Shown here piece by piece: positions 1-64,000 of a stretch of DNA of 64,000 nt. Made by a program: the position numbers and the translations under genes. This DNA comes from Devosia sp. FJ2-5-3 (lineage in GTDB: Bacteria; Pseudomonadota; Alphaproteobacteria; Rhizobiales; Devosiaceae). The stretch is taken from NCBI RefSeq assembly GCF_029201545.1, contig NZ_CP104007.1, positions 3,072,501 to 3,136,500 on the forward strand. Reading direction: 5' to 3'. Numbering within the stretch: position 1 is the stretch's first letter; every line of letters starts with the position of its first letter. The notes under the pieces are model-generated. The model had not been told where the DNA came from. It saw nothing but the letters and a program-made list of their open reading frames with translations, and did no database searches.

Positions 1-418
1 AGAGCCGCGTAGAGCGGCCCGCGCTGGCGTCTTGGAGGCGGGGAATGCCCCGTCCGCAGCTCCGCCACTGGCGGGGGCGCAGCCCCTGCCCTTCCCTTCC
101 GATTGCCATCGGCAGGGGTGCGGAGCGCCGTGTCGGCCCGAGGGACCGGCGCAGCGGCGGACCGAATAGAATCGGTCACTTCGATCTCCTTGGCTGCCCC
201 GTCGCAGGTCGGACCGGCCGGCCGCGCCCAGAGACAGCATTGGTGTTGCATTGTCGAAAAGGAGGGTAGAGCAAGGCTGGGTTTGGCGCAATGCACACGA
301 TCATTGCGGAACAATCCACAGGGGCACTTGCAATCCTCTCAGCCATTGTCTATGCAGACCCCGCGCCGCACAGTGAACCCGCTTCACCGAGCCGCCGCCC
401 GGCCAGCAGGGCCTCTGC
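1..418. other. Left-edge stretch without a recognisable gene
   Basis: This GC-rich stretch upstream of tRNA-Gln has two short open frames, at about 45-269 and 103-534. Both are arginine- and proline-rich, resemble no family I know, and the longer one runs straight through the tRNA. I see no convincing gene. The tRNA promoter should lie in the last 60 bases but I could not assign it. Confidence 0.6.
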
Positions 419-492
419 TGGGGAATAGTTCAATGGTAGAACAGCGGACTCTGACTCCGTCGATCTTGGTTCGAATCCAGGTTCCCCAGCCA
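419..492 (+). tRNA. tRNA-Gln (anticodon CUG), integration target
   Basis: The cloverleaf folds by eye. A 7-bp acceptor stem pairs TGGGGAA with TTCCCCA, the D-arm pairs GTTC with GAAC, the anticodon loop is CTCTGAC giving anticodon CUG (Gln), and the T-arm loop is TTCGAAT. The discriminator base is G, and CCA is encoded at 490-492. The 3' end carries the left copy of the 21-bp att repeat, so the tRNA stays intact beside the integrated element. Confidence 0.95.
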
Positions 493-493
493 A
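473..493 (+). repeat. attL: 21-bp direct repeat in the tRNA 3' end
   Basis: The repeat begins GAATCCAGG and ends CCCAGCCAA, covering half of the T-loop, the 3' acceptor strand, CCA and one base beyond. It is identical to 20092-20112. The core of site-specific integration should lie inside it. Confidence 0.92.
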
Positions 494-555
494 AAATTCC
501 CGAAACCCCGCATTTCCTAGCGTTCTTGCGATAGCGCGTCTGGTGGATTCCCATT

Positions 556-577
556 TGGTCCACCGGGCTGGTCCACC
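556..577 (+). repeat. Paired TGGTCCACC repeats near the left end
   Basis: TGGTCCACC occurs at 556-564 and again at 569-577, 13 bp start to start, between attL and the integrase start. The same pair with the same 13-bp spacing lies just inside the right end. Such end-flanking repeats suit arm-type binding sites of a tyrosine integrase or its directionality factor. Confidence 0.6.
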
Positions 578-599
578 AGTTTCAGGACGGGAAACACTA

Positions 600-2405
600 A
601 TGGCGGGGAATCTGCGGCTGCGCGGCGCGCGCTACCATTTTCGTAAGAAGCTTCCGGTCAAACTGCGGCAACGTCTGGGACAGTATGAAGTCGTCCGGTC
701 GCTTGAAACTTCAGACTATAGGTTGGCTCGCCAGCGATCACGGTTTCTCTGGCTGGCAACTCAAAAGGTGTTCGACTGGGTGGACAAGAATCCGACACTG
801 ACGAAGGCTCAGGTTGATGCTGCAGTCGCTCGCTTCATCCAAAAGGTGGAATGGGCAGATGAAATCCGGTTGGCTGCCGATGGTGCCCTTTATGACCACC
901 ACGGCGATGCGCCGCACGATGCAGACGCGTTGATCCGCGAAACCGATGCAGAGGAGCTACGGGCTGCCCTGGCTCATAACGATACCTCCTATGTTCAGAA
1001 GTACATCAACACGTTGAAGCTTGACCTTGGTCCCTCTTTGACGCAGGTGGACGAAAAGCTTCTTGGTCGGGCGCTGCTTGCTGCATTGGCTAAGAGCAGC
1101 GACACGCAGGCAACGCGGCTGCGGACCGAATTCTATCCTTATACAAGCGGCGAAATGGGCGACCTGCAGCCCATCGAAGAACCAGAAGCAACTGAGGAGC
1201 CGCCAGCTCCAGCAGCCGCGCCGGCGCCTGCACATATACAAGGCTTCGCCAGCATGACGTTCAGCGAGGCGTGGTCCGAAGCTATGGCCGATAATCTCGC
1301 CACGTCGAGCAGCGACGACGCCGATGTGAAGTGGGATGAAGGCAAAGTGGCACACGCCGGCAGCACGCTCAACTTATGGACGGCCATCCACGGCCATGCG
1401 GCGCTGTCCAAGACAACGCCTGAGCTTGCAATCACGTTTCGCAGAACTGCTGCGCGCCTTCCGGCGCTCTATCATCGCGAGAAGAAGTGGCGCGACTGGC
1501 CCGTTGCCGACATCATCGCCGATGCGGACTTAGAGGACGCGCGTGGTGAAAAAGACAATCCTGGAAACTACCAAAAAATAAGGCGGGTTAGCCCGAAAAC
1601 AGTGAACAGGCACATTTCGGTGCTCAAGACGACCTGGGAGAAGTTCGTCCAGCTTCGCCTAGCGCCCGCCGAATTGGCAAACCCATTCAATTCACTGCAC
1701 ACACCCGTCCGGAAGACCACGCACATCATCATTGAGGAGCGCGACCAGTTCACCCTTGAGGAAATCTGCATCTTGTTCGCGGCCCCTGTCTGGACCGGTT
1801 GCCGGTCGAAAGGGCGCCGACAAATTCCGGGACCCATGATTATCCGTGACTGGAAATACTGGGTGCCACTCCTGGGTGCCTACACAGGGATGCGTCGCGA
1901 GGAAATCTGCGCCCTGACGGTAGCAGATTTCGAGCAGGTGCGCGGCATCTGGATCATCAATCTGCGGAAGGCGAAGAAGCGGCTCAAGACGCCGGGATCG
2001 CCTCGCTACGTCCCCATCCACGATCACCTCATTGCATGGGGCATTCTCGGCGATCTTGTCCATGGACGAGACGCAAAGGAATGGTTATTCCCAGATTTGA
2101 AGCCCAGTGCTGTTGCGCGACGACGAGGCGAGCCTTTTGGAAAATGGTTTACGCCGCTGCGGCGCAAGCTCGGCATCTATCGGCCCGAAGTTGTTTTCCA
2201 TTCGTTCCGGCACACAGTGGCTACCGCTCTACGGAATGCGGAAGTTTACATGCCGTTCGTAGAGGAAATAACCGGTCATGAAGACGAGGCACGGCAGCTT
2301 GAAATCAAGCGTTATACTAAAGAAGCGCTGGTCGAGAACTTAAAGGCTGCAATTGACAAGCTTGACTATGGCCTCACGCTTCCAAATCGATCCGATACCC
2401 GTTAG
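600..2405 (+). CDS. int: Tyrosine recombinase/integrase of the element
   Basis: This 601-residue site-specific recombinase should cut and join at the tRNA-Gln att site. Catalytic positions are visible in order: Arg in YTGMRREE (about residue 431), Lys in the basic strand RKAKKR (about 458), His-x-x-Arg in HSFRHT (about 533), His in TGHED (about 559) and the nucleophile Tyr in KRYTKE (about 571). The N-terminus (LRLRGARYHFRKKLP) is the short beta-rich domain common in large Gram-negative integrases, followed by a long helical SAM-like core-binding region. I chose ATG 600 over an in-frame ATG at 543, because the earlier one lies across the repeat region and a purine-rich GGACGGGAAA precedes 600. 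The gene lies directly beside the tRNA, as in most tRNA-targeting islands. Confidence 0.93.
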   Translation: MAGNLRLRGARYHFRKKLPVKLRQRLGQYEVVRSLETSDYRLARQRSRFLWLATQKVFDWVDKNPTLTKAQVDAAVARFIQKVEWADEIRLAADGALYDHHGDAPHDADALIRETDAEELRAALAHNDTSYVQKYINTLKLDLGPSLTQVDEKLLGRALLAALAKSSDTQATRLRTEFYPYTSGEMGDLQPIEEPEATEEPPAPAAAPAPAHIQGFASMTFSEAWSEAMADNLATSSSDDADVKWDEGKVAHAGSTLNLWTAIHGHAALSKTTPELAITFRRTAARLPALYHREKKWRDWPVADIIADADLEDARGEKDNPGNYQKIRRVSPKTVNRHISVLKTTWEKFVQLRLAPAELANPFNSLHTPVRKTTHIIIEERDQFTLEEICILFAAPVWTGCRSKGRRQIPGPMIIRDWKYWVPLLGAYTGMRREEICALTVADFEQVRGIWIINLRKAKKRLKTPGSPRYVPIHDHLIAWGILGDLVHGRDAKEWLFPDLKPSAVARRRGEPFGKWFTPLRRKLGIYRPEVVFHSFRHTVATALRNAEVYMPFVEEITGHEDEARQLEIKRYTKEALVENLKAAIDKLDYGLTLPNRSDTR

Positions 2406-2479
2406 AGCTTGAAGACGATCACTGCTATCTAAACGCCTCAAGCCATACTCTTGGAGGCTCTTTCCAGTCGGACGTTATT

Positions 2480-2935
2480 ATGAAGGTTTCGTTGCATAGT
2501 CATTGTGCGGGTTCGGAACGAGTGCCGTCCCACATATTGGATGATGTCCTTGCAGCCGCCGATGCCATTGACGTTCGCTTGGAGCGAGGCGCGGCGCCAC
2601 GCATTCGTGATCATTTCGTTGCGGCCCTTCGGTCAAAAGGCTGGTCAAGCGAAGTAACTGTTTCTCGCGATTCTGACATGAGCATCACCTCAATGCGTGA
2701 GGACATTGGCCTATGCCTGCAGACTGGCAATATGGCCCGAATGTACGCCGACTTGATGAAGCTTCAGACGCTGTATCTCAATGACGCCATCAAAGGCGCG
2801 GTGTTTGTGTTGCCATCCCAACCCGTCGCGTTGGCAATCGGCGACAATATAGCCCAGGCTACGCGGCTTGAGCGCGAGCTCGAGATTTTTCGCAAGGCCT
2901 TCTATGTTCCGACGCTGATCGTCGCACTGGAGTGA
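2480..2935 (+). CDS. Probable BglII/BstYI-like restriction endonuclease fold protein
   Basis: A 151-residue protein and the first gene of the four-gene island operon. The C-terminal half (GNMARMYADLMKLQTLYL, then GAVFVLPS, then LERELEIFRKAFYVPTLIV) matches my recollection of BglII-type PD-(D/E)XK endonucleases and their solitary relatives. The metal-binding E-x-Q strand appears here as C-L-Q (in GLCLQTGN), so either the acidic residue has moved or the active site is altered. I cannot tell whether CLQ is normal for the subfamily. It ends two bases before the next gene's ATG. A DNA-cleaving or DNA-recognising subunit is the best guess. The fold assignment rests on motif memory and is moderately secure; catalytic activity is open. 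Confidence 0.6.
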   Translation: MKVSLHSHCAGSERVPSHILDDVLAAADAIDVRLERGAAPRIRDHFVAALRSKGWSSEVTVSRDSDMSITSMREDIGLCLQTGNMARMYADLMKLQTLYLNDAIKGAVFVLPSQPVALAIGDNIAQATRLERELEIFRKAFYVPTLIVALE

Positions 2936-2937
2936 AT

Positions 2938-4245
2938 ATGCCGGACATCGATCTACCCGACACCCCGAAAGGCTCTCGGTTCGGCTGGCCTCGCCCTGCC
3001 AGACTGGAAGAGTTCAAGACACGACTACAGGCAAAAGACCTGCCCACAGACCGTGTGGTTTTTCAGGGTCTCAACCAAGACCTGCCGATCATCCGCGTTC
3101 CGATCGATCTCCCCAAATACCGTTTGGTCAACGGACGGACAGCCTCTCTCCAGGTCGAGCATCTCGCCCTCAATACGGACCTTCGTCCAGACCTCTTCAG
3201 CGGCGATCCAGAGATGTGGGACGCTCAGGAGGTCCAGCACGAGCTTCTGCTCAAGCTGGGTCGCCTGTCCGAGCTGGACGGCTATTTCGAAGACGCGGCC
3301 CACAAGCAGGTCAACCCGCTGTTGCTCGATGAGGAAGGCTTCGTCGTCAACGGCAACCGGCGCCTGTCAATGTGGCGCCAGCTCCTGCACGACGACCCCC
3401 AAAAGTACGGCCATTTCGAGCACATCGAAGTGGTAGTGCTACCCCATGCAACCGAAAAGGACATCAACCGACTGGAGGCGCAGCTCCAGATCGAGAAGGA
3501 CATCCGGGCAGACTACAGCTGGGATGCTCAGGCCAACATGATGATCGCCAAGATGAAGCGCGATGACCTCAAAGCTGAGGAGTTGTGCAAGCTCTATAAG
3601 ATGAAGGACAGCGATTTCGCCCAGCTGCTTGATATGCATGCCTACGCTGACGAATATCTCCGGTCACGCGACAAGGCAAACAGGTGGTCAGAGGTGTCCG
3701 GCCAGGAGCACACCTTTCAGCGTCTCGTCCAGAGCCGGTCCAAGCTCTCGGGTGTGGGACGAAAGGAAATCTTCAAGGAAGCTGCCTTCGCCCTGATCGA
3801 CGATCCCGCCGCTGTCGGGCGTCTCTACATTGCCCTCCCAGAACTGGCGGCCAACCTGGACAAGGTCGTTGAACGGCTCGCCAGTGAACTAGAACTGGAT
3901 ACAACCACTCCAGATGACGGCTTGGACGATCTGTTCGGGGGCGGTCAGGACGTGGAAAGCGACGCCCAACAAGCTGGGCTGATGCAGGCGCTGAAGGACC
4001 CCGCCCAACGCGCGCAGGCCCGCGAAGCGATCGGGGAGGTTCTGGAGACCGAGCGGCAGGTCAAAAAGGATGTGAAGAAGGCCGGCTATCTGCTGGACCA
4101 GTGTGCAAAGGCGAACAGCTTCCTCACGGCCGCGGCAAAGGACGGCCTGAGACCAGAGTCCAAGCTGACGGGCGTAACCAAGCAGCTCGATGAGATCGAG
4201 ACACGTGTCGCCGCCATTCGCGCCTACCTGGCCGAACATGCTTAG
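2938..4245 (+). CDS. ParB/Srx-like domain protein
   Basis: A 435-residue protein. Around residues 120-145 it has the ParB-like signature NPLLLDEEGFVVNGNRRLSM, where the GNRR stretch corresponds to the CTP/ATP-binding GxxR motif of ParB/sulfiredoxin-fold proteins. After it come the helical LEAQLQIEKDIRADYSWDAQA region and a charged C-terminal part with coiled-coil character. The start is ATG 2938, five bases after GGAG; an in-frame GTG at 2932 overlaps the preceding stop. No ParA gene is present, so partitioning is unlikely. Next to a nuclease and an SNF2-type helicase it more likely helps recognise or load on DNA for the module. The family call is moderate and the role is inferred. Confidence 0.65.
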   Translation: MPDIDLPDTPKGSRFGWPRPARLEEFKTRLQAKDLPTDRVVFQGLNQDLPIIRVPIDLPKYRLVNGRTASLQVEHLALNTDLRPDLFSGDPEMWDAQEVQHELLLKLGRLSELDGYFEDAAHKQVNPLLLDEEGFVVNGNRRLSMWRQLLHDDPQKYGHFEHIEVVVLPHATEKDINRLEAQLQIEKDIRADYSWDAQANMMIAKMKRDDLKAEELCKLYKMKDSDFAQLLDMHAYADEYLRSRDKANRWSEVSGQEHTFQRLVQSRSKLSGVGRKEIFKEAAFALIDDPAAVGRLYIALPELAANLDKVVERLASELELDTTTPDDGLDDLFGGGQDVESDAQQAGLMQALKDPAQRAQAREAIGEVLETERQVKKDVKKAGYLLDQCAKANSFLTAAAKDGLRPESKLTGVTKQLDEIETRVAAIRAYLAEHA

Positions 4246-6067
4246 CCTGGCCTACCGGGCCAAGGACGGCAGGGCCGCTTTCACCTGGGACGCCGGGGAT
4301 GGCGCTAGCAATTGGTCGGCCATGCTCACCCGGGTCGCCTATGACGCCAGCCCGGACACCACGCTGGAAGGCGTGGCAGGGTTTTCCCTGCCGTGGTGGG
4401 CGTTCGTCGGCGCTCGCGACCAGTTCCTGCAGGTGTTCCGCGCCAACGGATTGAAGTTCGGCTCAGGCCTTTCCATCACTCCCGAAGCCAAGGACCTTCT
4501 GCGGTCGTCGCAGCGGGCCGCAGAGAGCTATTGGGCAGCGTCAGGTGCGTCGCCCCTGTCTCTTGATGAGCTGAGGTCCTCGCTTGACGCTTCAGGCTTC
4601 GCCCGGAGCCTGTCCGAACACCAGGCTCCCAATGTGGCCCGCCTCGCCGCTCTCCCGGCAGCGGCAACCTTCTCGGTTCCGGGCGCCGGCAAGACAACCG
4701 AAGCGCTCGCCTTCTTCACGCTTCGCGCTCAGCCTGGCGATCGCCTTCTGGTGATCGCCCCAAAGAACGCCTTTGCAGCTTGGGACGAACAAATCCTGGA
4801 GTGTCTGCCAAAAGCTTCGTCCACCTTTTTGCGCCTACGCGGCGGTTACGACCGCATTCGTGCTGCCCTGGCGGCGGACCCACCACTGATGCTGATGACC
4901 TATCAGCAGCTGCCAAGGGTCCAAGACTTGATCACGCAGCACCTTGCCCAACACCGGACCTTCGTTTTTCTGGACGAAAGCCACCGGATCAAGTCAGGCG
5001 TGAACGGAGCCAGCGGACGTTCAGTCATCGAACTGTCGCACCTCCCGATCGGTAAACTGATCATGAGCGGAACGCCAATGCCCCAGTCGGTCAGCGATCT
5101 CGTTCCGCAGTTCCAGTTCCTTTATCCGGAAGTTCGCGTCGAGGAGCAGACGGTTGTCGATCTGGTGCGGCCAATTTATGTCCGCACCAACAAGAAGCAA
5201 CTCGGTCTTCCTGCGGTCACCCGACATCTGGTGTCCTTGCCGATGGCTCCGGTCCAGCGGGAGCTGTACGAACTTATGCGCCTGGAAGTCGCTCGGGAGG
5301 CCTCCGCCGTGCTAGACGCCCGTGGTCGGCAGACCTTCCGCGCTTTGGGGCGCTCCGTCTCCCGCCTTCTTCAGTTCGTTTCCAACCCCTCGCTCCTCGC
5401 CGCCCAGATCGGCTTTGCTCACCACGACCTTCTTGCATCCGTGCTTGCCGAGGGCGAAGGTCCCAAGCTGGAATACGTCCTCAAGCGGGCCCGCCAGCTT
5501 TCGCACCAGGGCCACAAGGTGCTGATCTGGTCGTCCTTTGTCCGCAACGTCGAATATATAGCCTCACGGCTGTCTGATTTGGGCGCAGTCTACATTCACG
5601 GCGGGGTGGACGCCGGCGAAGAGGATGACGCCGACACCCGAGAGGGCAAGATCAAGGCCTTCCATGATGACCACAACGTCCGGGTGATGGTGGCCAATCC
5701 TGCCGCTGCCAGCGAGGGCATCAGCCTGCACCGCGTCTGTCATCATGCGATCTATCTAGACCGCACCTTCAACGCCGCTCATTACCTTCAGTCGGAGGAT
5801 CGGATACACCGCTTCGGCCTGCCGGAGGATCAGGAGACGGTCATCGAGATTGTCGAATGCGTCGATACCGTCGATGAAACAGTTCGCAACCGGCTCGGCT
5901 TCAAGATCGGCGAAATGGCTAAGGCGTTGGAAGACTCATCCTTAGCGCCGGACCCCATCCCGATCGACCCGGTCCAGGTCGGAACCGCAGATGTCGAGGA
6001 CTATGTTACCGGGCTTCAGTTGGAGGACATACAAGCGATCGCCGCTGAACTGGGGCAGCCGAAGTGA
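4238..6067 (+). CDS. SNF2-type DEAD/DEAH-box helicase/translocase
   Basis: A superfamily-2 ATPase of about 609 residues with both RecA-like lobes. Lobe 1 has a Walker A-like VPGAGKTTEA (about residue 149), motif II as DESH in VFLDESHRIKSG (about 245) and motif III as MSGTPMPQS (about 276). Lobe 2 has VLIWSSFVRNVEYIA, EGISLHRVCHHAIYLDRTFNAAHYLQ and the arginine-finger motif DRIHRFG (about 521). About 130 residues at the N-terminus have no recognised domain. ATG 4238 is chosen because it overlaps the upstream gene by 8 bases, typical of translational coupling; an upstream ATG at 4190 would overlap much more. It is probably the motor of the putative restriction module, moving on double-stranded DNA. 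Confidence 0.85.
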   Translation: MLSLAYRAKDGRAAFTWDAGDGASNWSAMLTRVAYDASPDTTLEGVAGFSLPWWAFVGARDQFLQVFRANGLKFGSGLSITPEAKDLLRSSQRAAESYWAASGASPLSLDELRSSLDASGFARSLSEHQAPNVARLAALPAAATFSVPGAGKTTEALAFFTLRAQPGDRLLVIAPKNAFAAWDEQILECLPKASSTFLRLRGGYDRIRAALAADPPLMLMTYQQLPRVQDLITQHLAQHRTFVFLDESHRIKSGVNGASGRSVIELSHLPIGKLIMSGTPMPQSVSDLVPQFQFLYPEVRVEEQTVVDLVRPIYVRTNKKQLGLPAVTRHLVSLPMAPVQRELYELMRLEVAREASAVLDARGRQTFRALGRSVSRLLQFVSNPSLLAAQIGFAHHDLLASVLAEGEGPKLEYVLKRARQLSHQGHKVLIWSSFVRNVEYIASRLSDLGAVYIHGGVDAGEEDDADTREGKIKAFHDDHNVRVMVANPAAASEGISLHRVCHHAIYLDRTFNAAHYLQSEDRIHRFGLPEDQETVIEIVECVDTVDETVRNRLGFKIGEMAKALEDSSLAPDPIPIDPVQVGTADVEDYVTGLQLEDIQAIAAELGQPK

Positions 6068-6924
6068 TGCTCCTTCTGTCCCCCGGCCTCGCTCAAGCAG
6101 GCATCGCCCTGCTCGACCTTCTGCAAAGACGCCCTTTGTCTGTGCCGGAACTGCTTTCCGGACTTCCCAAAGTCGGCGGGATGTCGTCGACCGCCGCTTT
6201 CTCGTTGGCGGAAGCTATGGCTTGGCTGGACATAAATGAAGCCGGTCAGCTGCAGGTCTCAGCTGCTGGTCTCAAGGTCCACTCCGCCGACTGCTATGAA
6301 GCGGCACTGCGCTGCATCCTGTTTCACTATGTCGAGACCCAGAGACCCGACTGGCTCCAGAATGCCGTCTATGGCCGCTCCCGAGTTCTGAACTTCTGCC
6401 CTGTGGGAATCCGTCAGGTCTTCGTTGAAGCCGGCCTGGCCGGCGCACCCGACGACGAAGTTGTAAACTTCTGGGATTGGCTCGCCGGCATCGCCCGAGG
6501 TTTACAGAATGATCATCTTCTCGCCATCGGGCGCGAAGGCGAGCGACTAACGCTAGCCCACGAAGAAGCTCGCACGGGAACCCCGGCCCGCTGGATCGCG
6601 ATCGAGAGCAACCAGGACGGTTATGACGTACTTTCGATCAGGGCTGCGGACGACCGCGCCTTTCTCTCTATCGAGGTTAAGGCCAGCCAAGGTGGGATGG
6701 GTGGAGCGCTGCATCTCACCAGGCACGAATGGGAGATCGCGCTCGATCGCCCCCTCCACGTGTTTCATCTTTGGGACTTGTCGTGCGCGCTGCCTAGGCT
6801 AGCAACCGTTACAATGGATGAAATGGCGGTCCATATCCCGACCGATGCGGGTGCTGGCGGTTGGGAAGGTGTCGAGGTTCCCTTCAAGGCATTCGAGAGC
6901 CTCTTTGGCCCGGCCTTGCCCTGA
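6067..6924 (+). CDS. DUF3883-like PD-(D/E)XK domain protein
   Basis: A 285-residue protein and the last gene of the operon. Its ATG overlaps the helicase stop (TGATG). The N-terminal part (to about residue 80) looks like a winged-helix-type region. The C-terminal part has an ESNQDGYDVLS strand (about 180-190) followed by LSIEVKAS (about 200-207), then the LTRHEWEIALD helix. That is the D...ExK arrangement of DUF3883/Protein-NO-VEIN-type domains, which are probable nuclease folds often attached to helicase or restriction genes. The gene stops immediately before the stop codon of the convergent methyltransferase gene. It is likely a second nuclease or DNA-binding subunit. Catalytic residues appear intact; activity is inferred. 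Confidence 0.65.
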   Translation: MLLLSPGLAQAGIALLDLLQRRPLSVPELLSGLPKVGGMSSTAAFSLAEAMAWLDINEAGQLQVSAAGLKVHSADCYEAALRCILFHYVETQRPDWLQNAVYGRSRVLNFCPVGIRQVFVEAGLAGAPDDEVVNFWDWLAGIARGLQNDHLLAIGREGERLTLAHEEARTGTPARWIAIESNQDGYDVLSIRAADDRAFLSIEVKASQGGMGGALHLTRHEWEIALDRPLHVFHLWDLSCALPRLATVTMDEMAVHIPTDAGAGGWEGVEVPFKAFESLFGPALP

Positions 6925-8550
6925 TCAGGCCGCTGACTTCTGGAGACGATGCCAGGGCAGGGTATTAAACCAAGCCCCCACAAGCAGCCCACTCAGAATA
7001 GGCAACGCATGGGTGGTCAGCTTCTTGGATCCCGGAATACTGTCGCCTTCCTCGCCTGCTGCCGCAGCCTCCATCACATAGCCAATGACCGCGTGCTGCT
7101 CATCGGTTGCGGCGGAGAGCAACTGCTGGTGAACCTTGCCAGCCAACTCGCCCAAGAGGTCCGCGATCTGATAGGGGCGAAGACCGCCAGCGCGGTGTGA
7201 CCATGCGGCCTGGAGATCGTTCGGAGTGCTCGCCTGCAGCACCTGGGTAGCATTGGCGAACTCGACACCCAGAGCCATCATCAGGGACCGCAGCAACGGT
7301 GACTTACGGAGCTTGCAAAGCAGGTCGCCATCGAGGGTGATCTCGCGGATATCGATGGAAGGGCCGAAGAAGAAGCGGACCTGCCAATCCTGCTCCCGCC
7401 CCCGTCCGTTAGCGAGCTCAAACCTCATGCCGCTCTTGAAACGCAACCCCGGCAAGGCGGCCCGGAAACTGCGACCCGCCGGGTATATACGGCCTTCCGT
7501 CGTCGGCGGCGTCACCGGCGCCGCAGCCTCAGGCAGACGTAATCTCAAACCGGCTTGCGCGTAGGGAACGAGATCGTCAGCCGATACGTCCTGGGCTGCT
7601 TGAGCGACCAGATAGGTGAAGGTCGGCGGAATGGCGTTGCCGACCATCTTCGCCTTCTCAGGGAAAGAGCGTGCATAAAATTGGTAGGTAATTGGGAAGC
7701 CTTGGAGGCAGGCGCGCTCCCGAATATTCAACCGCCGGAAACCGCCGGAACTATCGCCGATCACGATGCTCTCGCGCGAAACGCGCGTGCACGTGGCCGT
7801 GACGGTCCGGGCCGGCACATCCATTACATCCGGGAAGGCCATATTGTTGTAAACCGGATGATAGGTCTTGGCCTCGCGATTCATGCGGAGTTCCTCCGCA
7901 TTTAGAGCGCGTTCCACCTCCCGTTCCGTCACCATTTCCGCAGGCAGCGCGCAGCCCCAGACGGGATCGATGACATTGTCGTCCGCAGCGATCGCCTCGA
8001 CAACATCGCCCAGGGTCCGCCGCGGCAGACGCGGCTGGTAGGTCTTGATCAGATCGAAGGGAATATTGCCTGCAATGCATCGCCGACGCGACTGAGGCGT
8101 CCCGTAATCGGAAAAGTCGATGATCTCGATCTGCATGCCGAGCTCGCGGAAGCGATATAACGGATGCTTAGCATCAGCCATGCCCCGCTCAAGCACCTGC
8201 GCTACTCGCGGCACATTCTCGAGCGCCCAGAATTTGGGTTTCAAATGCTCCACGACCTCAAGAAACCGCACAAGGTCCTTGAGCCCCTCGTCGAGATCGC
8301 CTCCGCCTCCCCGGTTCGAATAGGAGAACTCCGTGCAAGGTGGGCTGCCGACGACAAGGTCGATATTCGACGGGAGGTTTTCTAGTTGCAACTGCCGGAC
8401 ATCGGTGGGCTTCAGGGAACCCCCGTGATTGCCGTTGTGGGTATCGACCGCAGGCTGCCACCACTCATAGGAGGCGACCACCTCGACGCCGGCCAGACGC
8501 AGCCCTAAGCTCCATCCGCCAACGCCAGCATAGAGATCAATTGCACGCAC
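6925..8550 (-). CDS. DNA (cytosine-5) methyltransferase with C-terminal extension
   Basis: The N-terminal 325 residues contain the ordered motifs of m5C methyltransferases: DLYAGVGG (motif I), the catalytic GSPPCTEFS (PCQ-type loop, about residue 70), ENV (about 112), QSRRR (about 155), LQGFP in motif IX, and GNAIPP (motif X). The last 200 or so residues (SFRAALPGLRFKSGMRFEL onward) are a separate region I do not recognise. No ATG fits the N-terminus. GTG 8550 has a GGGTGA upstream, and TTG 8553 is the alternative. Its stop codon abuts that of the opposite-strand operon with no gap. It probably protects host DNA from the neighbouring nuclease module, as in restriction-modification. Confidence 0.9.
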   Translation of the reverse strand: MRAIDLYAGVGGWSLGLRLAGVEVVASYEWWQPAVDTHNGNHGGSLKPTDVRQLQLENLPSNIDLVVGSPPCTEFSYSNRGGGGDLDEGLKDLVRFLEVVEHLKPKFWALENVPRVAQVLERGMADAKHPLYRFRELGMQIEIIDFSDYGTPQSRRRCIAGNIPFDLIKTYQPRLPRRTLGDVVEAIAADDNVIDPVWGCALPAEMVTEREVERALNAEELRMNREAKTYHPVYNNMAFPDVMDVPARTVTATCTRVSRESIVIGDSSGGFRRLNIRERACLQGFPITYQFYARSFPEKAKMVGNAIPPTFTYLVAQAAQDVSADDLVPYAQAGLRLRLPEAAAPVTPPTTEGRIYPAGRSFRAALPGLRFKSGMRFELANGRGREQDWQVRFFFGPSIDIREITLDGDLLCKLRKSPLLRSLMMALGVEFANATQVLQASTPNDLQAAWSHRAGGLRPYQIADLLGELAGKVHQQLLSAATDEQHAVIGYVMEAAAAGEEGDSIPGSKKLTTHALPILSGLLVGAWFNTLPWHRLQKSAA

Positions 8551-8827
8551 CAATAATCACCCAAGCGCGATTCGCGCACATGTTCCAAGGCCCAACAGTT
8601 TAGCTAACCAGCGGCGAAGTGCAAGATCCAAGCTTAGATTCCTGCAATGTAGCCGACTATGAGCTGCCGCTTGTCGCTGTCCTAGGTCTTCAAAGGTCCG
8701 TTCATTGGGTGCTACCGCATGCTGCGTTGTTGAGCTTCGACGCAGGAGCATGCACCAACAGGGCCTCACCAAAGCTTTCGGTTCCACGGATGTCGCCTTC
8801 TTCAACGCCCCGTCGCAGAGTTGATGG

Positions 8828-9409
8828 TCACCTGGACTGTTCCGAAGAGCTTAACAAGCGGTAAACGCTGGCCCGGCTGATGCCGAGTTCCTTTGCGATC
8901 GTAACCGGTTTGGCGCCGCCGGCGGCCATTTCCTTGACCTTCTTAGCATGACGTTGTGCGGTCTTCTGCCGCCCAGTATAGCGGCCCTCTCGCTTGGCCT
9001 TGTCTATGCCTTCGCGCTGCCGCTCCAACATGATCTCCCGCTCGAATTGCGCGATGGACCCGAGTAAGTTCAAGAGCAGTTGGCCCATGGGTGTGCTGGT
9101 GTCGATATCGGGGTTGAGGATGCGAAGCGTAACGCCCTTGTGCTTGAGGTCCTCAGCAATGGCCACCAGGCCGGAGACGGAGCGGGCGAGCCGGTCGATC
9201 TTGGTGACAACGAAGGTGTCGCCCTGGCGGACATAGGCCATGGCGATGTCGAGTTGGGCGCGCTCGGCAACGCTGCTGACCTGCTCGCTGTATATGCGAT
9301 CGGCACCAATGGCGGTGAGGTCTGCGAGCTGGGCCTCAAGTCCAGCAACTTGGTCAACGGTGGACGTGCGTGCATAGCCGATAATCTGGCCGGCTGGGGT
9401 CTTGGTCAT
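8828..9409 (-). CDS. Serine recombinase (resolvase/invertase family)
   Basis: A 193-residue small serine recombinase. The catalytic Ser is in GYARTSTVDQ near the N-terminus. The conserved arginine-rich block FVVTKIDRLARSVSGL, the STPMGQLLLNLLGSIAQFERE helix and a C-terminal helix-turn-helix (KPVTIAKELGISRASVYRLL) follow in the usual order. ATG 9409 has AAGGGA 9 bases upstream; the longer in-frame extension overlaps the rep gene in another frame and is not likely coding. Lying just after rep in the same direction, it probably resolves multimers of the excised, replicating form. A role in DNA inversion is possible but I see no inverted crossover sites. Confidence 0.9.
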   Translation of the reverse strand: MTKTPAGQIIGYARTSTVDQVAGLEAQLADLTAIGADRIYSEQVSSVAERAQLDIAMAYVRQGDTFVVTKIDRLARSVSGLVAIAEDLKHKGVTLRILNPDIDTSTPMGQLLLNLLGSIAQFEREIMLERQREGIDKAKREGRYTGRQKTAQRHAKKVKEMAAGGAKPVTIAKELGISRASVYRLLSSSEQSR

Positions 9410-9435
9410 AGTTTGGTCCCTTGTTTCAATAGGAT

Positions 9436-11232
9436 CTAGGCATGCTGAGAATTTCGGCCGAACTGTCCCACATGGTCGTTGTAGGACCCTTGGGAGACAG
9501 TTTCCGCCGAGTGCGGGCTGTCGCTCTTGAGCAGGGTCTTGTGGGATGCGGCATCGCGGCGACGGCGAAAGGCCTTGTCGGCCCATGTGTCGAGCACGTC
9601 GGCCATCGCTTCGGCTTCGGCATTGCCATGGGCGTTCAAGGCTGCATGGGCTTCGGCATAGCTGAGCGTAGCGGCAACCAGGTCGCGGCCATACCGGGCC
9701 GACCAGCGGTCCACTTGGTTGGCGAGAACGCTCTTACCTATCGCCTGTGCCTCCGGATCGGACAGAAGGGCCATGGCCTTGATCGCCAACATAATCTGGT
9801 CGGCAATGACAAGATCGACGGGCGGGGCGAACCCAGTCTGATGCAGGGCCCACCAGCGGGAGCGCTGCCATCCATCGCGACCGAAGGTCTCGACATGGGA
9901 GAGGAAGGTACCCGTAAGATTGAGGTCGAGCAGCTTCATCCAGACCGGAGAGGGGATGGAACCGACGAGGGTAGTCTCATCGAAACTTGGGCCAGGATCC
10001 GTGCCGGCCTCTATACCCAGCTTCTTCGCCATCTTGGCGGTGATTACGCCTGACTTCGTACCACGCAGGGCCTCGAAGAATTCAACGAACCGGCCCTCCA
10101 TCTCGGCGTCGCCGGCAGCTGCGAGTTCGGCAATGTCAAAAGGTGACAGGCTGGTGTCTTCGTTTACGGCGTCAGCCAGCTTGCCCTCAACGTCGGCGCG
10201 ACGGTGATGATGAGCGGGGTAAGCATTGGGCCTGGCATCGAGGATGGTGGCCGATTGCTGTGCCGTGCTGGCGTGGTATCCTGACTGCGCCAGGCGCTCC
10301 ACGAAGCGGTCGATCAGCATGGCCGATCCCGCCCGCAAGGCTTCCAAGTCGGCGGTGAGGCATGGCAGTGTCACATGCAGATGCGGGTGCCAGCCACCGC
10401 GACCGCTCCAGCGCACATGTGCATCAGTCATCGCACCAACCGCCTGCATCAGCGGCTTGATCTTCTCGTTCCAATATCGGTCGGAGCGCGCCCCAGTAGA
10501 TGCCGACTTTAGGGCGGCCAGCAAGGGGGCGAGCCTGTCGTCGCGGTCGTGCTCGATGGTAAAGACGAATGTGATCATCGTCCCGCCCATGGCGGTGGCG
10601 GCCTCATGAGCGAGTCGATACCGTTTCGCACGAAGAGCTGCGATCCGACGGGCGCACATGGGACACGCCTCGCCATTGCCGCAGCGGTAGATGCCAGCCG
10701 CAGATGCCCGCTGGGTACCGTTCCCCCGCTCCACGAGGTGCACGTTGACGTTCTTGCTGCGTGCATGGCCGCAAACACATACCGCCGGTCCCTTCCCCGT
10801 TGGAGGGGCGAGCATGTCCTGAATGGGCCGAACCAGGTGCCGGTAGTCATGTTGCGGCTTTTGAGTTTCCGTCTTGGGGATATGGACGGCCTCCCTGAGG
10901 AACTTAATGACTACGTCCCCCACGGCCTCCTCATGAGCGGGCTGCTCGTTATCGCTGGAACCCATTGTCTCGCTCGGTGCAGGGGTTTCGATGGTTGCCG
11001 CGGGCGGGGCATCAGGGGGCTCGCTGGCCGCTTCCGCTGCCTTAGAGGCCGCGATTACCTCCTCAAGGTCGATCTGCACCATGCGCGGCGCACGAGGCCG
11101 ACGGGTCTTCTTGGCCTTCGGCGCCAAGCCGCTGAGTTCCGCGCCTTGGGGCGGAGGGTTACGTTTTGCTGGCAATAGGCCGAGGGCAAGGTTATACTCG
11201 TCTATGAGGTCTTCCAGGTCGGTCTGATACAC
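9436..11232 (-). CDS. rep: HUH-type rolling-circle replication initiator (Rep)
   Basis: A 598-residue protein with a zinc-finger-like CGNGEACPMCARRI around residues 190-205, then LAHEAATAMGGTMITFVFTI and GWHPHLHVTLP near residue 283. H-P-H-L-H is the HUH metal-binding motif of Rep_1-type rolling-circle initiators. The first 120 residues are proline-rich, charged and probably disordered. The GTG start at 11232 is supported by GGAG 7 bases upstream. It should nick the element's double-strand origin after excision and allow replication as a circle. The nicking Tyr was not pinned down; several candidates follow the HUH motif. Family identity is good, replication mode is inferred. Confidence 0.78.
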   Translation of the reverse strand: MYQTDLEDLIDEYNLALGLLPAKRNPPPQGAELSGLAPKAKKTRRPRAPRMVQIDLEEVIAASKAAEAASEPPDAPPAATIETPAPSETMGSSDNEQPAHEEAVGDVVIKFLREAVHIPKTETQKPQHDYRHLVRPIQDMLAPPTGKGPAVCVCGHARSKNVNVHLVERGNGTQRASAAGIYRCGNGEACPMCARRIAALRAKRYRLAHEAATAMGGTMITFVFTIEHDRDDRLAPLLAALKSASTGARSDRYWNEKIKPLMQAVGAMTDAHVRWSGRGGWHPHLHVTLPCLTADLEALRAGSAMLIDRFVERLAQSGYHASTAQQSATILDARPNAYPAHHHRRADVEGKLADAVNEDTSLSPFDIAELAAAGDAEMEGRFVEFFEALRGTKSGVITAKMAKKLGIEAGTDPGPSFDETTLVGSIPSPVWMKLLDLNLTGTFLSHVETFGRDGWQRSRWWALHQTGFAPPVDLVIADQIMLAIKAMALLSDPEAQAIGKSVLANQVDRWSARYGRDLVAATLSYAEAHAALNAHGNAEAEAMADVLDTWADKAFRRRRDAASHKTLLKSDSPHSAETVSQGSYNDHVGQFGRNSQHA

Positions 11233-11613
11233 GGGCCGTCTCCATGCAACGAGAATTCGCTGCGTTGGAAAGATGGTCTGGCAAGAGCCGGAAAGTGTAC
11301 AGATACAAGGGGTTAGGCCCTGCCAGGCGTCCGGAAGCAGGGTTGGGCGTAAAGCTTGAAACCGTATCTGTGCCGCGTCAGGTTGCCCCTGTGGGCCCCT
11401 CCGCTATGGTTGTCCGTGTTCCTACAGTTACTCCCCGCCGAGGGGCTTACAGATCATTCCAGGCGTCTCACAGGGCCGTGTCGCTACGGCAACACTCAAA
11501 AGAGATTCCGTACAATCGGCATGATGGAGTGCATATCCGGCGTTGCGCCGGCGAGGAAATGCACTTCAAGGCAAATGGACGAGCTGCCGCTGACCCATTC
11601 GAGGGTGCCCGTA
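11233..11613. other. Intergenic region upstream of rep; possible origin
   Basis: No coding sequence is convincing here. Two structures are visible: ACAGATAC at 11299-11306 with its inverted copy GTATCTGT at 11364-11371, and a short hairpin CCGGCG/CGCCGG near 11537-11551. The region lies between the relaxase stop and the rep start, so it could hold the rep promoter and the double-strand origin, but no nick site was identified. Confidence 0.35.
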
Positions 11614-13377
11614 TTACCCGAAGTCCAACGGCAGTCCCCAAATGTTCCGCGCCTGCGGGTTCCTTGGACCATAGCTCCGCCGGTTCCGCTCCACCTTGCT
11701 GCCGGCCCATGCGATGAAGGGAGCGCCGCAGTATGCGATGGCCGGGAATACCTGTACCAACCGCCGCGCCATGACGACTTCTGCCAATGCCTCCATGGCA
11801 TTGCGGCGCTCGGCCTCCATCTGGCCCATCTGGCTCATGCGGTCGGCAGCCTCGGCCTTCTCCACCCGCGCCAGGTTGCTGCTGGCGCCTGATGCAGCGC
11901 GTTCGGCAGCAATGAGGTCAGCACGAAGGGCGGCAATTTCACACTCGATGGATTCCGTACCCGTGCTCTCGGCCTGCCGTCCGAGGAGCCGGTCCAGAAC
12001 CGTGCGGGGCGGCGGGGCCATTGCCGCTTCCCGCTCCTGCGCTTCGCGATAGGCCGAGAGCACTTCGGCATGCTTGGCGTCGGTAGCGTCCTTATAGAGT
12101 CGTGCCGCGTGTAGCCGGTGGGATACCCTGATCGTGGCCCTGGCCTCGGCGGCTGCAATTCGCGCCCGCGCCTGCTGCTCCTGCACCGCCAGAAGCTGCT
12201 GGACGCGCTGAGCGGACGATTGGTCGGAGCAGGACTTCGACAACACCATCACCCCGGCAGCGAAACTGTCGATGGCAGCGGTCAGTCGCTGTCGATCATT
12301 CGCCGCAAGATGTTGGCTATTCCCGGTTGGTCCAGCTTCTGGTGAAGCGCCTCGAGGCTCTGATCCACCTGCTCCATGCGCGTAACGATGGTTTGTAGCA
12401 GGCCCAGCATCGCGTCCAGCACGGACATACTCTCCCCCTTCATCGGCAGCGCGGTGACCCGCGCTAATTGCAGGATCGTCGCCACGTCCTGCCGAAGGGC
12501 CTGCGTGTCTGCGTGGATCAACTGCGCTGCGTTGTTCGAGCTGCTCGTAGTAGTCATGATCGTTCTCCATGAGGGTGTTGAATTCGGCCTTGCGCTGGCG
12601 AGCGAGGCGGTGGGCGGCACCAAGAAACTGACCGTCCGGCCCCAACACCACCCATGTTCCGGCCTTTTCACCCTGAGCGAGGGCGAGGCCATGGGCGGTG
12701 AGCCGCCGGTGGAGTTCAGCGCCCGTGGGGCTATCGGCCCAGGCCACACGCATATTGTTACGGACAATGGCGAGGTCGATCCCGGCCCGCTTTGCCGTCT
12801 GATGCTGGACGCTGGTAAAGGCAGCAGCCGGGCGCTCGCCTCGACCCAGATGAGCGGTAAGCTGGTCAGCTATATCGGCCTTACCTTCCGCTCGCAGGGC
12901 AGCAAGGACCGATAGATCGTGCGCCCCCGCGATGATGGGATGGTTGAACAGGAGTTCGACTTGGCGGGCGATTTTTTCATGCCGCGCATGATCAAACTTT
13001 GAGGACAATACCCGGCCTGTTGCAGGATTCGTTTCAGGAACCACCACGTGCCAGTGCTGGCCAGCCACCTCCGACACGGCGCGGGCCTTGGTATGCTGCA
13101 CTATTAGGGTTGAGGCTGGATCGAACCCGAACTCAGCCCCAAGCATATCGACTACCTCGTGGAACTGCCGGCGGTCCATGTTCACCTGCGGCGCGACGAT
13201 GAAATGCCTCACCGCATAGCTGCGACCGAACTGGCGAGCATCGGCCACGGCATCCTTAAGGTCGGCGAGTGTGCCCTGCACGATCTCGACTGCCTCGTTG
13301 TCGTCTGCACTGGTCAGGTGCCGAGCCAACGCCCCAGCGCCTGTCGAGGTCCTGACGCGCGTGGCTTTGATCAACAT
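11614..13377 (-). CDS. Relaxase/mobilization nuclease
   Basis: A protein of about 587 residues starting MLIKATRVRTSTGAG. The N-terminal 220 residues carry relaxase-type features: RHFIVAPQVNMDRRQFHEVV and the metal-binding GQHWHVVVPETNP (about residue 109). A mid-part (GTWVVLGPDGQFLGAAHRLARQRK) is followed by a low-complexity linker rich in Gly, Ala and Arg (about 270-345). The rest is a long alanine-rich helical region with coiled-coil character. The linker coincides with a gene in another frame (12282-12557), which explains its odd composition. The start is one base after the mobC stop, so the two are coupled. It should nick at oriT and lead strand transfer using a helper element's conjugation machinery. 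Confidence 0.8.
   Translation of the reverse strand: MLIKATRVRTSTGAGALARHLTSADDNEAVEIVQGTLADLKDAVADARQFGRSYAVRHFIVAPQVNMDRRQFHEVVDMLGAEFGFDPASTLIVQHTKARAVSEVAGQHWHVVVPETNPATGRVLSSKFDHARHEKIARQVELLFNHPIIAGAHDLSVLAALRAEGKADIADQLTAHLGRGERPAAAFTSVQHQTAKRAGIDLAIVRNNMRVAWADSPTGAELHRRLTAHGLALAQGEKAGTWVVLGPDGQFLGAAHRLARQRKAEFNTLMENDHDYYEQLEQRSAVDPRRHAGPSAGRGDDPAISAGHRAADEGGEYVRAGRDAGPATNHRYAHGAGGSEPRGASPEAGPTGNSQHLAANDRQRLTAAIDSFAAGVMVLSKSCSDQSSAQRVQQLLAVQEQQARARIAAAEARATIRVSHRLHAARLYKDATDAKHAEVLSAYREAQEREAAMAPPPRTVLDRLLGRQAESTGTESIECEIAALRADLIAAERAASGASSNLARVEKAEAADRMSQMGQMEAERRNAMEALAEVVMARRLVQVFPAIAYCGAPFIAWAGSKVERNRRSYGPRNPQARNIWGLPLDFG
12282..12557 (-). CDS. Small helical protein nested inside the relaxase gene (MobB-like position)
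   Basis: A 91-residue reading frame that lies wholly inside the relaxase gene in another frame of the same strand. It begins MTTTSSSNNAAQLIHADTQ and ends with LRRMIDSD. It has a good ribosome binding site (GGAG seven bases before ATG) and reads as a regular amphipathic helical/coiled-coil protein (LDAMLGLLQTIVTRMEQVDQSLEALHQKL). The relaxase frame over the same bases is low-complexity. RSF1010-type plasmids carry mobB nested in mobA in the same way, so an accessory mobilization role is plausible. There is no sequence match to MobB that I can claim. Confidence 0.6.
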   Translation of the reverse strand: MTTTSSSNNAAQLIHADTQALRQDVATILQLARVTALPMKGESMSVLDAMLGLLQTIVTRMEQVDQSLEALHQKLDQPGIANILRRMIDSD

Positions 13378-13378
13378 G

Positions 13379-13651
13379 TCAGCGGCCCAGCATTGTCTGG
13401 GCGTCGGCACGGGCCTGTGCCAAGTCGTCGGAGCGGCCATAGCGCGCCTCGATCGCGTTGATGCGGCGGCGGAGCGCGGCCAAGGTGGTGCGATCCTCAA
13501 CGTTAAGAGGCTCCTGCATCCCCAGATGACCACGGAGGCTACGCCGGATCAGTTCGGAAACGGTGATGCCCTTCTCCTCGGCAGCATGCTCAGCAGCTCT
13601 CTTATCGCGGGAGGGAAGGCGGATTTCGAGGCGTTTGTCGCAAGAGGGCAT
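13379..13651 (-). CDS. mobC: MobC-like relaxosome accessory protein
   Basis: A 90-residue basic protein with a ribbon-helix-helix N-terminus: RLEIRLPSRDKRAAEHAAEEKG forms the strand and first helix, ITVSELIRRSLRGHL the second, followed by a helical tail. This is the layout of plasmid MobC/NikA-type proteins that bind oriT and help the relaxase melt DNA. I chose ATG 13651 because AAAGG lies 8 bases upstream; ATG 13657 and GTG 13660 are too close to that site. The relaxase ATG follows its stop after one base. The upstream gap contains two perfect hairpins, as expected near oriT. Confidence 0.75.
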   Translation of the reverse strand: MPSCDKRLEIRLPSRDKRAAEHAAEEKGITVSELIRRSLRGHLGMQEPLNVEDRTTLAALRRRINAIEARYGRSDDLAQARADAQTMLGR

Positions 13652-13961
13652 GTTCATCACCTTTCTGGGGGTGCACGGGGGGTCCCCCTGCCTAGCTGAT
13701 GCCGGTCCGGCATCATGGCTGGCTCCCTATGAACCAGCGTTCCAATAGGTTCAGGTGCGAACTTCCATATTGCAACTGCCGTGTACGGACCAAAATGACA
13801 TGTGCGCTAGCATACCATTCGGCAGGCCAGCCTGCCGGAGAGACGAAGGCGGGGAGCCCTCACATAGCGGACAGCCTACGGCTCGCTTTTGGATGTAGTT
13901 GCTCGTCCGTCCGACCGAACGGCTGCTCCAAGCCGGTACTGGGCCCCAAACGTCTAGAGGG
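13652..13961. other. Gap upstream of mobC with two hairpins; candidate oriT
   Basis: No coding frame is convincing. Two perfect inverted repeats are seen: TGATGCCG-GTC-CGGCATCA at 13697-13715 (8-bp arms, 3-base loop) and CGGCAGGC-CA-GCCTGCCG at 13820-13837 (8-bp arms, 2-base loop). Position immediately upstream of mobC and relaxase is typical for oriT. No conserved nic sequence was recognised. Confidence 0.45.
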
Positions 13962-14690
13962 TCAGGGAGCGCTCTCGAACTCCATGAGCGCGAGACTGAT
14001 GTTGTCGGGCGCCCCGAGCTCGAAGCAACGAGCGATTAGTCGTTCGAGCGTCGGGGCGGGATCGTCTCTGCCGAGAATGCGTTCAATTTCGACATCGCCG
14101 ACCACATCGGTAAGACCATCGGTGCACAGCAGAATGCGATCGCCCTCCTGCACCTCGAATTCCCCCTGCGAAGGCAATATCTCGGTGAAGAACCGGCCCC
14201 CGCCAAGCGACTGCGTGATCGAATGGTCGCGTCGACCCCCTGCCAGTACCGCTGGGACATGGTCTTTAGAAATTTGGGTCAGGTTGCGATCTCTTGAAAG
14301 GTACGCTCTCGAGTCACCTACGTTGAACCATCGGCATCGCCGTTGCTCGATGGCGACACCCACGATCGTGGTTCCCATACCCAAGAACTCGCCGTTGGCC
14401 ATGGCAGCTTCGTAGATTGCCCGATTGGCTGCCCGCAAAGCCACTGCGACACCATCCTCGGTCAGGAGCTGCCGATGCAGTGCCTCCAGTTTGGTCAGCG
14501 CCATATGGCTTGCGACTTCACCCTTGGCATGCCCGCCCATGCCGTCCGCGATCAACACGTATTGATTTGGCGCTTTGCTCTCCAACCCGATCGCAGGGCC
14601 TTCCACGGTCCTCCGACCGCAGATCGAAATTCGATCCTCGTTCGTATCGCGGACCGAACCGGTCGACGTCGCTGAAGCTATTCGCCACAT
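13962..14690 (-). CDS. PP2C-family serine/threonine protein phosphatase
   Basis: A 243-residue Stp1/PrpC-like metal-dependent phosphatase. Metal-binding and core motifs are in order: SVRDTNEDR (residues 12-20), LIADGMGGH (47-54), FNVGDSRAYL (about 125), LLCTDGLTD and GAPDNISL near the end. It starts 8 bases after the stop of the PLD-fold gene, with GAGGTGA overlapping that stop as the ribosome site. It should reverse phosphorylation by the kinase domain encoded two genes upstream, perhaps keeping the helicase system off in uninfected cells. The enzyme class is secure; the regulatory pairing is inferred from the operon. Confidence 0.9.
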   Translation of the reverse strand: MWRIASATSTGSVRDTNEDRISICGRRTVEGPAIGLESKAPNQYVLIADGMGGHAKGEVASHMALTKLEALHRQLLTEDGVAVALRAANRAIYEAAMANGEFLGMGTTIVGVAIEQRRCRWFNVGDSRAYLSRDRNLTQISKDHVPAVLAGGRRDHSITQSLGGGRFFTEILPSQGEFEVQEGDRILLCTDGLTDVVGDVEIERILGRDDPAPTLERLIARCFELGAPDNISLALMEFESAP

Positions 14691-14697
14691 GACGCGC

Positions 14698-16137
14698 TCA
14701 CCTCGCAACTCTCGTGAGATAGGCGGCGACGCTCTCGGGCTCATTCATGACGAAGCCCGCGAACTGTTCGAACGATCTAATGCGACCGTGATTGCTCAGC
14801 ATCGGCCGGTTCGCCACGAGCGCGACCCGGTTGTCCCAGGAAAGATGGTAGTACCTTCTCTCCTTGGTGTCCCTGACCTGGAGCGCTGCGGGAAACCTGG
14901 TGCTGAGCTTGGCCAGCCCGTCGAACGCCTGAGCCCAATCCTTACCACGTGAACGCCATTGGTTCGCTTCTTCGTTCAGCAGGATGTTCACCTGCACCCC
15001 GCGCTTCAGCAGTTGCTCGAGCGCACCGATGAAATCGCGATCGACTATATGGGGAGCGAGCCCTCTGGTGCTGATGGAGATCGAGCTTCTCGCCTCCGAC
15101 AGAGCGCGGCGCAGGAATTCGGACACTTCGTAGACCGCAGCGGGGCGCGCCGGCGATTGCGTCAGCGACCGTCGCGCTTCCGTTTCCGCCGCCAATGCGG
15201 CCTCGATCTCGCTCGGAGCCGGTCGTTGATCCTCGGAGTTCTCGCCGCGGTCGACGGCGTCGATCCGGCGCTGGACGGCTGCCACCTTCAACGCGGCGAG
15301 CGACACGGCCCTCTGCCTTACGAGATAGTCCTCCTGATCGAGCACCATTCGCGCCACGTCCTGGCCAAGGTGCGCGCGAACGTTAGATTTGATGTACCCA
15401 TCCGAAAAGGCCTTGACCAATCCCTTGCGGATGTTGCCGCTATGCTCGGCGAAGCGCTGCTCGAGGTTCTCGTCCGGGACGCCGTTCACTATGAAGCGCG
15501 TTCTGATCTCGCCTTTCCTGGATCTGAATACCAACGCAACGACCCTGCGAAAAACGCGCCTGTAGCGAGCAATGCGTTTGACACGCAAGAGATCGCGGCT
15601 TGCATCCTGACGCCCCGGCTGGTCCGAGAGGACTTGGTCGATCTCCGGCAGGCTCAGGTCATTGATAGTCGGTTGCGTTGGTGGAGTAGCCGGAATCTCT
15701 GCCAGCGCGCCGTCCTCCACCTCCTTGGTAAAAGCAAGGTCCAGACCGAGGGACCCGACCGGTTTGCGCGTGATACCGTCGAAGAGGATGGTGAGCACCT
15801 CCTCGGCGGGCGTCGAAACGCCTTCCGCCAGCGCCTTGCGGCCTAGGTCCGTAATCGCGACCTCGTCGCCATAGGCGATGAACTTGTCGGAAGCGAGGTC
15901 GGCCAGGGCACCGCGCACTATAGAGTCCTCAAGTCCGAGAAAACCCACGAGATCGTCAGCTGAAAGGCCCTCGACCAAGCTCCGGAGCACGAATTCACGG
16001 ATCGGCTGTAGCCCTTTGCGAACGACGCTCACGGCTTCGACATTAAGCTGCCACAGCGGCACCGCCGCTTCCGCATAGTCGAGCAGCTCGAAGCCGGACA
16101 GCTCCTCGTAGCGACGGGCAATCTGATCAGGCGTCAT
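14698..16137 (-). CDS. PLD-fold protein with degenerate HKD motif (MkoB-like)
   Basis: A 479-residue protein. The N-terminal 115 residues look like winged-helix segments (LSADDLVGFLGLEDSIVRGALADL, then FIAYGDEVAITDLGRKAL). The middle is charged and helical. From about residue 340 it has a phospholipase-D-like half: RALSEARSSISISTRG, IGALEQLLKRGVQVNILLNEE, then RRYYHLSWDNRVALV (about 430) and SFEQFAGFVMNEPESV. In a normal HxKxxxxD motif the last Asp matches this WDN; here the His and Lys positions read Arg and Tyr. Its start overlaps the kinase-helicase stop by 11 bases. Helicase plus PLD is the pairing of type I Mokosh. It may be an inactive or unusual PLD nuclease. Confidence 0.65.
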   Translation of the reverse strand: MTPDQIARRYEELSGFELLDYAEAAVPLWQLNVEAVSVVRKGLQPIREFVLRSLVEGLSADDLVGFLGLEDSIVRGALADLASDKFIAYGDEVAITDLGRKALAEGVSTPAEEVLTILFDGITRKPVGSLGLDLAFTKEVEDGALAEIPATPPTQPTINDLSLPEIDQVLSDQPGRQDASRDLLRVKRIARYRRVFRRVVALVFRSRKGEIRTRFIVNGVPDENLEQRFAEHSGNIRKGLVKAFSDGYIKSNVRAHLGQDVARMVLDQEDYLVRQRAVSLAALKVAAVQRRIDAVDRGENSEDQRPAPSEIEAALAAETEARRSLTQSPARPAAVYEVSEFLRRALSEARSSISISTRGLAPHIVDRDFIGALEQLLKRGVQVNILLNEEANQWRSRGKDWAQAFDGLAKLSTRFPAALQVRDTKERRYYHLSWDNRVALVANRPMLSNHGRIRSFEQFAGFVMNEPESVAAYLTRVAR

Positions 16138-19100
16138 CGAGGGTCCTTACTTCGCAGTCCGCGGGAGTGCGTTCGATGTAGTTCACGACGTCGTACATCG
16201 GATGGGTGGTGGGCAGGCGCGTGCAGAATGTGTGGTCGCCGACGATAAGGAGGAGGCTTCTAGCTCGGGAAAGGGCGACGTTAAGGCGAGGAGGCTCGCT
16301 GAGGAAGCCAGCATCTCCACGCTCGTTCGACCGAACGACGCTGTAGATGCAGATGTCCGCCTCCGACCCTTGAAAGGCGTCGACCGTGTTGACCCGGATG
16401 GTGAGGTTCGGCCAGGTTGCGCGATAATCCCTTATGGCGTCCTCCAGATATCGCACTTGCGCGGCGTAACCGGCGATCACCGCCACCTCGTAGCTCTTCC
16501 GTCGGTTCCTCGCGACGAAGTCGAGCTGGGCAAGATGGTTCTTCACTACGCGACATTCCAGCGGCGACGCCCAACTCGTGCCTTCCTTCTTCTCTGGTTC
16601 TGCGGCTGTCAGGCGAGATGTGTCGAGCCATGTGACGAGCTTTGGGAACGTTGGGAACACGATCTCGGGCTTGACGATCGGGCTCTTGAGTTCGCCACCA
16701 TAGAACACGTCACTAACCAGATCGCCGATCGGTCTGGCCATCCTGTACTGATGGAACAACTTTACCTTCGACTCCTGCGGCAGCGTCCTCAAAAGTCGAT
16801 CGAACACGTTCTCCCGAATTTCTTCCTCCGCGTACTCGGCGAGCACGTTTGCGTTTAGGATTTGCCGCTCGAAGAACGGAGGAAGCTGCTTGGGGTCCCC
16901 CACTAGGATGGTGCGACGGCTTCGCGTCATTGGAATCAGCACCTCGGTTGCTGTCGCTTTGGACGCTTCGTCGACGATGCAGAGGTCAAACGCCACCTCG
17001 TTGACGCCGCGAACGCCGGCCAGCGCGACGCAGGTGGACGCGACAACTTTTGCAGAGGCGAGCATGGCGGAGTGGAAGTCCGACGATCGTCCGACCCGCT
17101 CCAGCCACTCCTCCTGTAGATGCATAAGCCGAAGATGCTCCTTCCCTTCCTCGCCGTCTCCGACGAGTAACGAGGCGTATTGTTCGAGTTCGTCCGGATC
17201 GATAGACGTGGAAAGTTCGTTGGCGATGCCTGGAAGGACGGCCAATTCGGCTCTGGTGGCCTCCTCATCGTGCAGTAGCGAACTCAACCTCGTCTTAATG
17301 TCCACTGCGTCGTCTAGGGCGGCCTCGGTCCTTCGACGCGTTTCCACCTCTTGGGTGACATCAGACGGATCCGGATTCGACGCGGCTTGCGCGCGCGCCT
17401 TCGCCGCCTCCTCGACCGCGAACTCCAAATCCTTAGCCTGCTGCCGGTCCCGGATCAGCAGGGCAAGCTTTATGGCCAGCGCTCCGGCGCGCAGCTCGTC
17501 GGGGTCCAAACCCTTTTCGGCGGCGCGTTCGGCCAACCACGGTCTGGCGACCTTGCGCACACCCGCCGCCCAAGTCTCCGCTTTGCGCTCAAGCAGGAAA
17601 TCAGCCGCGGCAGGCGCGATGCGTTCGTTCTCCAGCCGCCCGACCCGGACGAGATTCACGTCCGAACTGCGCTTGGCCAGGCGCTCCAGCACATTGTCCA
17701 AGGCAGCATGCGTCTGCGAGGACAGCAGAACGCGATGCCGCGGGTTCGCATCGAGGTATTGCGCGATGATCTCCTCGATCAGCCGGGTCTTGCCCGTTCC
17801 CGGGGGGCCCTCCACGACCATCAAATCTCTGACGCCCAAGGCCTTGCGCAACACCGCCACCTTGTCGTCATCGAACTTGTCGCGTGGCTTGGTCCAAGGG
17901 ACGTTGGCGAGCGGCGCTCTCGCACCTTTGCCGTTGAGGACAATCTCGCCCAGTTCCGGATTTATTGCCCTATCGTACGCGAGGTCGTCCAATGCACGGC
18001 GCTGCTTCTCAACCGCGCTCAAGGCGCGCCTCGTATTGACCTCCAATATGCCGTGGGTGGGGACGCGGTTGGCTTCGCCGAACGTGACCCGCATGGTCAC
18101 CTGATCGCCGAGGACAGCAACGACCTCCATGGCAATGGCGGTGCCGTTGGAATTCACCAGACGATCCTGCCCCAGAAGATCCGAAGGCGGAGGCGAGGAC
18201 AGCGTGACGGTCACCTGATTGTTGTTAACCGTGCGGTCGGAGTACTTAAGGGCGCTGGCCCGTCCTGTCTCGAAGTCCGACCGGGCCCGGAGATAGGCCT
18301 GCCAGAGTCTATAGACTCGATCGCGTTCGGATACTCGTCTTTCGCTACGAGCCACTTCGGAATGCGCGGCCAGAGCGAATATCTCATCGATGGCTGCCTC
18401 CGCTACCGCCACATCGCCCGGAGCTGCCTCGCGCAGCTCAAGGTTCGTGTCGTCGGTGTTCTCCCGCTGCTTCTCGGCCGCAGCCGACCCGATCTTGATC
18501 GCCTTCTCGACGAGAAGGCGTCCCGGCCGCGACGGCTGCCTCTGGGCTGTCAGCATCCACTGCTCGCCGATGATGCGGACGCGATCTTCGCCGTCAGCGG
18601 AAGCCCTTACCCGAGCTATGGTGGTGAAATCCTCCAGCAGAGCGGCATGCGGATCGGCCACCCCGTCGCCGAAGCTGCGCTCGAGACTGAACGAGCAGGC
18701 GTCACCGAAGAGCACGTGGCAGGTCAGCCGCGGTCGTTCTGAAGGCGCACCTCGAGCCTCCAGCCATTGCTCAATGTCGGCAAGCAGGAGATGAGCGAAG
18801 CGCGGTCGCTCTGCCGGGTCGTCGCTGATTGCCCTGGCGAGCACTTCGACGGGGCCGTCCGCAGCGCTAGCAAGAAGTGACCTGACGTCCTTGGGGTTTT
18901 GCGGCAGGGTCCCCGACAGGCAGCTCAACGCCATCACTGCCCACGAATAGCCATCCCGCGTGAACGAGTGAACTCCATCGTCGACTTCAGGAGGAGTGTA
19001 GGGGGGACTTCCGTGCTGCCTGAACGTTCTGCCGTTCTGGTGCAACGGCTCGTTGTGCTGGTAACTCTTGCTAATGCCGAAATCGGCAATCTTGGGCTCA

Positions 19101-19567
19101 CCGCTTTCCGTCATGAGCACGTTCTTGGGCTTGATGTCGCGGTGCGCCAGATGTTTCGTCTGCGCCCAGCAAATCGCGCCGAGTATCGGCTTGCCGATCG
19201 AACGCCAGAACTTCGTCCAACCCATCGGACCGTTCCGAGATATCAAGTCGTCGAGATTGCCCTCAAGCCATTCCATGGCGATGTACGGCTGGTGGTCCGA
19301 ATCGAGACCGTAATCGATCAACTTCACGACGCTGCGGTGCTGAGCCAGCTCCAATCCGCGATACTCGCGATCGAAGCTCTCCCTCATCAGCATCTCGTCC
19401 GCCCCGGCATGGAGCCTCTTGACGGCACAGAACTCGTCCCCGCCATGCTTGTCTACCGCCTTGTGGACCGAAGCCATGCCGCCGACGCGCGGCTCGCCGC
19501 CGAGCAGCAAGAATCGATCCCCCACCAATGTCTCGGTGACGGCTTCGCCAATATCCTTCAAATCCAT
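16127..19567 (-). CDS. Ser/Thr kinase fused to SF1 (DNA2/Upf1-like) helicase; MkoA-like
   Basis: A two-part protein of 1146 residues. The N-terminal kinase has the ATP lysine in FCAVKRL (Lys50), HRDIKPKN (142-149) and DFG (162-164), all intact. The C-terminal COG1112-type helicase has Walker A EGPPGTGKT (about 587), Walker B VDEAS (about 866), VGDPKQLPPF, DAFQGSEADI and LNVALSRAR near the end. Start ATG 19567 has a G-rich ribosome site; the in-frame extension upstream is unlike the family. This kinase plus RNA/DNA helicase fusion next to a PLD protein matches the description of type I Mokosh anti-phage systems. It is the first gene of the operon with the PLD-fold and PP2C genes. Confidence 0.9.
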   Translation of the reverse strand: MDLKDIGEAVTETLVGDRFLLLGGEPRVGGMASVHKAVDKHGGDEFCAVKRLHAGADEMLMRESFDREYRGLELAQHRSVVKLIDYGLDSDHQPYIAMEWLEGNLDDLISRNGPMGWTKFWRSIGKPILGAICWAQTKHLAHRDIKPKNVLMTESGEPKIADFGISKSYQHNEPLHQNGRTFRQHGSPPYTPPEVDDGVHSFTRDGYSWAVMALSCLSGTLPQNPKDVRSLLASAADGPVEVLARAISDDPAERPRFAHLLLADIEQWLEARGAPSERPRLTCHVLFGDACSFSLERSFGDGVADPHAALLEDFTTIARVRASADGEDRVRIIGEQWMLTAQRQPSRPGRLLVEKAIKIGSAAAEKQRENTDDTNLELREAAPGDVAVAEAAIDEIFALAAHSEVARSERRVSERDRVYRLWQAYLRARSDFETGRASALKYSDRTVNNNQVTVTLSSPPPSDLLGQDRLVNSNGTAIAMEVVAVLGDQVTMRVTFGEANRVPTHGILEVNTRRALSAVEKQRRALDDLAYDRAINPELGEIVLNGKGARAPLANVPWTKPRDKFDDDKVAVLRKALGVRDLMVVEGPPGTGKTRLIEEIIAQYLDANPRHRVLLSSQTHAALDNVLERLAKRSSDVNLVRVGRLENERIAPAAADFLLERKAETWAAGVRKVARPWLAERAAEKGLDPDELRAGALAIKLALLIRDRQQAKDLEFAVEEAAKARAQAASNPDPSDVTQEVETRRRTEAALDDAVDIKTRLSSLLHDEEATRAELAVLPGIANELSTSIDPDELEQYASLLVGDGEEGKEHLRLMHLQEEWLERVGRSSDFHSAMLASAKVVASTCVALAGVRGVNEVAFDLCIVDEASKATATEVLIPMTRSRRTILVGDPKQLPPFFERQILNANVLAEYAEEEIRENVFDRLLRTLPQESKVKLFHQYRMARPIGDLVSDVFYGGELKSPIVKPEIVFPTFPKLVTWLDTSRLTAAEPEKKEGTSWASPLECRVVKNHLAQLDFVARNRRKSYEVAVIAGYAAQVRYLEDAIRDYRATWPNLTIRVNTVDAFQGSEADICIYSVVRSNERGDAGFLSEPPRLNVALSRARSLLLIVGDHTFCTRLPTTHPMYDVVNYIERTPADCEVRTLDDA

Positions 19568-20000
19568 AGCTCCCCCACGGCGGTGTCGAGCCGTTTCGGG
19601 ACGATTCCCCGGCACGTTTCGGCTCGAGACCTGTATAATGTCGTGATAAAATCTCCACCGTCGATAGCAAACCACCATCCGCTGAAGAAATAATGCGCCC
19701 GTTCTGTGGGTCTATACTCGGCAGACTGCTTCGGCTCCTCTTCGGGCCCCGCTACAAATTCTCGTTGGCGTGTCCATGGTCTGCTATTGAGGCATGACCG
19801 GTGAAACCTACGCAAATTGTCTCGCAGCGGCGTTTGGACTTCAGAGAGACAGCTCTTGCCCATGCTTGCCGAGCCTCGATGCAGGCGTGAGCGCGCAGCC
19901 ACCCGCAAGTGTCTTAGCGCCGCGGCAGTCTCCAGCCGGCCCGTCGATTTCCACAAAGAGTATATTGCTGTTGTGGAAGGTCGCCGACTGCCCTTGCCAC

Positions 20001-20022
20001 TGGTCCACCAGACTGGTCCACT
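20001..20022 (+). repeat. Paired TGGTCCAC repeats near the right end
   Basis: TGGTCCACC at 20001-20009 and TGGTCCACT at 20014-20022 lie 13 bp start to start, with the same orientation and spacing as the pair at 556-577. They sit about 70 bp inside attR. Likely arm-type sites for the integrase or its accessory factor. Confidence 0.6.
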
Positions 20023-20091
20023 CACCCTCGCGACCTATCGCTCTAAAGCCAAGGATTCTTGGGGTTCCGGCAACTTCTAAAATGGATGTGG

Positions 20092-20112
20092 GAATCCAGG
20101 TTCCCCAGCCAA
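20092..20112 (+). repeat. attR: 21-bp copy of the tRNA-Gln 3' end
   Basis: Identical to 473-493. No tRNA body precedes it, so it is the duplicated half of the attachment site that marks the right boundary of the element. Confidence 0.92.
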
Positions 20113-20652
20113 TCTTTCGGTTCAAGCCGAATAATCTCGATACGGCCCTGTGAAAGGGCTGCCGGTGCATTTCGGCTATATTCCTCTATCCCAGTAGCCT
20201 GCGCTCATAGCCGCACGTAGTGTCGGCCAGCGACCTCTTGGTCGCGCCAAGCCAAATCCTGCCCGGCAGTCGGCAATCTAGGCAGCTACCCTAACTCCTC
20301 TCGCACATCGAATTGCACTGGCCTTCATGGCGAGAAAGAATCGGTAGCTTCCAAACCTGAGCGCGAGTCACTTCCCTGCACTTGCACCATCTCCGGTTCT
20401 TTCCCGCCGATCAGGGACGAGGGATCATTGGGACAGAAATGCAGTATCTGGGGATGCCTGGACATGGCCGATGCACTGGACCGGTTTGGTGCGTCTGTCC
20501 CCGCCTGGTCTGGTCGGCGCGTCACTCTGAGGTGTTATTTCCTGATCATCAGGGCGTGAAGATCCCCGGCATCCCATTCCGGGCGGCTGCTTACGCGAAT
20601 GCATCCGCCTGACCCGCACAATCACAGCCAAATTCGGATTGTATATTGGCTG

Positions 20653-20664
20653 AATGTATTACAA
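20653..20664 (+). promoter_or_regulatory. Putative operator AATGTATTACAA upstream of M14 peptidase
   Basis: The 12-mer AATGTATTACAA lies 66 bp before the peptidase start. Its exact reverse complement occurs upstream of the solute-binding protein gene at 24198-24209. The inner TGTATTACA is near-palindromic, as in GntR-type operators. The regulator is not in this window. Confidence 0.45.
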
Positions 20665-20730
20665 ACTTTCCATCCAAGGCGGGGGGAGGTCCTCGCTGGC
20701 TCGTTTCGTTTCAGCTGATTGGAAGTCCTC

Positions 20731-22407
20731 ATGGGCAAGGTCGATATCGCGTTCGACAGATATTACACTTATGAAGAGATGACAGAGCATCTCAAGGCGC
20801 TGGCGGCTGCTTATCCCAAGCTCGCCAAGCTGACCTCCGTGGCCAAGTCGCATCGCGGGCGCGACGTCTGGCTGATGGAAATTACCAATCCCGATACCGG
20901 CCCGGGGCTCGAAAAGCCCGGCTTCTACATCGATGCGCAGATTCATGCCGAGGAGCATGCGACCAGCGCAACGGCGCTGTATGGCGTCTGGTATCTGCTG
21001 ACCAATTACGGCAGCGATGAAGAGGTGACACGCCTCGTCGACAGCCAGGTCTTCTATGTGTTGCCGCGCATCAACCCCGACGGTGCCGAACTCTCGCTGA
21101 TCGAACCCTATCACCCCTGGTGCGGCAATGGCCGCTTCCTGCCGGGCGAAGACCGTCTCGAAGGCCTTATCCCGCAGGATATCAATGGCGACGGTTATAT
21201 CGTCAACATGCGCGTGCCCGATCCGCTGGGCGAGTGGAAGAAATCGGAAGCCGATCCACGCCTGATGGTGCAGCGCGAGCCGGGAGAGGAAGGCGGGGAC
21301 TATTACCGCATCTATCCCGAGGGGCTGATCCGCAATTACGACGGCGTCCATGTCCCGATCGAAAAGCAGCAAGACGGGAACATGAACCGCAATTTCCCGA
21401 CCAATTGGTCGCCGCAGGAATATGGCGCGGGCGAATACCCGTTCTCCGAGCCTGAGGCGATGGCTATGGGCCGGCTGGTGCTCGACCATCCCAATATCTG
21501 CGGCATGTGTGCGTACCACACCCATGGCGGCATCATTCTGCGGCCCTCGATGATGAAGTACGATGCCGACATGAGCCCGCGCGACCTGGCGCTCTACAAG
21601 GACCTCGGCAATGTCGGCACCCGCATCACCGGTTATCCGACCATTTCCACCTACGAGGATTTCACCCCCAACAAGTCCATGGCGCGCCACGGCAGCCTCA
21701 AGGACTGGGTCTATGAAGAGATGGGTATCATCTGCTTCTCGACGGAGCTGTGGGATCTGGAACGCGAGGCAGGCGTCGAGAAGAAGGGCTATCTGAACTT
21801 CGGACCGCGTGATGCCGATGCCCAACAAAAGATTTTCAGCTGGGTGCTCGAAAACGTCGGCGAAAAGGGTTTTCGCGAGTGGGAAAAGTTCGACCATCCG
21901 CAGTTGGGACCGGTCGAGGTCGGTGGCATGGTCTATATCTGGAGCTACCGCAATCCTCCTGGCAAGCTGCTCGAAGAGATCTGCCACAACAACACCATGT
22001 TCAACCTTCGCCACGCTGCAGCAGCGCCGCAGGTCAAAATCAACCAGTTCGAGGTCGAGGCCCTCGGGTCGGACCTCTACAAGGTCTCGGCCGTTGTCGC
22101 CAATCACGGCTACCTGCCCACCAATCTCTCTGACGTCGCTATTGAGAACAAAGTGGCAAAGCCGGTGACCATCGAGCTCGCGCTCGAAAATGCCGAGGTG
22201 ATCATCAACTCGCAAAAGCAGGTTCTGGGCAATCTGGCCGGACGCAATGAACGCAAAGCCGAGTTCTCCAACTGGCTGCCGCAATGGTCACCCACCAAGA
22301 AGCGCGCGGAATGGCTGGTGAGAGCAAAGGGGCCAGGCGCCAAGGTAACGGCCGTCTCCGTTTCGGAGAAGGGCGGTACGCACCGGATCACCGAAGCGCT
22401 TGCCTAA
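20731..22407 (+). CDS. M14-family zinc carboxypeptidase
   Basis: A 558-residue cytoplasmic (no signal peptide) metallocarboxypeptidase that removes C-terminal residues from peptides. Zinc ligands are visible as HAEEH near residue 70 (the HxxE motif) and the later His in CAYHTHGG. NMNRNFPTNW carries the substrate-binding Asn-Arg, and the general-base Glu is in CFSTELWD. Start ATG 20731 follows GGAAG by 5 bases. Length exceeds classic CPA because of an inserted DINGDGY region and a beta-rich C-terminal domain. A shared upstream motif with the solute-binding protein gene suggests co-regulation with peptide import. A strong bidirectional hairpin follows. Confidence 0.87.
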   Translation: MGKVDIAFDRYYTYEEMTEHLKALAAAYPKLAKLTSVAKSHRGRDVWLMEITNPDTGPGLEKPGFYIDAQIHAEEHATSATALYGVWYLLTNYGSDEEVTRLVDSQVFYVLPRINPDGAELSLIEPYHPWCGNGRFLPGEDRLEGLIPQDINGDGYIVNMRVPDPLGEWKKSEADPRLMVQREPGEEGGDYYRIYPEGLIRNYDGVHVPIEKQQDGNMNRNFPTNWSPQEYGAGEYPFSEPEAMAMGRLVLDHPNICGMCAYHTHGGIILRPSMMKYDADMSPRDLALYKDLGNVGTRITGYPTISTYEDFTPNKSMARHGSLKDWVYEEMGIICFSTELWDLEREAGVEKKGYLNFGPRDADAQQKIFSWVLENVGEKGFREWEKFDHPQLGPVEVGGMVYIWSYRNPPGKLLEEICHNNTMFNLRHAAAAPQVKINQFEVEALGSDLYKVSAVVANHGYLPTNLSDVAIENKVAKPVTIELALENAEVIINSQKQVLGNLAGRNERKAEFSNWLPQWSPTKKRAEWLVRAKGPGAKVTAVSVSEKGGTHRITEALA

Positions 22408-22426
22408 GGCGCCGCGCTATCAAGCA

Positions 22427-22454
22427 GAAAGGGCCGGCCAGCGCCGGCCCTTTC
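22427..22454. terminator. Bidirectional terminator hairpin
   Basis: A perfect 12-bp stem (GAAAGGGCCGGC / GCCGGCCCTTTC) closes a 4-base loop between two convergent genes. The AAA/TTT ends give U-containing tails in both directions. Confidence 0.85.
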
Positions 22455-22476
22455 AATTGTTAAGAGAATGATCTTC

Positions 22477-24024
22477 CTATTTCAGCGTCGCCGTCCAGCC
22501 CTCGATGGCCTCGTCGCGGCGCGGCTCGAAATTGATGCGATCCGACACACCGTAGAAATCGGGCTGGAAATAAAGGAAAATCCAGGGGGCGTCATCAGCG
22601 AAGATCTGCAGCATTTCGTTGACGATCCGGCTTTCCTCGGCGGTGTCGCGAACACCCTGCAAACTATCCCAGCGGGTCTGCCACTCCTGGTTGAACCACA
22701 TGCCATTATTGACCGGTGCATCCCGGGAGGGGAAGAGCGACATGTCATAGATGGCACTCCAGGTCGCGCCACCCTGGCCGATGAAATAAAGCGGCCCTGC
22801 CCGATGTTCGCGGGCCATGGGGGAATAAACCGTCATGTCCATGAGGTCATTGGTGGTCTTGACGCCGACATCGCTCAGATATTGAGCGATCGCCTGCTGG
22901 ACGGCGCCGTCATTGAGGTAGCGACCCTGCGGACCCTGCATGGTCAACTCAAATCGGATGCCGTCTTCGCCGCGCGGGAAACCGGCAGCATCGAGCATGG
23001 CTTCGGCCTGTTCCGGGTCATAAGGGTAGGCTTTTACATCAGGATTAGCCTGGTTGGCCGGGCCCGTGGCACGCTCACAGGCCGTTCCGAGCAATTGCTG
23101 GCAGATCGTCGGCACATCCACGGCCATGTTGAGGGCGCGACGAACCTCGACATTCTTGATGGCATCACCGCCCGGCGTCCCGTCGAAATTGCCGGAGAAA
23201 TTGAAGCCGGCAAAGATGCGGCGGGTACCTGCAACCGCGACCACCTTCGCGCGGCCGCTGGCATTCACAGTCTCTGACTGATCGGGCGGGATGTTGACGG
23301 CAATATCGACATTGCCGGCAAGCAATTCAGCGGTTCGGGTGCTGGATTCCGGGATGACACGGAAGACGACGCGCTCGAACGGCACCTCGGACAGGGTCCA
23401 GTTGTCGTTTTTCTCAAGGACGACGCGGTCAGCGCGGACCCATTCTACCACTTTATAAGGACCGGAGGCGACGGGGGTTGATGCGGCCTCTTCGAGGCTC
23501 ATCTTTTCGTAGCTGTCCTTGCAGTGAATGAAGATCTTGGCGACCATGCCCGGCACGGTGGAGGAGTAGCCCTTCACCTGGAGGACGGCGGTATCACTCC
23601 CCTCGGCGCGAGCACCGACATAACCGATCGAGGAATAAACAAAGCCTGGCGCATGGCCGATGAATTTGTTCTCCGGATCGGCAGCGCGGGTCAGTGTATA
23701 GGCCACATCCTCCGCATCGAGCACTTCACCATCCTCGCACAGAAGGCCTTCGCGGATCTTGAAGGAAATTTCCGTGCCCTCGTCGTTCCACTCATAGCTC
23801 TCCGCGAAATTCGGGACAATTTCACCCTCTGGCGTCACGCTGAGCAGCGTACCCCAGACGTGACTAGCGACATTTATCGAGGCTGTGACATTGAGCATGT
23901 CAGGCTCGAGCGATTCAATGTCGACCGATTGAGCGATGACCAGAGTATTTGCGTCGGCCTGGGCCAGGGCAGGCAGGCAGCTGGCCGCCAAGAGAAGTGC
24001 GGCCGCACTCACGTGCTTCAGCAT
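22477..24024 (-). CDS. ABC transporter solute-binding protein, family 5 (peptide type)
   Basis: A 515-residue periplasmic binding protein. A Sec signal peptide is clear (MLKHVSAAALLLAASCLPALAQA). Mature-protein landmarks include LVIAQSVDIESLEPDM, the LCEDGEVLDAEDVAYTLTRAADP block that is the hallmark of SBP_bac_5, and VEVRRALNMAVD. The AAAGGA site lies 6 bases upstream of ATG 24024. No permease or ATPase gene follows directly. It probably feeds the Dpp/Opp-type transporter encoded from 29365 to 25641, or a system elsewhere. A terminator-like hairpin sits in its leader, and an operator-like motif further up matches the one before the M14 peptidase. The substrate is likely a peptide or small polar compound. 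Confidence 0.88.
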   Translation of the reverse strand: MLKHVSAAALLLAASCLPALAQADANTLVIAQSVDIESLEPDMLNVTASINVASHVWGTLLSVTPEGEIVPNFAESYEWNDEGTEISFKIREGLLCEDGEVLDAEDVAYTLTRAADPENKFIGHAPGFVYSSIGYVGARAEGSDTAVLQVKGYSSTVPGMVAKIFIHCKDSYEKMSLEEAASTPVASGPYKVVEWVRADRVVLEKNDNWTLSEVPFERVVFRVIPESSTRTAELLAGNVDIAVNIPPDQSETVNASGRAKVVAVAGTRRIFAGFNFSGNFDGTPGGDAIKNVEVRRALNMAVDVPTICQQLLGTACERATGPANQANPDVKAYPYDPEQAEAMLDAAGFPRGEDGIRFELTMQGPQGRYLNDGAVQQAIAQYLSDVGVKTTNDLMDMTVYSPMAREHRAGPLYFIGQGGATWSAIYDMSLFPSRDAPVNNGMWFNQEWQTRWDSLQGVRDTAEESRIVNEMLQIFADDAPWIFLYFQPDFYGVSDRINFEPRRDEAIEGWTATLK

Positions 24025-24038
24025 TGGTAGTCCTTTCC

Positions 24039-24068
24039 AAAAAAAACGGCCGGACAAAGGTCCGGCCG
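24039..24068 (-). terminator. Intrinsic terminator/attenuator 14 bp before a start codon
   Basis: On the minus strand a 9-bp stem CGGCCGGAC / GTCCGGCCG with a 4-base loop (24047-24068) is followed by eight U residues (24046-24039). It stands directly upstream of the ribosome site of the solute-binding protein gene. It may end transcripts from the oxidoreductase gene upstream or act as an attenuator. Confidence 0.75.
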
Positions 24069-24197
24069 ATATGAAGGGATGAAGGATGATCTGGTGCTTC
24101 GGAGCGCTAACGCCCTTGTCCGGCAACGAAATGCCCCGAATGGAAGATCCTTTGAACTGCATTCCTGCCTCCCCCGAAACAGTCACCATCGCGCAAA

Positions 24198-24209
24198 TTG
24201 TAATACATT
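24198..24209 (-). promoter_or_regulatory. Putative operator, inverse copy of the 20653 motif
   Basis: TTGTAATACATT on the plus strand reads AATGTATTACAA on the minus strand, the strand of the downstream solute-binding protein gene. It lies about 175 bp before that start, in an AT-rich stretch fit for a promoter. Confidence 0.45.
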
Positions 24210-24314
24210 TATAATTTGCCAATGTAAGACGATATTGAGGTCGAGTTCAGAACGCTGTCAAGATAGGCAGCAACGGACAGTTGCGTAATTTCAGGGCAGC
24301 GGATGCGCTATTCC

Positions 24315-25358
24315 CTAGACAAGCACTCGCGACAGGTCGTTTTTCTCGTAGAATTCCGACATGCTCACCGCCACCCCCTTCTGGCTGCTTTCGATGCCGG
24401 CGAAACAGAGGCTGAGCGAGCGCAGATGATCGCGGCCGTCGCATGGGGCGGGTGAGCCATTGCGGACCGACGAGATGAACTCGGCCAGCAGTGAAACGCT
24501 ATCGTCGTAATAGGGGGCTGCGTCCGGCGTCGCGATGTCGATAAGCTCTGGATCGACGCTCCTGGCATAGGCGAGGTCAGAATGGAGTTTGCGCTGTACG
24601 AGAATGCCGTCAGCGCAATCGACCCGCCATTCGAAATTGTAGACGTTCCATCCGCCCGACCAGGTGCCGTGATAGTTGACTTCGACGCCGCCTTCGAGAC
24701 CCAACAGGCAGTTCACATTAGCCTCGTGCGCATACATGCTCCAAGGCGGGTTCCATTCGCGACAGGCAATGGTCTCCACCTCGCGACCGTGAACGAAGCG
24801 GATGAGGTCGAGGTGATGAATGGTCTGCTCGAGCATCATCGGATGCTCCATGACCAATGGATAGCGATTGATACCCGGACGTTTACCGTTGCGATTGGTG
24901 CGGTAGTTGAACTGACCGAAACCCACCTGCCCCAGCTTTTCGCCCGTCAGCCACTGACGCATGGTCTGATTTACAGGCAGATAGCGGAAATTGAGACCGA
25001 CGCTCATTGGCAAACGGGCCGCATCGGCCATTTCGACAATGGCGGCAGCATCCTTCAGGGTCGTGGCCAGGGGCTTTTCGGCCAAGATCGGCAGGCCGGC
25101 ATCGAAAAGGCGCCGCATCTGCTGGAGATGCCCGTCTGGCGGTGTCACCAGTATGGCGGCATCGAACTGCCCCGAGGAGAGCGCGCTTTCCAAGTCGGTA
25201 AAGGCAGGAGTTTCCGGATTTTCGGCGCTGTAGAGATCAAGTGACGCCTGGCTGGGGTCAACGATGGCAGCGGTCAGAACATCGTCTGACATCTTGGCGA
25301 CCTTGCCCCACATCCGGCCGCGGGTCCCTGCCCCCAATTGCAGTACGCGAAACGTCAT
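24315..25358 (-). CDS. Gfo/Idh/MocA-family NAD(P)-dependent oxidoreductase
   Basis: A 347-residue protein with an N-terminal Rossmann dinucleotide fold (RVLQLGAGTRGRMW, residues 4-17), the AEKPLA motif near residue 94 whose lysine is used in catalysis, and the HHLDL motif near 180 in the C-terminal sugar-binding half. Family members oxidise or reduce cyclic polyols, sugars or their acids. It lies downstream of the peptide-type ABC operon on the same strand after a 282-bp gap, so it may act on the imported compound or a product of the enolase-superfamily enzymes. Exact substrate is unknown. Confidence 0.87.
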   Translation of the reverse strand: MTFRVLQLGAGTRGRMWGKVAKMSDDVLTAAIVDPSQASLDLYSAENPETPAFTDLESALSSGQFDAAILVTPPDGHLQQMRRLFDAGLPILAEKPLATTLKDAAAIVEMADAARLPMSVGLNFRYLPVNQTMRQWLTGEKLGQVGFGQFNYRTNRNGKRPGINRYPLVMEHPMMLEQTIHHLDLIRFVHGREVETIACREWNPPWSMYAHEANVNCLLGLEGGVEVNYHGTWSGGWNVYNFEWRVDCADGILVQRKLHSDLAYARSVDPELIDIATPDAAPYYDDSVSLLAEFISSVRNGSPAPCDGRDHLRSLSLCFAGIESSQKGVAVSMSEFYEKNDLSRVLV

Positions 25359-25640
25359 AGAAAAATTCCCTCCAAAACTTTCTATATGGCGACTACTGCG
25401 CTTTTGTCAGATTGTCGACAATTAACTCCTGGATGGCATTTGTGAGCGGATCGCAACAATAGTCCGAGCGGCAATCACGAGGTCCACGCCCAACTGTTCG
25501 ATCGGGCGCGGATTGTCTCGTTGAGCCGGTTTGCTCGAATGATCGTTTGCCGAGGAGGGTGGGCCCGAACCTCGGCCCGATTTCAGCCGGCGCCGATCGT
25601 CTTGGCCAAACCCCAATCCTCTCGGCATTGATGCCCGGTT

Positions 25641-26634
25641 TCAGTCCGTCGCCAGCGCCGCCGATGGCTCCGGTGTCCGGAATCTGCCACCAAGGTGGGA
25701 AGCAATGGGCCAGGCCTTGGCGAAATGGCACGCTGCCAAATGGCCCTCGCCTACGGACTGAAGCGGCGGCTCCTGGCTCTTGCAGATGTCCTGAGCGATC
25801 GGACAGCGCGTATGGAACCGGCAGCCGCCCGGTATGCTGATCGGGCTGGGCGGATCGCCAGCGAGAAGGATACGCTTCCTGCGCTTGCTGGGATGGGAGG
25901 CCGGTACGGCTGATAGCAGGGACTCGGCGTATGGATGGTACGGACCAGCAAAGAAAGCGGCTTTGGGCGCGAGCTCTACGATCTTGCCCAGATACATCAC
26001 GGCCACACGATCAGCCATGTGCTTCACTGTGGCCATATCGTGCGAGATGAAGAGATAAGCCGTGCCTTTTTCTTCCTGCATGTCCTGCAGGATATTTATG
26101 ACCTGCGAGCGCACGGACACGTCGAGGGCCGATACGGGTTCGTCTGCCACGATAAGACGCGGGCCCAGCGCAAAAGCGCGAATAATCCCGAGGCGCTGGC
26201 GCTGGCCGCCAGAAAACTGCCGCGGCCAGCTGTCGACATGTTTGGCGCTGAGCCCCACAGCCTTGAGCAGGCCTTCCGCCGTGCTCCGCCGTTCTGCCTT
26301 TCCGCGCACCATGCCGTGCACAGCAAGGGGCTCGGTGACGAGTTCGCCTGCCGTCATCCGCGGATCGAGCGACGAAAAAGGGTCCTGGAAGACAAATTGG
26401 ATCTCGCGGCGGATATCCTTGAGCGCTCCCTGGGACATATGGGTGATGTCCTGACCCTCGAAACGGATTGTGCCCTCGGTGGCGTCGGTCAGGCGCAGGA
26501 TGAGGCGAGACACGGTCGACTTGCCACAGCCCGACTCTCCGACCAGTGCCAGGGTCTCGCGCTCCGCCAGGGAAAAACTCAGCCCGTCAACGGCGCGCAC
26601 CGATCCGCCGAAGATCTTTTTGAGATCCGTGACC

Positions 26635-26651
<17 letters not shown>
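25641..26651 (-). CDS. Dipeptide/oligopeptide ABC transporter ATPase (DppF-like)
   Basis: A 336-residue ATPase with Walker A GESGCGKST, the Q-loop FQDPFSSLDPR, the signature FSGGQRQRLG, Walker B LIVADEPVSALD and the switch His in FISHD. The C-terminal CRFHTRCP block is the cysteine-rich oligo_HPY extension specific to Opp/Dpp ATPases. ATG 26651 has an AGGAG site and overlaps the preceding ATPase gene by 17 bases; the longer in-frame extension lies across that gene. It pairs with the upstream ATPase to drive import. The tail continues about 40 residues past the oligo_HPY block without a known motif. Confidence 0.9.
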
Positions 26652-27620
<969 letters not shown>

Positions 27621-27624
<4 letters not shown>

Positions 27625-28433
27625 CGCGCGGTCCGATCAGGGTCGAGACGATCACGCAGGGCGTCGCCGAGAATGTTGAAGGAAAGCACCGTCAGCGTGA
27701 TGGCCAGGCCGGCGAACAGGGCGGGCAATGGCGAGCCGAAGATGTTCTGCACGCCATAGCGAACGATATTGCCCCAGGACGGTGCAGGCGGTTGAGCACC
27801 GAGGCCGATGAAGCTCAGCGTCGCTTCCATGCGAATGGCGGCACCGATCCAGATCGTGGTCATGACCACGAGTGGCCCCGAGATATTAGGCAAGACGTGC
27901 CTCAGAATTGTCGAGTATGACGGCCTGCCCATGGCAATTGCCGCATCTACATAGCCTTCCTGCCGGACCGACAGTGCCGAGGCGCGCGAGAGGCGAATGA
28001 AACTCGGAATGAGGGCGAAGGAAATGGCGATCGACAAGTTGACGATGCCGGGCCCTAGCAAGGCCACAACCAGCACGCCGAGCAGCAGCGGATCGAACGA
28101 CATCATCATGTCGGTGACGCGAGTGACGACACGCTCCGTCCAGCCACCGAAATAAGCGGCAGTGGTGCCCATGGTAATCCCGACCACCGCAGCAATCAGC
28201 GGCGAGACGAGCCCGATGGTCATCGAGAGGCGCGATCCTTCAAGAATGCGGGAAAACACGTCACGACCGAAATCGTCTGTGCCGAGCCAGTAGATTGCAC
28301 TGGGGCCCTGGTCGCGCGCGCGGAAATTCTGCAGCAGCGGATCGTGCGGCTGAATGAAATCTCCAAAGACCACGAGGATTGCCAGGGCGCTGAGAAAGAT
28401 GATCGAAAATGTTATGAAAATCCGGTCGAGCAT
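27621..28433 (-). CDS. ABC transporter permease (DppC-like)
   Basis: A 270-residue inner-membrane protein with about six hydrophobic helices. The N-terminal segment (FITFSIIFLSALAILVVFG) is followed by the periplasmic HDPLLQNFRARDQGPS-type strand and WLGTDDFGRDVFSRILEGSR, the characteristic DppC motif. The EAA coupling loop reads DAAIAMGRPSYSTILRHVLPN. It overlaps both neighbours by a few bases. Substrate specificity cannot be read from the permease. Confidence 0.9.
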
Positions 28434-29365
28434 CAGGCCGTCCTCACTCGAGGGTCGATCACCGCGTAAAGCAGGTCGGTCAGGAAATTGATGATCACGA
28501 CCAGCACCGAGAGGATGACGATGCCCCCCTGGATCAATGTGTAGTCGCGCGAGGTGACGGCGCCGACCAGCAATTGACCGACGCCAGGACGGTTGAAAAC
28601 AAGTTCGATGGCGATGGTGCCGCCCAGCGTCGCGATGATCGACAACGACAGATGCGTGGTCACGGGAAGCATCGCGTTGCGGAAGATATGTCGCCAGATA
28701 ACGTTCTGGCGTGTCATTCCCAGAGCCTCGGCGGTGCGCACATAATCACGACCCGACACATCCAGGACCGCAGTGCGAGTGAGCCGCATCATGCCAAATC
28801 CCTTGAGCAGGCCAAGGGTCATTGCCGGCATGGCGAGGTAACGCAGGTCGAAGGCGTTGTCGCCGCCGCCAAGCAGTGGGAACCAGCGGAGGGTGAGGCC
28901 GAACAGCAAAAGGAAAAGTACGCCCAGGTAGAAGTCGGGCAGTGCAGAGCCGAAGAACGAGGTGATCCGGGTTACATGGTCGGCGGCCTTGCCGGCCTTC
29001 ATCGCCGAGAGAACGCCAAGCGGGATACCGATCAGGATGCCGATGATCGTCGAGGCAATGGTCAGCGCGATGGTATAGGGCAGATTGCGCATCATTGTCT
29101 CGGTGACCGAGGCGCGATTGATCAGGCTGGTCCCGAGGTCGAAATTCACCAGGCCCCAGAGGAATTCGCCATATTGGACGAAGATGGGCTTATCCAATCC
29201 CAGCGATCGACGGACATTTTCGATGGTCTCGGCGCTGGCCTGATCGCCCAGCATGGCAATAACCGGATCGCCCGGCAAAAGCCGCATGGCGAAAAAAACG
29301 AAACTGAAGACCAGAAAGGCCGTCAGGATCGCATCGGCCGATCGTTTCAGCACGAAGCGAAGCAT
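28433..29365 (-). CDS. ABC transporter permease (DppB-like)
   Basis: A 310-residue inner-membrane permease. It starts with MLRFVLKRSADAILTAFLVFS and has LPGDPVIAMLGDQASAETIENVRRSLGLD, the N-terminal DppB domain signature. The coupling loop reads TAEALGMTRQNVIWRHIFRNAMLPV. Its last base is shared with the DppC-like start. A 64-bp gap separates it from the solute-binding protein gene upstream. Confidence 0.9.
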   Translation of the reverse strand: MLRFVLKRSADAILTAFLVFSFVFFAMRLLPGDPVIAMLGDQASAETIENVRRSLGLDKPIFVQYGEFLWGLVNFDLGTSLINRASVTETMMRNLPYTIALTIASTIIGILIGIPLGVLSAMKAGKAADHVTRITSFFGSALPDFYLGVLFLLLFGLTLRWFPLLGGGDNAFDLRYLAMPAMTLGLLKGFGMMRLTRTAVLDVSGRDYVRTAEALGMTRQNVIWRHIFRNAMLPVTTHLSLSIIATLGGTIAIELVFNRPGVGQLLVGAVTSRDYTLIQGGIVILSVLVVIINFLTDLLYAVIDPRVRTA

Positions 29366-29429
29366 AGTGATCTCCTGGGAAGGCAGGACCCGGATCGCAG
29401 GGAGGTGCCGATCCGGGTCCCTTGGGGCC

Positions 29430-31031
29430 CTACTCGCTCACGCGGCGCGCGGTAGCGAATTCGTGCTGGCCGAAACCACCAACCGGCTCATAGCCGAGGT
29501 CGATATCGCCCTGCATGACCGAAAGCAGTGGCGCGGTCTGGAGCGGATAGACCGGGACGTCGCGCAGGATCTGCAATTGCGCTTCGCGCAGCAGTTCCAT
29601 CTGCTTTTCCGTATCGGTTTCCGCCACGGCCCGAGTCACCAGGTCATCGACATTGCCGCCCAACTCGCCGTAGTGAGAGAAATTTCGCAGGGCCGAGGGC
29701 TTGCCGACGGCGGCAGCCTCGCTGAGAAACTCATTGATCACAGCAGGCGCGCTGGGTGCGATGGCGGTCGAGAGTTCGGCGATCGAGCCCTTATCTTCGC
29801 GAATGTTGGCATGGTAGGAAGCGTGGTCCTGTACCTGCAAATTCACGTTGATCCCGACCTGGCGCAACATGTCCTGAACCATCAGCATATTGGTCAGATA
29901 GTCGTCGCGCTCGGAAATGATGACATCGATCGCAAACCCATCAGGAAAGCCGGCCTCGGTCAGTAATTCCCTGGCACGCTCTGGGTTGTATTCGTAGCGG
30001 AGGTCTTCAGGGATGTCCTCGGCTTGCAGCGCTCCGAAGAAACTTGCCGGCACGATAGCCGGGAGCGGTCCACTCAGAACGCCAAAGACTTCGCTCCACA
30101 CACTCTGGTCAATTGCATAGGCAATGGCCTGGCGCACCCGAACGTCGTCCAGCGGCTTGACCTTCATGTTGAAGTGCAGGAATTGCAGAGAGCCAGGCTG
30201 CAGGGTGATGATCTTGGCGTCAGGCACTGCTGACTGGATCGAGGCCACCCATTCGGGTGTGCGGTCGCCGCCGGTGGTATCAAGTTCGCCAGCAATAAAG
30301 GCGATCGTGCCAGCATTATTATCCGGAATGTAGCGCAGATGGAGTTCGTCCATCGGCGGGCGGCCGAGGAAATAATCATCAAAGGCCTTGAGGATCACCC
30401 GGTCTTGCGGGCGATATTCTGCAAATTCAAACGCGCCGCTCCCGACCGGGGCAAACCCGAACTTGTCTCCCAGTTCTTCAACGGCCTTCTTGGGAACGAT
30501 GAACCGTCCAAATCCGGGTGTGAGCGCCTGGCCGTGGAAAAAGGCATTGGCGCCGTGCAGGACGAACTTCACCGTCAGGGGGTCGATGACCTCGATGGAC
30601 TTGATATCCTTGAAGCTGGCACCGTGAACGCCGCCGAGGGCGGGATCCATCTGTCGTTCATAGGAGAACTTGACGTCCTCCGCCGACACTTCGCCATAGC
30701 CCTTGTGCCATTTGACGCCGGGCCGGAGATAGAAGGTCCATTCCGTGCGATCTTCAGAGATTTCCCACCGCTCGGCCAGTTGCGGCTGAAGGTTTTCGAG
30801 CGTGAGGTCCAGCGTGCCACGCGGTGGCGCCACCAGAGAATTAAACACCTGCAATGCAACGGTTTCGTCATCGCCGGTCTTGGTGAGCGCGGGATCGAGT
30901 GAGCCAATATCGCGCGCACCGAGGCGGACATTGAGCGTTTCCTGCGCGAGCGACAGGCCGGTCATCGCCGTGGTGGTCATGGCGACGGCGGCGGCAGTCG
31001 CCAACAATAGTTTTCTTCCCCAGATTCTCAT
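29430..31031 (-). CDS. ABC transporter solute-binding protein, family 5
   Basis: A 533-residue periplasmic protein with a Sec signal peptide (RKLLLATAAAVAMTTTAMTGLSLAQE) and the SBP_bac_5 landmarks WTFYLRPGVKWHKGYGEVSAEDVKFSYERQMDP, FALD-like RVRQAIAYAID and a C-terminal PVYPLQ stretch. It is the dedicated binding protein of the operon and shares it with two permeases, two ATPases and two enolase-superfamily enzymes. Those enzymes suggest that the ligand, or a part of it, is a sugar acid or related alpha-hydroxy acid rather than a plain peptide. That last point is inference. Confidence 0.88.
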   Translation of the reverse strand: MRIWGRKLLLATAAAVAMTTTAMTGLSLAQETLNVRLGARDIGSLDPALTKTGDDETVALQVFNSLVAPPRGTLDLTLENLQPQLAERWEISEDRTEWTFYLRPGVKWHKGYGEVSAEDVKFSYERQMDPALGGVHGASFKDIKSIEVIDPLTVKFVLHGANAFFHGQALTPGFGRFIVPKKAVEELGDKFGFAPVGSGAFEFAEYRPQDRVILKAFDDYFLGRPPMDELHLRYIPDNNAGTIAFIAGELDTTGGDRTPEWVASIQSAVPDAKIITLQPGSLQFLHFNMKVKPLDDVRVRQAIAYAIDQSVWSEVFGVLSGPLPAIVPASFFGALQAEDIPEDLRYEYNPERARELLTEAGFPDGFAIDVIISERDDYLTNMLMVQDMLRQVGINVNLQVQDHASYHANIREDKGSIAELSTAIAPSAPAVINEFLSEAAAVGKPSALRNFSHYGELGGNVDDLVTRAVAETDTEKQMELLREAQLQILRDVPVYPLQTAPLLSVMQGDIDLGYEPVGGFGQHEFATARRVSE

Positions 31032-31056
31032 GGTCGTAGTCTCCTCCTCTACGGGC

Positions 31057-32241
31057 TCATTGAATGACGATGTGATCGACCAGGTTTTTCTTCACGAAAT
31101 CCCAATCGTATTCGACGCCGAGCCCCGGTCCCTCCGGCACGGCGAAACACCCATCCGCACCCACGGCATCGAGCGTGTCGGAATAGTCCGAGGCGTAGAT
31201 GGAATTGGCGGCCTGGCCTCTTGATGGGCCGACCATCGCCAGTTCGTAGAAATTGGTGTTGCGGATTGCCGCCATGCAGTGCCGGTGCGCCGGGCCATTG
31301 CCATGAAGTTCCACATCGAGACCCATTGCCTCGGCGAAATGCGCGATCTTCATCGTACCGGTGATGCCGATGTCGAGATCAGGGTCGGCCCGTACAAAAT
31401 CAGTGCCATCGAGCAGGACCAGATTTGCCATGGCCTCGACGCCACGGACGTGCTCGCCCAGCAGGATCGGCGTCCTGATCATTTCGCGCAGGCGGCGATG
31501 GGCGTGGCCGGCAAGGCCGCCGTCGCTATAGGGGTCTTCGTACCAGAAGAACCCTGCTTCATCGCAGGCCTTGCCCACCAGCACGGCGTCGCCAAAGGTC
31601 TTGAGATGGCACGCGCTGTCATGCATCAGCGCCATGCGGCCGCCGACACGCTTGCCCAGAGCCAGAATGGCGCCGATATCGTTGTCGATGCCCCCATCGG
31701 TCCAGCCGTGCATCTTGAACGCCCGGTATCCGAGGTCGTAGCACTCATCGGCAAAATCGGCGAAAGCGCCAGGGCTTGCCAGCCCCCCACCGGGCCCGGC
31801 AAACCAGGTCGAGGCATAAGCGGGCAGTCGCCGCGGCTTGCCTCCGAGCATCTGCGTTACAGAGGCGCCGGATCTTTTTCCCGCCAGATCCCAGAGGGCA
31901 TTGTCGATCTGGCAGGCGCCGATGCGGTCTTCCTTGCGCAGATAGCGGCGCGCGATCTCATAAATCTGCTCGCGGCCGAAGGCGTCCATGCCAAGGATCC
32001 ACTTGGCGAGGAATTTGGCGTGCAAATAGGTGTCCGATCGACCGCCAATATATTCACCGCGCGACCCGTCGACGGTTTCCACCGCCACCCCCAGACGGGT
32101 GCGCGTAGTGCGGACGCCCGGCATATCTATGCCGCCCGGATTGACGTCGAATGCGGCATTGACCACGTCCTGCTTGAACAGGAACAGTTCGACCTTCTTG
32201 ATCGCTGACCCGCGGCTGCTGTCGTTGAATTGATGCGCCAT
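31057..32241 (-). CDS. Mandelate racemase/muconate-lactonizing enzyme (paralogue 2)
   Basis: A 394-residue enolase-superfamily enzyme. The N-terminal capping domain is followed by the TIM barrel with RAFKMHGW (the KxH/KxK strand), metal-ligand positions in MALMHDSA, FWYEDPYSD and LLGEHVRG, and the late AHRHCMAAIRN catalytic-His region. It should abstract the alpha proton of a carboxylate, typically dehydrating or racemising a sugar acid. It lies 10 bases after a close paralogue with the same motifs and directly before the solute-binding protein gene. Which of the two keeps which substrate cannot be told. Confidence 0.87.
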   Translation of the reverse strand: MAHQFNDSSRGSAIKKVELFLFKQDVVNAAFDVNPGGIDMPGVRTTRTRLGVAVETVDGSRGEYIGGRSDTYLHAKFLAKWILGMDAFGREQIYEIARRYLRKEDRIGACQIDNALWDLAGKRSGASVTQMLGGKPRRLPAYASTWFAGPGGGLASPGAFADFADECYDLGYRAFKMHGWTDGGIDNDIGAILALGKRVGGRMALMHDSACHLKTFGDAVLVGKACDEAGFFWYEDPYSDGGLAGHAHRRLREMIRTPILLGEHVRGVEAMANLVLLDGTDFVRADPDLDIGITGTMKIAHFAEAMGLDVELHGNGPAHRHCMAAIRNTNFYELAMVGPSRGQAANSIYASDYSDTLDAVGADGCFAVPEGPGLGVEYDWDFVKKNLVDHIVIQ

Positions 32242-32251
32242 CGCCGCCCCC

Positions 32252-33433
32252 TTACTGAATGGTCACATGCTGGGTGGTCATCTTCTCGATGGCCGCCCAG
32301 TCATAAGTCACACCAAGTCCGGGACCCTCCGGGACAGGGAAAGTGCCGTCGGCGCTCACGTCGTCGAGGGCGTCGGAATAGCCGCAGGTATAGACCGGCG
32401 CGTTGAAATTGCCGCGCGACGGCCCCACCATTGAAAGCTCGTAGAAATTGGTGTTGCGGATCGCCGCCATGCAGTGCCGATGCGCTGGGCCAGGCGCGTG
32501 CAGCTCCACGTCGAGCCCCAAGGCCTCGGCGAAATGGGCGATCTTCATCGTGCCGGTAATGCCCATGTCGAAATCGGGATCGGCGCGCACGAAATCGGTG
32601 CCATCGGCCAGAACCAGTGTCGCCAGGGATTCCAGCCCTCGGACATGTTCGCCCAGGAGGATCGGCGTCTTGATCAGCTCGCGCAGTCGGCGATGAGCAT
32701 GGGCCGAGAGCCCGCCATCGCTGTACGGGTCTTCGTACCAGTAGAAACCCGCCTCGTCGCAGGCTCGACCGACCGCCAGGGCATCGGCGAAAGTCTTGAA
32801 GCTGCAGGCGCTATCGTGCATCAGCGCCATGCGGCCACCAACGCGTCTGCCCAGGGCGAGAACGGCGCCGATATCCTTCTCGATGCCGCCATCCGACCAG
32901 CCGTGCATCTTGAAGGCGCGATACCCCATCGCGTAGCATTCTTCGGCAAAGTCAGCGTAGGCTTCGGGTGTCGCCAGGCCACCGCCATCGCCACCGAACC
33001 AGGTGGATGCATAGGCCTTGACCGAACGGCGCGCGCCGCCGAGCAATTGGGCCACCGATACTCCGAGCCGCTGGCCCGCCAGATCCCACAACGCGCAATC
33101 GATGACACCAGCGCCCATCCGGTCTTCCTTGCGAAGGTGGCGGCGGATGTCTTCGTAGGCCTGCTCCCTGGCAAAACAATCCTTGCCAATCACGGCCTTA
33201 GCGCAGGTGGCGGCCTGGGCGAGAGAATTGGCCTGTCCGCCCACATAGGCGCCAACGGCACCGTCCTTGGTTTCAATGCGGACCGCGAGGCGTGCTCGGC
33301 TCCCCTTGGCCCCCGGAAGGTCGATGCCTCCGGGCCCTACCCCATCCATCGGGTAGCTAAAGAGACGCAGATCGATGCGACTGATCTCAGTCGCCTTCGA
33401 TGCCGCAACGTCGCGTGAGGCCGCCTCCACCAT
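32252..33433 (-). CDS. Mandelate racemase/muconate-lactonizing enzyme (paralogue 1)
   Basis: A 393-residue enolase-superfamily enzyme and first gene of the leftward operon. It shares long identical stretches with the next gene (for example FKMHGW, FWYEDPYSDGGL-like and NTNFYEL) and has the same metal-ligand strands (MALMHDSA, FYWYEDPYSD, LLGEHVRG). The N-terminus has an extra 15 residues. ATG 33433 has GGGAGGA upstream. The pair looks like a tandem duplication that has diverged, most in the capping domain that decides substrate. A perfect palindrome just upstream suggests local repressor control. Confidence 0.87.
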   Translation of the reverse strand: MVEAASRDVAASKATEISRIDLRLFSYPMDGVGPGGIDLPGAKGSRARLAVRIETKDGAVGAYVGGQANSLAQAATCAKAVIGKDCFAREQAYEDIRRHLRKEDRMGAGVIDCALWDLAGQRLGVSVAQLLGGARRSVKAYASTWFGGDGGGLATPEAYADFAEECYAMGYRAFKMHGWSDGGIEKDIGAVLALGRRVGGRMALMHDSACSFKTFADALAVGRACDEAGFYWYEDPYSDGGLSAHAHRRLRELIKTPILLGEHVRGLESLATLVLADGTDFVRADPDFDMGITGTMKIAHFAEALGLDVELHAPGPAHRHCMAAIRNTNFYELSMVGPSRGNFNAPVYTCGYSDALDDVSADGTFPVPEGPGLGVTYDWAAIEKMTTQHVTIQ

Positions 33434-33452
33434 ATCCGATATCCTCCCGTGT

Positions 33453-33464
33453 ATCCTATAGGAT
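33453..33464. promoter_or_regulatory. Perfect palindrome ATCCTATAGGAT, likely operator
   Basis: A 12-bp perfect palindrome 20 bp upstream of the first enolase-superfamily start, in an AT-rich window between genes. FCD-type GntR regulators of sugar-acid operons often bind such sites. No cognate regulator gene is present in the window. Confidence 0.5.
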
Positions 33465-33636
33465 TATTGTTGGAAGGATATAGAAGCAGTTTTTTCGTGC
33501 TGTCAAACTGTAATGAGGGTCGCCGCCTCCAGGCGTTGGGCGGATAGAATTTTCGCCCATTGGCGTGGAGCAGGACTATTCAACCGCCCCACATTTTAGC
33601 CTGCGGGGCGGTGGCGGGGGTAACTATCGCAAACCG

Positions 33637-34695
33637 TTAGCGGGGTTTGCGTTTTCGGGTCAGGGCGACGAAGAACACGCCGCCGACAAGGCCGGTGATG
33701 ACGCCGATGGGGATGTCCTGAGGCGGAATGATGGTGCGGGCGGCGATGTCGGCGAGGACGAGGAAGATTGCGCCGACAAGGGCCGAGAGTGGAAGCACCC
33801 GGCGATAATCGCCACCGACGACCAGCCGCACGATGTGCGGAATCATGAGGCCAACGAAGGAGATGACGCCAGCGAAAGCAACGGCGGCGCCGGTAAGAAG
33901 GGCGCAGACGACGAAGACGACCATGCGAAAACGGCGGACCGGAATGCCGAGCGTGGTCGCCGACTCATCGCCCAAAGTCATAGCATTGAGGTGCCTGGCG
34001 TTAGCCAGAAGGTAACATCCGCAGCACAGCAATGCTAAAAGCGGGTATGGCAGCTGGGCCCATTGGGAGAGGCCCAATCCACCCAGCATCCAGAAGATGA
34101 CGGTGTGGGCCGCCCGCGGATCCCCCAAGAATATGCCCAGGCTTCCGAGCGAGGTGACGACGAAAGAAATGGCAACGCCGGTCAACACCAGGCGGCTGGC
34201 ATCGGTGGCGTCGGAAAAATTGGCAACGAAGACCACGAGGGCCGTGGTGAGGAGCGCCCCGCCGAAGGCGAAGAGCGGCACGGTGGCCAGGCCCAGGAAC
34301 ATGCCGGTGTGCAGCAGGACGATAACGGCACCCAGCGCTGCTCCGGAGGAAATGCCCAGAAGGTGCGGATCGGCCAGTTGATTGCGGGTGATGGCCTGCA
34401 GCGCCGCACCGACGAGAGCCAGGCTGGCACCGATGGTCGCGCCGAGGATCACGCGCGGCAGGCGCACTTCCCAGACAATATTGTCCCGGCCACCCGACCA
34501 GGTAACCTCGACGCTGCCCGGGAAGAGATGGTTGGCAATAACGCCCCACACCGTCTCGGGCGGAATGGCCACCGAGCCGAGGCTGACCGCGGCCACCATG
34601 GTTGCGACCAGCAGGAAAGCCAGCGCCGCCAGGATGAGCGGAAGCTGGTGCAATATGGCATGCCGGGGGCCGGCGACGAGATGGTGATGGGACAT
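33637..34695 (-). CDS. btuC: Corrinoid ABC transporter permease (BtuC/FecCD family)
   Basis: A 353-residue FecCD-family permease with about ten predicted transmembrane helices. Family landmarks include VRLPRVILGATIGASLALVGAALQAITRNQLADPHLLGISSGAALGA, VGLMIPHIVRLVVGGDYRRVLPLSALVGA and the closing PPQDIPIGVITGLVGGVFFVALTRKRK. ATG 34695 is chosen; an upstream in-frame ATG at 34758 would overlap the binding-protein gene and add a non-membrane tail. It lies third in an operon preceded by a cobalamin riboswitch, so it should carry vitamin B12 or a precursor. Siderophore transport is the family alternative, less likely given the riboswitch. Confidence 0.85.
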   Translation of the reverse strand: MSHHHLVAGPRHAILHQLPLILAALAFLLVATMVAAVSLGSVAIPPETVWGVIANHLFPGSVEVTWSGGRDNIVWEVRLPRVILGATIGASLALVGAALQAITRNQLADPHLLGISSGAALGAVIVLLHTGMFLGLATVPLFAFGGALLTTALVVFVANFSDATDASRLVLTGVAISFVVTSLGSLGIFLGDPRAAHTVIFWMLGGLGLSQWAQLPYPLLALLCCGCYLLANARHLNAMTLGDESATTLGIPVRRFRMVVFVVCALLTGAAVAFAGVISFVGLMIPHIVRLVVGGDYRRVLPLSALVGAIFLVLADIAARTIIPPQDIPIGVITGLVGGVFFVALTRKRKPR

Positions 34696-34732
34696 GACGA
34701 AGCGGGCCGGCCGCCTGGGACCGGCCCTTCTC

Positions 34733-35680
34733 TCAGTTGGCGTTGAATTCGGCGGCAAGCCGCTTTATGGCCGCGATATTGCGCGGTCCCGGCGTGGCCT
34801 CGACATATTCAAGGACAACGAAACGATCGTTGCGGACGGCCGGAATATCCTTGAAGGCGGGATTGTCCTTCATGAAGGCGATCTTCTGATCCGCTGACAC
34901 TTCGCCATAATTGACGATGACCACGATCTCCGGATTGCGCTCAATGACGGCTTCCCAGCCGATTTCGACCCAGCTCGATTCCACGTCGTCCATGATGTTG
35001 ACGCCCCCGGCTGCCTCGACCAGGGCGGTGGGCATGGCGTAGCGGCCAGCCGTAAAGGGCTTGTTCTCGCCGGAGTCGTAGATAAAGACGCCAGGCGCCT
35101 CGCCATGGGACAGATTGGCGCTGAAATCGGCCAATTCCTGGCGATAGCCCTCGACCAAAGCTTCGGCCTTGTCCTCGACGCCAAAGATCAGGCCGAGATT
35201 GAGCAGATCGGCATACATGTCCTCGATAGAGGATTTGGGCCGCTTCATGACGTGGATGCAGCTCTCGGTAAGCTCGTAGACGGCGATGCCGAACGAGGCG
35301 AGCGATTGGGGCGTGACTTCGCCGCCAACGCGCATCCCGTAATTCCAGCCGGCGAAGTAGAAGTCGGCGTCGGCGCCGAGCAGCACTTCACGCGTCGGAT
35401 AGTCGGGGGAGAGTTCCGGCAATTGATCGACATTGGCACGCAGGGTCTCGTCCAGCGTCTTCCATTCGGACACGCCGGTATAGCCGACCATGCGATCGGA
35501 CAGCCCCAGGGCCAGCATCATCTCGGTGAGATTGACGTCGTTGGAAATGGCCCGCGATGGCGGGGCATCGAAGGTGACCTCGCGATCGCAGCTGGTCACG
35601 GTGACGGGATGGGCCGCGACCGATGCCGCAGTGGCGGCGAGCAGAAGCGGTGCAATGAGGGTGGAGGCGCGTTTCATCAT
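34733..35680 (-). CDS. btuF: Corrinoid-binding periplasmic protein (BtuF-like)
   Basis: A 315-residue periplasmic binding protein of the class III helical-backbone type. Signal peptide: STLIAPLLLAATAASVAA. The TroA/BtuF fold shows in RAISNDVNLTEMMLALGLSDRMVGY and GVNIMDDVESSWVEIGWEAVIERNPEIVVIV. ATG 35680 overlaps the ATPase stop (ATGA). Because a cobalamin riboswitch controls this operon, the ligand is probably a corrinoid. No ligand-contact residues could be checked. Confidence 0.82.
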   Translation of the reverse strand: MMKRASTLIAPLLLAATAASVAAHPVTVTSCDREVTFDAPPSRAISNDVNLTEMMLALGLSDRMVGYTGVSEWKTLDETLRANVDQLPELSPDYPTREVLLGADADFYFAGWNYGMRVGGEVTPQSLASFGIAVYELTESCIHVMKRPKSSIEDMYADLLNLGLIFGVEDKAEALVEGYRQELADFSANLSHGEAPGVFIYDSGENKPFTAGRYAMPTALVEAAGGVNIMDDVESSWVEIGWEAVIERNPEIVVIVNYGEVSADQKIAFMKDNPAFKDIPAVRNDRFVVLEYVEATPGPRNIAAIKRLAAEFNAN

Positions 35681-36519
35681 GTGTTCTCGTTGTCATCGTC
35701 GAGGTGGAAGGAAAATCGGGGGCGGCCGGTCACCGGATGGGTGTCGATAGCCACACCCACCGCGAAGGTCTGGTTGACCGATTGAGGGGTCAGCGCCTCG
35801 GTCGGCGCGCCCAATTGCACCTGGCGACCGTGATCGAGCACCAGAACGGTGTCGGCATGGGACGAGGCCAGTGCGAGATCGTGGAGGGAGACGACGACGG
35901 TGATACCAAGCCGCGACAAGAGCTCGAGCACTTCGAGCTGATGGCGGATGTCGAGGTGATTGGTCGGTTCGTCGAGGATGAGCAGATCCGGGTCCTGCAA
36001 CAGGGCGCGGGCAATCATCACCCGCTGTTTTTCGCCGCCCGAAAGCGTCGCGAAATCGCGGGAGGCAAAATCGGAGAGGCCCATCAGCGCCAGCGCGTCG
36101 ACAACCCGACTGAAATCGGGCCTGGCAAAGCGCCCGAGATGAGGGGTGAGACCGAGTTCGACGATCTCGGCGACGGAGAGACCGAAATCGACCGCCGGCT
36201 CCTGCAGCACGGTTGCTATGCGCCGTGCATAATCGCGGGGCGGAATGGACCAGATATCCTCACCATCGAGCCGCACCAAACCGGAGGTGGGGCGGTGATA
36301 GCGGTAGAGGCAGCGCAGGAGCGAGGATTTTCCGGCCCCATTGGGCCCGACAATCGCCAGCATCCGTCCGGGGGCGAGCTCGAAAGAGATGTCGGTGACA
36401 AGACCGCCATGCCCCTTGGGGCCCCAGCAGAGGCCTTCGACGTGCAAGGCTGCCGGGCGGACAGGCCGGCGAAACTGGCCAAATTGCTCCAGTCGCGCGT
36501 TAAAGGCGGCGTGGCTCAT
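35677..36519 (-). CDS. btuD: Corrinoid ABC transporter ATPase (BtuD-like)
   Basis: A 280-residue FecE/BtuD-family ATPase. Walker A GPNGAGKSS, Q-loop in TVLQEPAVDFG, signature TLSGGEKQRV, Walker B LLILDEPTNHLD and the switch His in VVSLHD are all intact. ATG 36519 has GGAG 7 bases upstream; an ATG at 36534 gives five more residues and has a poor ribosome site. First gene of the btuDFC-type operon, about 125 bp after the riboswitch. Confidence 0.85.
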   Translation of the reverse strand: MSHAAFNARLEQFGQFRRPVRPAALHVEGLCWGPKGHGGLVTDISFELAPGRMLAIVGPNGAGKSSLLRCLYRYHRPTSGLVRLDGEDIWSIPPRDYARRIATVLQEPAVDFGLSVAEIVELGLTPHLGRFARPDFSRVVDALALMGLSDFASRDFATLSGGEKQRVMIARALLQDPDLLILDEPTNHLDIRHQLEVLELLSRLGITVVVSLHDLALASSHADTVLVLDHGRQVQLGAPTEALTPQSVNQTFAVGVAIDTHPVTGRPRFSFHLDDDNENT

Positions 36520-36642
36520 CGTCTTGCTCCGCATATGCGGGACGCAATGCGGGCAGAATCAGGTCGAGCTTTTTCAAATAGACTTCAAGCGCCATCATCA
36601 TTCCCCGCGGCACACCCCGGCCGGGTTGAAAGGAGCGTCGAT

Positions 36643-36828
36643 GGCAGGTCTCCTGGCTCACGGGTCAACGCGCTTCCGACCTTCCCGACCCAAGGGTCAG
36701 TGGCTTATTCGGAAGAACTCGCCGTCTACAGTTGCGGGGGCAGCCACGGTATTGCGTCCTGATGGATACGTCGCACCGTGTTCCCTTTTAATCCCCGTTG
36801 GCTATTCACCGCGGGGGAACCTACGACA
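36643..36828 (-). ncRNA. Cobalamin (B12) riboswitch
   Basis: Read on the minus strand it shows the conserved cobalamin elements in order: GGTGAATAGCC-type 5' arm, AAAAGGGAAC, the core GCTGCCCCCGCAACTGTA, GCCACTGACC, GGGAAGG and the closing AGCCAGGAGACCTGCC box. It should lower expression of the btuD-btuF-btuC operon when adenosylcobalamin is plentiful. Edges are approximate. Confidence 0.93.
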
Positions 36829-36918
36829 GTTGAGGAACTATTGATCAGCGTGCACTCCGTCAAGCACAAAGGCACGCCGCTGACCGATCAATGGCGTAGC
36901 GCAAAGCTCGCCGTCGGA

Positions 36919-39069
36919 TCATTGCACAATGACGTAATGTGAAACGTAGCGATCGTTGATGACGACCGATCTTTCGGGATGCTGCGTCATGGCGAGAAGA
37001 ACGGGCGGCATGTCTGGCCGGGCATTTTCAAGCACGCTGAGTGCGCGCAGCACGTCGCGCTGGCGCGTCGAGGCATAGCGCGTGAGCAGGATGGCCGCGT
37101 CTGCGCACTGCATCAAATAGGCCCCGTCCACCACCTCGGTCAGTGGCGGTGTGTCGATGATGATGACATCGAATGTGTCCCGCGCCGCCGAGACCAAGCT
37201 GCGGAAACCCTCAGCAACGATAAGATGTTCGGTCGGCCCCGAACTGGGTTGGGTATTGACGACCGCCGACACGGAGCTGAGCGGATCGGTCTTGATTGCC
37301 GATGGAAAACGTTCGGGCGCCAGCTTGCCTGTCAGATAATCGACGAGCCCGGCCACAGGGGCAGCATTCAAATGGATGAACAGGGATGGGCGGCGCAGAT
37401 CGCCATCGATCAGCAACACTCGCTGGCCGGACAGGCCATAGGTGCGCGCGAGACCGAGGGCGGTGGTTGTCTTGCCCTCCCCGGCCACGGCAGAGCTGAC
37501 GAGGATGACCCTTCCCCTGCCCCCACCGCGCCCAGGATTTCGGGCCGGAAGACGCAAATCGACACCCAGCCTGAGCCGCCGCATGCTTTCGGCAAAGCTG
37601 GAAAGAGGCGTGTTGATGACCGCATCGGCCAAGCTCGATGTGGCCAGCTCGTTGCGGGAACGGGATCGACTTATCGCCGGAATGGACGTTTCCACCTCTT
37701 TCCCAGTCAAAAACGCCAACTGCTCCTGGGATACGACGCCGCCAACATAGTTTTCACGGAACATCGCCGCGCCCACGCCGAGGCCGGTACCGAGAAGGGC
37801 GGCAAGGGACATAATGAACGGGAGGCCACGTGAGGACGAATGGAGCGGCAGGGTTGCCGCCGCGACGACACGGCTATCGGCCTGCTGAAGGTCGACCTGG
37901 AGACGCAATTCCTCGAGGCGGGCGAGCAATTGATCATATTGCCGATGCGACAGATCGCTATAGCGCTGCATTTGCTGGAGGCGCGTCTGGACGTCCTGTG
38001 GGAGCGCCTCTTCGTCCAGATTTTTCAACATCTGATCGCGCAATGCCGCAATTTGCGCCTCGAGCGCCAGGAGCTGGACCCGCAACAGCGAAATCTCGTA
38101 GCGTACGGCATCCTCACTATGGCTCTTGAGATTGCTCAACTCCTGCTCCAGCGCGAAAGACTGCGCGCCGGCCAACGGGACCAGCGCGGCGCGGGACAGC
38201 AATTCATTGCGCTCTCGAACCAGGGCATCGGTGACTTCAGAGCCAAGGGTTTGGGCCAGCCCCGCCAGATCCCACTGCTCGAGTTCCAGCGACGCCCGTG
38301 TAATCCTGGCGCGCAGATCGCGGGCGGCATTCACTGATTGCCCATGCACGCTGACCTGATCGGACAATGCTTCATTGCCAGGCAGGGCGGCGAAGAGTGA
38401 GAGGTTTTCGTCGAGAAACGCACTGATCGCCTCGCGCCGGGCCACAAGCGCGGCAGACGCGCTGGCAACCTGGGGCGACAAGGTTTCGACCGCGGCAACA
38501 AGGGTGGCCGTCTTGGTTTCCTTTTGGAGTTCGATATAGGCCTCAACGATAGTGTTGGCGAGCAGTGCGGCGCCCTCAGGAGTTTCGGCCTTCGCAGTGA
38601 CGGCGATGATGTAGGTTTCGCCCCGTCTCTGAATGTCGACCGCTTCCTGCAATCGCAGCAGGTGATCTGACTGGCGTTTGTCCTCGCCCGCGCCTTCCGG
38701 TTGGCCCCAGCCAATGAAGGCGAGAACCTGATCGGCTATTCCCGGCCGCTCGGTGAAAACCGTGCCGAGGTCGAGCTTGCCGCTTTCGATAACCCTGACG
38801 AATGTGGGCGCGGACCGCATGATCTCCACCTCGCTGGCAATTCGGGGGTTGTCCATGGCGATGGTGTTCGTGCGCGGCGCCTCGATCAGAAGCAATTCGT
38901 TCTGAACGGGATCGACCCTGATCAGCGCCGTGGCCGAATATTCCGGCGGAGAGGAGAGGCCAACAAACAGGCCGGCCAGCAAGCACATGCACAGTGACAG
39001 AGCGATGATGCGCGCTTGTCTTTTGAGCAGTGCTACAAAATAGCGAAGATCAATTTCGTGATCATCCAT
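36919..39069 (-). CDS. Wzc-like exopolysaccharide chain-length regulator and tyrosine autokinase
   Basis: A protein of about 716 residues. The N-terminal Wzz part has a membrane helix (IIALSLCMCLLAGLFVGL) and SATALIRVDPVQNELL, followed by a long periplasmic coiled coil and a second membrane helix near LPFIMSLAALLGTGLGVGAAM. The C-terminal BY-kinase has Walker A AVAGEGKTTT, Walker A' VLLIDGDLRRP and Walker B FDVIIIDTPPLT. The C-terminal tail has only two tyrosines (DRYVSHYVIVQ) instead of the usual cluster. ATG 39069 is preferred; ATG 39099 would add 10 residues. It should control polysaccharide length together with the transferase encoded divergently upstream. Confidence 0.87.
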   Translation of the reverse strand: MDDHEIDLRYFVALLKRQARIIALSLCMCLLAGLFVGLSSPPEYSATALIRVDPVQNELLLIEAPRTNTIAMDNPRIASEVEIMRSAPTFVRVIESGKLDLGTVFTERPGIADQVLAFIGWGQPEGAGEDKRQSDHLLRLQEAVDIQRRGETYIIAVTAKAETPEGAALLANTIVEAYIELQKETKTATLVAAVETLSPQVASASAALVARREAISAFLDENLSLFAALPGNEALSDQVSVHGQSVNAARDLRARITRASLELEQWDLAGLAQTLGSEVTDALVRERNELLSRAALVPLAGAQSFALEQELSNLKSHSEDAVRYEISLLRVQLLALEAQIAALRDQMLKNLDEEALPQDVQTRLQQMQRYSDLSHRQYDQLLARLEELRLQVDLQQADSRVVAAATLPLHSSSRGLPFIMSLAALLGTGLGVGAAMFRENYVGGVVSQEQLAFLTGKEVETSIPAISRSRSRNELATSSLADAVINTPLSSFAESMRRLRLGVDLRLPARNPGRGGGRGRVILVSSAVAGEGKTTTALGLARTYGLSGQRVLLIDGDLRRPSLFIHLNAAPVAGLVDYLTGKLAPERFPSAIKTDPLSSVSAVVNTQPSSGPTEHLIVAEGFRSLVSAARDTFDVIIIDTPPLTEVVDGAYLMQCADAAILLTRYASTRQRDVLRALSVLENARPDMPPVLLAMTQHPERSVVINDRYVSHYVIVQ

Positions 39070-39366
39070 GAGAACCCCGACACGACGTTCCTCATGCATT
39101 TAATATTATGAAATCCAATTGGACAAGAAAAATCAGGCGCAGCAGCTACATGCCTGATTGTCATGATATTTTTCTGCGGCGCGTTACATGGGAGGAACAA
39201 AATCCCCATAAACACACCACCCTCATTGCGACTAAGACACAAGTACTGACCCATATTTTCGGTCAGAACGACTGCCGGGACGAAATAAATATAGTCTGAA
39301 AGCTCTGGCGGGGGCCCAGAACAAGTGGTTAACTAAGTGTTAATCACATTGGGCCCGGGGCGAGTT

Positions 39367-40122
39367 ATGAGCGCGAGTACACCCTTGGATGCGTCGAGCC
39401 ACAGGCTCGGCGTCGGTGGATCGGCACTGGGAAGGGCACAGGACACCTCCCAACTCTCGACAGATCCGCGCGCCACTCCTAATCCATCGCGAGCAACGGG
39501 GCACACACGCCACCGCACACTTTTTCTCAAGAGGATCGTCGATGTGGCCGGCGCAGTCCTGGGACTGATCGTTTTCAGTCCAGTGCTTGTTCTTGCGGTC
39601 CTCTGGATCAGTGCGGTTGACGGCGGCCAGCCAATATTCCGCCAGGAGCGCCTGGGCCTCCACGGAAAATTCTTTGTCATCTACAAATTCAGAACTGTCC
39701 GCGCTCAATATAACGACCCCACCGGCCGCACAATATTCGGGCGAGAGGATGCCAGGCTTCTACCGCTGGGCAGTTTCATGAGGGCAAGTCGGCTGGATGA
39801 ATTGCCGCAGCTGGTCAATATCCTGCGCGGAGACATGTCGCTGGTCGGCCCGCGCCCGCATGTGCCACACATGATTGTCGACGGGCAGGACTATGGCAGC
39901 CTGGTTCCGCTCTATGACCGTCGCACCGAGATGGTGCCGGGGTTGACGGGATGGGCGCAGTGCAATGGCCTCAATGGACCGGTCAGGACGCAGCAGGAAG
40001 CCGAGGCGCGCCTTGATCACGACCTCGTCTATCTGCAGCGGTTTTCGATCGGGTTCGACCTGAAAATCATGGCGAGGACAGTGTTCCATGTCCTCGCGGC
40101 GCTCAGGCAATGGCCCAATTGA
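39367..40122 (+). CDS. Undecaprenyl-phosphate sugar-phosphate transferase (bacterial sugar transferase)
   Basis: A 251-residue WcaJ/ExoY-type transferase that links the first sugar phosphate to the lipid carrier in exopolysaccharide synthesis. One membrane helix (IVDVAGAVLGLIVFSPVLVLAVLWI) is followed by QERLGLHGKFFVIYKFRTV, SRLDELPQLVNILRGDMSLVGPRP and the closing VPGLTGWAQCNG, the family's conserved blocks. An N-terminal 55-residue region is Ser/Pro-rich and likely disordered. It reads divergently from the Wzc-like gene, with a 297-bp shared upstream region. ATG 39367 is chosen over an in-frame non-ATG start at 39337. Confidence 0.9.
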   Translation: MSASTPLDASSHRLGVGGSALGRAQDTSQLSTDPRATPNPSRATGHTRHRTLFLKRIVDVAGAVLGLIVFSPVLVLAVLWISAVDGGQPIFRQERLGLHGKFFVIYKFRTVRAQYNDPTGRTIFGREDARLLPLGSFMRASRLDELPQLVNILRGDMSLVGPRPHVPHMIVDGQDYGSLVPLYDRRTEMVPGLTGWAQCNGLNGPVRTQQEAEARLDHDLVYLQRFSIGFDLKIMARTVFHVLAALRQWPN

Positions 40123-40125
40123 GGT

Positions 40126-40650
40126 CTAGCGGGCGAAGGGCACCTTGGCGGTGAGGACGTCGCCGGAATTGTTAAACTCGACCTCGAAATTGACCACTAT
40201 GTTGTTGTCGGCCAGCACGATGTTGGACCCGATGCGGACATCGCTGCCGCCACGGTCGCGCTGGTTTTCGCTGAGGTCGAAGCTGATCGACTTGCCGCGA
40301 TTCTGGCCGATCGCCATGCCGGTAAAGCCCGCATTGGAGCTCATCGCGGCCTCATAGCGGCGGGTGGAATCGTTATAGGCGATCGTGCCGCTGATCGAGA
40401 GCGTGGTGTCCACCAGGGTGCAGCGCCCGGTGTAGTTGATGCGCTGCTGATTGCCCTTGGCGACGTTGAGGCGGCACCGGAACGCTTCCGGCTTGTCGCC
40501 GCCGACCAGAGCTCCCTCGCCGCGCCACTGGCCGATATAATTGCTGAGCAGCGCCAGTTCGACCTCACCAGCCTGCGCAGGCGCGGTCACTACCTGAGGC
40601 GCGAATGCCAGCAGCGTAACCAGAATCATTTTTCTCAAAGCGAACTTCAA
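40126..40650 (-). CDS. Secreted protein of unknown function
   Basis: A 174-residue protein with a Sec signal peptide (MILVTLLAFAPQVVTAPAQA). The mature part begins YIGQWRGEGAL and is rich in beta strands with alternating polar and hydrophobic residues, compatible with a small lipocalin-like barrel. It has a single Cys pair (FRCRLNV, GRCTLVD). It converges with the sugar transferase gene, three bases apart at the stops. I do not recognise a family or function. Confidence 0.75.
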   Translation of the reverse strand: MKFALRKMILVTLLAFAPQVVTAPAQAGEVELALLSNYIGQWRGEGALVGGDKPEAFRCRLNVAKGNQQRINYTGRCTLVDTTLSISGTIAYNDSTRRYEAAMSSNAGFTGMAIGQNRGKSISFDLSENQRDRGGSDVRIGSNIVLADNNIVVNFEVEFNNSGDVLTAKVPFAR

Positions 40651-40865
40651 AGTCTACCTCCCAAGCCGCACAAACGGGCACATCCCACCCAACAGACTAG
40701 TGGCATAGCAGCGATTACACGCAACGATACCCCCGAATTACAAAATAATCGGTGATTATCCAGCCTTGGCGAAGGAAACAGACTTCATAACTTTGTCAGA
40801 CGTGCCAGCATGGCAGGACTCGACGGCGGCGTTGGGAAAACCACTGTTTTGAAGGGATGGGTGAC

Positions 40866-41573
40866 GTGCGCGAGGCTCGATCGCCACTGATTTTGGCAGA
40901 CCAAGTCGACTATACCCTGGATGTCGCCGGGCGGCCCCTCAACATATTGCGCAAGGTTTCGCTCGAGGTTGCCCCCTCCGAGGTGGTTGCCATTGTGGGC
41001 CCATCGGGCAGCGGCAAGACCTCGCTCCTGATGTTGCTGGCCGGGCTCGAGCAGGCCACCGGCGGACGCATCGAGGTCAACAGGCATGACCTCGGCAAGC
41101 TGGGCGAGGACGATCTGGCCCGGTTCCGCCGCAAAACGCTGGGGATCGTGTTCCAGAGCTTTCACCTGATCCCCTCACTGACGGCGCTCGACAATGTGGG
41201 GCTTGCCCTCGAAATCGCACGACCTGAGCTGAGCATGGCACAGGTGCGGGAACGCGCGGCCAAGGCGCTTGATGCGGTGGGTCTGGGCGGTCGGCTCGAC
41301 CATCGTCCGACGGCACTATCGGGTGGTGAGCAGCAGAGAGTGGGTCTCGCGCGGGCCATCGTGGCCGAACCGCCGCTGCTGCTGGCGGACGAACCGACAG
41401 GCAATCTGGACCAGAAGACCGGCAAGGCGATTGCCGATCTCATGTTCAGCATCACCAGAGACCTCGGAACGGCACTGGTCATGATTACCCATGATCCGCA
41501 GCTGGCCGCCCGCGCCGACCGCATGCTGACCATGAGCCAGGGCGAACTCAGCGAAAACCTGGTGGCCAGTTGA
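40866..41573 (+). CDS. ABC transporter ATPase (YbbA/LolD-like)
   Basis: A 235-residue MacB/LolD-group ATPase with Walker A GPSGSGKTS, Q-loop VFQSFHLIPSLTALDNV, signature LSGGEQQRV, Walker B LLLADEPTGNLD and switch His in MITHD. Start choice is unusual: GAAGGG abuts ATG 40857 with no spacing, whereas GTG 40866 lies 9 bases after it, so I prefer the GTG. The stop overlaps the permease ATG (TGATG). The pair likely extracts or moves a hydrophobic compound or lipoprotein across the envelope; YbbA-YbbP is the closest layout. Confidence 0.87.
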   Translation: MREARSPLILADQVDYTLDVAGRPLNILRKVSLEVAPSEVVAIVGPSGSGKTSLLMLLAGLEQATGGRIEVNRHDLGKLGEDDLARFRRKTLGIVFQSFHLIPSLTALDNVGLALEIARPELSMAQVRERAAKALDAVGLGGRLDHRPTALSGGEQQRVGLARAIVAEPPLLLADEPTGNLDQKTGKAIADLMFSITRDLGTALVMITHDPQLAARADRMLTMSQGELSENLVAS

Positions 41574-44119
41574 TGGGTAATATCTGGCCCAAGCTGCGCA
41601 TCGGCTTACTCGACATGCGCGGCGATCTCCGCCGCTTCGTGCTGCTGGTGGTGACGCTCGCTGTTGGCACGGCGCTGATTGCGGGTGTCAGCTCTGTCGG
41701 CGCCGTCATCGACAAAGCCATCCTGCGCGAGGCTGCGCAATTGATGGGCGGCGATATTGAGCTGTCGCGGGCCGATCGCGCCGCGACCGACGCGGACCGG
41801 GTGCTCTTTTCCGGATATGGAACAATAGTCGAGACCGTCGACACCAATCTGCGGGCACAAGCGGGCGAGAATGACGCCTTCGTCGATCTGAGCGTCGTCG
41901 GACCGGGCTATCCGCTGCTGGGGCAGGTCAGAAGCCCCCAAATGCCTGCGGGAACCGATATCACGGAATTCCTGGCCGAAACCGAGGATGGACATGGGGC
42001 GCTGGTGGCGCCGCTCATGCTCGACCAATTGGGGATCGGTGTCGGCGATATTTTCGAGCTCGGCGGCACTGCCTTTGTGGTGCGCGGTCCCCTCGACGGC
42101 ATTCCAGACGATCAGGTTCGGGGTTTCCGGCTGGGCCTGCCGGCGCTGATCACGACGGAAGGCTTTGCCACCGTTTCGGATCGGACGTCCCCCCTGCCCG
42201 GCCTGGGCACGTGGTTCCGCTACAAGATCCTTCTCGACGGCATGTCGGCCGAGGATGCGAAAGAGAGACTGACCGAAGAGCTGGCCGGTAGCGTCTGGAC
42301 AATTCGCACGTCCCGCGAGGGGCTTGGCGAGATGGTTCGCTATTACGATCTCTTCATGCGCTTCCTGCTCATTGTCGGGCTGGGCTCGCTGCTGATCGGC
42401 GGCGTCAGCGTGTGGAGCGGCATGAACGCCTATGTGGGCGAGCGCTCCGGCGTGATCGCCGTGCTGCGGAGCCTTGGAGCGACGACGGGGCGCGTCTTCA
42501 CCCATTTCTTCGTGCAGGTCATGGCGCTGAGCGCCGTGGGTGTCGGCATTGGCGTTGCCACGGGCGGGGCTATTGCCCTGGTGATCCTGCCCACCATTGG
42601 CGATGCCGTCGGCATCGCCCTTGCGCCGACCCTCGACGCGCGCGCTTTGCTGGTTGCCGCGAGCGCCGGGGTGATCATCGCGCTTTCCTTTGCCTATCTG
42701 CCTCTCCTCCAGGCGCAGACCATCCGCCCCGCCGAACTCTTCCGCTCGCAACGCCAGGCCCTGCCCCCGGTGGACTGGCGGGCGGTCCTGCTCTCCTGGC
42801 GCGCCCTGCCCCTCGCATTGGCGGCGATCGTCTTCTTCCTGCTGGCCTATGTAATGACCAGCGATGCGGGGCTTGTGGCGCTTTTTGTCTGCGCTGCCGC
42901 ACTGGCTACCGTTTTGTTCGAGCTGGTTATCCAGCTGATGCAGTTCGTGTTCAAGCGATTGCCCGATATCCCCTTGCAGACCCTGCGCCGATCAATCCGG
43001 GCCATTACCGGCTCGAAGAGCGCAACGATGGCGGTGGTCGTCTCCATCGGACTGGCGCTGAGCATGCTCGTCGTCATCATCGTGCTGCAGAACAATCTGC
43101 GCCAGGAATATCTGGGCGCCTCCGTCTTCGATGCCCCGACCCTGGTGGCCTCGGATCTTTTCGATGACGAAGTGGCCGATCTCGAAAGCAAGGCGACCGC
43201 CGGATCGGGGATGACGAAACTGGTGGTGACGCCCATGTTGCGGGCCACGCTGAGCGCGGTGAACGGCACAGACATCGCCCAAATCCGCACGCAGGGCCCG
43301 GAGGCCAGCTTCCTCCTCGGCGGCGAGGTTCCGATCACCTATCGCTCGATCCTGCCCAGCTCCTCGCGGGTGACCGGGGGGCAATGGTGGCCCAGCGATT
43401 ATACTGGGCCTGGCCTTGTTTCGTTGCACCAGAGCCTCCGGAACGGTCTTGGCGTCAATATCGGCGACACCCTCACTTTCGACGCCTTCGGCGAGAAGTT
43501 TGAAGCGACCATCTCCAATTTCCGGGACTATTCCTGGCAGGGTGGAACGGATTTCCTCGCGACGTTCTCGCCGGGCATGCTGGAGGATTATCCCTCCACG
43601 CTGTTTGCCGCGGTCACTGCGGCACCGGGGCGCGAAACGGAGGTGGAGCGCCTGCTGGCCACCAGCCTGCCCGATATCCGCTTCATCAAGATCGGCGACA
43701 CGCTCAAGCAGGTCACTGAGGCCCTGTCGCAATTGACACTGGCGGTGCTGCTGGTCGGCAGCCTGGCGGTGGGCAATGGGCTTCTGGTGCTGATCGGGAG
43801 CCTCGCCGCCGGTCGACGGCAACGGCAGGCCGATGCCGTAATCACCAAGGTCCTGGGAGCGACACGCCGGCAATTGCTGGGTGCCGACTTCATCCAGTTC
43901 CTCATCCTGTCGCTGGCTGCGGCCCTGCCGGCGCTGGGGCTGGGGCTCGGGCTTGGATGGCTGGCCAGCATGATGCTGCTCAATGTGCAGTTCTCGATCG
44001 ATGCTTCGGGGCTGGCCGTCGTGCTTGGGGTGGCCGTGTTGATGACGGCCCTTCTTGGCTGCGTCACCATTTTGCGGGCCGTTTCGGTTCGCCCTGCCCG
44101 GCTGCTCAGGGATCTCTGA
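41573..44119 (+). CDS. FtsX-type ABC permease (YbbP-like)
   Basis: An 848-residue membrane protein. The first helix (FVLLVVTLAVGTALIAGVSSVGAVI) is followed by a MacB-type periplasmic domain to about residue 240. Then come three helices of the first FtsX domain (LLIVGLGSLLIGGVSVW onward), central helices, a second periplasmic domain and the last FtsX domain ending in VSVRPARLLRDL. Ten or so hydrophobic segments fit the YbbP type. ATG 41573 shares its A with the ATPase stop. Works with the ATPase upstream; cargo unknown. A 10-bp-stem hairpin follows the stop. Confidence 0.87.
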   Translation: MGNIWPKLRIGLLDMRGDLRRFVLLVVTLAVGTALIAGVSSVGAVIDKAILREAAQLMGGDIELSRADRAATDADRVLFSGYGTIVETVDTNLRAQAGENDAFVDLSVVGPGYPLLGQVRSPQMPAGTDITEFLAETEDGHGALVAPLMLDQLGIGVGDIFELGGTAFVVRGPLDGIPDDQVRGFRLGLPALITTEGFATVSDRTSPLPGLGTWFRYKILLDGMSAEDAKERLTEELAGSVWTIRTSREGLGEMVRYYDLFMRFLLIVGLGSLLIGGVSVWSGMNAYVGERSGVIAVLRSLGATTGRVFTHFFVQVMALSAVGVGIGVATGGAIALVILPTIGDAVGIALAPTLDARALLVAASAGVIIALSFAYLPLLQAQTIRPAELFRSQRQALPPVDWRAVLLSWRALPLALAAIVFFLLAYVMTSDAGLVALFVCAAALATVLFELVIQLMQFVFKRLPDIPLQTLRRSIRAITGSKSATMAVVVSIGLALSMLVVIIVLQNNLRQEYLGASVFDAPTLVASDLFDDEVADLESKATAGSGMTKLVVTPMLRATLSAVNGTDIAQIRTQGPEASFLLGGEVPITYRSILPSSSRVTGGQWWPSDYTGPGLVSLHQSLRNGLGVNIGDTLTFDAFGEKFEATISNFRDYSWQGGTDFLATFSPGMLEDYPSTLFAAVTAAPGRETEVERLLATSLPDIRFIKIGDTLKQVTEALSQLTLAVLLVGSLAVGNGLLVLIGSLAAGRRQRQADAVITKVLGATRRQLLGADFIQFLILSLAAALPALGLGLGLGWLASMMLLNVQFSIDASGLAVVLGVAVLMTALLGCVTILRAVSVRPARLLRDL

Positions 44120-44132
44120 GCCTGGTGCCTCT

Positions 44133-44156
44133 GATGTGGTGCACGCGCACCACATC
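44133..44156 (+). terminator. Stem-loop after the permease gene
   Basis: A perfect 10-bp stem (GATGTGGTGC / GCACCACATC) with a 4-base loop lies 13 bp after the stop codon. No U-run follows, so it may be a weak or Rho-assisted terminator. Confidence 0.55.
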
Positions 44157-44286
44157 ACCAGATCGGATGACCCGAAAAACGCGGCAAGGCGGGCTGCTGG
44201 AGACTGCCGCCCGTGGTGAGGCTTGAATGCTTCACGCTTCGTGATAGACATGTTCCCCCTATCACCCGAAGCGAAGCCATCGTCCT

Positions 44287-45216
44287 ATGAGCCGCAATTT
44301 CCTGGTCGTCGACCCAGAAGAAGACCTCGAAGTGCTCAAGGGCCTGGCGTCTGCCATTCGGGTGAAAATCCTCAAGCTGCTGCATATCGAGGGGCCACTC
44401 AACGGCAATGACATTGCCGAAAAGCTCTCCCTGCCCCAGTCGACAGTCTCGACCAACATACAGATCCTCGAGGGCGCGGGCCTGATCCGGACGGAAACGC
44501 AGAAGGCGCGCAAGGGCAATCAGAAGATCTGCCATTCGACCTTCGATGAAGTGCTGGTGATGTTCAAGGAAGACATCTCGCCGGTCAATTCCAACGCCAT
44601 AGAAGTGTCGATGCCTTTGGGGCTCTACACCAGTTGTGAAGTATCGGCGCCGTGTGGGCTGTGCTCGGTGGACGGCATTATCGGGCTGCTGGACGTGCCC
44701 AATACTTTCCTCGACCCCGAGCGGATGAAGGCGGGACTGATCTGGTTCACCCAAGGGTATCTGGAATATCAATTCCCGAACAATGCCAAGCTGGCGCAGA
44801 ACACGATCGAGGTCATGGAGTTTTCCATGGAACTGAGTTCGGAAGTGCCCGGGACTTCGGCGGATTGGCCGAGCGACATTACGCTTTCGGTGAACGGGAC
44901 GGAAATCGGCACCTGGACCAGCCCAGGCGATTTCGGCGACAAGCGCGGGGTCTATACGCCGAGCTGGTGGAAGCTGAAGGGCAGCCAGTATGGCAAGCTC
45001 AAGAGCTGGCGGGTGACCAATGACGGCACCTATGTCGACGGAATGAAGATCTCGCCGGTCTCGCTTGTCGACCTGGACCTTGCGAACCATCATTCGATCC
45101 GGCTGCGCATTGCGGTGAAGCCGGATGCCAAACACCCCGGCGGCATCAATATTTTCGGGCGCGGCTTTGGTAATTACGACCAGGAAATCGTGCTGCGCCT
45201 GCAGACCGCCCGCTGA
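44287..45216 (+). CDS. ArsR-type transcriptional regulator with beta-rich effector domain
   Basis: A 309-residue protein. The N-terminal 90 residues are a winged helix: LASAIRVKILKLLHIEG, NDIAEKLSLPQSTVSTNIQILEGAGLI. The remainder is unusual for ArsR: a CEVSAPCGLC stretch and then a beta-rich domain (ITLSVNGTEIGTWTSPGDFG, GVYTPSWWKLKGSQYG) that looks like a carbohydrate- or ligand-sensing module. It lies in front of the arabinofuranosidase gene in the same direction and is the likely local regulator. A TCACG-CTT-CGTGA repeat near 44231-44243 could be its operator. The ligand is inferred to be arabinose or an arabinoside. Confidence 0.8.
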   Translation: MSRNFLVVDPEEDLEVLKGLASAIRVKILKLLHIEGPLNGNDIAEKLSLPQSTVSTNIQILEGAGLIRTETQKARKGNQKICHSTFDEVLVMFKEDISPVNSNAIEVSMPLGLYTSCEVSAPCGLCSVDGIIGLLDVPNTFLDPERMKAGLIWFTQGYLEYQFPNNAKLAQNTIEVMEFSMELSSEVPGTSADWPSDITLSVNGTEIGTWTSPGDFGDKRGVYTPSWWKLKGSQYGKLKSWRVTNDGTYVDGMKISPVSLVDLDLANHHSIRLRIAVKPDAKHPGGINIFGRGFGNYDQEIVLRLQTAR

Positions 45217-45564
45217 ATTTTTTTCGCGACCGGCGCGGCGGCGGAGCTGCCGTCGGGCTTTGACTGATGATCTCAAGCCATCGGGGCTCGCGGGCTGGCC
45301 CTCGGGTCGAGCCCGAGGGAAGCTGGGGGGCGATTGAGGGACGGAGGCAAACCTTGGTCCCCGTTGTGACTTCGCACCCTTTCCCAGCCAGAGCTGAGAC
45401 GATGACGTCTTGACGGGTTTCATGGCCCGGTGACCGCGACCACTCGACCCCTTCTGTCAAAAATCATACAAAAGGGGCGTAGGCGGCTTGCAAGGGGGAC
45501 GCTTTCCCATATACAACCGATTTACTGATACAAATCAGAATATCGGAATGCATGGGAGGGCCCG
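45217..45564. other. Intergenic region upstream of the GH51 gene
   Basis: No coding frame is convincing. A run of seven T residues follows the regulator's stop (about 45218-45225). Close to the GH51 start, CTGATACAAATCAG near 45524-45537 is a 5-bp inverted repeat and could be an operator in the promoter. The GTG start follows a GGGAGGG ribosome site. Confidence 0.45.
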
Positions 45565-47076
45565 GTGAAGGCGTCTGTTATCGCAAATAAGGATTTTACG
45601 ATCTCGCAAATCGATGATCGTGTCTACGGGGCTTTTCTCGAGCATCTGGGCCGCGCCATCTATGAGGGCATCTACGAGCCGGACCATCCGACCGCAGACG
45701 CCGATGGCATGCGCGGCGACGTGGCCAAGCTGGTCAAGGACCTCAATGTACCGGTGGTTCGCTACCCCGGGGGTAACTTCGTGTCTGCCTATAACTGGGA
45801 AGACGGCATCGGCCCGCGTGAGGAGCGCCCGACCCGTCTGGACCTGGCCTGGCACACGTCGGAAAGCAATGCCGTCGGCATCCACGAATTCGCTGACTGG
45901 TGCACCACCGTCGGCACCGAGATGATGCTGGCCGTCAACCTCGGCTCGCGCGGCGTCGATGATGCGCGCAATTTCCTTGAATATGTGAACCATCCGGGCG
46001 GCTCCTACTGGAGCGATCTGCGCATCAAGAACGGCCGCAAGGAGCCGTGGAACGTCAAGATGTGGTGCCTCGGCAACGAGATGGACGGCCCCTGGCAGGT
46101 CGGCCATAAGGACGCGGACGAATATGGCAAGCTGGCCGCCAACACCGCCCGCGCCATGCGCATGTTCGACAAGAACCTCGAGCTGATCGTCTGTGGCTCG
46201 TCGCATTCGGAAATGCCGAGCTTCCCCGACTGGGAGCGCATCGTGCTGGAGCACACATATGATCACGTCGATCATATTAGCCTGCACATGTATTTCGCCA
46301 ATCGCGACAATGACACGCCGAACTATCTGGGCCTGAGCCACAAGCTCGATCGCTATATCGAGACCGTTGCGTCGACCATCAAGCAGGTCAAGCACAAGAA
46401 GCGCTCAAAGAAGGACGTCTATATCTCCTTCGACGAATGGAACGTCTGGTACCATTCCAACAAGAAGGATCGCGAGATCCTGGACGGTGGCAGCGGCTGG
46501 CCGCATGCGCCGGGTCTGCTTGAGGACATCTACAATTTCGAAGACGTGCTGATGGTGGGGCTGATCCTCAACACCTTCATCCGCCGCTCGGATGTGGTGA
46601 AGATCGCCTGTATCGCCCAGCTGGTGAACGTGATCGCGCCGATCATGACCGAAAAGGGCGGCCCCGCCTGGGCCCAGACAATCTATTATCCGTACTATTT
46701 CGCGTCGGTCTACGGCCGCGGCACGGCGCTGCAGCTGGTGACCAATTCGCCGGGTTATGAGACGACGCACGCCAAGGACACGCCATTTGTCGACGTGTCG
46801 GGTGTGCACAATGAAGACGAGGGCACGCTGACCTTCTTCCTCGTCAACCGGCACACGACGGACAGCCTCGAGACGGAAGTAAGCCTGCAGGGCTTTGGGC
46901 AGGGGTCGATCATCGACCACCAGATCATGACCCATCCCGATCTCAAGGCCACCAACACGGCCGGCAAGCAGGATGAGGTCAAGCCGCGCAAGGGTGACGG
47001 CGCCAAGATCGACGGCGATAAACTCAGCGTGACCCTGCCGCCCTATTCGTACCAGATGGTGCGGGTGAAGGTTTAA
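45565..47076 (+). CDS. abfA: Alpha-L-arabinofuranosidase, GH51
   Basis: A 503-residue intracellular (no signal peptide) retaining glycosidase releasing arabinose from arabino-oligosaccharides. GH51 landmarks: VYGAFLEHLGRAIYEGIYEP near the start, RYPGGNFVSAYNWEDGIGP, the acid/base Glu in WCLGNEMDGPW (about residue 174), HMYFANRDNDTPN and the nucleophile Glu in ISFDEWNVW (about 292). It ends with a beta domain (SLQGFG, YSYQMVRVKV). Start is GTG 45565 after GGGAGGG. With the downstream transporter and GH43-like gene it suggests import of short arabinans and cleavage inside the cell. Confidence 0.93.
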   Translation: MKASVIANKDFTISQIDDRVYGAFLEHLGRAIYEGIYEPDHPTADADGMRGDVAKLVKDLNVPVVRYPGGNFVSAYNWEDGIGPREERPTRLDLAWHTSESNAVGIHEFADWCTTVGTEMMLAVNLGSRGVDDARNFLEYVNHPGGSYWSDLRIKNGRKEPWNVKMWCLGNEMDGPWQVGHKDADEYGKLAANTARAMRMFDKNLELIVCGSSHSEMPSFPDWERIVLEHTYDHVDHISLHMYFANRDNDTPNYLGLSHKLDRYIETVASTIKQVKHKKRSKKDVYISFDEWNVWYHSNKKDREILDGGSGWPHAPGLLEDIYNFEDVLMVGLILNTFIRRSDVVKIACIAQLVNVIAPIMTEKGGPAWAQTIYYPYYFASVYGRGTALQLVTNSPGYETTHAKDTPFVDVSGVHNEDEGTLTFFLVNRHTTDSLETEVSLQGFGQGSIIDHQIMTHPDLKATNTAGKQDEVKPRKGDGAKIDGDKLSVTLPPYSYQMVRVKV

Positions 47077-47427
47077 ACTGCGCCCTCGGATACCCCCACC
47101 TAACCTCCCCCTGACAGGGGGAGGGACTGGTTCGGGGCTCCCCCTGATAGGGGGAGGGACTGGTTCGGTGGCTCACTGGAGGGTGTGCGCACTCGTTAGC
47201 ATGTGGGCCGAGTTGGTTAGCAGACTGTTAGCATTGAGATCGCGTAACTGCGAAAATGGGGGCGCGTCGGCAATTGCGTGCCCCTGTGCATTCTGTATCA
47301 TGCTTTCCGATTTACATCACGATGTGCATTGACAACAGATGCGGCCCCGCTAAGTATTACTTATGGGCGCTGTAAAGCGTCGAGGAGCGGAGTGCGGGAG
47401 GCGCTTCGCATAGGGAGGACTATATTT
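47077..47427. other. Intergenic region before the Tat-exported binding protein
   Basis: It holds two REP-like hairpins in tandem (see 47104-47156) and, closer to the gene, an AT-rich promoter-like stretch and an AGGGAGGA ribosome site. No gene was found. Confidence 0.5.
47104..47156. repeat. REP-like hairpins, tandem pair
   Basis: CCTCCCCC-TGACA-GGGGGAGG (47104-47124) and CTCCCCC-TGATA-GGGGGAG (47138-47156) are two copies of a 33-bp unit that also carries GGACTGGTTCGG after the hairpin. Similar hairpins are found at 51472, 53503, 53582 and 53657. Confidence 0.75.
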
Positions 47428-49347
47428 ATGGATAGACGCAGCTTTCTAATAGGATCGACGGCCGTCGGCGCCATCCTTGCCGCAGGCAATGGCATGGTCT
47501 TTGCCCAGGACGCGGGATCGGCGCCCGACCTGGCCCAGTTCCCGCGCAACGAGACCCTGATCATCCATAACCCTGAAGGGGTTATCCGTAATCCTGCCTG
47601 GTTCAACAACTGGGTCATCGGCTCGGGCGCAGGCCTGTCCAACGGCCTGCACCAGCTGACCACCGACACGTTCTGGTTCATCGACCCCGATGCCGGTATC
47701 CCGGGCGCCAGCGAAAATGCCATCTACAATTCGCTGGCCGACGAGCTCTGGCAGTATAATGAAGACTTCACGGAAATGACCGTGAAGCTCAAGAAGGGCA
47801 TCTACTGGAGCGACGGCAACGAATTTACCGCCGACGACGTGGTGTTCACGGTCGAAAAGCACAAGGCAACGCCGGGTCTCGCCCAGAACGGCGCCTATAA
47901 TGCCCAGGTCGAGACCGTCGAAGCGGTCGACCCCTATACCGTCCACTTCACGCTCAAGGGTCCGAACTCGCGCTTCCACACGCTGTTCTCGATCCGCTGG
48001 GGCGGCGCCTGGATCATGTCGAAGGCCCATTTCGAGGGCGTGGACGACATTCTCGCGTTCAACAACGATCCCCCGGTGAGCCTGGGGCCCTATACGCTGC
48101 ACTCATATGATCCGAACGGCACCTGGTTCATCTGGCAGCGCCGCGAAGACTGGCAGCGCACGGCAATGGGCATGATCGGCGAGCCCAAGCCCAAATTCAT
48201 CATCTACCGCAACAATATCTCGCCCGACGCGCGCCTCATCGAAATGCGCAACGGCAATCTGGACATGGTGCACGATCTGTCGCCCGAGGCGACCTTCTCG
48301 ATCGTCCAGCAGGATCCGCAGGTTCAGGGCTGGTTCCCGGGCTTCCCCTATGCCCATCCCGATCCGACGCTGGTCATGGCGATCTTCAACCTCAAGAAGG
48401 ATCTGTTCACCGACAAGCGCGTCCGCTGGGCCCTGGCCCTCATGCTCGACGCACGGGCCATGTCGATGGCGTCCTATCGCGGTGCGGCAACGCTCTCGGC
48501 CATCTCCGTGCCGCCGACCGGCACCCATCCGCGCGACTATCACGGGCCGCTGCAGGACTTCCTCATCAATTACGAGGTCGACACCGGCAGCCGCAAGATC
48601 AAGCCATACGACCCCAATGTGGGCATGCAGATCGCCGACATGGTGCGCGGGCAGTTCCCGGATGCGCCGACCGACGAAACCGCAGTGCGCAACGCCTTCG
48701 GCTATGGCTGGTGGAAACAGGACGCCCAGGCAGCAGAAGAACTGCTCACCTCGGCCGGTTTCACCAAGAACGGCAATCAGTGGATGATGCCGGACGGCCA
48801 GCCGTTCCGCTTCAGCGTGATGGTGCCGACCGATGGCGTGGTCAACCGTCTCGGCTCGATCATCGCCCAGCAATGGGCGCAGAACGGTATCGGCGCGGAA
48901 CTGGAAGCGGCATCGGACACATGGGATCGCCAGCGCGTCGGCAATTACGACGTCAACATCTCCTGGGCCGTGGAATCCTGGGGCGGTCACCCCGACCTCA
49001 GCTTCTTCCTCGACAGCTACCACTCCGAGTACATCCGGCCGCTGGGCGAAAGCCAGCCGGATCGCAACTGGATGCGCTGGGAAGATCCGCGGCTTGACGC
49101 GATCATCGAGAAGGTTCGCGCCAGCGACTTCAACGATCCCGTCGGCATCGAGTACGGCCACGAGTTCGTCAAGCTTCACCTCGAAGAAATGCCGAACATC
49201 CCGATCATGGCCTACAACGTGTTCTCGGTGCAATCGAACCGCTACTGGACCGGTTGGCCGAATGCGGACAACCCCTATGCGAACCCGGTGACGAACTGGT
49301 CGAACGGCCGGTACATCTTCACCCAGATCACGCCAGTCGCGAGCTGA
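47428..49347 (+). CDS. ABC transporter solute-binding protein, family 5, Tat-exported
   Basis: A 639-residue protein. Its start MDRRSFLIGSTAVGAILAAG is a twin-arginine signal (RRSFL), so it should be exported folded. The SBP_bac_5 core is clear: MTVKLKKGIYWSDGNEFTADDVVFTVEKHK, VRWALALMLDARAMS, and a long C-terminal half ending in tryptophan-rich WTGWPNADNPYANP. It is about 100 residues longer than typical DppA. Members of this long group often bind oligosaccharides. The GH51 and GH43-like genes around it suggest an arabino-oligosaccharide ligand. It is followed, after a hairpin, by its permeases. Confidence 0.88.
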   Translation: MDRRSFLIGSTAVGAILAAGNGMVFAQDAGSAPDLAQFPRNETLIIHNPEGVIRNPAWFNNWVIGSGAGLSNGLHQLTTDTFWFIDPDAGIPGASENAIYNSLADELWQYNEDFTEMTVKLKKGIYWSDGNEFTADDVVFTVEKHKATPGLAQNGAYNAQVETVEAVDPYTVHFTLKGPNSRFHTLFSIRWGGAWIMSKAHFEGVDDILAFNNDPPVSLGPYTLHSYDPNGTWFIWQRREDWQRTAMGMIGEPKPKFIIYRNNISPDARLIEMRNGNLDMVHDLSPEATFSIVQQDPQVQGWFPGFPYAHPDPTLVMAIFNLKKDLFTDKRVRWALALMLDARAMSMASYRGAATLSAISVPPTGTHPRDYHGPLQDFLINYEVDTGSRKIKPYDPNVGMQIADMVRGQFPDAPTDETAVRNAFGYGWWKQDAQAAEELLTSAGFTKNGNQWMMPDGQPFRFSVMVPTDGVVNRLGSIIAQQWAQNGIGAELEAASDTWDRQRVGNYDVNISWAVESWGGHPDLSFFLDSYHSEYIRPLGESQPDRNWMRWEDPRLDAIIEKVRASDFNDPVGIEYGHEFVKLHLEEMPNIPIMAYNVFSVQSNRYWTGWPNADNPYANPVTNWSNGRYIFTQITPVAS

Positions 49348-49363
49348 TCCTTCCTCCCCTGGT

Positions 49364-49385
49364 GGTCCGGCCTTCGGGTCGGGCC
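49364..49385 (+). terminator. UUCG-loop hairpin between binding protein and permease
   Basis: A 9-bp stem (with two G-U pairs) around a TTCG tetraloop follows the solute-binding protein stop by 16 bases. Without a U-run it more likely protects the upstream mRNA or gives partial termination, so that the binding protein is made in excess of the permeases. Confidence 0.55.
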
Positions 49386-49563
49386 GCTGGGAGATGGCGT
49401 CCATCCAAGCCTGCTCCCGCCCAGCCGCGTGCGGAGCCCACGCTCCTTCAGGGGGATGCAGGCACAGTCAAGGTCGGGGCCTCGCACCCCCATCGGATCC
49501 CTGACTGGCCGGTTCATGCTCTCGCCGGACCGTCAACGAGAGTGACACGCGCAAGGAGCTCTG

Positions 49564-50568
49564 ATGCAGGGTTATCTGTGGTTCGTGAGCAAGCGCCTGC
49601 TGCAATTGCTTGCCGTTATCTTCTGCGGAATATCCGCGACATTCCTCGTCACCCATTTGTCGCCGATCGACCCGGTGGAGCAAGTGCTCGGCCGGCTATC
49701 GGGCCGCTCCAATCTGCCACCGGCGGCTATCGAGGCGACACGCGTCGCGCTGACCGAGATGTATGGCACCAACGAACCCATCCTACAGCAATATATCAAT
49801 TTCTGGCTGCGCCTCGTGCGCGGCGATCTCGGGCCGTCGCTGCTGGCCTTCCCTACCCCGGCCATGGAACTGGTTGGCCGGGCCATGCCCTGGACGCTGG
49901 GCCTGCTGGTGACGTCGACGCTGATCACCTTCGTCGTCGGCAATCTGCTCGGGGCACTGGCGGGCTATAATCCCGACAACAAGTTCTTCAAGGCGTTCGG
50001 GCTGATTTCCATGGGCATCCAGCCCATCCCCTATTACGTCGTCGCTTTCATCCTGCTCATCATCTTCGGCTATTTCCTGCCCATCCTGCCGATCAATGGC
50101 GGCTTTGCCATGGATGTGCGGCCCGGCTTCACCTGGCCCTTCATCAGCTCGGTGTTGCAGCACTCGATCCTGCCGGCGACCTCGCTGGTGCTGGTCGGGT
50201 TCGGCGGCTGGTTCCTCGGCATGCGGGCGCTGGTGAGCAATGTGGTCAATGACGACTATGTCACTTATGCCGAACTGGCCGGGGTCAAGCGCGACACCAT
50301 CGTCGGTGGCTATGTGATCCGCAATGCCATGGTGCCACAACTGACGGCGCTGGCCATGGCGCTGGGCGGGGTATTTTCCGGCACGATCATCACCGAGCAG
50401 GTGTTCAACTATCCCGGCATCGGCTCGCTTCTCGTCGATGCGGTGAACTGGGGCGATTATTCGCTCGTCCTGGCGGTGTCGACCGTCTCCATCACGGCGG
50501 TTGCGGGCGCGATTTTCATCGTCGACCTCCTCCATCCGCTGCTCGATCCTCGTGTGCGTGCGGAGTAG
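49564..50568 (+). CDS. ABC transporter permease (DppB-like)
   Basis: A 334-residue inner-membrane permease. N-terminal helix FVSKRLLQLLAVIFCGISATFLVTHLSPIDPVEQVL, then helices from LGLLVTSTLITFVVGNLLGALAGY. The coupling loop reads YAELAGVKRDTIVGGYVIRNAMVPQ and the C-terminus FIVDLLHPLLDPRVRAE is family-typical. ATG 49564 follows AAGGAG. First of the two membrane subunits for the Tat-exported binding protein. Confidence 0.9.
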   Translation: MQGYLWFVSKRLLQLLAVIFCGISATFLVTHLSPIDPVEQVLGRLSGRSNLPPAAIEATRVALTEMYGTNEPILQQYINFWLRLVRGDLGPSLLAFPTPAMELVGRAMPWTLGLLVTSTLITFVVGNLLGALAGYNPDNKFFKAFGLISMGIQPIPYYVVAFILLIIFGYFLPILPINGGFAMDVRPGFTWPFISSVLQHSILPATSLVLVGFGGWFLGMRALVSNVVNDDYVTYAELAGVKRDTIVGGYVIRNAMVPQLTALAMALGGVFSGTIITEQVFNYPGIGSLLVDAVNWGDYSLVLAVSTVSITAVAGAIFIVDLLHPLLDPRVRAE

Positions 50569-50571
50569 GCC

Positions 50572-51429
50572 ATGTTTTCCGTCTTTCGCGACCTCATCCG
50601 CTATAATCTCGAATTCGCCGTCGGCATGGTGCTGGTCACATTCGTCGTGGTGTTTGCAGCGCTCAGCTTCGTTTCGCCGGTCGATCCGACGCTGATCTAC
50701 ATGGCCGTTCCGGACCAGCCGCCGTCGGCGCAATATTGGTTCGGCACCAATTCGCGCGGCCAGGATCTGTTCTGGCAACTTTCCGCGGCGTTCCGGAACA
50801 GCCTGATCTTCGGCATTACCGTGGCGGTGCTGAGCCGCATCATCTCGATCGCGGTGGGCCTCGCCTCAGGCTATATCGGGGGCTGGGTCGACCGGGTGCT
50901 GATGTTCATCAACGACATCTTCGTCGCCGTGCCGATCTTCCCGATCCTAGTGCTGTTCTATTTCGTGCTGCGCAACAATATGGACAGTTTTACCCTGGCG
51001 CTGATCATGGCGTGTTTCGGGTGGCCGTTCGACGCGCGCCTCATCCGCTCGGTGGCGGTGGGGCTCAAGCATCGCGAATTTACCCGGCATGCGGTGTTCT
51101 CGGGCATGTCGACGCGAAAAGTGCTGCTCGAAGAGCACCTGCCCTATGTGATGCCGATCGTGTTCGCGACCTTCATGAACAACATGTTGTGGTCGATCGG
51201 GCTCGAGGTGACGCTGGCCGTGCTCGGCTTCACCAACCTCAACAACCCCACCATCGGCACGGTGCTGTACTGGGCCAATTCGCACTCCGCCATGGTGGTG
51301 GGCGTGTGGTGGTGGATCTTCATCCCGGTGGTGCTGATCGTGATGACCTTCCTGGGGCTGTTCCTGCTGGCGGTCTCCATGAACGAATATATCGACCCGC
51401 GCAGCCGCCTGCGGAGGATGGGGGCATGA
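50572..51429 (+). CDS. ABC transporter permease (DppC-like)
   Basis: A 285-residue inner-membrane permease, three bases after the DppB-like gene. WFGTNSRGQDLFWQLSAAFRNSL is the DppC signature. The coupling loop reads HAVFSGMSTRKVLLEEHLPYVMP. The last helix (WWWIFIPVVLIVMTFLGLFLLAVSMNEYIDPRSRLRR) is complete. The stop is followed by a REP-like hairpin before the ATPase gene. Confidence 0.9.
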   Translation: MFSVFRDLIRYNLEFAVGMVLVTFVVVFAALSFVSPVDPTLIYMAVPDQPPSAQYWFGTNSRGQDLFWQLSAAFRNSLIFGITVAVLSRIISIAVGLASGYIGGWVDRVLMFINDIFVAVPIFPILVLFYFVLRNNMDSFTLALIMACFGWPFDARLIRSVAVGLKHREFTRHAVFSGMSTRKVLLEEHLPYVMPIVFATFMNNMLWSIGLEVTLAVLGFTNLNNPTIGTVLYWANSHSAMVVGVWWWIFIPVVLIVMTFLGLFLLAVSMNEYIDPRSRLRRMGA

Positions 51430-51471
51430 TGATGCGGTCCACCTCTCTTGCCTCTCGAACCCCCACCCCAA

Positions 51472-51492
51472 CCCTCCCCGCAAGGGGGAGGG
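51472..51492. repeat. REP-like hairpin
   Basis: CCCTCCCC-GCAA-GGGGGAGGG between the DppC-like permease and the first ATPase gene. Same family as the hairpins at 47104 and 53503. Confidence 0.65.
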
Positions 51493-51523
51493 AGTCACTC
51501 ACTGCCCGTGGAGGGATCAGCGC

Positions 51524-52564
51524 ATGACCCACGACACCAAGAATGACCTGCTGACCGTCGAGGGGCTCAAGGCCTATTACCAGATGAGCTATTTCGGCGT
51601 GAACCGCGAAGTGCGGGCCGTCGACGACATCACCATGACCATCAAGCGCAACGAGGTCTATGGCATTGCCGGGGAAAGCTCCTCGGGCAAGACCAGCTTC
51701 ATCAAGGTGCTGGCGGCCGCCATGCGGCCACCGCTGCGCATCGTCGACGGATCGGTGAAATATCAGTTCAAGGACCGCAAGGTCGACATCGCCAAGGCCA
51801 GCGAAAAAGAGATCGAGGCCATTCGCTGGAGCCATCTCTCCTACATCATGCAGGGGTCGATGAGCGTGCTCAATCCGGTGCGGCGCATCGGCAAGACGTT
51901 CCATGACTTTGCGGCCAAGCCGCTGGGGCTGTCAGGCAAGGCGTTCGAGGACCGGGTGATCGCGCATCTGGCGCGGCTCAAGCTGCCGCCTGAGGTCTTG
52001 CGAGCCTATCCGCACGAGCTATCGGGCGGCATGCGGCAGCGCGTGACCATCGGGCTGGCGACGGTGTGCCACCCCGAATTCATCATTGCCGACGAGCCGA
52101 CGACGGCGCTCGACGTGGTGGTGCAGAAGGAGGTGCTCAACCTCATTCGCGACATTCAGAAGGAGATGGGCGCCTCGGTGATCTTCGTTACCCACGACAT
52201 GAGCGTGCATGCCAATGTCGCCGATCGCGTGGGCATCATCTATGCCGGGCGGCTGGTGGAGGAAGGGCCGACGCGCGAGATGTTCTTTGCGCCAAAGCAT
52301 CCCTATACCGCCCATCTCGTGGCGAGCCTGCCGCGCATTGGTGATACCACCCAGCGCCCTGCCCTCGAAGGACGGCCGCCGAACCTTTCCGATCCGCCGG
52401 CCGGGTGCCGGTTCCATCCGCGCTGCCCGCTGGCCGTGGACAAGTGCAAGAAGGACGTGCCGCCCATGGAAACAGTGGGGCCGGAGCATCGCACCGCCTG
52501 CTGGCGCTGGCGCGATGTGGAGCCGCTGGTCAAGGCGGCGGCACCGCATGGAGTGATGGCATGA
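51524..52564 (+). CDS. ABC transporter ATPase (DppD-like)
   Basis: A 346-residue ATPase. Walker A reads GESSSGKTS, Q-loop YIMQGSMSVLNP (Gln kept), signature LSGGMRQRV, Walker B FIIADEPTTALD and switch His in FVTHD. The oligo_HPY tail has CRFHPRCPLAVDKC. Its stop overlaps the next ATPase start (ATGA). Part of the arabinoside-locus importer. Confidence 0.9.
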   Translation: MTHDTKNDLLTVEGLKAYYQMSYFGVNREVRAVDDITMTIKRNEVYGIAGESSSGKTSFIKVLAAAMRPPLRIVDGSVKYQFKDRKVDIAKASEKEIEAIRWSHLSYIMQGSMSVLNPVRRIGKTFHDFAAKPLGLSGKAFEDRVIAHLARLKLPPEVLRAYPHELSGGMRQRVTIGLATVCHPEFIIADEPTTALDVVVQKEVLNLIRDIQKEMGASVIFVTHDMSVHANVADRVGIIYAGRLVEEGPTREMFFAPKHPYTAHLVASLPRIGDTTQRPALEGRPPNLSDPPAGCRFHPRCPLAVDKCKKDVPPMETVGPEHRTACWRWRDVEPLVKAAAPHGVMA

Positions 52565-53481
52565 CGACACTTCTCGATGTGCGCGGGGTTTCCAAGAATT
52601 TCACCATGGGCGGGCTGTTCGGCCGCAAGATCGTGCCCGCGGTGCAGGATGCGAGCTTTTCGCTGTCCGCGGAAAAGCCCGAGATTTTCACCATTATCGG
52701 CGAGAGTGGCTCAGGCAAGACGACGCTTGCCCGGATGATCCTGGGGCTCGAAGATGTGAGCGATGGGGAAATCCTCTTCCGCGGCGAGAAGGTGGATCGG
52801 CACGCCGGCAAGGACAAGCGGCTCGACTTCATGAGCCATGTGCAGCCGGTGTTTCAGAACCCGTTTGAGGCATTCAATCCGCTGAAGAAGATCGAGCGCT
52901 ATCTCGAGAGCACGGCGCGGCAGTTCTTGAAAACGACCGACAAGGCGGCGATCGACCGGGCGATGGATGAGGCGCTGCAGAAGGTGGGGCTGAGCCTTGT
53001 CGAGGTGCGCGGACGCTTTCCGCATGAGATGAGCGGCGGGCAATTGCAGCGCGCGGCCATTGCGCGGGCGCTGATCCCCAATCCACCGCTGCTGATCGCG
53101 GACGAGCCGGTGTCGATGGTGGACGCCTCGCTGCGCATGAGCATCGTCAATCTGCTGAAAAGCCTGCGGGATGATCTCAAAGTCTCGGTGATCTACATCA
53201 CGCACGATCTGGCGACGGCCTATTATATCTCCAACCGGCTCATCATCATGCAGCGGGGGCGGATCGTGGAAATGGGCGATGCGCGGACCGTGCTAGACAA
53301 TCCCGAGCACCCGTATTCGCGGCTGCTGAAGGCGTCGGTGCTGTCGACCGACGATGCCGGAGACGGCAAGCTTATTACGGACCCGGAAATGGTGCGGCTG
53401 GCGACCGAGCTGGTGGCGCGGCCGGGGAAATTGGTGACGCGGGCGGATGGGCGCGCGGTGCGGGTTTACGAGGCGGCTTGA
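52561..53481 (+). CDS. ABC transporter ATPase (DppF-like)
   Basis: A 306-residue ATPase with Walker A GESGSGKTT, Q-loop VFQNPFEAFNP, signature MSGGQLQRA, Walker B LLIADEPVSMVD (Met-Val in place of Ala-Leu) and switch His in YITHD. The cysteine-rich oligo_HPY tail is missing, so it is shorter than usual. ATG 52561 overlaps the preceding stop; the longer frame upstream lies across that gene. Completes the importer. Confidence 0.9.
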   Translation: MTTLLDVRGVSKNFTMGGLFGRKIVPAVQDASFSLSAEKPEIFTIIGESGSGKTTLARMILGLEDVSDGEILFRGEKVDRHAGKDKRLDFMSHVQPVFQNPFEAFNPLKKIERYLESTARQFLKTTDKAAIDRAMDEALQKVGLSLVEVRGRFPHEMSGGQLQRAAIARALIPNPPLLIADEPVSMVDASLRMSIVNLLKSLRDDLKVSVIYITHDLATAYYISNRLIIMQRGRIVEMGDARTVLDNPEHPYSRLLKASVLSTDDAGDGKLITDPEMVRLATELVARPGKLVTRADGRAVRVYEAA

Positions 53482-53502
53482 GGGGAGAAGACACCCACCT
53501 AA

Positions 53503-53678
53503 CCTCCCCCTGGTAGGGGGAGGGACGGATCGGGGTTGGGGTCAGGACGGGGATTTTGCCTAACGAGAACCCCCTCCCCATCCCTCCCCTCAAGGGGAGG
53601 GTGCAGATCGAGAGCGGGACGAGGCTGGTGGTTTTGTCGACAGAACCCCCTCCTAGCCTCCCCCTGGTCAGGGGGAGG
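53503..53678. repeat. Cluster of three REP-like hairpins
   Basis: Three hairpins fill the gap between the last ATPase and the GH43-like gene: CCTCCCCC-TGGTA-GGGGGAGG (53503-53523), CCCTCCCC-TCAA-GGGGAGGG (53582-53601) and CCTCCCCCTG-GT-CAGGGGGAGG (53657-53678). CACCTAA or a C-rich leader precedes each. Confidence 0.72.
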
Positions 53679-53711
53679 TTGGGTGGGGGTCGACAATGAG
53701 GGACCAAAAAT

Positions 53712-54662
53712 ATGAGTGCGCCGGTATATCGGGATCCGATTGAGGATGGGGCGGCGGATCCGACGGTGATCCGGCGGGAAGGCACCAATGAGTGGTGGAT
53801 GTTTTATACCAATCGCCGGGCCAATGCCGGGGGCGAGGGGTTTTCGTGGATCCATGGCTCGCCGATCGGGGTCGCGGTTTCGAGTGATGACGGGGCGAGC
53901 TGGACCTACAAGGGCACGGTGAAGGGGCTCGATGCGCCGGGGAATGACGGGCTCAATACGCATTGGGCGCCGGAGGTGATTTTCGCCGAGGGGCGCTATC
54001 ACATGTTCCTCAGCTATATCAAAGGGGTGCCGACGCATTGGAAAGTGCCGCGCACCATCACCCATTTCGTCAGCGACGATCTCGAAAACTGGGAGCGGGT
54101 GGGACCGCTGAAATTGTCGAGCAGCAATTGCATCGATGCCTGTGTGTTCCGTTCGCCGGAGGGGATCTGGCGGATGTGGTACAAGGATGAAGGCCAGGGC
54201 TCGAGCACCTGGAGCGCCACCAGCCCGGACATGATGACGTGGACGCTGGAAGGCGAAGTGCTGCCGGGATCGCCTGAGGCGCCGCCGCATGAAGGGCCGA
54301 ACGTCTTCGAAATGGGCGGCTTCTATTGGCTGATCACGGACGAATGGCGGGGCCAGGCGGTCTACCGGTCGGATGACACGCTCAAATGGACACGACAGGG
54401 GACTATCGCCGGGGAGCCCGGAGAGGACCCGCTGGACCAGAAGTTTGCGCGGCATGCCGATGTGGTGGTCACCGGCGAGAGCGCGGTGATGTATTACTTC
54501 ACCCATGCCGAATGGGACGAGACCAAGAACCCATCGGCCGGGCCGCCGGATGCGCGCTCGCGTGCCACCGCGGTGCATCAGGCAAGGCTATGGGTCGAAG
54601 ACGGCGTGCTCAAATGCGACCGGAATATCCCCTTGGGGCAGCCGGTTCTGGCGGGCGGCTAA
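53712..54662 (+). CDS. GH43-like glycoside hydrolase (five-bladed propeller)
   Basis: A 316-residue protein without signal peptide. Repeating blade motifs are seen: DPTVIRREGTNEWWMFYTNR near the N-terminus with the candidate general-base Asp, HWAPEVIFAEGRYHMFLSY, CIDACVFRSPEGIWRMWYKDE, HEGPNVFEMGGFYWLITDEW and VVVTGESAVMYYFTHAEWD. This is the GH43/GH117-type beta-propeller layout, with candidate acids in WAPEV and HEGPN. Placed directly after the transporter, it may remove terminal arabinosyl or xylosyl residues from imported oligosaccharides. The family is moderately sure, the substrate inferred. Its stop overlaps the stop of the opposite-strand globin gene. Confidence 0.75.
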   Translation: MSAPVYRDPIEDGAADPTVIRREGTNEWWMFYTNRRANAGGEGFSWIHGSPIGVAVSSDDGASWTYKGTVKGLDAPGNDGLNTHWAPEVIFAEGRYHMFLSYIKGVPTHWKVPRTITHFVSDDLENWERVGPLKLSSSNCIDACVFRSPEGIWRMWYKDEGQGSSTWSATSPDMMTWTLEGEVLPGSPEAPPHEGPNVFEMGGFYWLITDEWRGQAVYRSDDTLKWTRQGTIAGEPGEDPLDQKFARHADVVVTGESAVMYYFTHAEWDETKNPSAGPPDARSRATAVHQARLWVEDGVLKCDRNIPLGQPVLAGG

Positions 54663-55153
54663 GTCTTAGTCGGTGTCCAGCCGGGATTGCGCTCGCGCTT
54701 GAGCGGGCCCATCAGGGTGATGTCGTCGCCGCGGCGCATGGCGATGTTCATGCGGAAGGAATTGCCGATGCGCTCCGAGCGCTCGATGAAGAGCGCGGCA
54801 ATATCGGGCGGGCAGAGTTCTTCCACCGTTTCGCGAAAGAGGCGCAGCCAGCGCATGAAATGGGCGTCGTCGAGCTCGGGTATGGCCATGTGCTTGGGCA
54901 TGGGGCGGCCATTATAGGTGCCGGTGCCGAGCAGCATGGAATTCCAGAATTCGGTGATGGTGTCGAGATGGGCCGGCCAGTGCGCTTCGGGAATGACGCG
55001 GTTGAACACGGGGCCGATCAGGGGATCGCGGCGGGCGCGGCCATAGAATTCATCGACGACGGCGCGGACCATGGGCTGGTCGAGGCCTTCAGGTGTTTCC
55101 CAGCCGATGCGGGTGAGGCGCGTGCCCAATGGGGGACGGTCGGGGACGCTCAT
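54659..55153 (-). CDS. Group III truncated haemoglobin
   Basis: A 164-residue globin. The group III pattern is visible in VVDEFYGRARRDPLIGPVFNRVIP, the WPAHLDTITEFWNSMLLGTGTYNGRPMPKH block with the proximal-His region, and FMRWLRLFRETVEELCP. Likely binds O2 or NO and serves redox or nitrosative-stress balance. ATG 55153 overlaps the stop of the upstream regulator by 4 bases, so both are in one operon. The long in-frame extension to 55360 overlaps the regulator and is rejected. Confidence 0.87.
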   Translation of the reverse strand: MSVPDRPPLGTRLTRIGWETPEGLDQPMVRAVVDEFYGRARRDPLIGPVFNRVIPEAHWPAHLDTITEFWNSMLLGTGTYNGRPMPKHMAIPELDDAHFMRWLRLFRETVEELCPPDIAALFIERSERIGNSFRMNIAMRRGDDITLMGPLKRERNPGWTPTKT

Positions 55154-55818
55154 GATGCTGGCTCTTCGGTAATGGTGTAGGTGCAGCGGCGCCCACCGCT
55201 GACGATGTGCTCGCTGCGCTCCACCGTGGCGCCGGGCCCGATGACGGCGCGGAAAACTTCGAGTTCGGCCCGGCAGAAGCCCTGGCAGGCCGTGGCGGCG
55301 GCGCAGATGGGGCAGTGATTTTCGATCAGTAGCAGTGTGCCATCGGGCTGTTCGGACCACTCGGCCATATAGCCTTCGCGGCTGCGCAGATCGGCCAGGG
55401 CGGCGACACGGTCCTTGAGATCGGTGGCATTGGCCACCGCCCCTTCATAGGCCTGGCGGGTTTCGGCCTCGCGGGTGGCAATGATGGTATCGAGGGCGCC
55501 CTCCCCCAATTGGCTGCGCACGATATCGAGCAATTGCACGGTGAGCGCCGCATGAGTGTCCGGGAAGCGGGCCTGGGCCGCGGCGGTCAAACTCCATTGC
55601 TGGGTTGGACGACCGACCCCGGCCGAGAGGCTGCGCGCTTCGACGAGGCCTTCTTCGGCCAGGCGCAGCAATTGCTGGCGGGCAGCTTCGCCGGTCGTGC
55701 CCAGATGCTGGCCCAACGCGGCGGCCGACAGGGTGCCATGCATCTTGAGACGCATGAGGATGCGCTCCGCCGGGTTGCGGGGCGACCAGGACTGGGACTG
55801 TGCCGAATGGTTTTCCAA
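55150..55818 (-). CDS. SufR-like winged-helix regulator with Cys cluster
   Basis: About 222 residues from a TTG at 55818 (AAGG 6 bases upstream); the open frame continues to 55896 and the true start is uncertain. The N-terminal winged helix (PAERILMRLKMHGTLSAAALGQHLGTTGEAARQQLLRLAEEGLV) is followed by a helical linker and a C-terminal cysteine block: NHCPICAAATACQGFCRAELEVF and GGRRCTYTI. These Cys positions resemble the Fe-S binding site of SufR. It reads divergently from sod and overlaps the globin gene, so it may sense iron-sulfur or oxidative/nitrosative stress and control both. The Fe-S role is inferred. Confidence 0.75.
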   Translation of the reverse strand: MENHSAQSQSWSPRNPAERILMRLKMHGTLSAAALGQHLGTTGEAARQQLLRLAEEGLVEARSLSAGVGRPTQQWSLTAAAQARFPDTHAALTVQLLDIVRSQLGEGALDTIIATREAETRQAYEGAVANATDLKDRVAALADLRSREGYMAEWSEQPDGTLLLIENHCPICAAATACQGFCRAELEVFRAVIGPGATVERSEHIVSGGRRCTYTITEEPAS

Positions 55819-55924
55819 GTTGGACCTTGACTTAATGAGGCGAAGGGTTTTCAAAGTCGTTGCTTGGAAATTAGACCGGACTGCGCCGAATGGCAAGCCG
55901 GAGCGCCGCGAAAGGAAGTTTGAG

Positions 55925-56527
55925 ATGAGCTTTACGCTACCCGCCCTACCCTATTCCGTTTCTGCTCTGGCCGATGCCGGCATGAGCCAGGAGACGCTCG
56001 AGCTGCACCATGGCAAGCATCACCAAGCCTATGTGACGGCGCTCAACGGATTCGTGGAAAAATATCCCGAGCTCGCGGGCAAGTCGCTCGAAGAAATCGT
56101 GCTGTTCGCCAAGGATAAGGCCGACATGGCCCCGGTGTTCAACAATGCCGGCCAGCACTGGAACCACATCCATTTCTGGAACGCGCTGTCGCCCAATGGC
56201 GGCAAGCTGCCGGGCAAGCTCGAAGCCAAGATCGTGGAAGATTTCGGTTCGGTGGACGCCTTCAAGGAGAGCTTCAAGACCGCCGCCACCACCCAGTTCG
56301 GATCGGGTTGGGCCTGGCTGGTGCTGGGCACCGATGGCAAGCTCAAGACCACCAAGACCGCCAATGGCTCGAACCCGCTGGCAACAGGCGAAGGCAAGGC
56401 GCTGCTGGGTCTCGACGTGTGGGAGCACAGCTATTACGTCGATTTCCGCAATCGTCGGCCGGACTATGTGAGCAATTTCCTCGACAAGCTGGCGAACTAT
56501 GAGTTTGCCGAAGCCAATCTGGCTTAA
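55925..56527 (+). CDS. sodB: Superoxide dismutase, Fe/Mn family
   Basis: A 200-residue cytoplasmic enzyme converting superoxide to H2O2 and O2. Metal ligands are in place: His in LELHHGKHHQAYV (about residue 28), His in NNAGQHWNHIHFW (about 76), Asp in LLGLDVWEHSYYVD and its His. The rest of the fold is complete (FGSGWAWLV, NRRPDYVSNFLDKL). Sequence style suggests Fe or cambialistic use; metal cannot be decided by eye. ATG 55925 follows GGAAG. Divergent from the SufR-like regulator; the shared upstream region is only about 100 bp if that gene starts at 55818. Two stacked hairpins end the gene. Confidence 0.93.
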   Translation: MSFTLPALPYSVSALADAGMSQETLELHHGKHHQAYVTALNGFVEKYPELAGKSLEEIVLFAKDKADMAPVFNNAGQHWNHIHFWNALSPNGGKLPGKLEAKIVEDFGSVDAFKESFKTAATTQFGSGWAWLVLGTDGKLKTTKTANGSNPLATGEGKALLGLDVWEHSYYVDFRNRRPDYVSNFLDKLANYEFAEANLA

Positions 56528-56535
56528 CCATTCGT

Positions 56536-56584
56536 GCGGCAGGTCTGGCGCCTGCCGCTTGCGCCCGGCCTTTCGGGGCCGGGC
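56536..56584 (+). terminator. Two stacked hairpins after sod
   Basis: GCGGCAGG/CCTGCCGC (56536-56558, 7-base loop) and GCCCGGCC/GGCCGGGC (56563-56584, 6-base loop) follow the stop within 60 bases. No strong U-run follows. Confidence 0.6.
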
Positions 56585-56682
56585 CACCCCCCGATGATTG
56601 CATTTGGCCGCGCTTCCAGGCGATGCTGGGTGATTGAATTTGACCATGCATGTCCCGACATGACGGGAGTGGGGTCGTGAGT

Positions 56683-57234
56683 ATGACAATGGCTGATTTC
56701 GACCTTCCCGACACCATGGCCCTGCGCCCCAGCCGGCGCCCGCCCGTGGGCAGGAGCGAGTTCCGCGCCGTGATGGCCGGAATGGCCTCGACGGTCTGCG
56801 TGGTTGCCGCAAGACGCGGCGACGAGATGGTTGGCCGCACGGTGACCTCGGTATTGTCGCTATCGGCGACGCCGCCGGCTCTTCTGGTGTCCATAGACAT
56901 CGTCAGCCGTCTTGCCGATCTGATCGCCAAGACCGGTGGCTTTTCACTGGCCATGCTGGCGAGCGGACAGACCGAGATTGCCGACGCCTTTGCGGGCAAG
57001 ATCGAGCCGGAGCACCGATTTGGCCTCGGCCGGTGGGGCAAATGGCCATCGGGACACCCCAAATTGGTGGGCGCGGTGACGACGCTCGATTGCGATGTCA
57101 TCGGTTCGATGGAAACGGGGACGCATGTGCTGTTCGCCGGCGCCATTGTCGAGGCGGAGACCAGCACGGAGCGGATGCCGCTGGTGTGGCAGAGGCACGG
57201 ATATCATGGGCTCAGCGCCCGGGACGGCGAATAA
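56683..57234 (+). CDS. Flavin reductase-like domain protein
   Basis: A 183-residue protein of the FMN-binding split-barrel flavin reductase family. SEFRAVMAGMASTVCVVAAR, GRTVTSVLSLSATPPALLVSID and GGFSLAMLASGQTEIADAFAGK are the usual conserved blocks, and HVLFAGAIVEAE lies near the end. Such proteins use NAD(P)H to reduce FMN for a partner monooxygenase. No monooxygenase gene is next to it. ATG 56683 is chosen with GGGG upstream; GTG 56677 is equally possible. Confidence 0.83.
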   Translation: MTMADFDLPDTMALRPSRRPPVGRSEFRAVMAGMASTVCVVAARRGDEMVGRTVTSVLSLSATPPALLVSIDIVSRLADLIAKTGGFSLAMLASGQTEIADAFAGKIEPEHRFGLGRWGKWPSGHPKLVGAVTTLDCDVIGSMETGTHVLFAGAIVEAETSTERMPLVWQRHGYHGLSARDGE

Positions 57235-57354
57235 AGCACTGGCGGGTCGACGGAAACGGCCAGACCTGCCAGAGTAATGCCGCAATGACGGTCACACTGG
57301 TAATCTGCAACCGCACGCTCGGGGTTTCGTTTCCAGAGTGACCAGGAGGCGAAG

Positions 57355-57633
57355 GTGCCGCGCTTTTTCTTTCATTATCGTACCGATGACGGGCTGATCC
57401 GCGACGAGGCAGGCAGCGAGCATGCTGATCTCGAAGCCGCCGAGCATAATGCCGCCGAAATCGGCAAGGCGATCATGGACAAACTCGCGGGCGAAGGCGG
57501 GGAAACCGGCATGCCGCGCAGCATCGAGATCACCGATGCCGAGGGCCATGACTTGCTCTATGTCGTGTTCTGGGTAGGCCCCAGGATCGGCTCCGTGCCC
57601 GGCACGCCCATTACACCCGCCAGCGTCCATTAA
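57355..57633 (+). CDS. DUF6894-type small protein
   Basis: A 92-residue protein beginning PRFFFHYRTDDGLIRDEAGSEHADLEAAEHNA, the pattern of the small DUF6894 family common in Rhizobiales. GTG 57355 has AGGAGG 6 bases upstream. Function unknown. It is monocistronic in appearance. Confidence 0.75.
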   Translation: MPRFFFHYRTDDGLIRDEAGSEHADLEAAEHNAAEIGKAIMDKLAGEGGETGMPRSIEITDAEGHDLLYVVFWVGPRIGSVPGTPITPASVH

Positions 57634-58033
57634 GCCAAAGATAGAGCGCTGGCGCACACACCCCTCGTGGGCGATATGCGGCGGGCGGATTGGCAATGGA
57701 CAGGCGCGTTCGGGCTTCTAGTAAAAAGCACCGGCATGGGTGGTGACCACGAAGCCCAGAATGAGGGCGGCGGCCAGAGCCGCATAGGAAACCATCAGTG
57801 AGATCTTCGGCATCGGGAACCCCGGAGATTGATCTGCTGAAAGACTACCAGATCAATCGAGTTTAACAAGAGGTAAACGAACAGCCGGGTCGGGGCGGCG
57901 GGAAACGGTTTGCCCAATTGCGACGATATTGTGAAATTGCGTGCTCCTTTAGTCTAAGCCAGGCGGCCCGCACAGAAAGGAAGACAGGCCGGTTTTGCCT
58001 GTTAAGGTGAGGGGCGAGTCTAAGGGGTCGGGT
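57634..58033. other. Gap between DUF6894 gene and glutamate dehydrogenase
   Basis: Contains a small minus-strand gene (57718-57813) and, before 58034, an AT-rich stretch that should hold the promoter of the dehydrogenase gene. Nothing else was recognised. Confidence 0.45.
57718..57813 (-). CDS. 31-residue single-pass membrane protein
   Basis: A short frame starting MPKISLMVSYAALAAALILG and ending THAGAFY. It consists of one hydrophobic helix with a short polar end. GGGG lies 6 bases before the ATG. Similar tiny membrane proteins are often missed in annotation. Function unknown. Confidence 0.5.
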   Translation of the reverse strand: MPKISLMVSYAALAAALILGFVVTTHAGAFY

Positions 58034-61000
58034 ATGGCGGACAAATACATGCAGGGATTTATCGAGAAGGCGAACATGTTTGCCGGACAGGATGAGAGCC
58101 TAGCGCTTTTCCTGGACGCGGCGCTTCGCGCCACCGATCCCGATGATCTTGCCCGTCAGGACGGCGCGCGTTTTCTCGCGGTGCTGCAGCAGAGCCATGC
58201 CCGCCTGATCAGCGGGGGTTCGGACGAGACGCGCATTTATGCAACGCCGCCGGAAACACCCGGGGCGCCGCTGGTTCTGGACGTGATTTCCCCGGACATG
58301 CCGTTCATCGTCGACAGCGTTCTGGCGGCATTGCGCGCCATGGGTGGCGTGATCCGGCTGATGGCGCACCCGGTGGTGCATCTGGGTCCGGAGGGCCTGG
58401 TCGACAATGGCGGCGCGCCGCTCAGCGTGCTGCATATTCACAGCGACCCCATTGCCGATATCGAGGCGCTGCGCGCCGAAATCGCCACGACGCTGCGCGA
58501 TGTGGCCCGCGCGGTGGGCGACTGGCGGCCCATGCTCGAGACGGTGCGCAGCGCGATGAGCGGGCTTGAGGGCCTGCGCCCTGCCCTGCGCGACGAGCCG
58601 ATGCGGTTTCTCGAATGGCTGACCGAGCACAATTTTACCTTCCTGGGCACGTGCGAATATCGCCTCGACGGCGAGAGCCTCGTGCCGCTGCCCGAGAGCG
58701 GGCTGGGCGTCTTGCGCGACCCGGGAATGAAGGTGCTGCGGCTTGGCAGCGACTATGTCGACAGTACGCCCGAACTGGTGGCCTTCCTCAAGACGGCAGA
58801 GCCGCTGCTGGTGACCAAGGCCAATGTGCGCAGCCGGGTGCATCGGCGGGTGCACATGGATTATCTCGGCATCAAGCGCTATGGCGACGATGGCAAGGTT
58901 ATCGGGGAGCTGCGCGTGGTCGGGCTGTTTACGGCCCAGGCGCTGGCGACGCCGCATACCGACGTGCCGCTGATCCGGCGCAAGATTGCCGAAGTGATGC
59001 GCAAATCGGGCCTCGACCCGCGCGGCCATGCGGGGCGGACGCTGCTCAGCGCGCTCGACAGCTATCCGCGGGATGAGCTTTTCCAGATCGAGGTCGAGCA
59101 GCTGGCCGAATTTGCCGAGGCCATTGCGGCGCTCTATGACCGGCCGAAAGTGCGGGTTCTGCCGCGCATCGACCGGTTCGACAATTTCGTCTCGGTGCTC
59201 GTCTTCGTGCCGCGCGATCGCTACGACAGCGCCGTGCGCTCGCGCATCACGCGCAGCCTTGCGCAGATCTACGAGGGGCGGGTTTCGGCCTATTATCCCA
59301 ATTTCCCGGAAGGCGAACTGGTCCGGCTGCATGTGATCATCGGGCGCATTCACGGCAAGACGCCGAACCCGTCGCGGGCAGAGCTGGAGGCGCGGATCGA
59401 GGCGCTGACGCGCGATTTCTCCGATCTCCTTGTGGCGGAGGCGCCCGACCCAGGTGCGATCAGCGATTATCGCTCGGCCTTCTCGGCGGCCTACCAGTCG
59501 CGGAAAAGCGTGGGCGAGGCACTGGAGGATATTTCGGTTTTCCGTGCGCTGCAGGAGCGCGGCGGCATCGCCATCCAGTTGCGGGCCCGGAATGGCGCCG
59601 AGGGCGCGCTGGGGATCAAATTCTACAAGCAGGCCGGGGCCATTCCGCTCAGCGAGCGCGTGCCCATGCTTGAACATTTCGGCTTCCGGGTGATCGACGA
59701 GCGCACCTATACGCTGGTGCCGCGCGACGGGGTGGAGCGGTATCTGCACGACATGGTGATGGAAACGGCCAATGGCGCAGTGCTCGATGTGGACGCGCGG
59801 GCGGACGCCATCGAGAGCGGGCTGATGGCGGTATGGACCGGGGCGGCGGAGAGCGATCAGCTGAACAGCCTCGTGACCCTGGCAGGGTTGGGCTGGACCG
59901 ACGCGGCGCTGCTGCGGGCGTTGTCGCGTTACCTGCGGCAGGTGGGGACCTCCTATTCGCAGCGCTATATCGCCCAGGTGATGGTCAACCAGGCGGCTTC
60001 GGCGCGGGCGCTGGTGGCGCTGTTCAACGCGCTGCATGATCCGGCTGTCAGAGACCGGGAGGCCGCGGCCGAAGCAGCGCGGTCGGAGATTGCGGCCCAG
60101 CTCGAGACGATTTCCTCGCTCGACGAAGACACGATCATCCGGCGGTTCCAGAACCTGATCGAGGCAGTGCTGCGCACCAATGCGTTCCAGCGGGACGCAG
60201 AAGGCAACCGCCGGCCGGCGCTGGCGCTCAAATTCGACAGCTCAAAAATCGAGGGGATGGCGGCGCCCCGGCCCTATCGGGAGATTTCGGTCTATTCGCC
60301 GCGGGTCGAAGGCGTGCATTTGCGCTTTGGCGCCATTGCGCGCGGCGGATTGCGCTGGTCGGACCGGCCGGAGGATTTCCGCACCGAGGTGCTGGGGCTG
60401 GTGAAGGCGCAGCAGGTGAAGAATGCCGTCATTGTTCCGGTGGGCGCCAAGGGTGGGTTCGTGCCCAAGCGGCTGGTGCCGGGGATGAGCCGCGAGGCCT
60501 ATATGGCCGAGGGGACGGAAAGCTATCGCATCTTCATCGGCTCGCTGCTGGATGTGACCGACAATCTCATCGACGGTCATCTCGTGCCGCCGGATCAAAT
60601 CGTGCGGCGGGATGGGGACGATCCCTATCTGGTGGTGGCGGCCGACAAGGGCACGGCGAGCTTTTCGGACACTGCCAATGCCATTGCCATCGAGCGCGGG
60701 TTCTGGCTGGGGGATGCCTTCGCTTCGGGCGGATCGGCGGGCTATGACCACAAGGGCATGGGCATTACCGCGCGCGGCGGCTGGGAGGCGGTGAAGCGGC
60801 ATTTCCGCGAGATGAACCGCGATATCCAGCGCGAACCCTTCACCGTGGCGGGTGTCGGAGACATGAGCGGGGACGTGTTCGGCAATGGCATGCTGCTCAG
60901 CCAACAGATCCGGCTGCAGGCGGCATTCGACCACCGCGATATCTTCATCGACCCCGAGCCGGATGCGGCGCGCAGTTTTGCGGAGCGCCAGCGGCTCTTC

Positions 61001-62713
61001 GCCCTGCCCCGGTCGAGCTGGCAGGACTATGACAAGGGACTGATTTCGAGGGGTGGCGGGGTGTTCTCGCGCAGCCTCAAATCCATCCCACTCAGCGCCG
61101 AAATAAAGGCGCTGCTCAAGCTGGATCAGGAGCACGCGACGCCGGCCGAAGTGATCCGCGCCATATTGAAGGCGCAGGTGGATCTGCTCTGGTTCGGTGG
61201 CATCGGCACCTATATTCGCGGCGCGGACGAAGACAATGCGAGCGTGGGGGACCGGGCCAATGACGCCATTCGCGTCACCGGGGCCGAAGTGCGCGCCAAA
61301 GTGGTTGGCGAAGGCGCCAATCTGGGCGTGACGCAAAAGGGGCGCATCGACTTTGCGCTGAAGGGCGGGCGCATCGAAACCGACGCGATCGACAATTCGG
61401 CCGGGGTGAACTCCTCGGACCTCGAGGTCAATATCAAGATCGCGCTGGCGTCGGTGGTGGCCGCGGGCACACTCGACGCGGAGGCGAGACGAGAATTCCT
61501 CGCCAGCATGACCGACGAGGTGGCGGCGCTGTGTCTGCGCAATAATTACCTGCAGACGTTGGCCCTGTCGCTGGCCCAGCAGGCGGGCGTGGGCGAGTTG
61601 CCGGACCACCGCGCCCTCATCGAAACGCTGGAGGCGCGGGGGCTGCTCGACCGGGCGGTGGAATATCTGCCCAGCGATGCCACGCTGAATGCGCGCGCCG
61701 AACAGGGCAAGGGGCTGGTACGGCCGGAACTGGCGGTGATCCTCGCCTATGCCAAGTTGACGCTGTTCGATGATCTCCTCGCAGGCAGCGCCATCGACGC
61801 GCCCTATCTGGCGGGCGAGCTCTACCGCTATTTCCCCGAAACGCTGAACCGGACCTATCCGGAGGCCGTGGCCGGGCACAGGCTGAAGCGGGAAGTGATT
61901 GCGACCGTGCTGGCCAATGCCATCATCAATCGCGGCGGGCCGGCCTTTGTCACCGAGATGACGGCGGCGACCAGCGCCAGCGCGGGCGAAGTGGCGCTGG
62001 CCTATGCGGCGGTGCGAGACGTCTATGGGCTGACGGCGCTCAATGCGGAGGTCGACGCGTTGGACGGTGTGGTGCCGGGCGCAGTGCAATTGGCGCTTTA
62101 CGGGCAGATTGCGGCCCTGCTCAAGCGCGAGACCCTGTGGTTCCTGCGCAATGGCAATGTCACCACCGACATCGAGGCTCTGGTAGCGCGGCATCGGGCC
62201 GGCGTCGATCAATTGCGCGCCGTGCGGGATCAGGTTGCCGGAGCGGGTGTTTCCGATGCCATCGCGGCACGGGCAAGAGGCATGGTGACCCATGGCGTGC
62301 CCGAGGCACTGGCCCTGCGGATCGCCGAATTGCCGGTGATCGGCAATGGCAGCGATATCGTGCTGGTGGCCGAGCGGGCGGGTGTTGCGATCGAAGCAGC
62401 GGGGCGGGCCTATTTCGGCGTGGCCGGGCTGTTCGATATATTCAGCATCATGGACGCTGGGCGCGGCATGGTGCTGGCGGACCGCTATGAGCGCATGGCG
62501 CTCGACCGGGCTCTGGCCAATCTCAACCGGGCGCTGCGCGATTTGACATCGGACGTGCTGGCGGCAGGCGGGTTGGACAATTGGCGCGATCAGCATCAGG
62601 CGGCGATTGCGCGGACTGTCGGGGCCGTCGGAGATCTGGTGCACGGGACCGCGACGGTATCGCGGCTCAGCGTGGCGGCGGGACTGCTGGCGGATCTGGC
62701 GCGGGAGGGGTGA
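58034..62713 (+). CDS. NAD-specific glutamate dehydrogenase, large (class of about 1,600 residues)
   Basis: An enzyme of about 1,559 residues converting glutamate to 2-oxoglutarate and ammonia with NAD+. The N-terminal 700 residues form the regulatory ACT-like region of this class. The catalytic core follows: FGAIARGGLRWSDRPEDFRTEVLGLVKAQQVKNAV, GAKGGFVPKRL with the catalytic-region lysines (about residue 805), ADKGTASFSDTANAIAI, GAEVRAKVVGEGANLGVTQ with the Rossmann part, and NSAGVNSSDLEVNIKI. The C-terminal helical part is complete. ATG 58034 has AAGGGG 6 bases upstream; an in-frame start at 57995 is less supported. In Caulobacter the homologue is called GdhZ. Confidence 0.94.
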   Translation: MADKYMQGFIEKANMFAGQDESLALFLDAALRATDPDDLARQDGARFLAVLQQSHARLISGGSDETRIYATPPETPGAPLVLDVISPDMPFIVDSVLAALRAMGGVIRLMAHPVVHLGPEGLVDNGGAPLSVLHIHSDPIADIEALRAEIATTLRDVARAVGDWRPMLETVRSAMSGLEGLRPALRDEPMRFLEWLTEHNFTFLGTCEYRLDGESLVPLPESGLGVLRDPGMKVLRLGSDYVDSTPELVAFLKTAEPLLVTKANVRSRVHRRVHMDYLGIKRYGDDGKVIGELRVVGLFTAQALATPHTDVPLIRRKIAEVMRKSGLDPRGHAGRTLLSALDSYPRDELFQIEVEQLAEFAEAIAALYDRPKVRVLPRIDRFDNFVSVLVFVPRDRYDSAVRSRITRSLAQIYEGRVSAYYPNFPEGELVRLHVIIGRIHGKTPNPSRAELEARIEALTRDFSDLLVAEAPDPGAISDYRSAFSAAYQSRKSVGEALEDISVFRALQERGGIAIQLRARNGAEGALGIKFYKQAGAIPLSERVPMLEHFGFRVIDERTYTLVPRDGVERYLHDMVMETANGAVLDVDARADAIESGLMAVWTGAAESDQLNSLVTLAGLGWTDAALLRALSRYLRQVGTSYSQRYIAQVMVNQAASARALVALFNALHDPAVRDREAAAEAARSEIAAQLETISSLDEDTIIRRFQNLIEAVLRTNAFQRDAEGNRRPALALKFDSSKIEGMAAPRPYREISVYSPRVEGVHLRFGAIARGGLRWSDRPEDFRTEVLGLVKAQQVKNAVIVPVGAKGGFVPKRLVPGMSREAYMAEGTESYRIFIGSLLDVTDNLIDGHLVPPDQIVRRDGDDPYLVVAADKGTASFSDTANAIAIERGFWLGDAFASGGSAGYDHKGMGITARGGWEAVKRHFREMNRDIQREPFTVAGVGDMSGDVFGNGMLLSQQIRLQAAFDHRDIFIDPEPDAARSFAERQRLFALPRSSWQDYDKGLISRGGGVFSRSLKSIPLSAEIKALLKLDQEHATPAEVIRAILKAQVDLLWFGGIGTYIRGADEDNASVGDRANDAIRVTGAEVRAKVVGEGANLGVTQKGRIDFALKGGRIETDAIDNSAGVNSSDLEVNIKIALASVVAAGTLDAEARREFLASMTDEVAALCLRNNYLQTLALSLAQQAGVGELPDHRALIETLEARGLLDRAVEYLPSDATLNARAEQGKGLVRPELAVILAYAKLTLFDDLLAGSAIDAPYLAGELYRYFPETLNRTYPEAVAGHRLKREVIATVLANAIINRGGPAFVTEMTAATSASAGEVALAYAAVRDVYGLTALNAEVDALDGVVPGAVQLALYGQIAALLKRETLWFLRNGNVTTDIEALVARHRAGVDQLRAVRDQVAGAGVSDAIAARARGMVTHGVPEALALRIAELPVIGNGSDIVLVAERAGVAIEAAGRAYFGVAGLFDIFSIMDAGRGMVLADRYERMALDRALANLNRALRDLTSDVLAAGGLDNWRDQHQAAIARTVGAVGDLVHGTATVSRLSVAAGLLADLAREG

Positions 62714-62761
62714 AGAGATGAACCGGTTTCAAAGTGCAGATATTTGGGACATAGTGATGCC

Positions 62762-62998
62762 ATGAGCATCGTTCTGGACATACCCGACATCCTCCGCGAT
62801 CGCGTGGAGGCGATTGCGAAGCGGTCGAATTTGACCCCCTCGCAGGTCATTTCGGACGCCTTGCAGCACGGTCATTCGCTTGAGTGGCAGGAACGCTTTC
62901 TCGCCCGAGTCGATGCCGGCCGCGATGACGCCGACAAGGGAAACTTCGCCAATGACGACGAATTGGCACGCGTCGTTGGAAAATACCGACCAAGCTGA
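62762..62998 (+). CDS. Ribbon-helix-helix antitoxin (ParD/RelB-like)
   Basis: A 78-residue protein. MSIVLDIPDILRDRVEAIAKRSNLTPSQVISDALQHG is a ribbon-helix-helix DNA-binding domain; the acidic tail should bind the toxin. Its stop shares one base with the toxin start, the usual antitoxin-first order. It should repress its own promoter. ATG 62762 is chosen over an upstream ATG-less frame. Confidence 0.82.
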   Translation: MSIVLDIPDILRDRVEAIAKRSNLTPSQVISDALQHGHSLEWQERFLARVDAGRDDADKGNFANDDELARVVGKYRPS

Positions 62999-63285
62999 TG
63001 AAGATTGCCTGGACGCGCGTTGCCCTGAGGGACATCGATGCCATCCAGGATTATGTCGCTCAGGATAGTCCACGGGCCGCCTACCAGCTTGCACAGGGAT
63101 TGGTGCAACGCACCACAGATACGTTGGGCGCAGCTCCGATGGCCGGACGATTGGGACGGGCGCAAGGCACCCGCGAACTCGTTTTCCCTGACTTGCCCTA
63201 TATCGTCGTCTATCGCGTCACAAACATGGTCGAAGTGCTCGCTGTAATGCATGGCGCCCGTATCTGGCCTGACGATTTCGCCTAG
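62998..63285 (+). CDS. RelE/ParE-family toxin
   Basis: A 95-residue protein. KIAWTRVALRDIDAIQDYVAQDSPRAAYQLAQGLVQRTTDTL, AAPMAGRLGRAQGTRELVFPDLPYIVVYRV and VLAVMHGARIWP are the hallmark blocks of ParE/RelE toxins. ParE members poison gyrase and RelE members cut mRNA at the ribosome; the sequence here leans to the ParE side but this is not decided. Paired with the antitoxin gene immediately upstream. Confidence 0.87.
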   Translation: MKIAWTRVALRDIDAIQDYVAQDSPRAAYQLAQGLVQRTTDTLGAAPMAGRLGRAQGTRELVFPDLPYIVVYRVTNMVEVLAVMHGARIWPDDFA

Positions 63286-63379
63286 CGGTTACGTCTCTCG
63301 CCCCTCCCCCTCACCCAAAAGTCTTTCTTGTGCCGGAGGGGTGGTTGGGGAGACTGGTGGGGACGCAGAGGAGTTGCCC

Positions 63380-64000
63380 ATGACCAGTCTTGCCCAATGG
63401 CTCGAAACGCAGACCGATGACCGGGAGCTGGCCAGCGTGCTTGTCAGCATGGCTCAATCCGGGGCGGAAATCGCTGATGTTCTGCGTGCGGCGCCCATCG
63501 AAGGGCAGACCGGACTGGCCGGGGCGACCAATGTGCAGGGCGAGGCGCAAAAGGCCCTCGATATCATCTCAAACGATATTGTTCTCAAGCACATAGAGCA
63601 GAATGCGGCGGTTTCGATTCTGATCTCCGAGGAGCTAGATGAAGCCGTTCAGATGGAGAATCAGGGGCGGTTCATCGTCGCCACCGATCCGCTCGATGGA
63701 TCTTCAAACCTCGACGTAAACGTCACTGTGGGCACGATTTTTTCGGTGCTGCCGGCGGCGGGCGGGATGTTGCAGAAAGGCACGGCCCAGCTGGCTGCCG
63801 GCTATGTCGCCTATGGGCCGGCGACCAGCCTCGTCGTGCGGATCAACGGGCCGGTGGCGGTGTTTACGCTGGATGGCACGGGAGAGTGGGTGTTGACGGT
63901 GGCGGCCGCGAAGGTGCCGGAGGCCTCGGGCGAATTTGCCATCAATACGGCGCGCGAGCGGTTCTGGGATGATGCGACGCGGGGCTATGTCAGCGAAAGC
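63380..64000 (+). CDS. fbp: Fructose-1,6-bisphosphatase class I, 5' part
   Basis: The first 207 residues are present and the gene runs off the right edge of the window. The metal-binding Glu in LISEELDEAV and the signature FIVATDPLDGSSNLDVNVTVGTIFSVL are intact, followed by GYVAYGPATSLVV. The enzyme removes the 1-phosphate of fructose 1,6-bisphosphate in gluconeogenesis. ATG 63380 follows GAGGAG. The N-terminus is shorter than in E. coli Fbp, as is usual for alphaproteobacteria. Confidence 0.92.
   Translation, partial: MTSLAQWLETQTDDRELASVLVSMAQSGAEIADVLRAAPIEGQTGLAGATNVQGEAQKALDIISNDIVLKHIEQNAAVSILISEELDEAVQMENQGRFIVATDPLDGSSNLDVNVTVGTIFSVLPAAGGMLQKGTAQLAAGYVAYGPATSLVVRINGPVAVFTLDGTGEWVLTVAAAKVPEASGEFAINTARERFWDDATRGYVSES

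Follow-up and report, generated by a model that had tools for sequence, protein, structure and literature searches.

Can a type II restriction enzyme that no longer cuts be retained as the DNA reader of a larger machine? This question is raised by a five-gene module at positions 2480-8553 of the window (the whole stretch of DNA analysed here, 64 kb long, from a single-contig genome of 4.19 Mb), in which four plus-strand genes (2480-6924) run towards a convergent gene for a C5-cytosine methyltransferase (Table 1). A first-pass annotation had taken it for a restriction-like system on a mobile element, with a double-stranded DNA motor, a ParB-like protein and two possible nucleases, and matching no named system. 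The module itself, the mobile element, the motor, the ParB fold and the lack of a name all stood; the pair of nucleases did not. The arrangement of four touching or overlapping genes ending at the methyltransferase gene was also recovered as described, with all open reading frames (ORFs) present and spacings of +2, -8, -1 and 0 bases along the five genes when starts were chosen to fit orthologues. These starts lie at 2938 for the ParB-like ORF (first GTG at 2932, 437 aa from there), at 4238 for the SNF2 ORF (first ATG at 4190) and at 6067 for the NOV_C ORF (first GTG at 6064). Promoter and terminator scans remained near chance level.

Table 1. Features of the module and of its carrying element (window positions)
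Feature	Position	Strand	Proposed role and evidence
tRNA-Gln beside integrase	419-492		ARAGORN and Rfam
Tyrosine integrase	543-2405	+	PF00589 9.8e-17
BglII/BamHI-fold pseudo-endonuclease, 151 aa	2480-2935	+	Proposed site-recognition subunit; PF09195 BglII 1.4e-7
ParB-like protein, 435 aa	2938-4245	+	Proposed NTP-dependent clamp/loader; no Pfam match, predicted ParB/KorB/Noc fold
SNF2-family SF2 ATPase, 609 aa	4238-6067	+	Proposed dsDNA translocase; PF00176 SNF2-rel_dom 1.1e-16, PF00271 Helicase_C 7e-9
NOV_C/DUF3883 protein, 285 aa	6067-6924	+	Proposed nuclease; PF13020 4.2e-7
C5-cytosine methyltransferase, 542 aa	6925-8553	-	Proposed self-protection; PF00145 6.5e-42
Resolvase	8828-9586	-	Pfam; likely mobilization gene of same element
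Relaxase	11614-13533	-	Pfam; likely mobilization gene of same element
NikA-like protein	13379-13660	-	Below its Pfam cut-off; likely mobilization gene of same element

The neighbourhood check suggested with the first-pass annotation yielded seven other loci in which the order of all five genes is the same. Six of them (L001-L006, with the orientation also kept, 52-90% identity to the window module in tblastn) belong to Nitratireductor, a Rhizobiales isolate, Caulobacter, Brevundimonas and two Mesorhizobium records, and the seventh (L016) is a contig from a viral collection. According to Pfam, the neighbouring genes encode an IS66 transposase in L001, a KwaB-like protein in L002, HEPN/nucleotidyltransferase in L003 and a gamma-glutamyltranspeptidase in L004; L005 and L006 are alike around the module. 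Owing to the constant order in seven loci and the differing neighbours in L001-L004, recurrence of the five genes goes beyond chance. Comparison of the window with L001-L003 gave dN/dS values of 0.05-0.17 for 14 of 15 gene pairs (dS was saturated in the remaining pair and high, 1.8-2.3, for L003), showing the module genes to be under purifying selection. In L003, a Vsr repair gene adjoins the methyltransferase gene.

Analysis of gene neighbourhoods was extended to 26 loci with a ParB-like match (the window, L001-L007, L016-L019, L022, L025-L033, L064 and L072-L074). An SNF2 gene adjoins the ParB-like gene in 20 of them, two are cut at this point (L007, L018) and four have no adjacent SNF2 gene (L022, with 3.4 kb seen, L028, L073 and L074). 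The NOV_C gene follows SNF2 in 19 of these 20 loci (in L030 by Pfam); in the twentieth, L029, an unmatched 251-aa ORF follows and runs off the contig. In 17 of the 26 loci the ParB-like gene is immediately preceded by a BglII-like gene, and wherever the sequence continues (15 of 15) ParB-SNF2-NOV_C follows the BglII-like gene. Eight of the 17 carry the convergent C5 methyltransferase (the window, L001-L006, L016) and nine an unrelated, upstream N6_N4 (SPPY)-type methyltransferase (L007, L017, L018, L019, L027, L031, L033, L064, L072; L007 and L018 are cut and L033 is a broken copy). A plasmid of Paracoccus denitrificans HAMBI 2443, classed as conjugative by typing, bears the SPPY-type module of L064, whose five proteins are 92-99% identical to those of L031. 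A distant relative, L032, has a GHKL ATPase beside the ParB-like gene and a Methyltransf_35 protein. Among the named records with at least one module protein are several from alphaproteobacteria, along with Pseudomonas nitroreducens, Burkholderia pyrrocinia, an Ignavibacteriaceae, a Chthoniobacterales and a Candidatus Acidoferrum assembly. With ParB-like profile A1, matches were obtained in 7 of 385 genomes from the class, in 5 of 398 from the phylum and in 2 of 101 relatives, and profile A5 matched 5 of 297 genomes of the order; all these counts include the window's own genome, and some of the matches are orphan ParB-like genes.

The first protein of the module has kept its fold and lost its catalytic acids. 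The BglII fold covers 149 of its 151 residues, and both fold and family profile place it in the BglII/BamHI superfamily. At the catalytic positions, T or F70 and C or Q79 were found in place of the acids in 17 of 17 module loci, and the intact PD..(D/E)xQ/E/K endonuclease site of classical BglII-type restriction-modification (R-M) systems is lacking. Cysteine occupied the position of the glutamate in all 120 homologues listed, these being the best of a search that gave 492 proteins. D and E were both kept in nine of nine intact BglII-type relatives; ordinary enzymes were read with a pattern that allows D, E, C or Q where the test was made, and L043 and L052, which did not match it and have an internal stop, may bear another residue there. 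With both catalytic acids gone, the BglII-like protein is more likely a recognition subunit than a nuclease, and the claim of two possible nucleases had to be dropped, an intact nuclease site being found in the NOV_C protein only. Plasmid-borne relatives of the BglII-like protein amounted to one record, from Paracoccus. Fragment matches to PF09195 were also obtained in five entries (L058-L062) outside the examined loci.

The module is most likely an ATP-dependent R-M system in which a former restriction enzyme, demoted to site reader, acts with a clamp, a motor and a nuclease, a reading to which we attribute a probability of roughly 0.55. The methyltransferase would mark the host copies of one target sequence, and the non-cutting BglII-fold protein would read this target when unmodified. 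The ParB-like clamp, loaded at or near the site, would link it to the SNF2 motor in a presumed complex; the motor would then travel along duplex DNA, and the NOV_C (DUF3883) protein of PD-(D/E)XK type would finally cut it, presumably in defence of the host.

The assignment of the ParB-like protein derives from its predicted structure, since Pfam did not match it: an N-terminal ParB/Srx domain is followed by a helix-turn-helix (HTH) and long C-terminal helices, which is the domain order of the family, and the predicted fold matches ParB/KorB/Noc. On this structural basis, a nucleotide-dependent DNA clamp or loader is proposed. The ddrB-ParB profile matched 6 of 19 ParB-like relatives weakly (best 0.0013), searching solved structures with the sequences of the family yielded no meaningful match, and pentatricopeptide matches were discarded as repeat artefacts. 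The homologue search gave 712 proteins (about 8,000 candidates scored, best 120 listed). ParB-like matches H2-H5 in plasmids cover 36% of the query at 31-33% identity; phage sequences gave no ParB-like match. L071 is a weak genome match, outside the examined loci. It is possible, and we propose it tentatively, that the dead BglII-fold protein serves as a parS-like nucleation point at an unmethylated site, from which CTP-driven ParB clamps would load, spread and recruit SNF2 and NOV_C. If so, a restriction system would have ParB-type clamping as its sensor-amplifier.

The methyltransferase slot is exchangeable, a C5 or an SPPY enzyme standing beside one core, and a methyltransferase gene accompanies this core in 17 of 17 loci having the BglII-like gene. 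All 8 convergent C5 enzymes have intact PPCxxFS, ENV and QxRxR motifs. M.HaeIII is the nearest solved relative of the window's enzyme, whose C-terminal extension of about 200 aa had no Pfam and no significant PDB sequence match. The SPPY motif was present in 10 of 10 sequences checked (a set without L064 and L072). This motif is usual for N4-cytosine methyltransferases. For four tested sequences, however, the best NCBIfam model is for adenine methyltransferases, with matches far under its cut-off, so the modified base may be cytosine or adenine. A second methyltransferase gene or gene piece was found in two loci: an N6_N4 fragment in L002 and, near L031, a shorter C5 gene missing two of the three C5 motifs. 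The BglII-like proteins of the window and of L007 form a sister pair (99/98), and as the two loci carry a C5 and an SPPY methyltransferase, respectively, the reader appears to have stayed while the methyltransferase changed; L007, which is cut inside its ParB-like gene, may have a second methyltransferase. Specificity could alternatively be conferred by the methyltransferase, as in BREX or type ISP systems, the BglII-like protein being a scaffold or control protein. L025 and L026, where SPPY methyltransferase-ParB-SNF2-NOV_C occurs without a BglII-like gene, would fit this view, as would L030, where the partner is a large protein (887 aa, weakly like Eco57I/PglX) accompanied by a methyltransferase that matches HNH weakly. 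We consider it rather unlikely, however, because the BglII-like protein keeps a DNA-binding fold and many residues and because two methyltransferase families pair with one BglII-like family.

The reading of the BglII-fold protein as a demoted enzyme raises the matter of its origin. A methyltransferase matching the profile of the module SPPY enzymes (390-428 bits) stands beside the enzyme in 10 of 22 ordinary BglII-type loci; none was found within the approximately 3 kb seen in the other 12. Of these ten ordinary enzymes, nine are intact and one, L043/L084, has an internal stop; ParB-like, SNF2 and NOV_C profiles had no match in the 5-16 kb around them. In a tree of 19 enzymes, which included 10 of the 17 module enzymes and for which the program warned of long branches, the dead enzymes form one side of a branch (97/96, i.e. 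96% of bootstrap trees), adjoining the intact L075-L077 type. Module SPPY and ordinary methyltransferases likewise separate (93/91). These data suggest that a two-gene cassette (SPPY methyltransferase and BglII/BstYI-type enzyme) gained ParB-SNF2-NOV_C and that its enzyme was left without a cutting site, a convergent C5 methyltransferase having replaced the SPPY one in the window's lineage; the opposite direction may also hold. This apparent growth from a type II cassette and the exchangeable methyltransferase slot had escaped the first-pass annotation. It may still be argued that the BglII-like protein cuts through an unorthodox site, as in ordinary type II restriction, with ParB, SNF2 and NOV_C being accessory or unrelated: the fold is complete, the listed homologues share several invariant polar residues close in sequence, and Gln81 corresponds to the Gln that replaces Lys in BglII, according to the available part of the source (PMC4081073). 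The acids missing from every module locus and kept in intact relatives, and the three genes that follow the module enzyme in the 15 loci whose sequence continues and are absent around the nine intact enzymes and the tenth with a stop, make this improbable.

Motor and likely nuclease both have intact motifs. The SNF2 protein combines SNF2 and Helicase_C domains, as expected of a double-stranded DNA motor, and all 17 sequences checked have kept Walker A, the DESH/DEAH box and motif VI of SF2, a set from which L033 (broken), L064 and L072 were left out. For the NOV_C protein, a candidate PD-(D/E)XK site (E159-D187-E203-x-K205) was identified, all four residues of which are present in 120 of 120 listed homologues (515 proteins; about 8,000 candidates scored, best 120 listed), and the D and ExK are also kept in the divergent L027, L030, L031 and L032. 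It is likely, on this sequence basis, that the NOV_C protein is the nuclease of the module. A modification-dependent (type IV-like) system sensing modified phage DNA, or a non-cutting one blocking replication like BREX, could also be imagined, as clamp and motor could work without cleavage and the R-M phenotype is itself deduced; the constant company of a methyltransferase gene and the invariant NOV_C site leave little room for either.

The module is flanked by an integrase at tRNA-Gln on one side and by likely mobilization genes on the other, in agreement with its assignment to a mobile element, on which Mokosh would also reside. Duplication of the tRNA end as an attachment site was considered and rejected, the tRNA 3' end being single copy in window and genome, and the right end of the element therefore lacks a marked boundary. 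In L001-L006, tblastn gave no match to the element's integrase, 598-aa ORF or relaxase, and the resolvase was matched in two loci. That the module mainly stabilises its element (addiction) rather than opposing phages, as its place between integrase and mobilization genes might suggest, is highly improbable given its other neighbours elsewhere.

Among known systems, BglII/BstYI/BamHI type II R-M (PF09195, PF02923) shares the fold and, for the SPPY-type relatives, the adjacent related methyltransferase, but the module differs by the lost acids, the three added genes and, in the window's lineage, the C5 methyltransferase. The nearest worked-out mechanism, as far as its abstract describes it, is that of the ATP-dependent R-M system CglI. 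CglI and NgoAVII likewise combine a methyltransferase, a nuclease and a separate helicase-like ATPase, CglI using NTP-driven translocation before cleavage with one nuclease protein and one DEAD-family ATPase (PMC5737866). The module, in contrast, has five genes, an SNF2 domain in place of the DEAD-family ATPase of that three-gene set (methyltransferase, R nuclease, ATPase), and ParB-type and BglII-fold subunits, neither of which is mentioned in the CglI abstract (PMC5737866). SWI2/SNF2 ATPases with separate nucleases also occur in the R-M neighbourhoods of the MORC/SNF2 operons of Iyer, Abhiman and Aravind (2008), for which the available part of the source describes GHKL ATPases as the centre, together with nucleases of the HNH or EcoRII-like kind and with a VP1/RAV domain (PMC2292703); a MORC operon was rejected, no GHKL ATPase being found among the window genes scanned. 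DISARM shares an SNF2-type ATPase and a C5 methyltransferase in one locus, yet the module SNF2 reached only 36.5 bits against DrmD (cut-off 610), and other DISARM matches were partial helicase-domain and methylase ones to DrmA, DrmD and DrmMII. Neither DrmB (DUF1998) and DrmC (PLD) nor PglZ and BrxC of BREX, for which a partial BrxHII helicase match was seen, occurred among the matches listed for the five proteins (genes within about 25 kb scanned; best 25 of 26 PADLOC matches for SNF2, best 25 of 58 for the methyltransferase). DISARM, BREX, Dpd, Zorya and Hma were all rejected, the listed PADLOC and NCBIfam matches being limited to shared motor or methylase domains; the first-pass annotation had already set the first three apart. 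The PADLOC candidate PDC-S36, a model without description, has a NOV_C domain and a similar length (280 positions) and matched the NOV_C protein weakly (2.6e-5, 22 bits).

In PADLOC and NCBIfam, the five proteins were not covered together by any one named system, and no description of the set was found in the open-licence literature (preprints outside), nor was DUF3883 found there together with a defense system, a helicase and a methyltransferase. The two closest papers (on BREX-related and Dnd systems) contain neither BglII nor DUF3883, and their available passages do not describe the five-gene set. The module is real, conserved and apparently unnamed; its logic would resemble that of type I or CglI systems, yet it lacks defining features of each named family tested.

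If the preferred reading is right, a two-gene restriction system became a multi-subunit ATP-dependent machine that kept its original enzyme just for reading DNA, and ParB-type clamps were brought into restriction. The module would then represent a scattered yet widespread defence system, at present missed by annotation tools, and a natural test of whether, in a type II enzyme, specificity is separable from cutting.

The C5 methyltransferase of the module bears a C-terminal extension that gave neither a Pfam match nor a significant PDB sequence match, and its orthologues aligned along the whole of this extension. At L003, a related locus with all five genes in the order of the window, a gene for a Vsr mismatch endonuclease directly adjoined the methyltransferase.

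A broken copy of the module was found in another Devosia genome (L033), where the ParB-like, SNF2 and NOV_C genes were all fragmented and the adjoining SPPY methyltransferase reading frame was unbroken. At L032, a distant ParB-SNF2-NOV_C core had as neighbours an ATPase of the GHKL (MORC/MutL-like) type and a protein with a Methyltransf_35 match, an arrangement that may represent a separate subtype. Orphan ParB-like relatives, with neither SNF2 nor NOV_C alongside, occurred at three loci (L028, L073 and L074).

Coordinates of features in the window and at related loci
Feature	Location	Strand	Remark
C5 methyltransferase C-terminal extension	window 6928-7533	-	~200 residues
Type I Mokosh genes	window 13962-19678	-	
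MkoA kinase-helicase	within window 13962-19678	-	PADLOC 1.3e-208
MkoB-like PLD protein	within window 13962-19678	-	PADLOC 5.3e-41
ORF	window 20659-22284	-	541 aa
Vsr gene	L003 10195-10653	-	
Distant core	L032 4780-11345		
Broken copy	L033 4700-10115		

Type I Mokosh defence genes were located near the module. MkoB was followed by an overlapping PP2C phosphatase gene without a match in the PADLOC search, and an ORF just past the Mokosh genes matched nothing in Pfam or PADLOC. The Mokosh genes and the module probably share one carrying mobile element.
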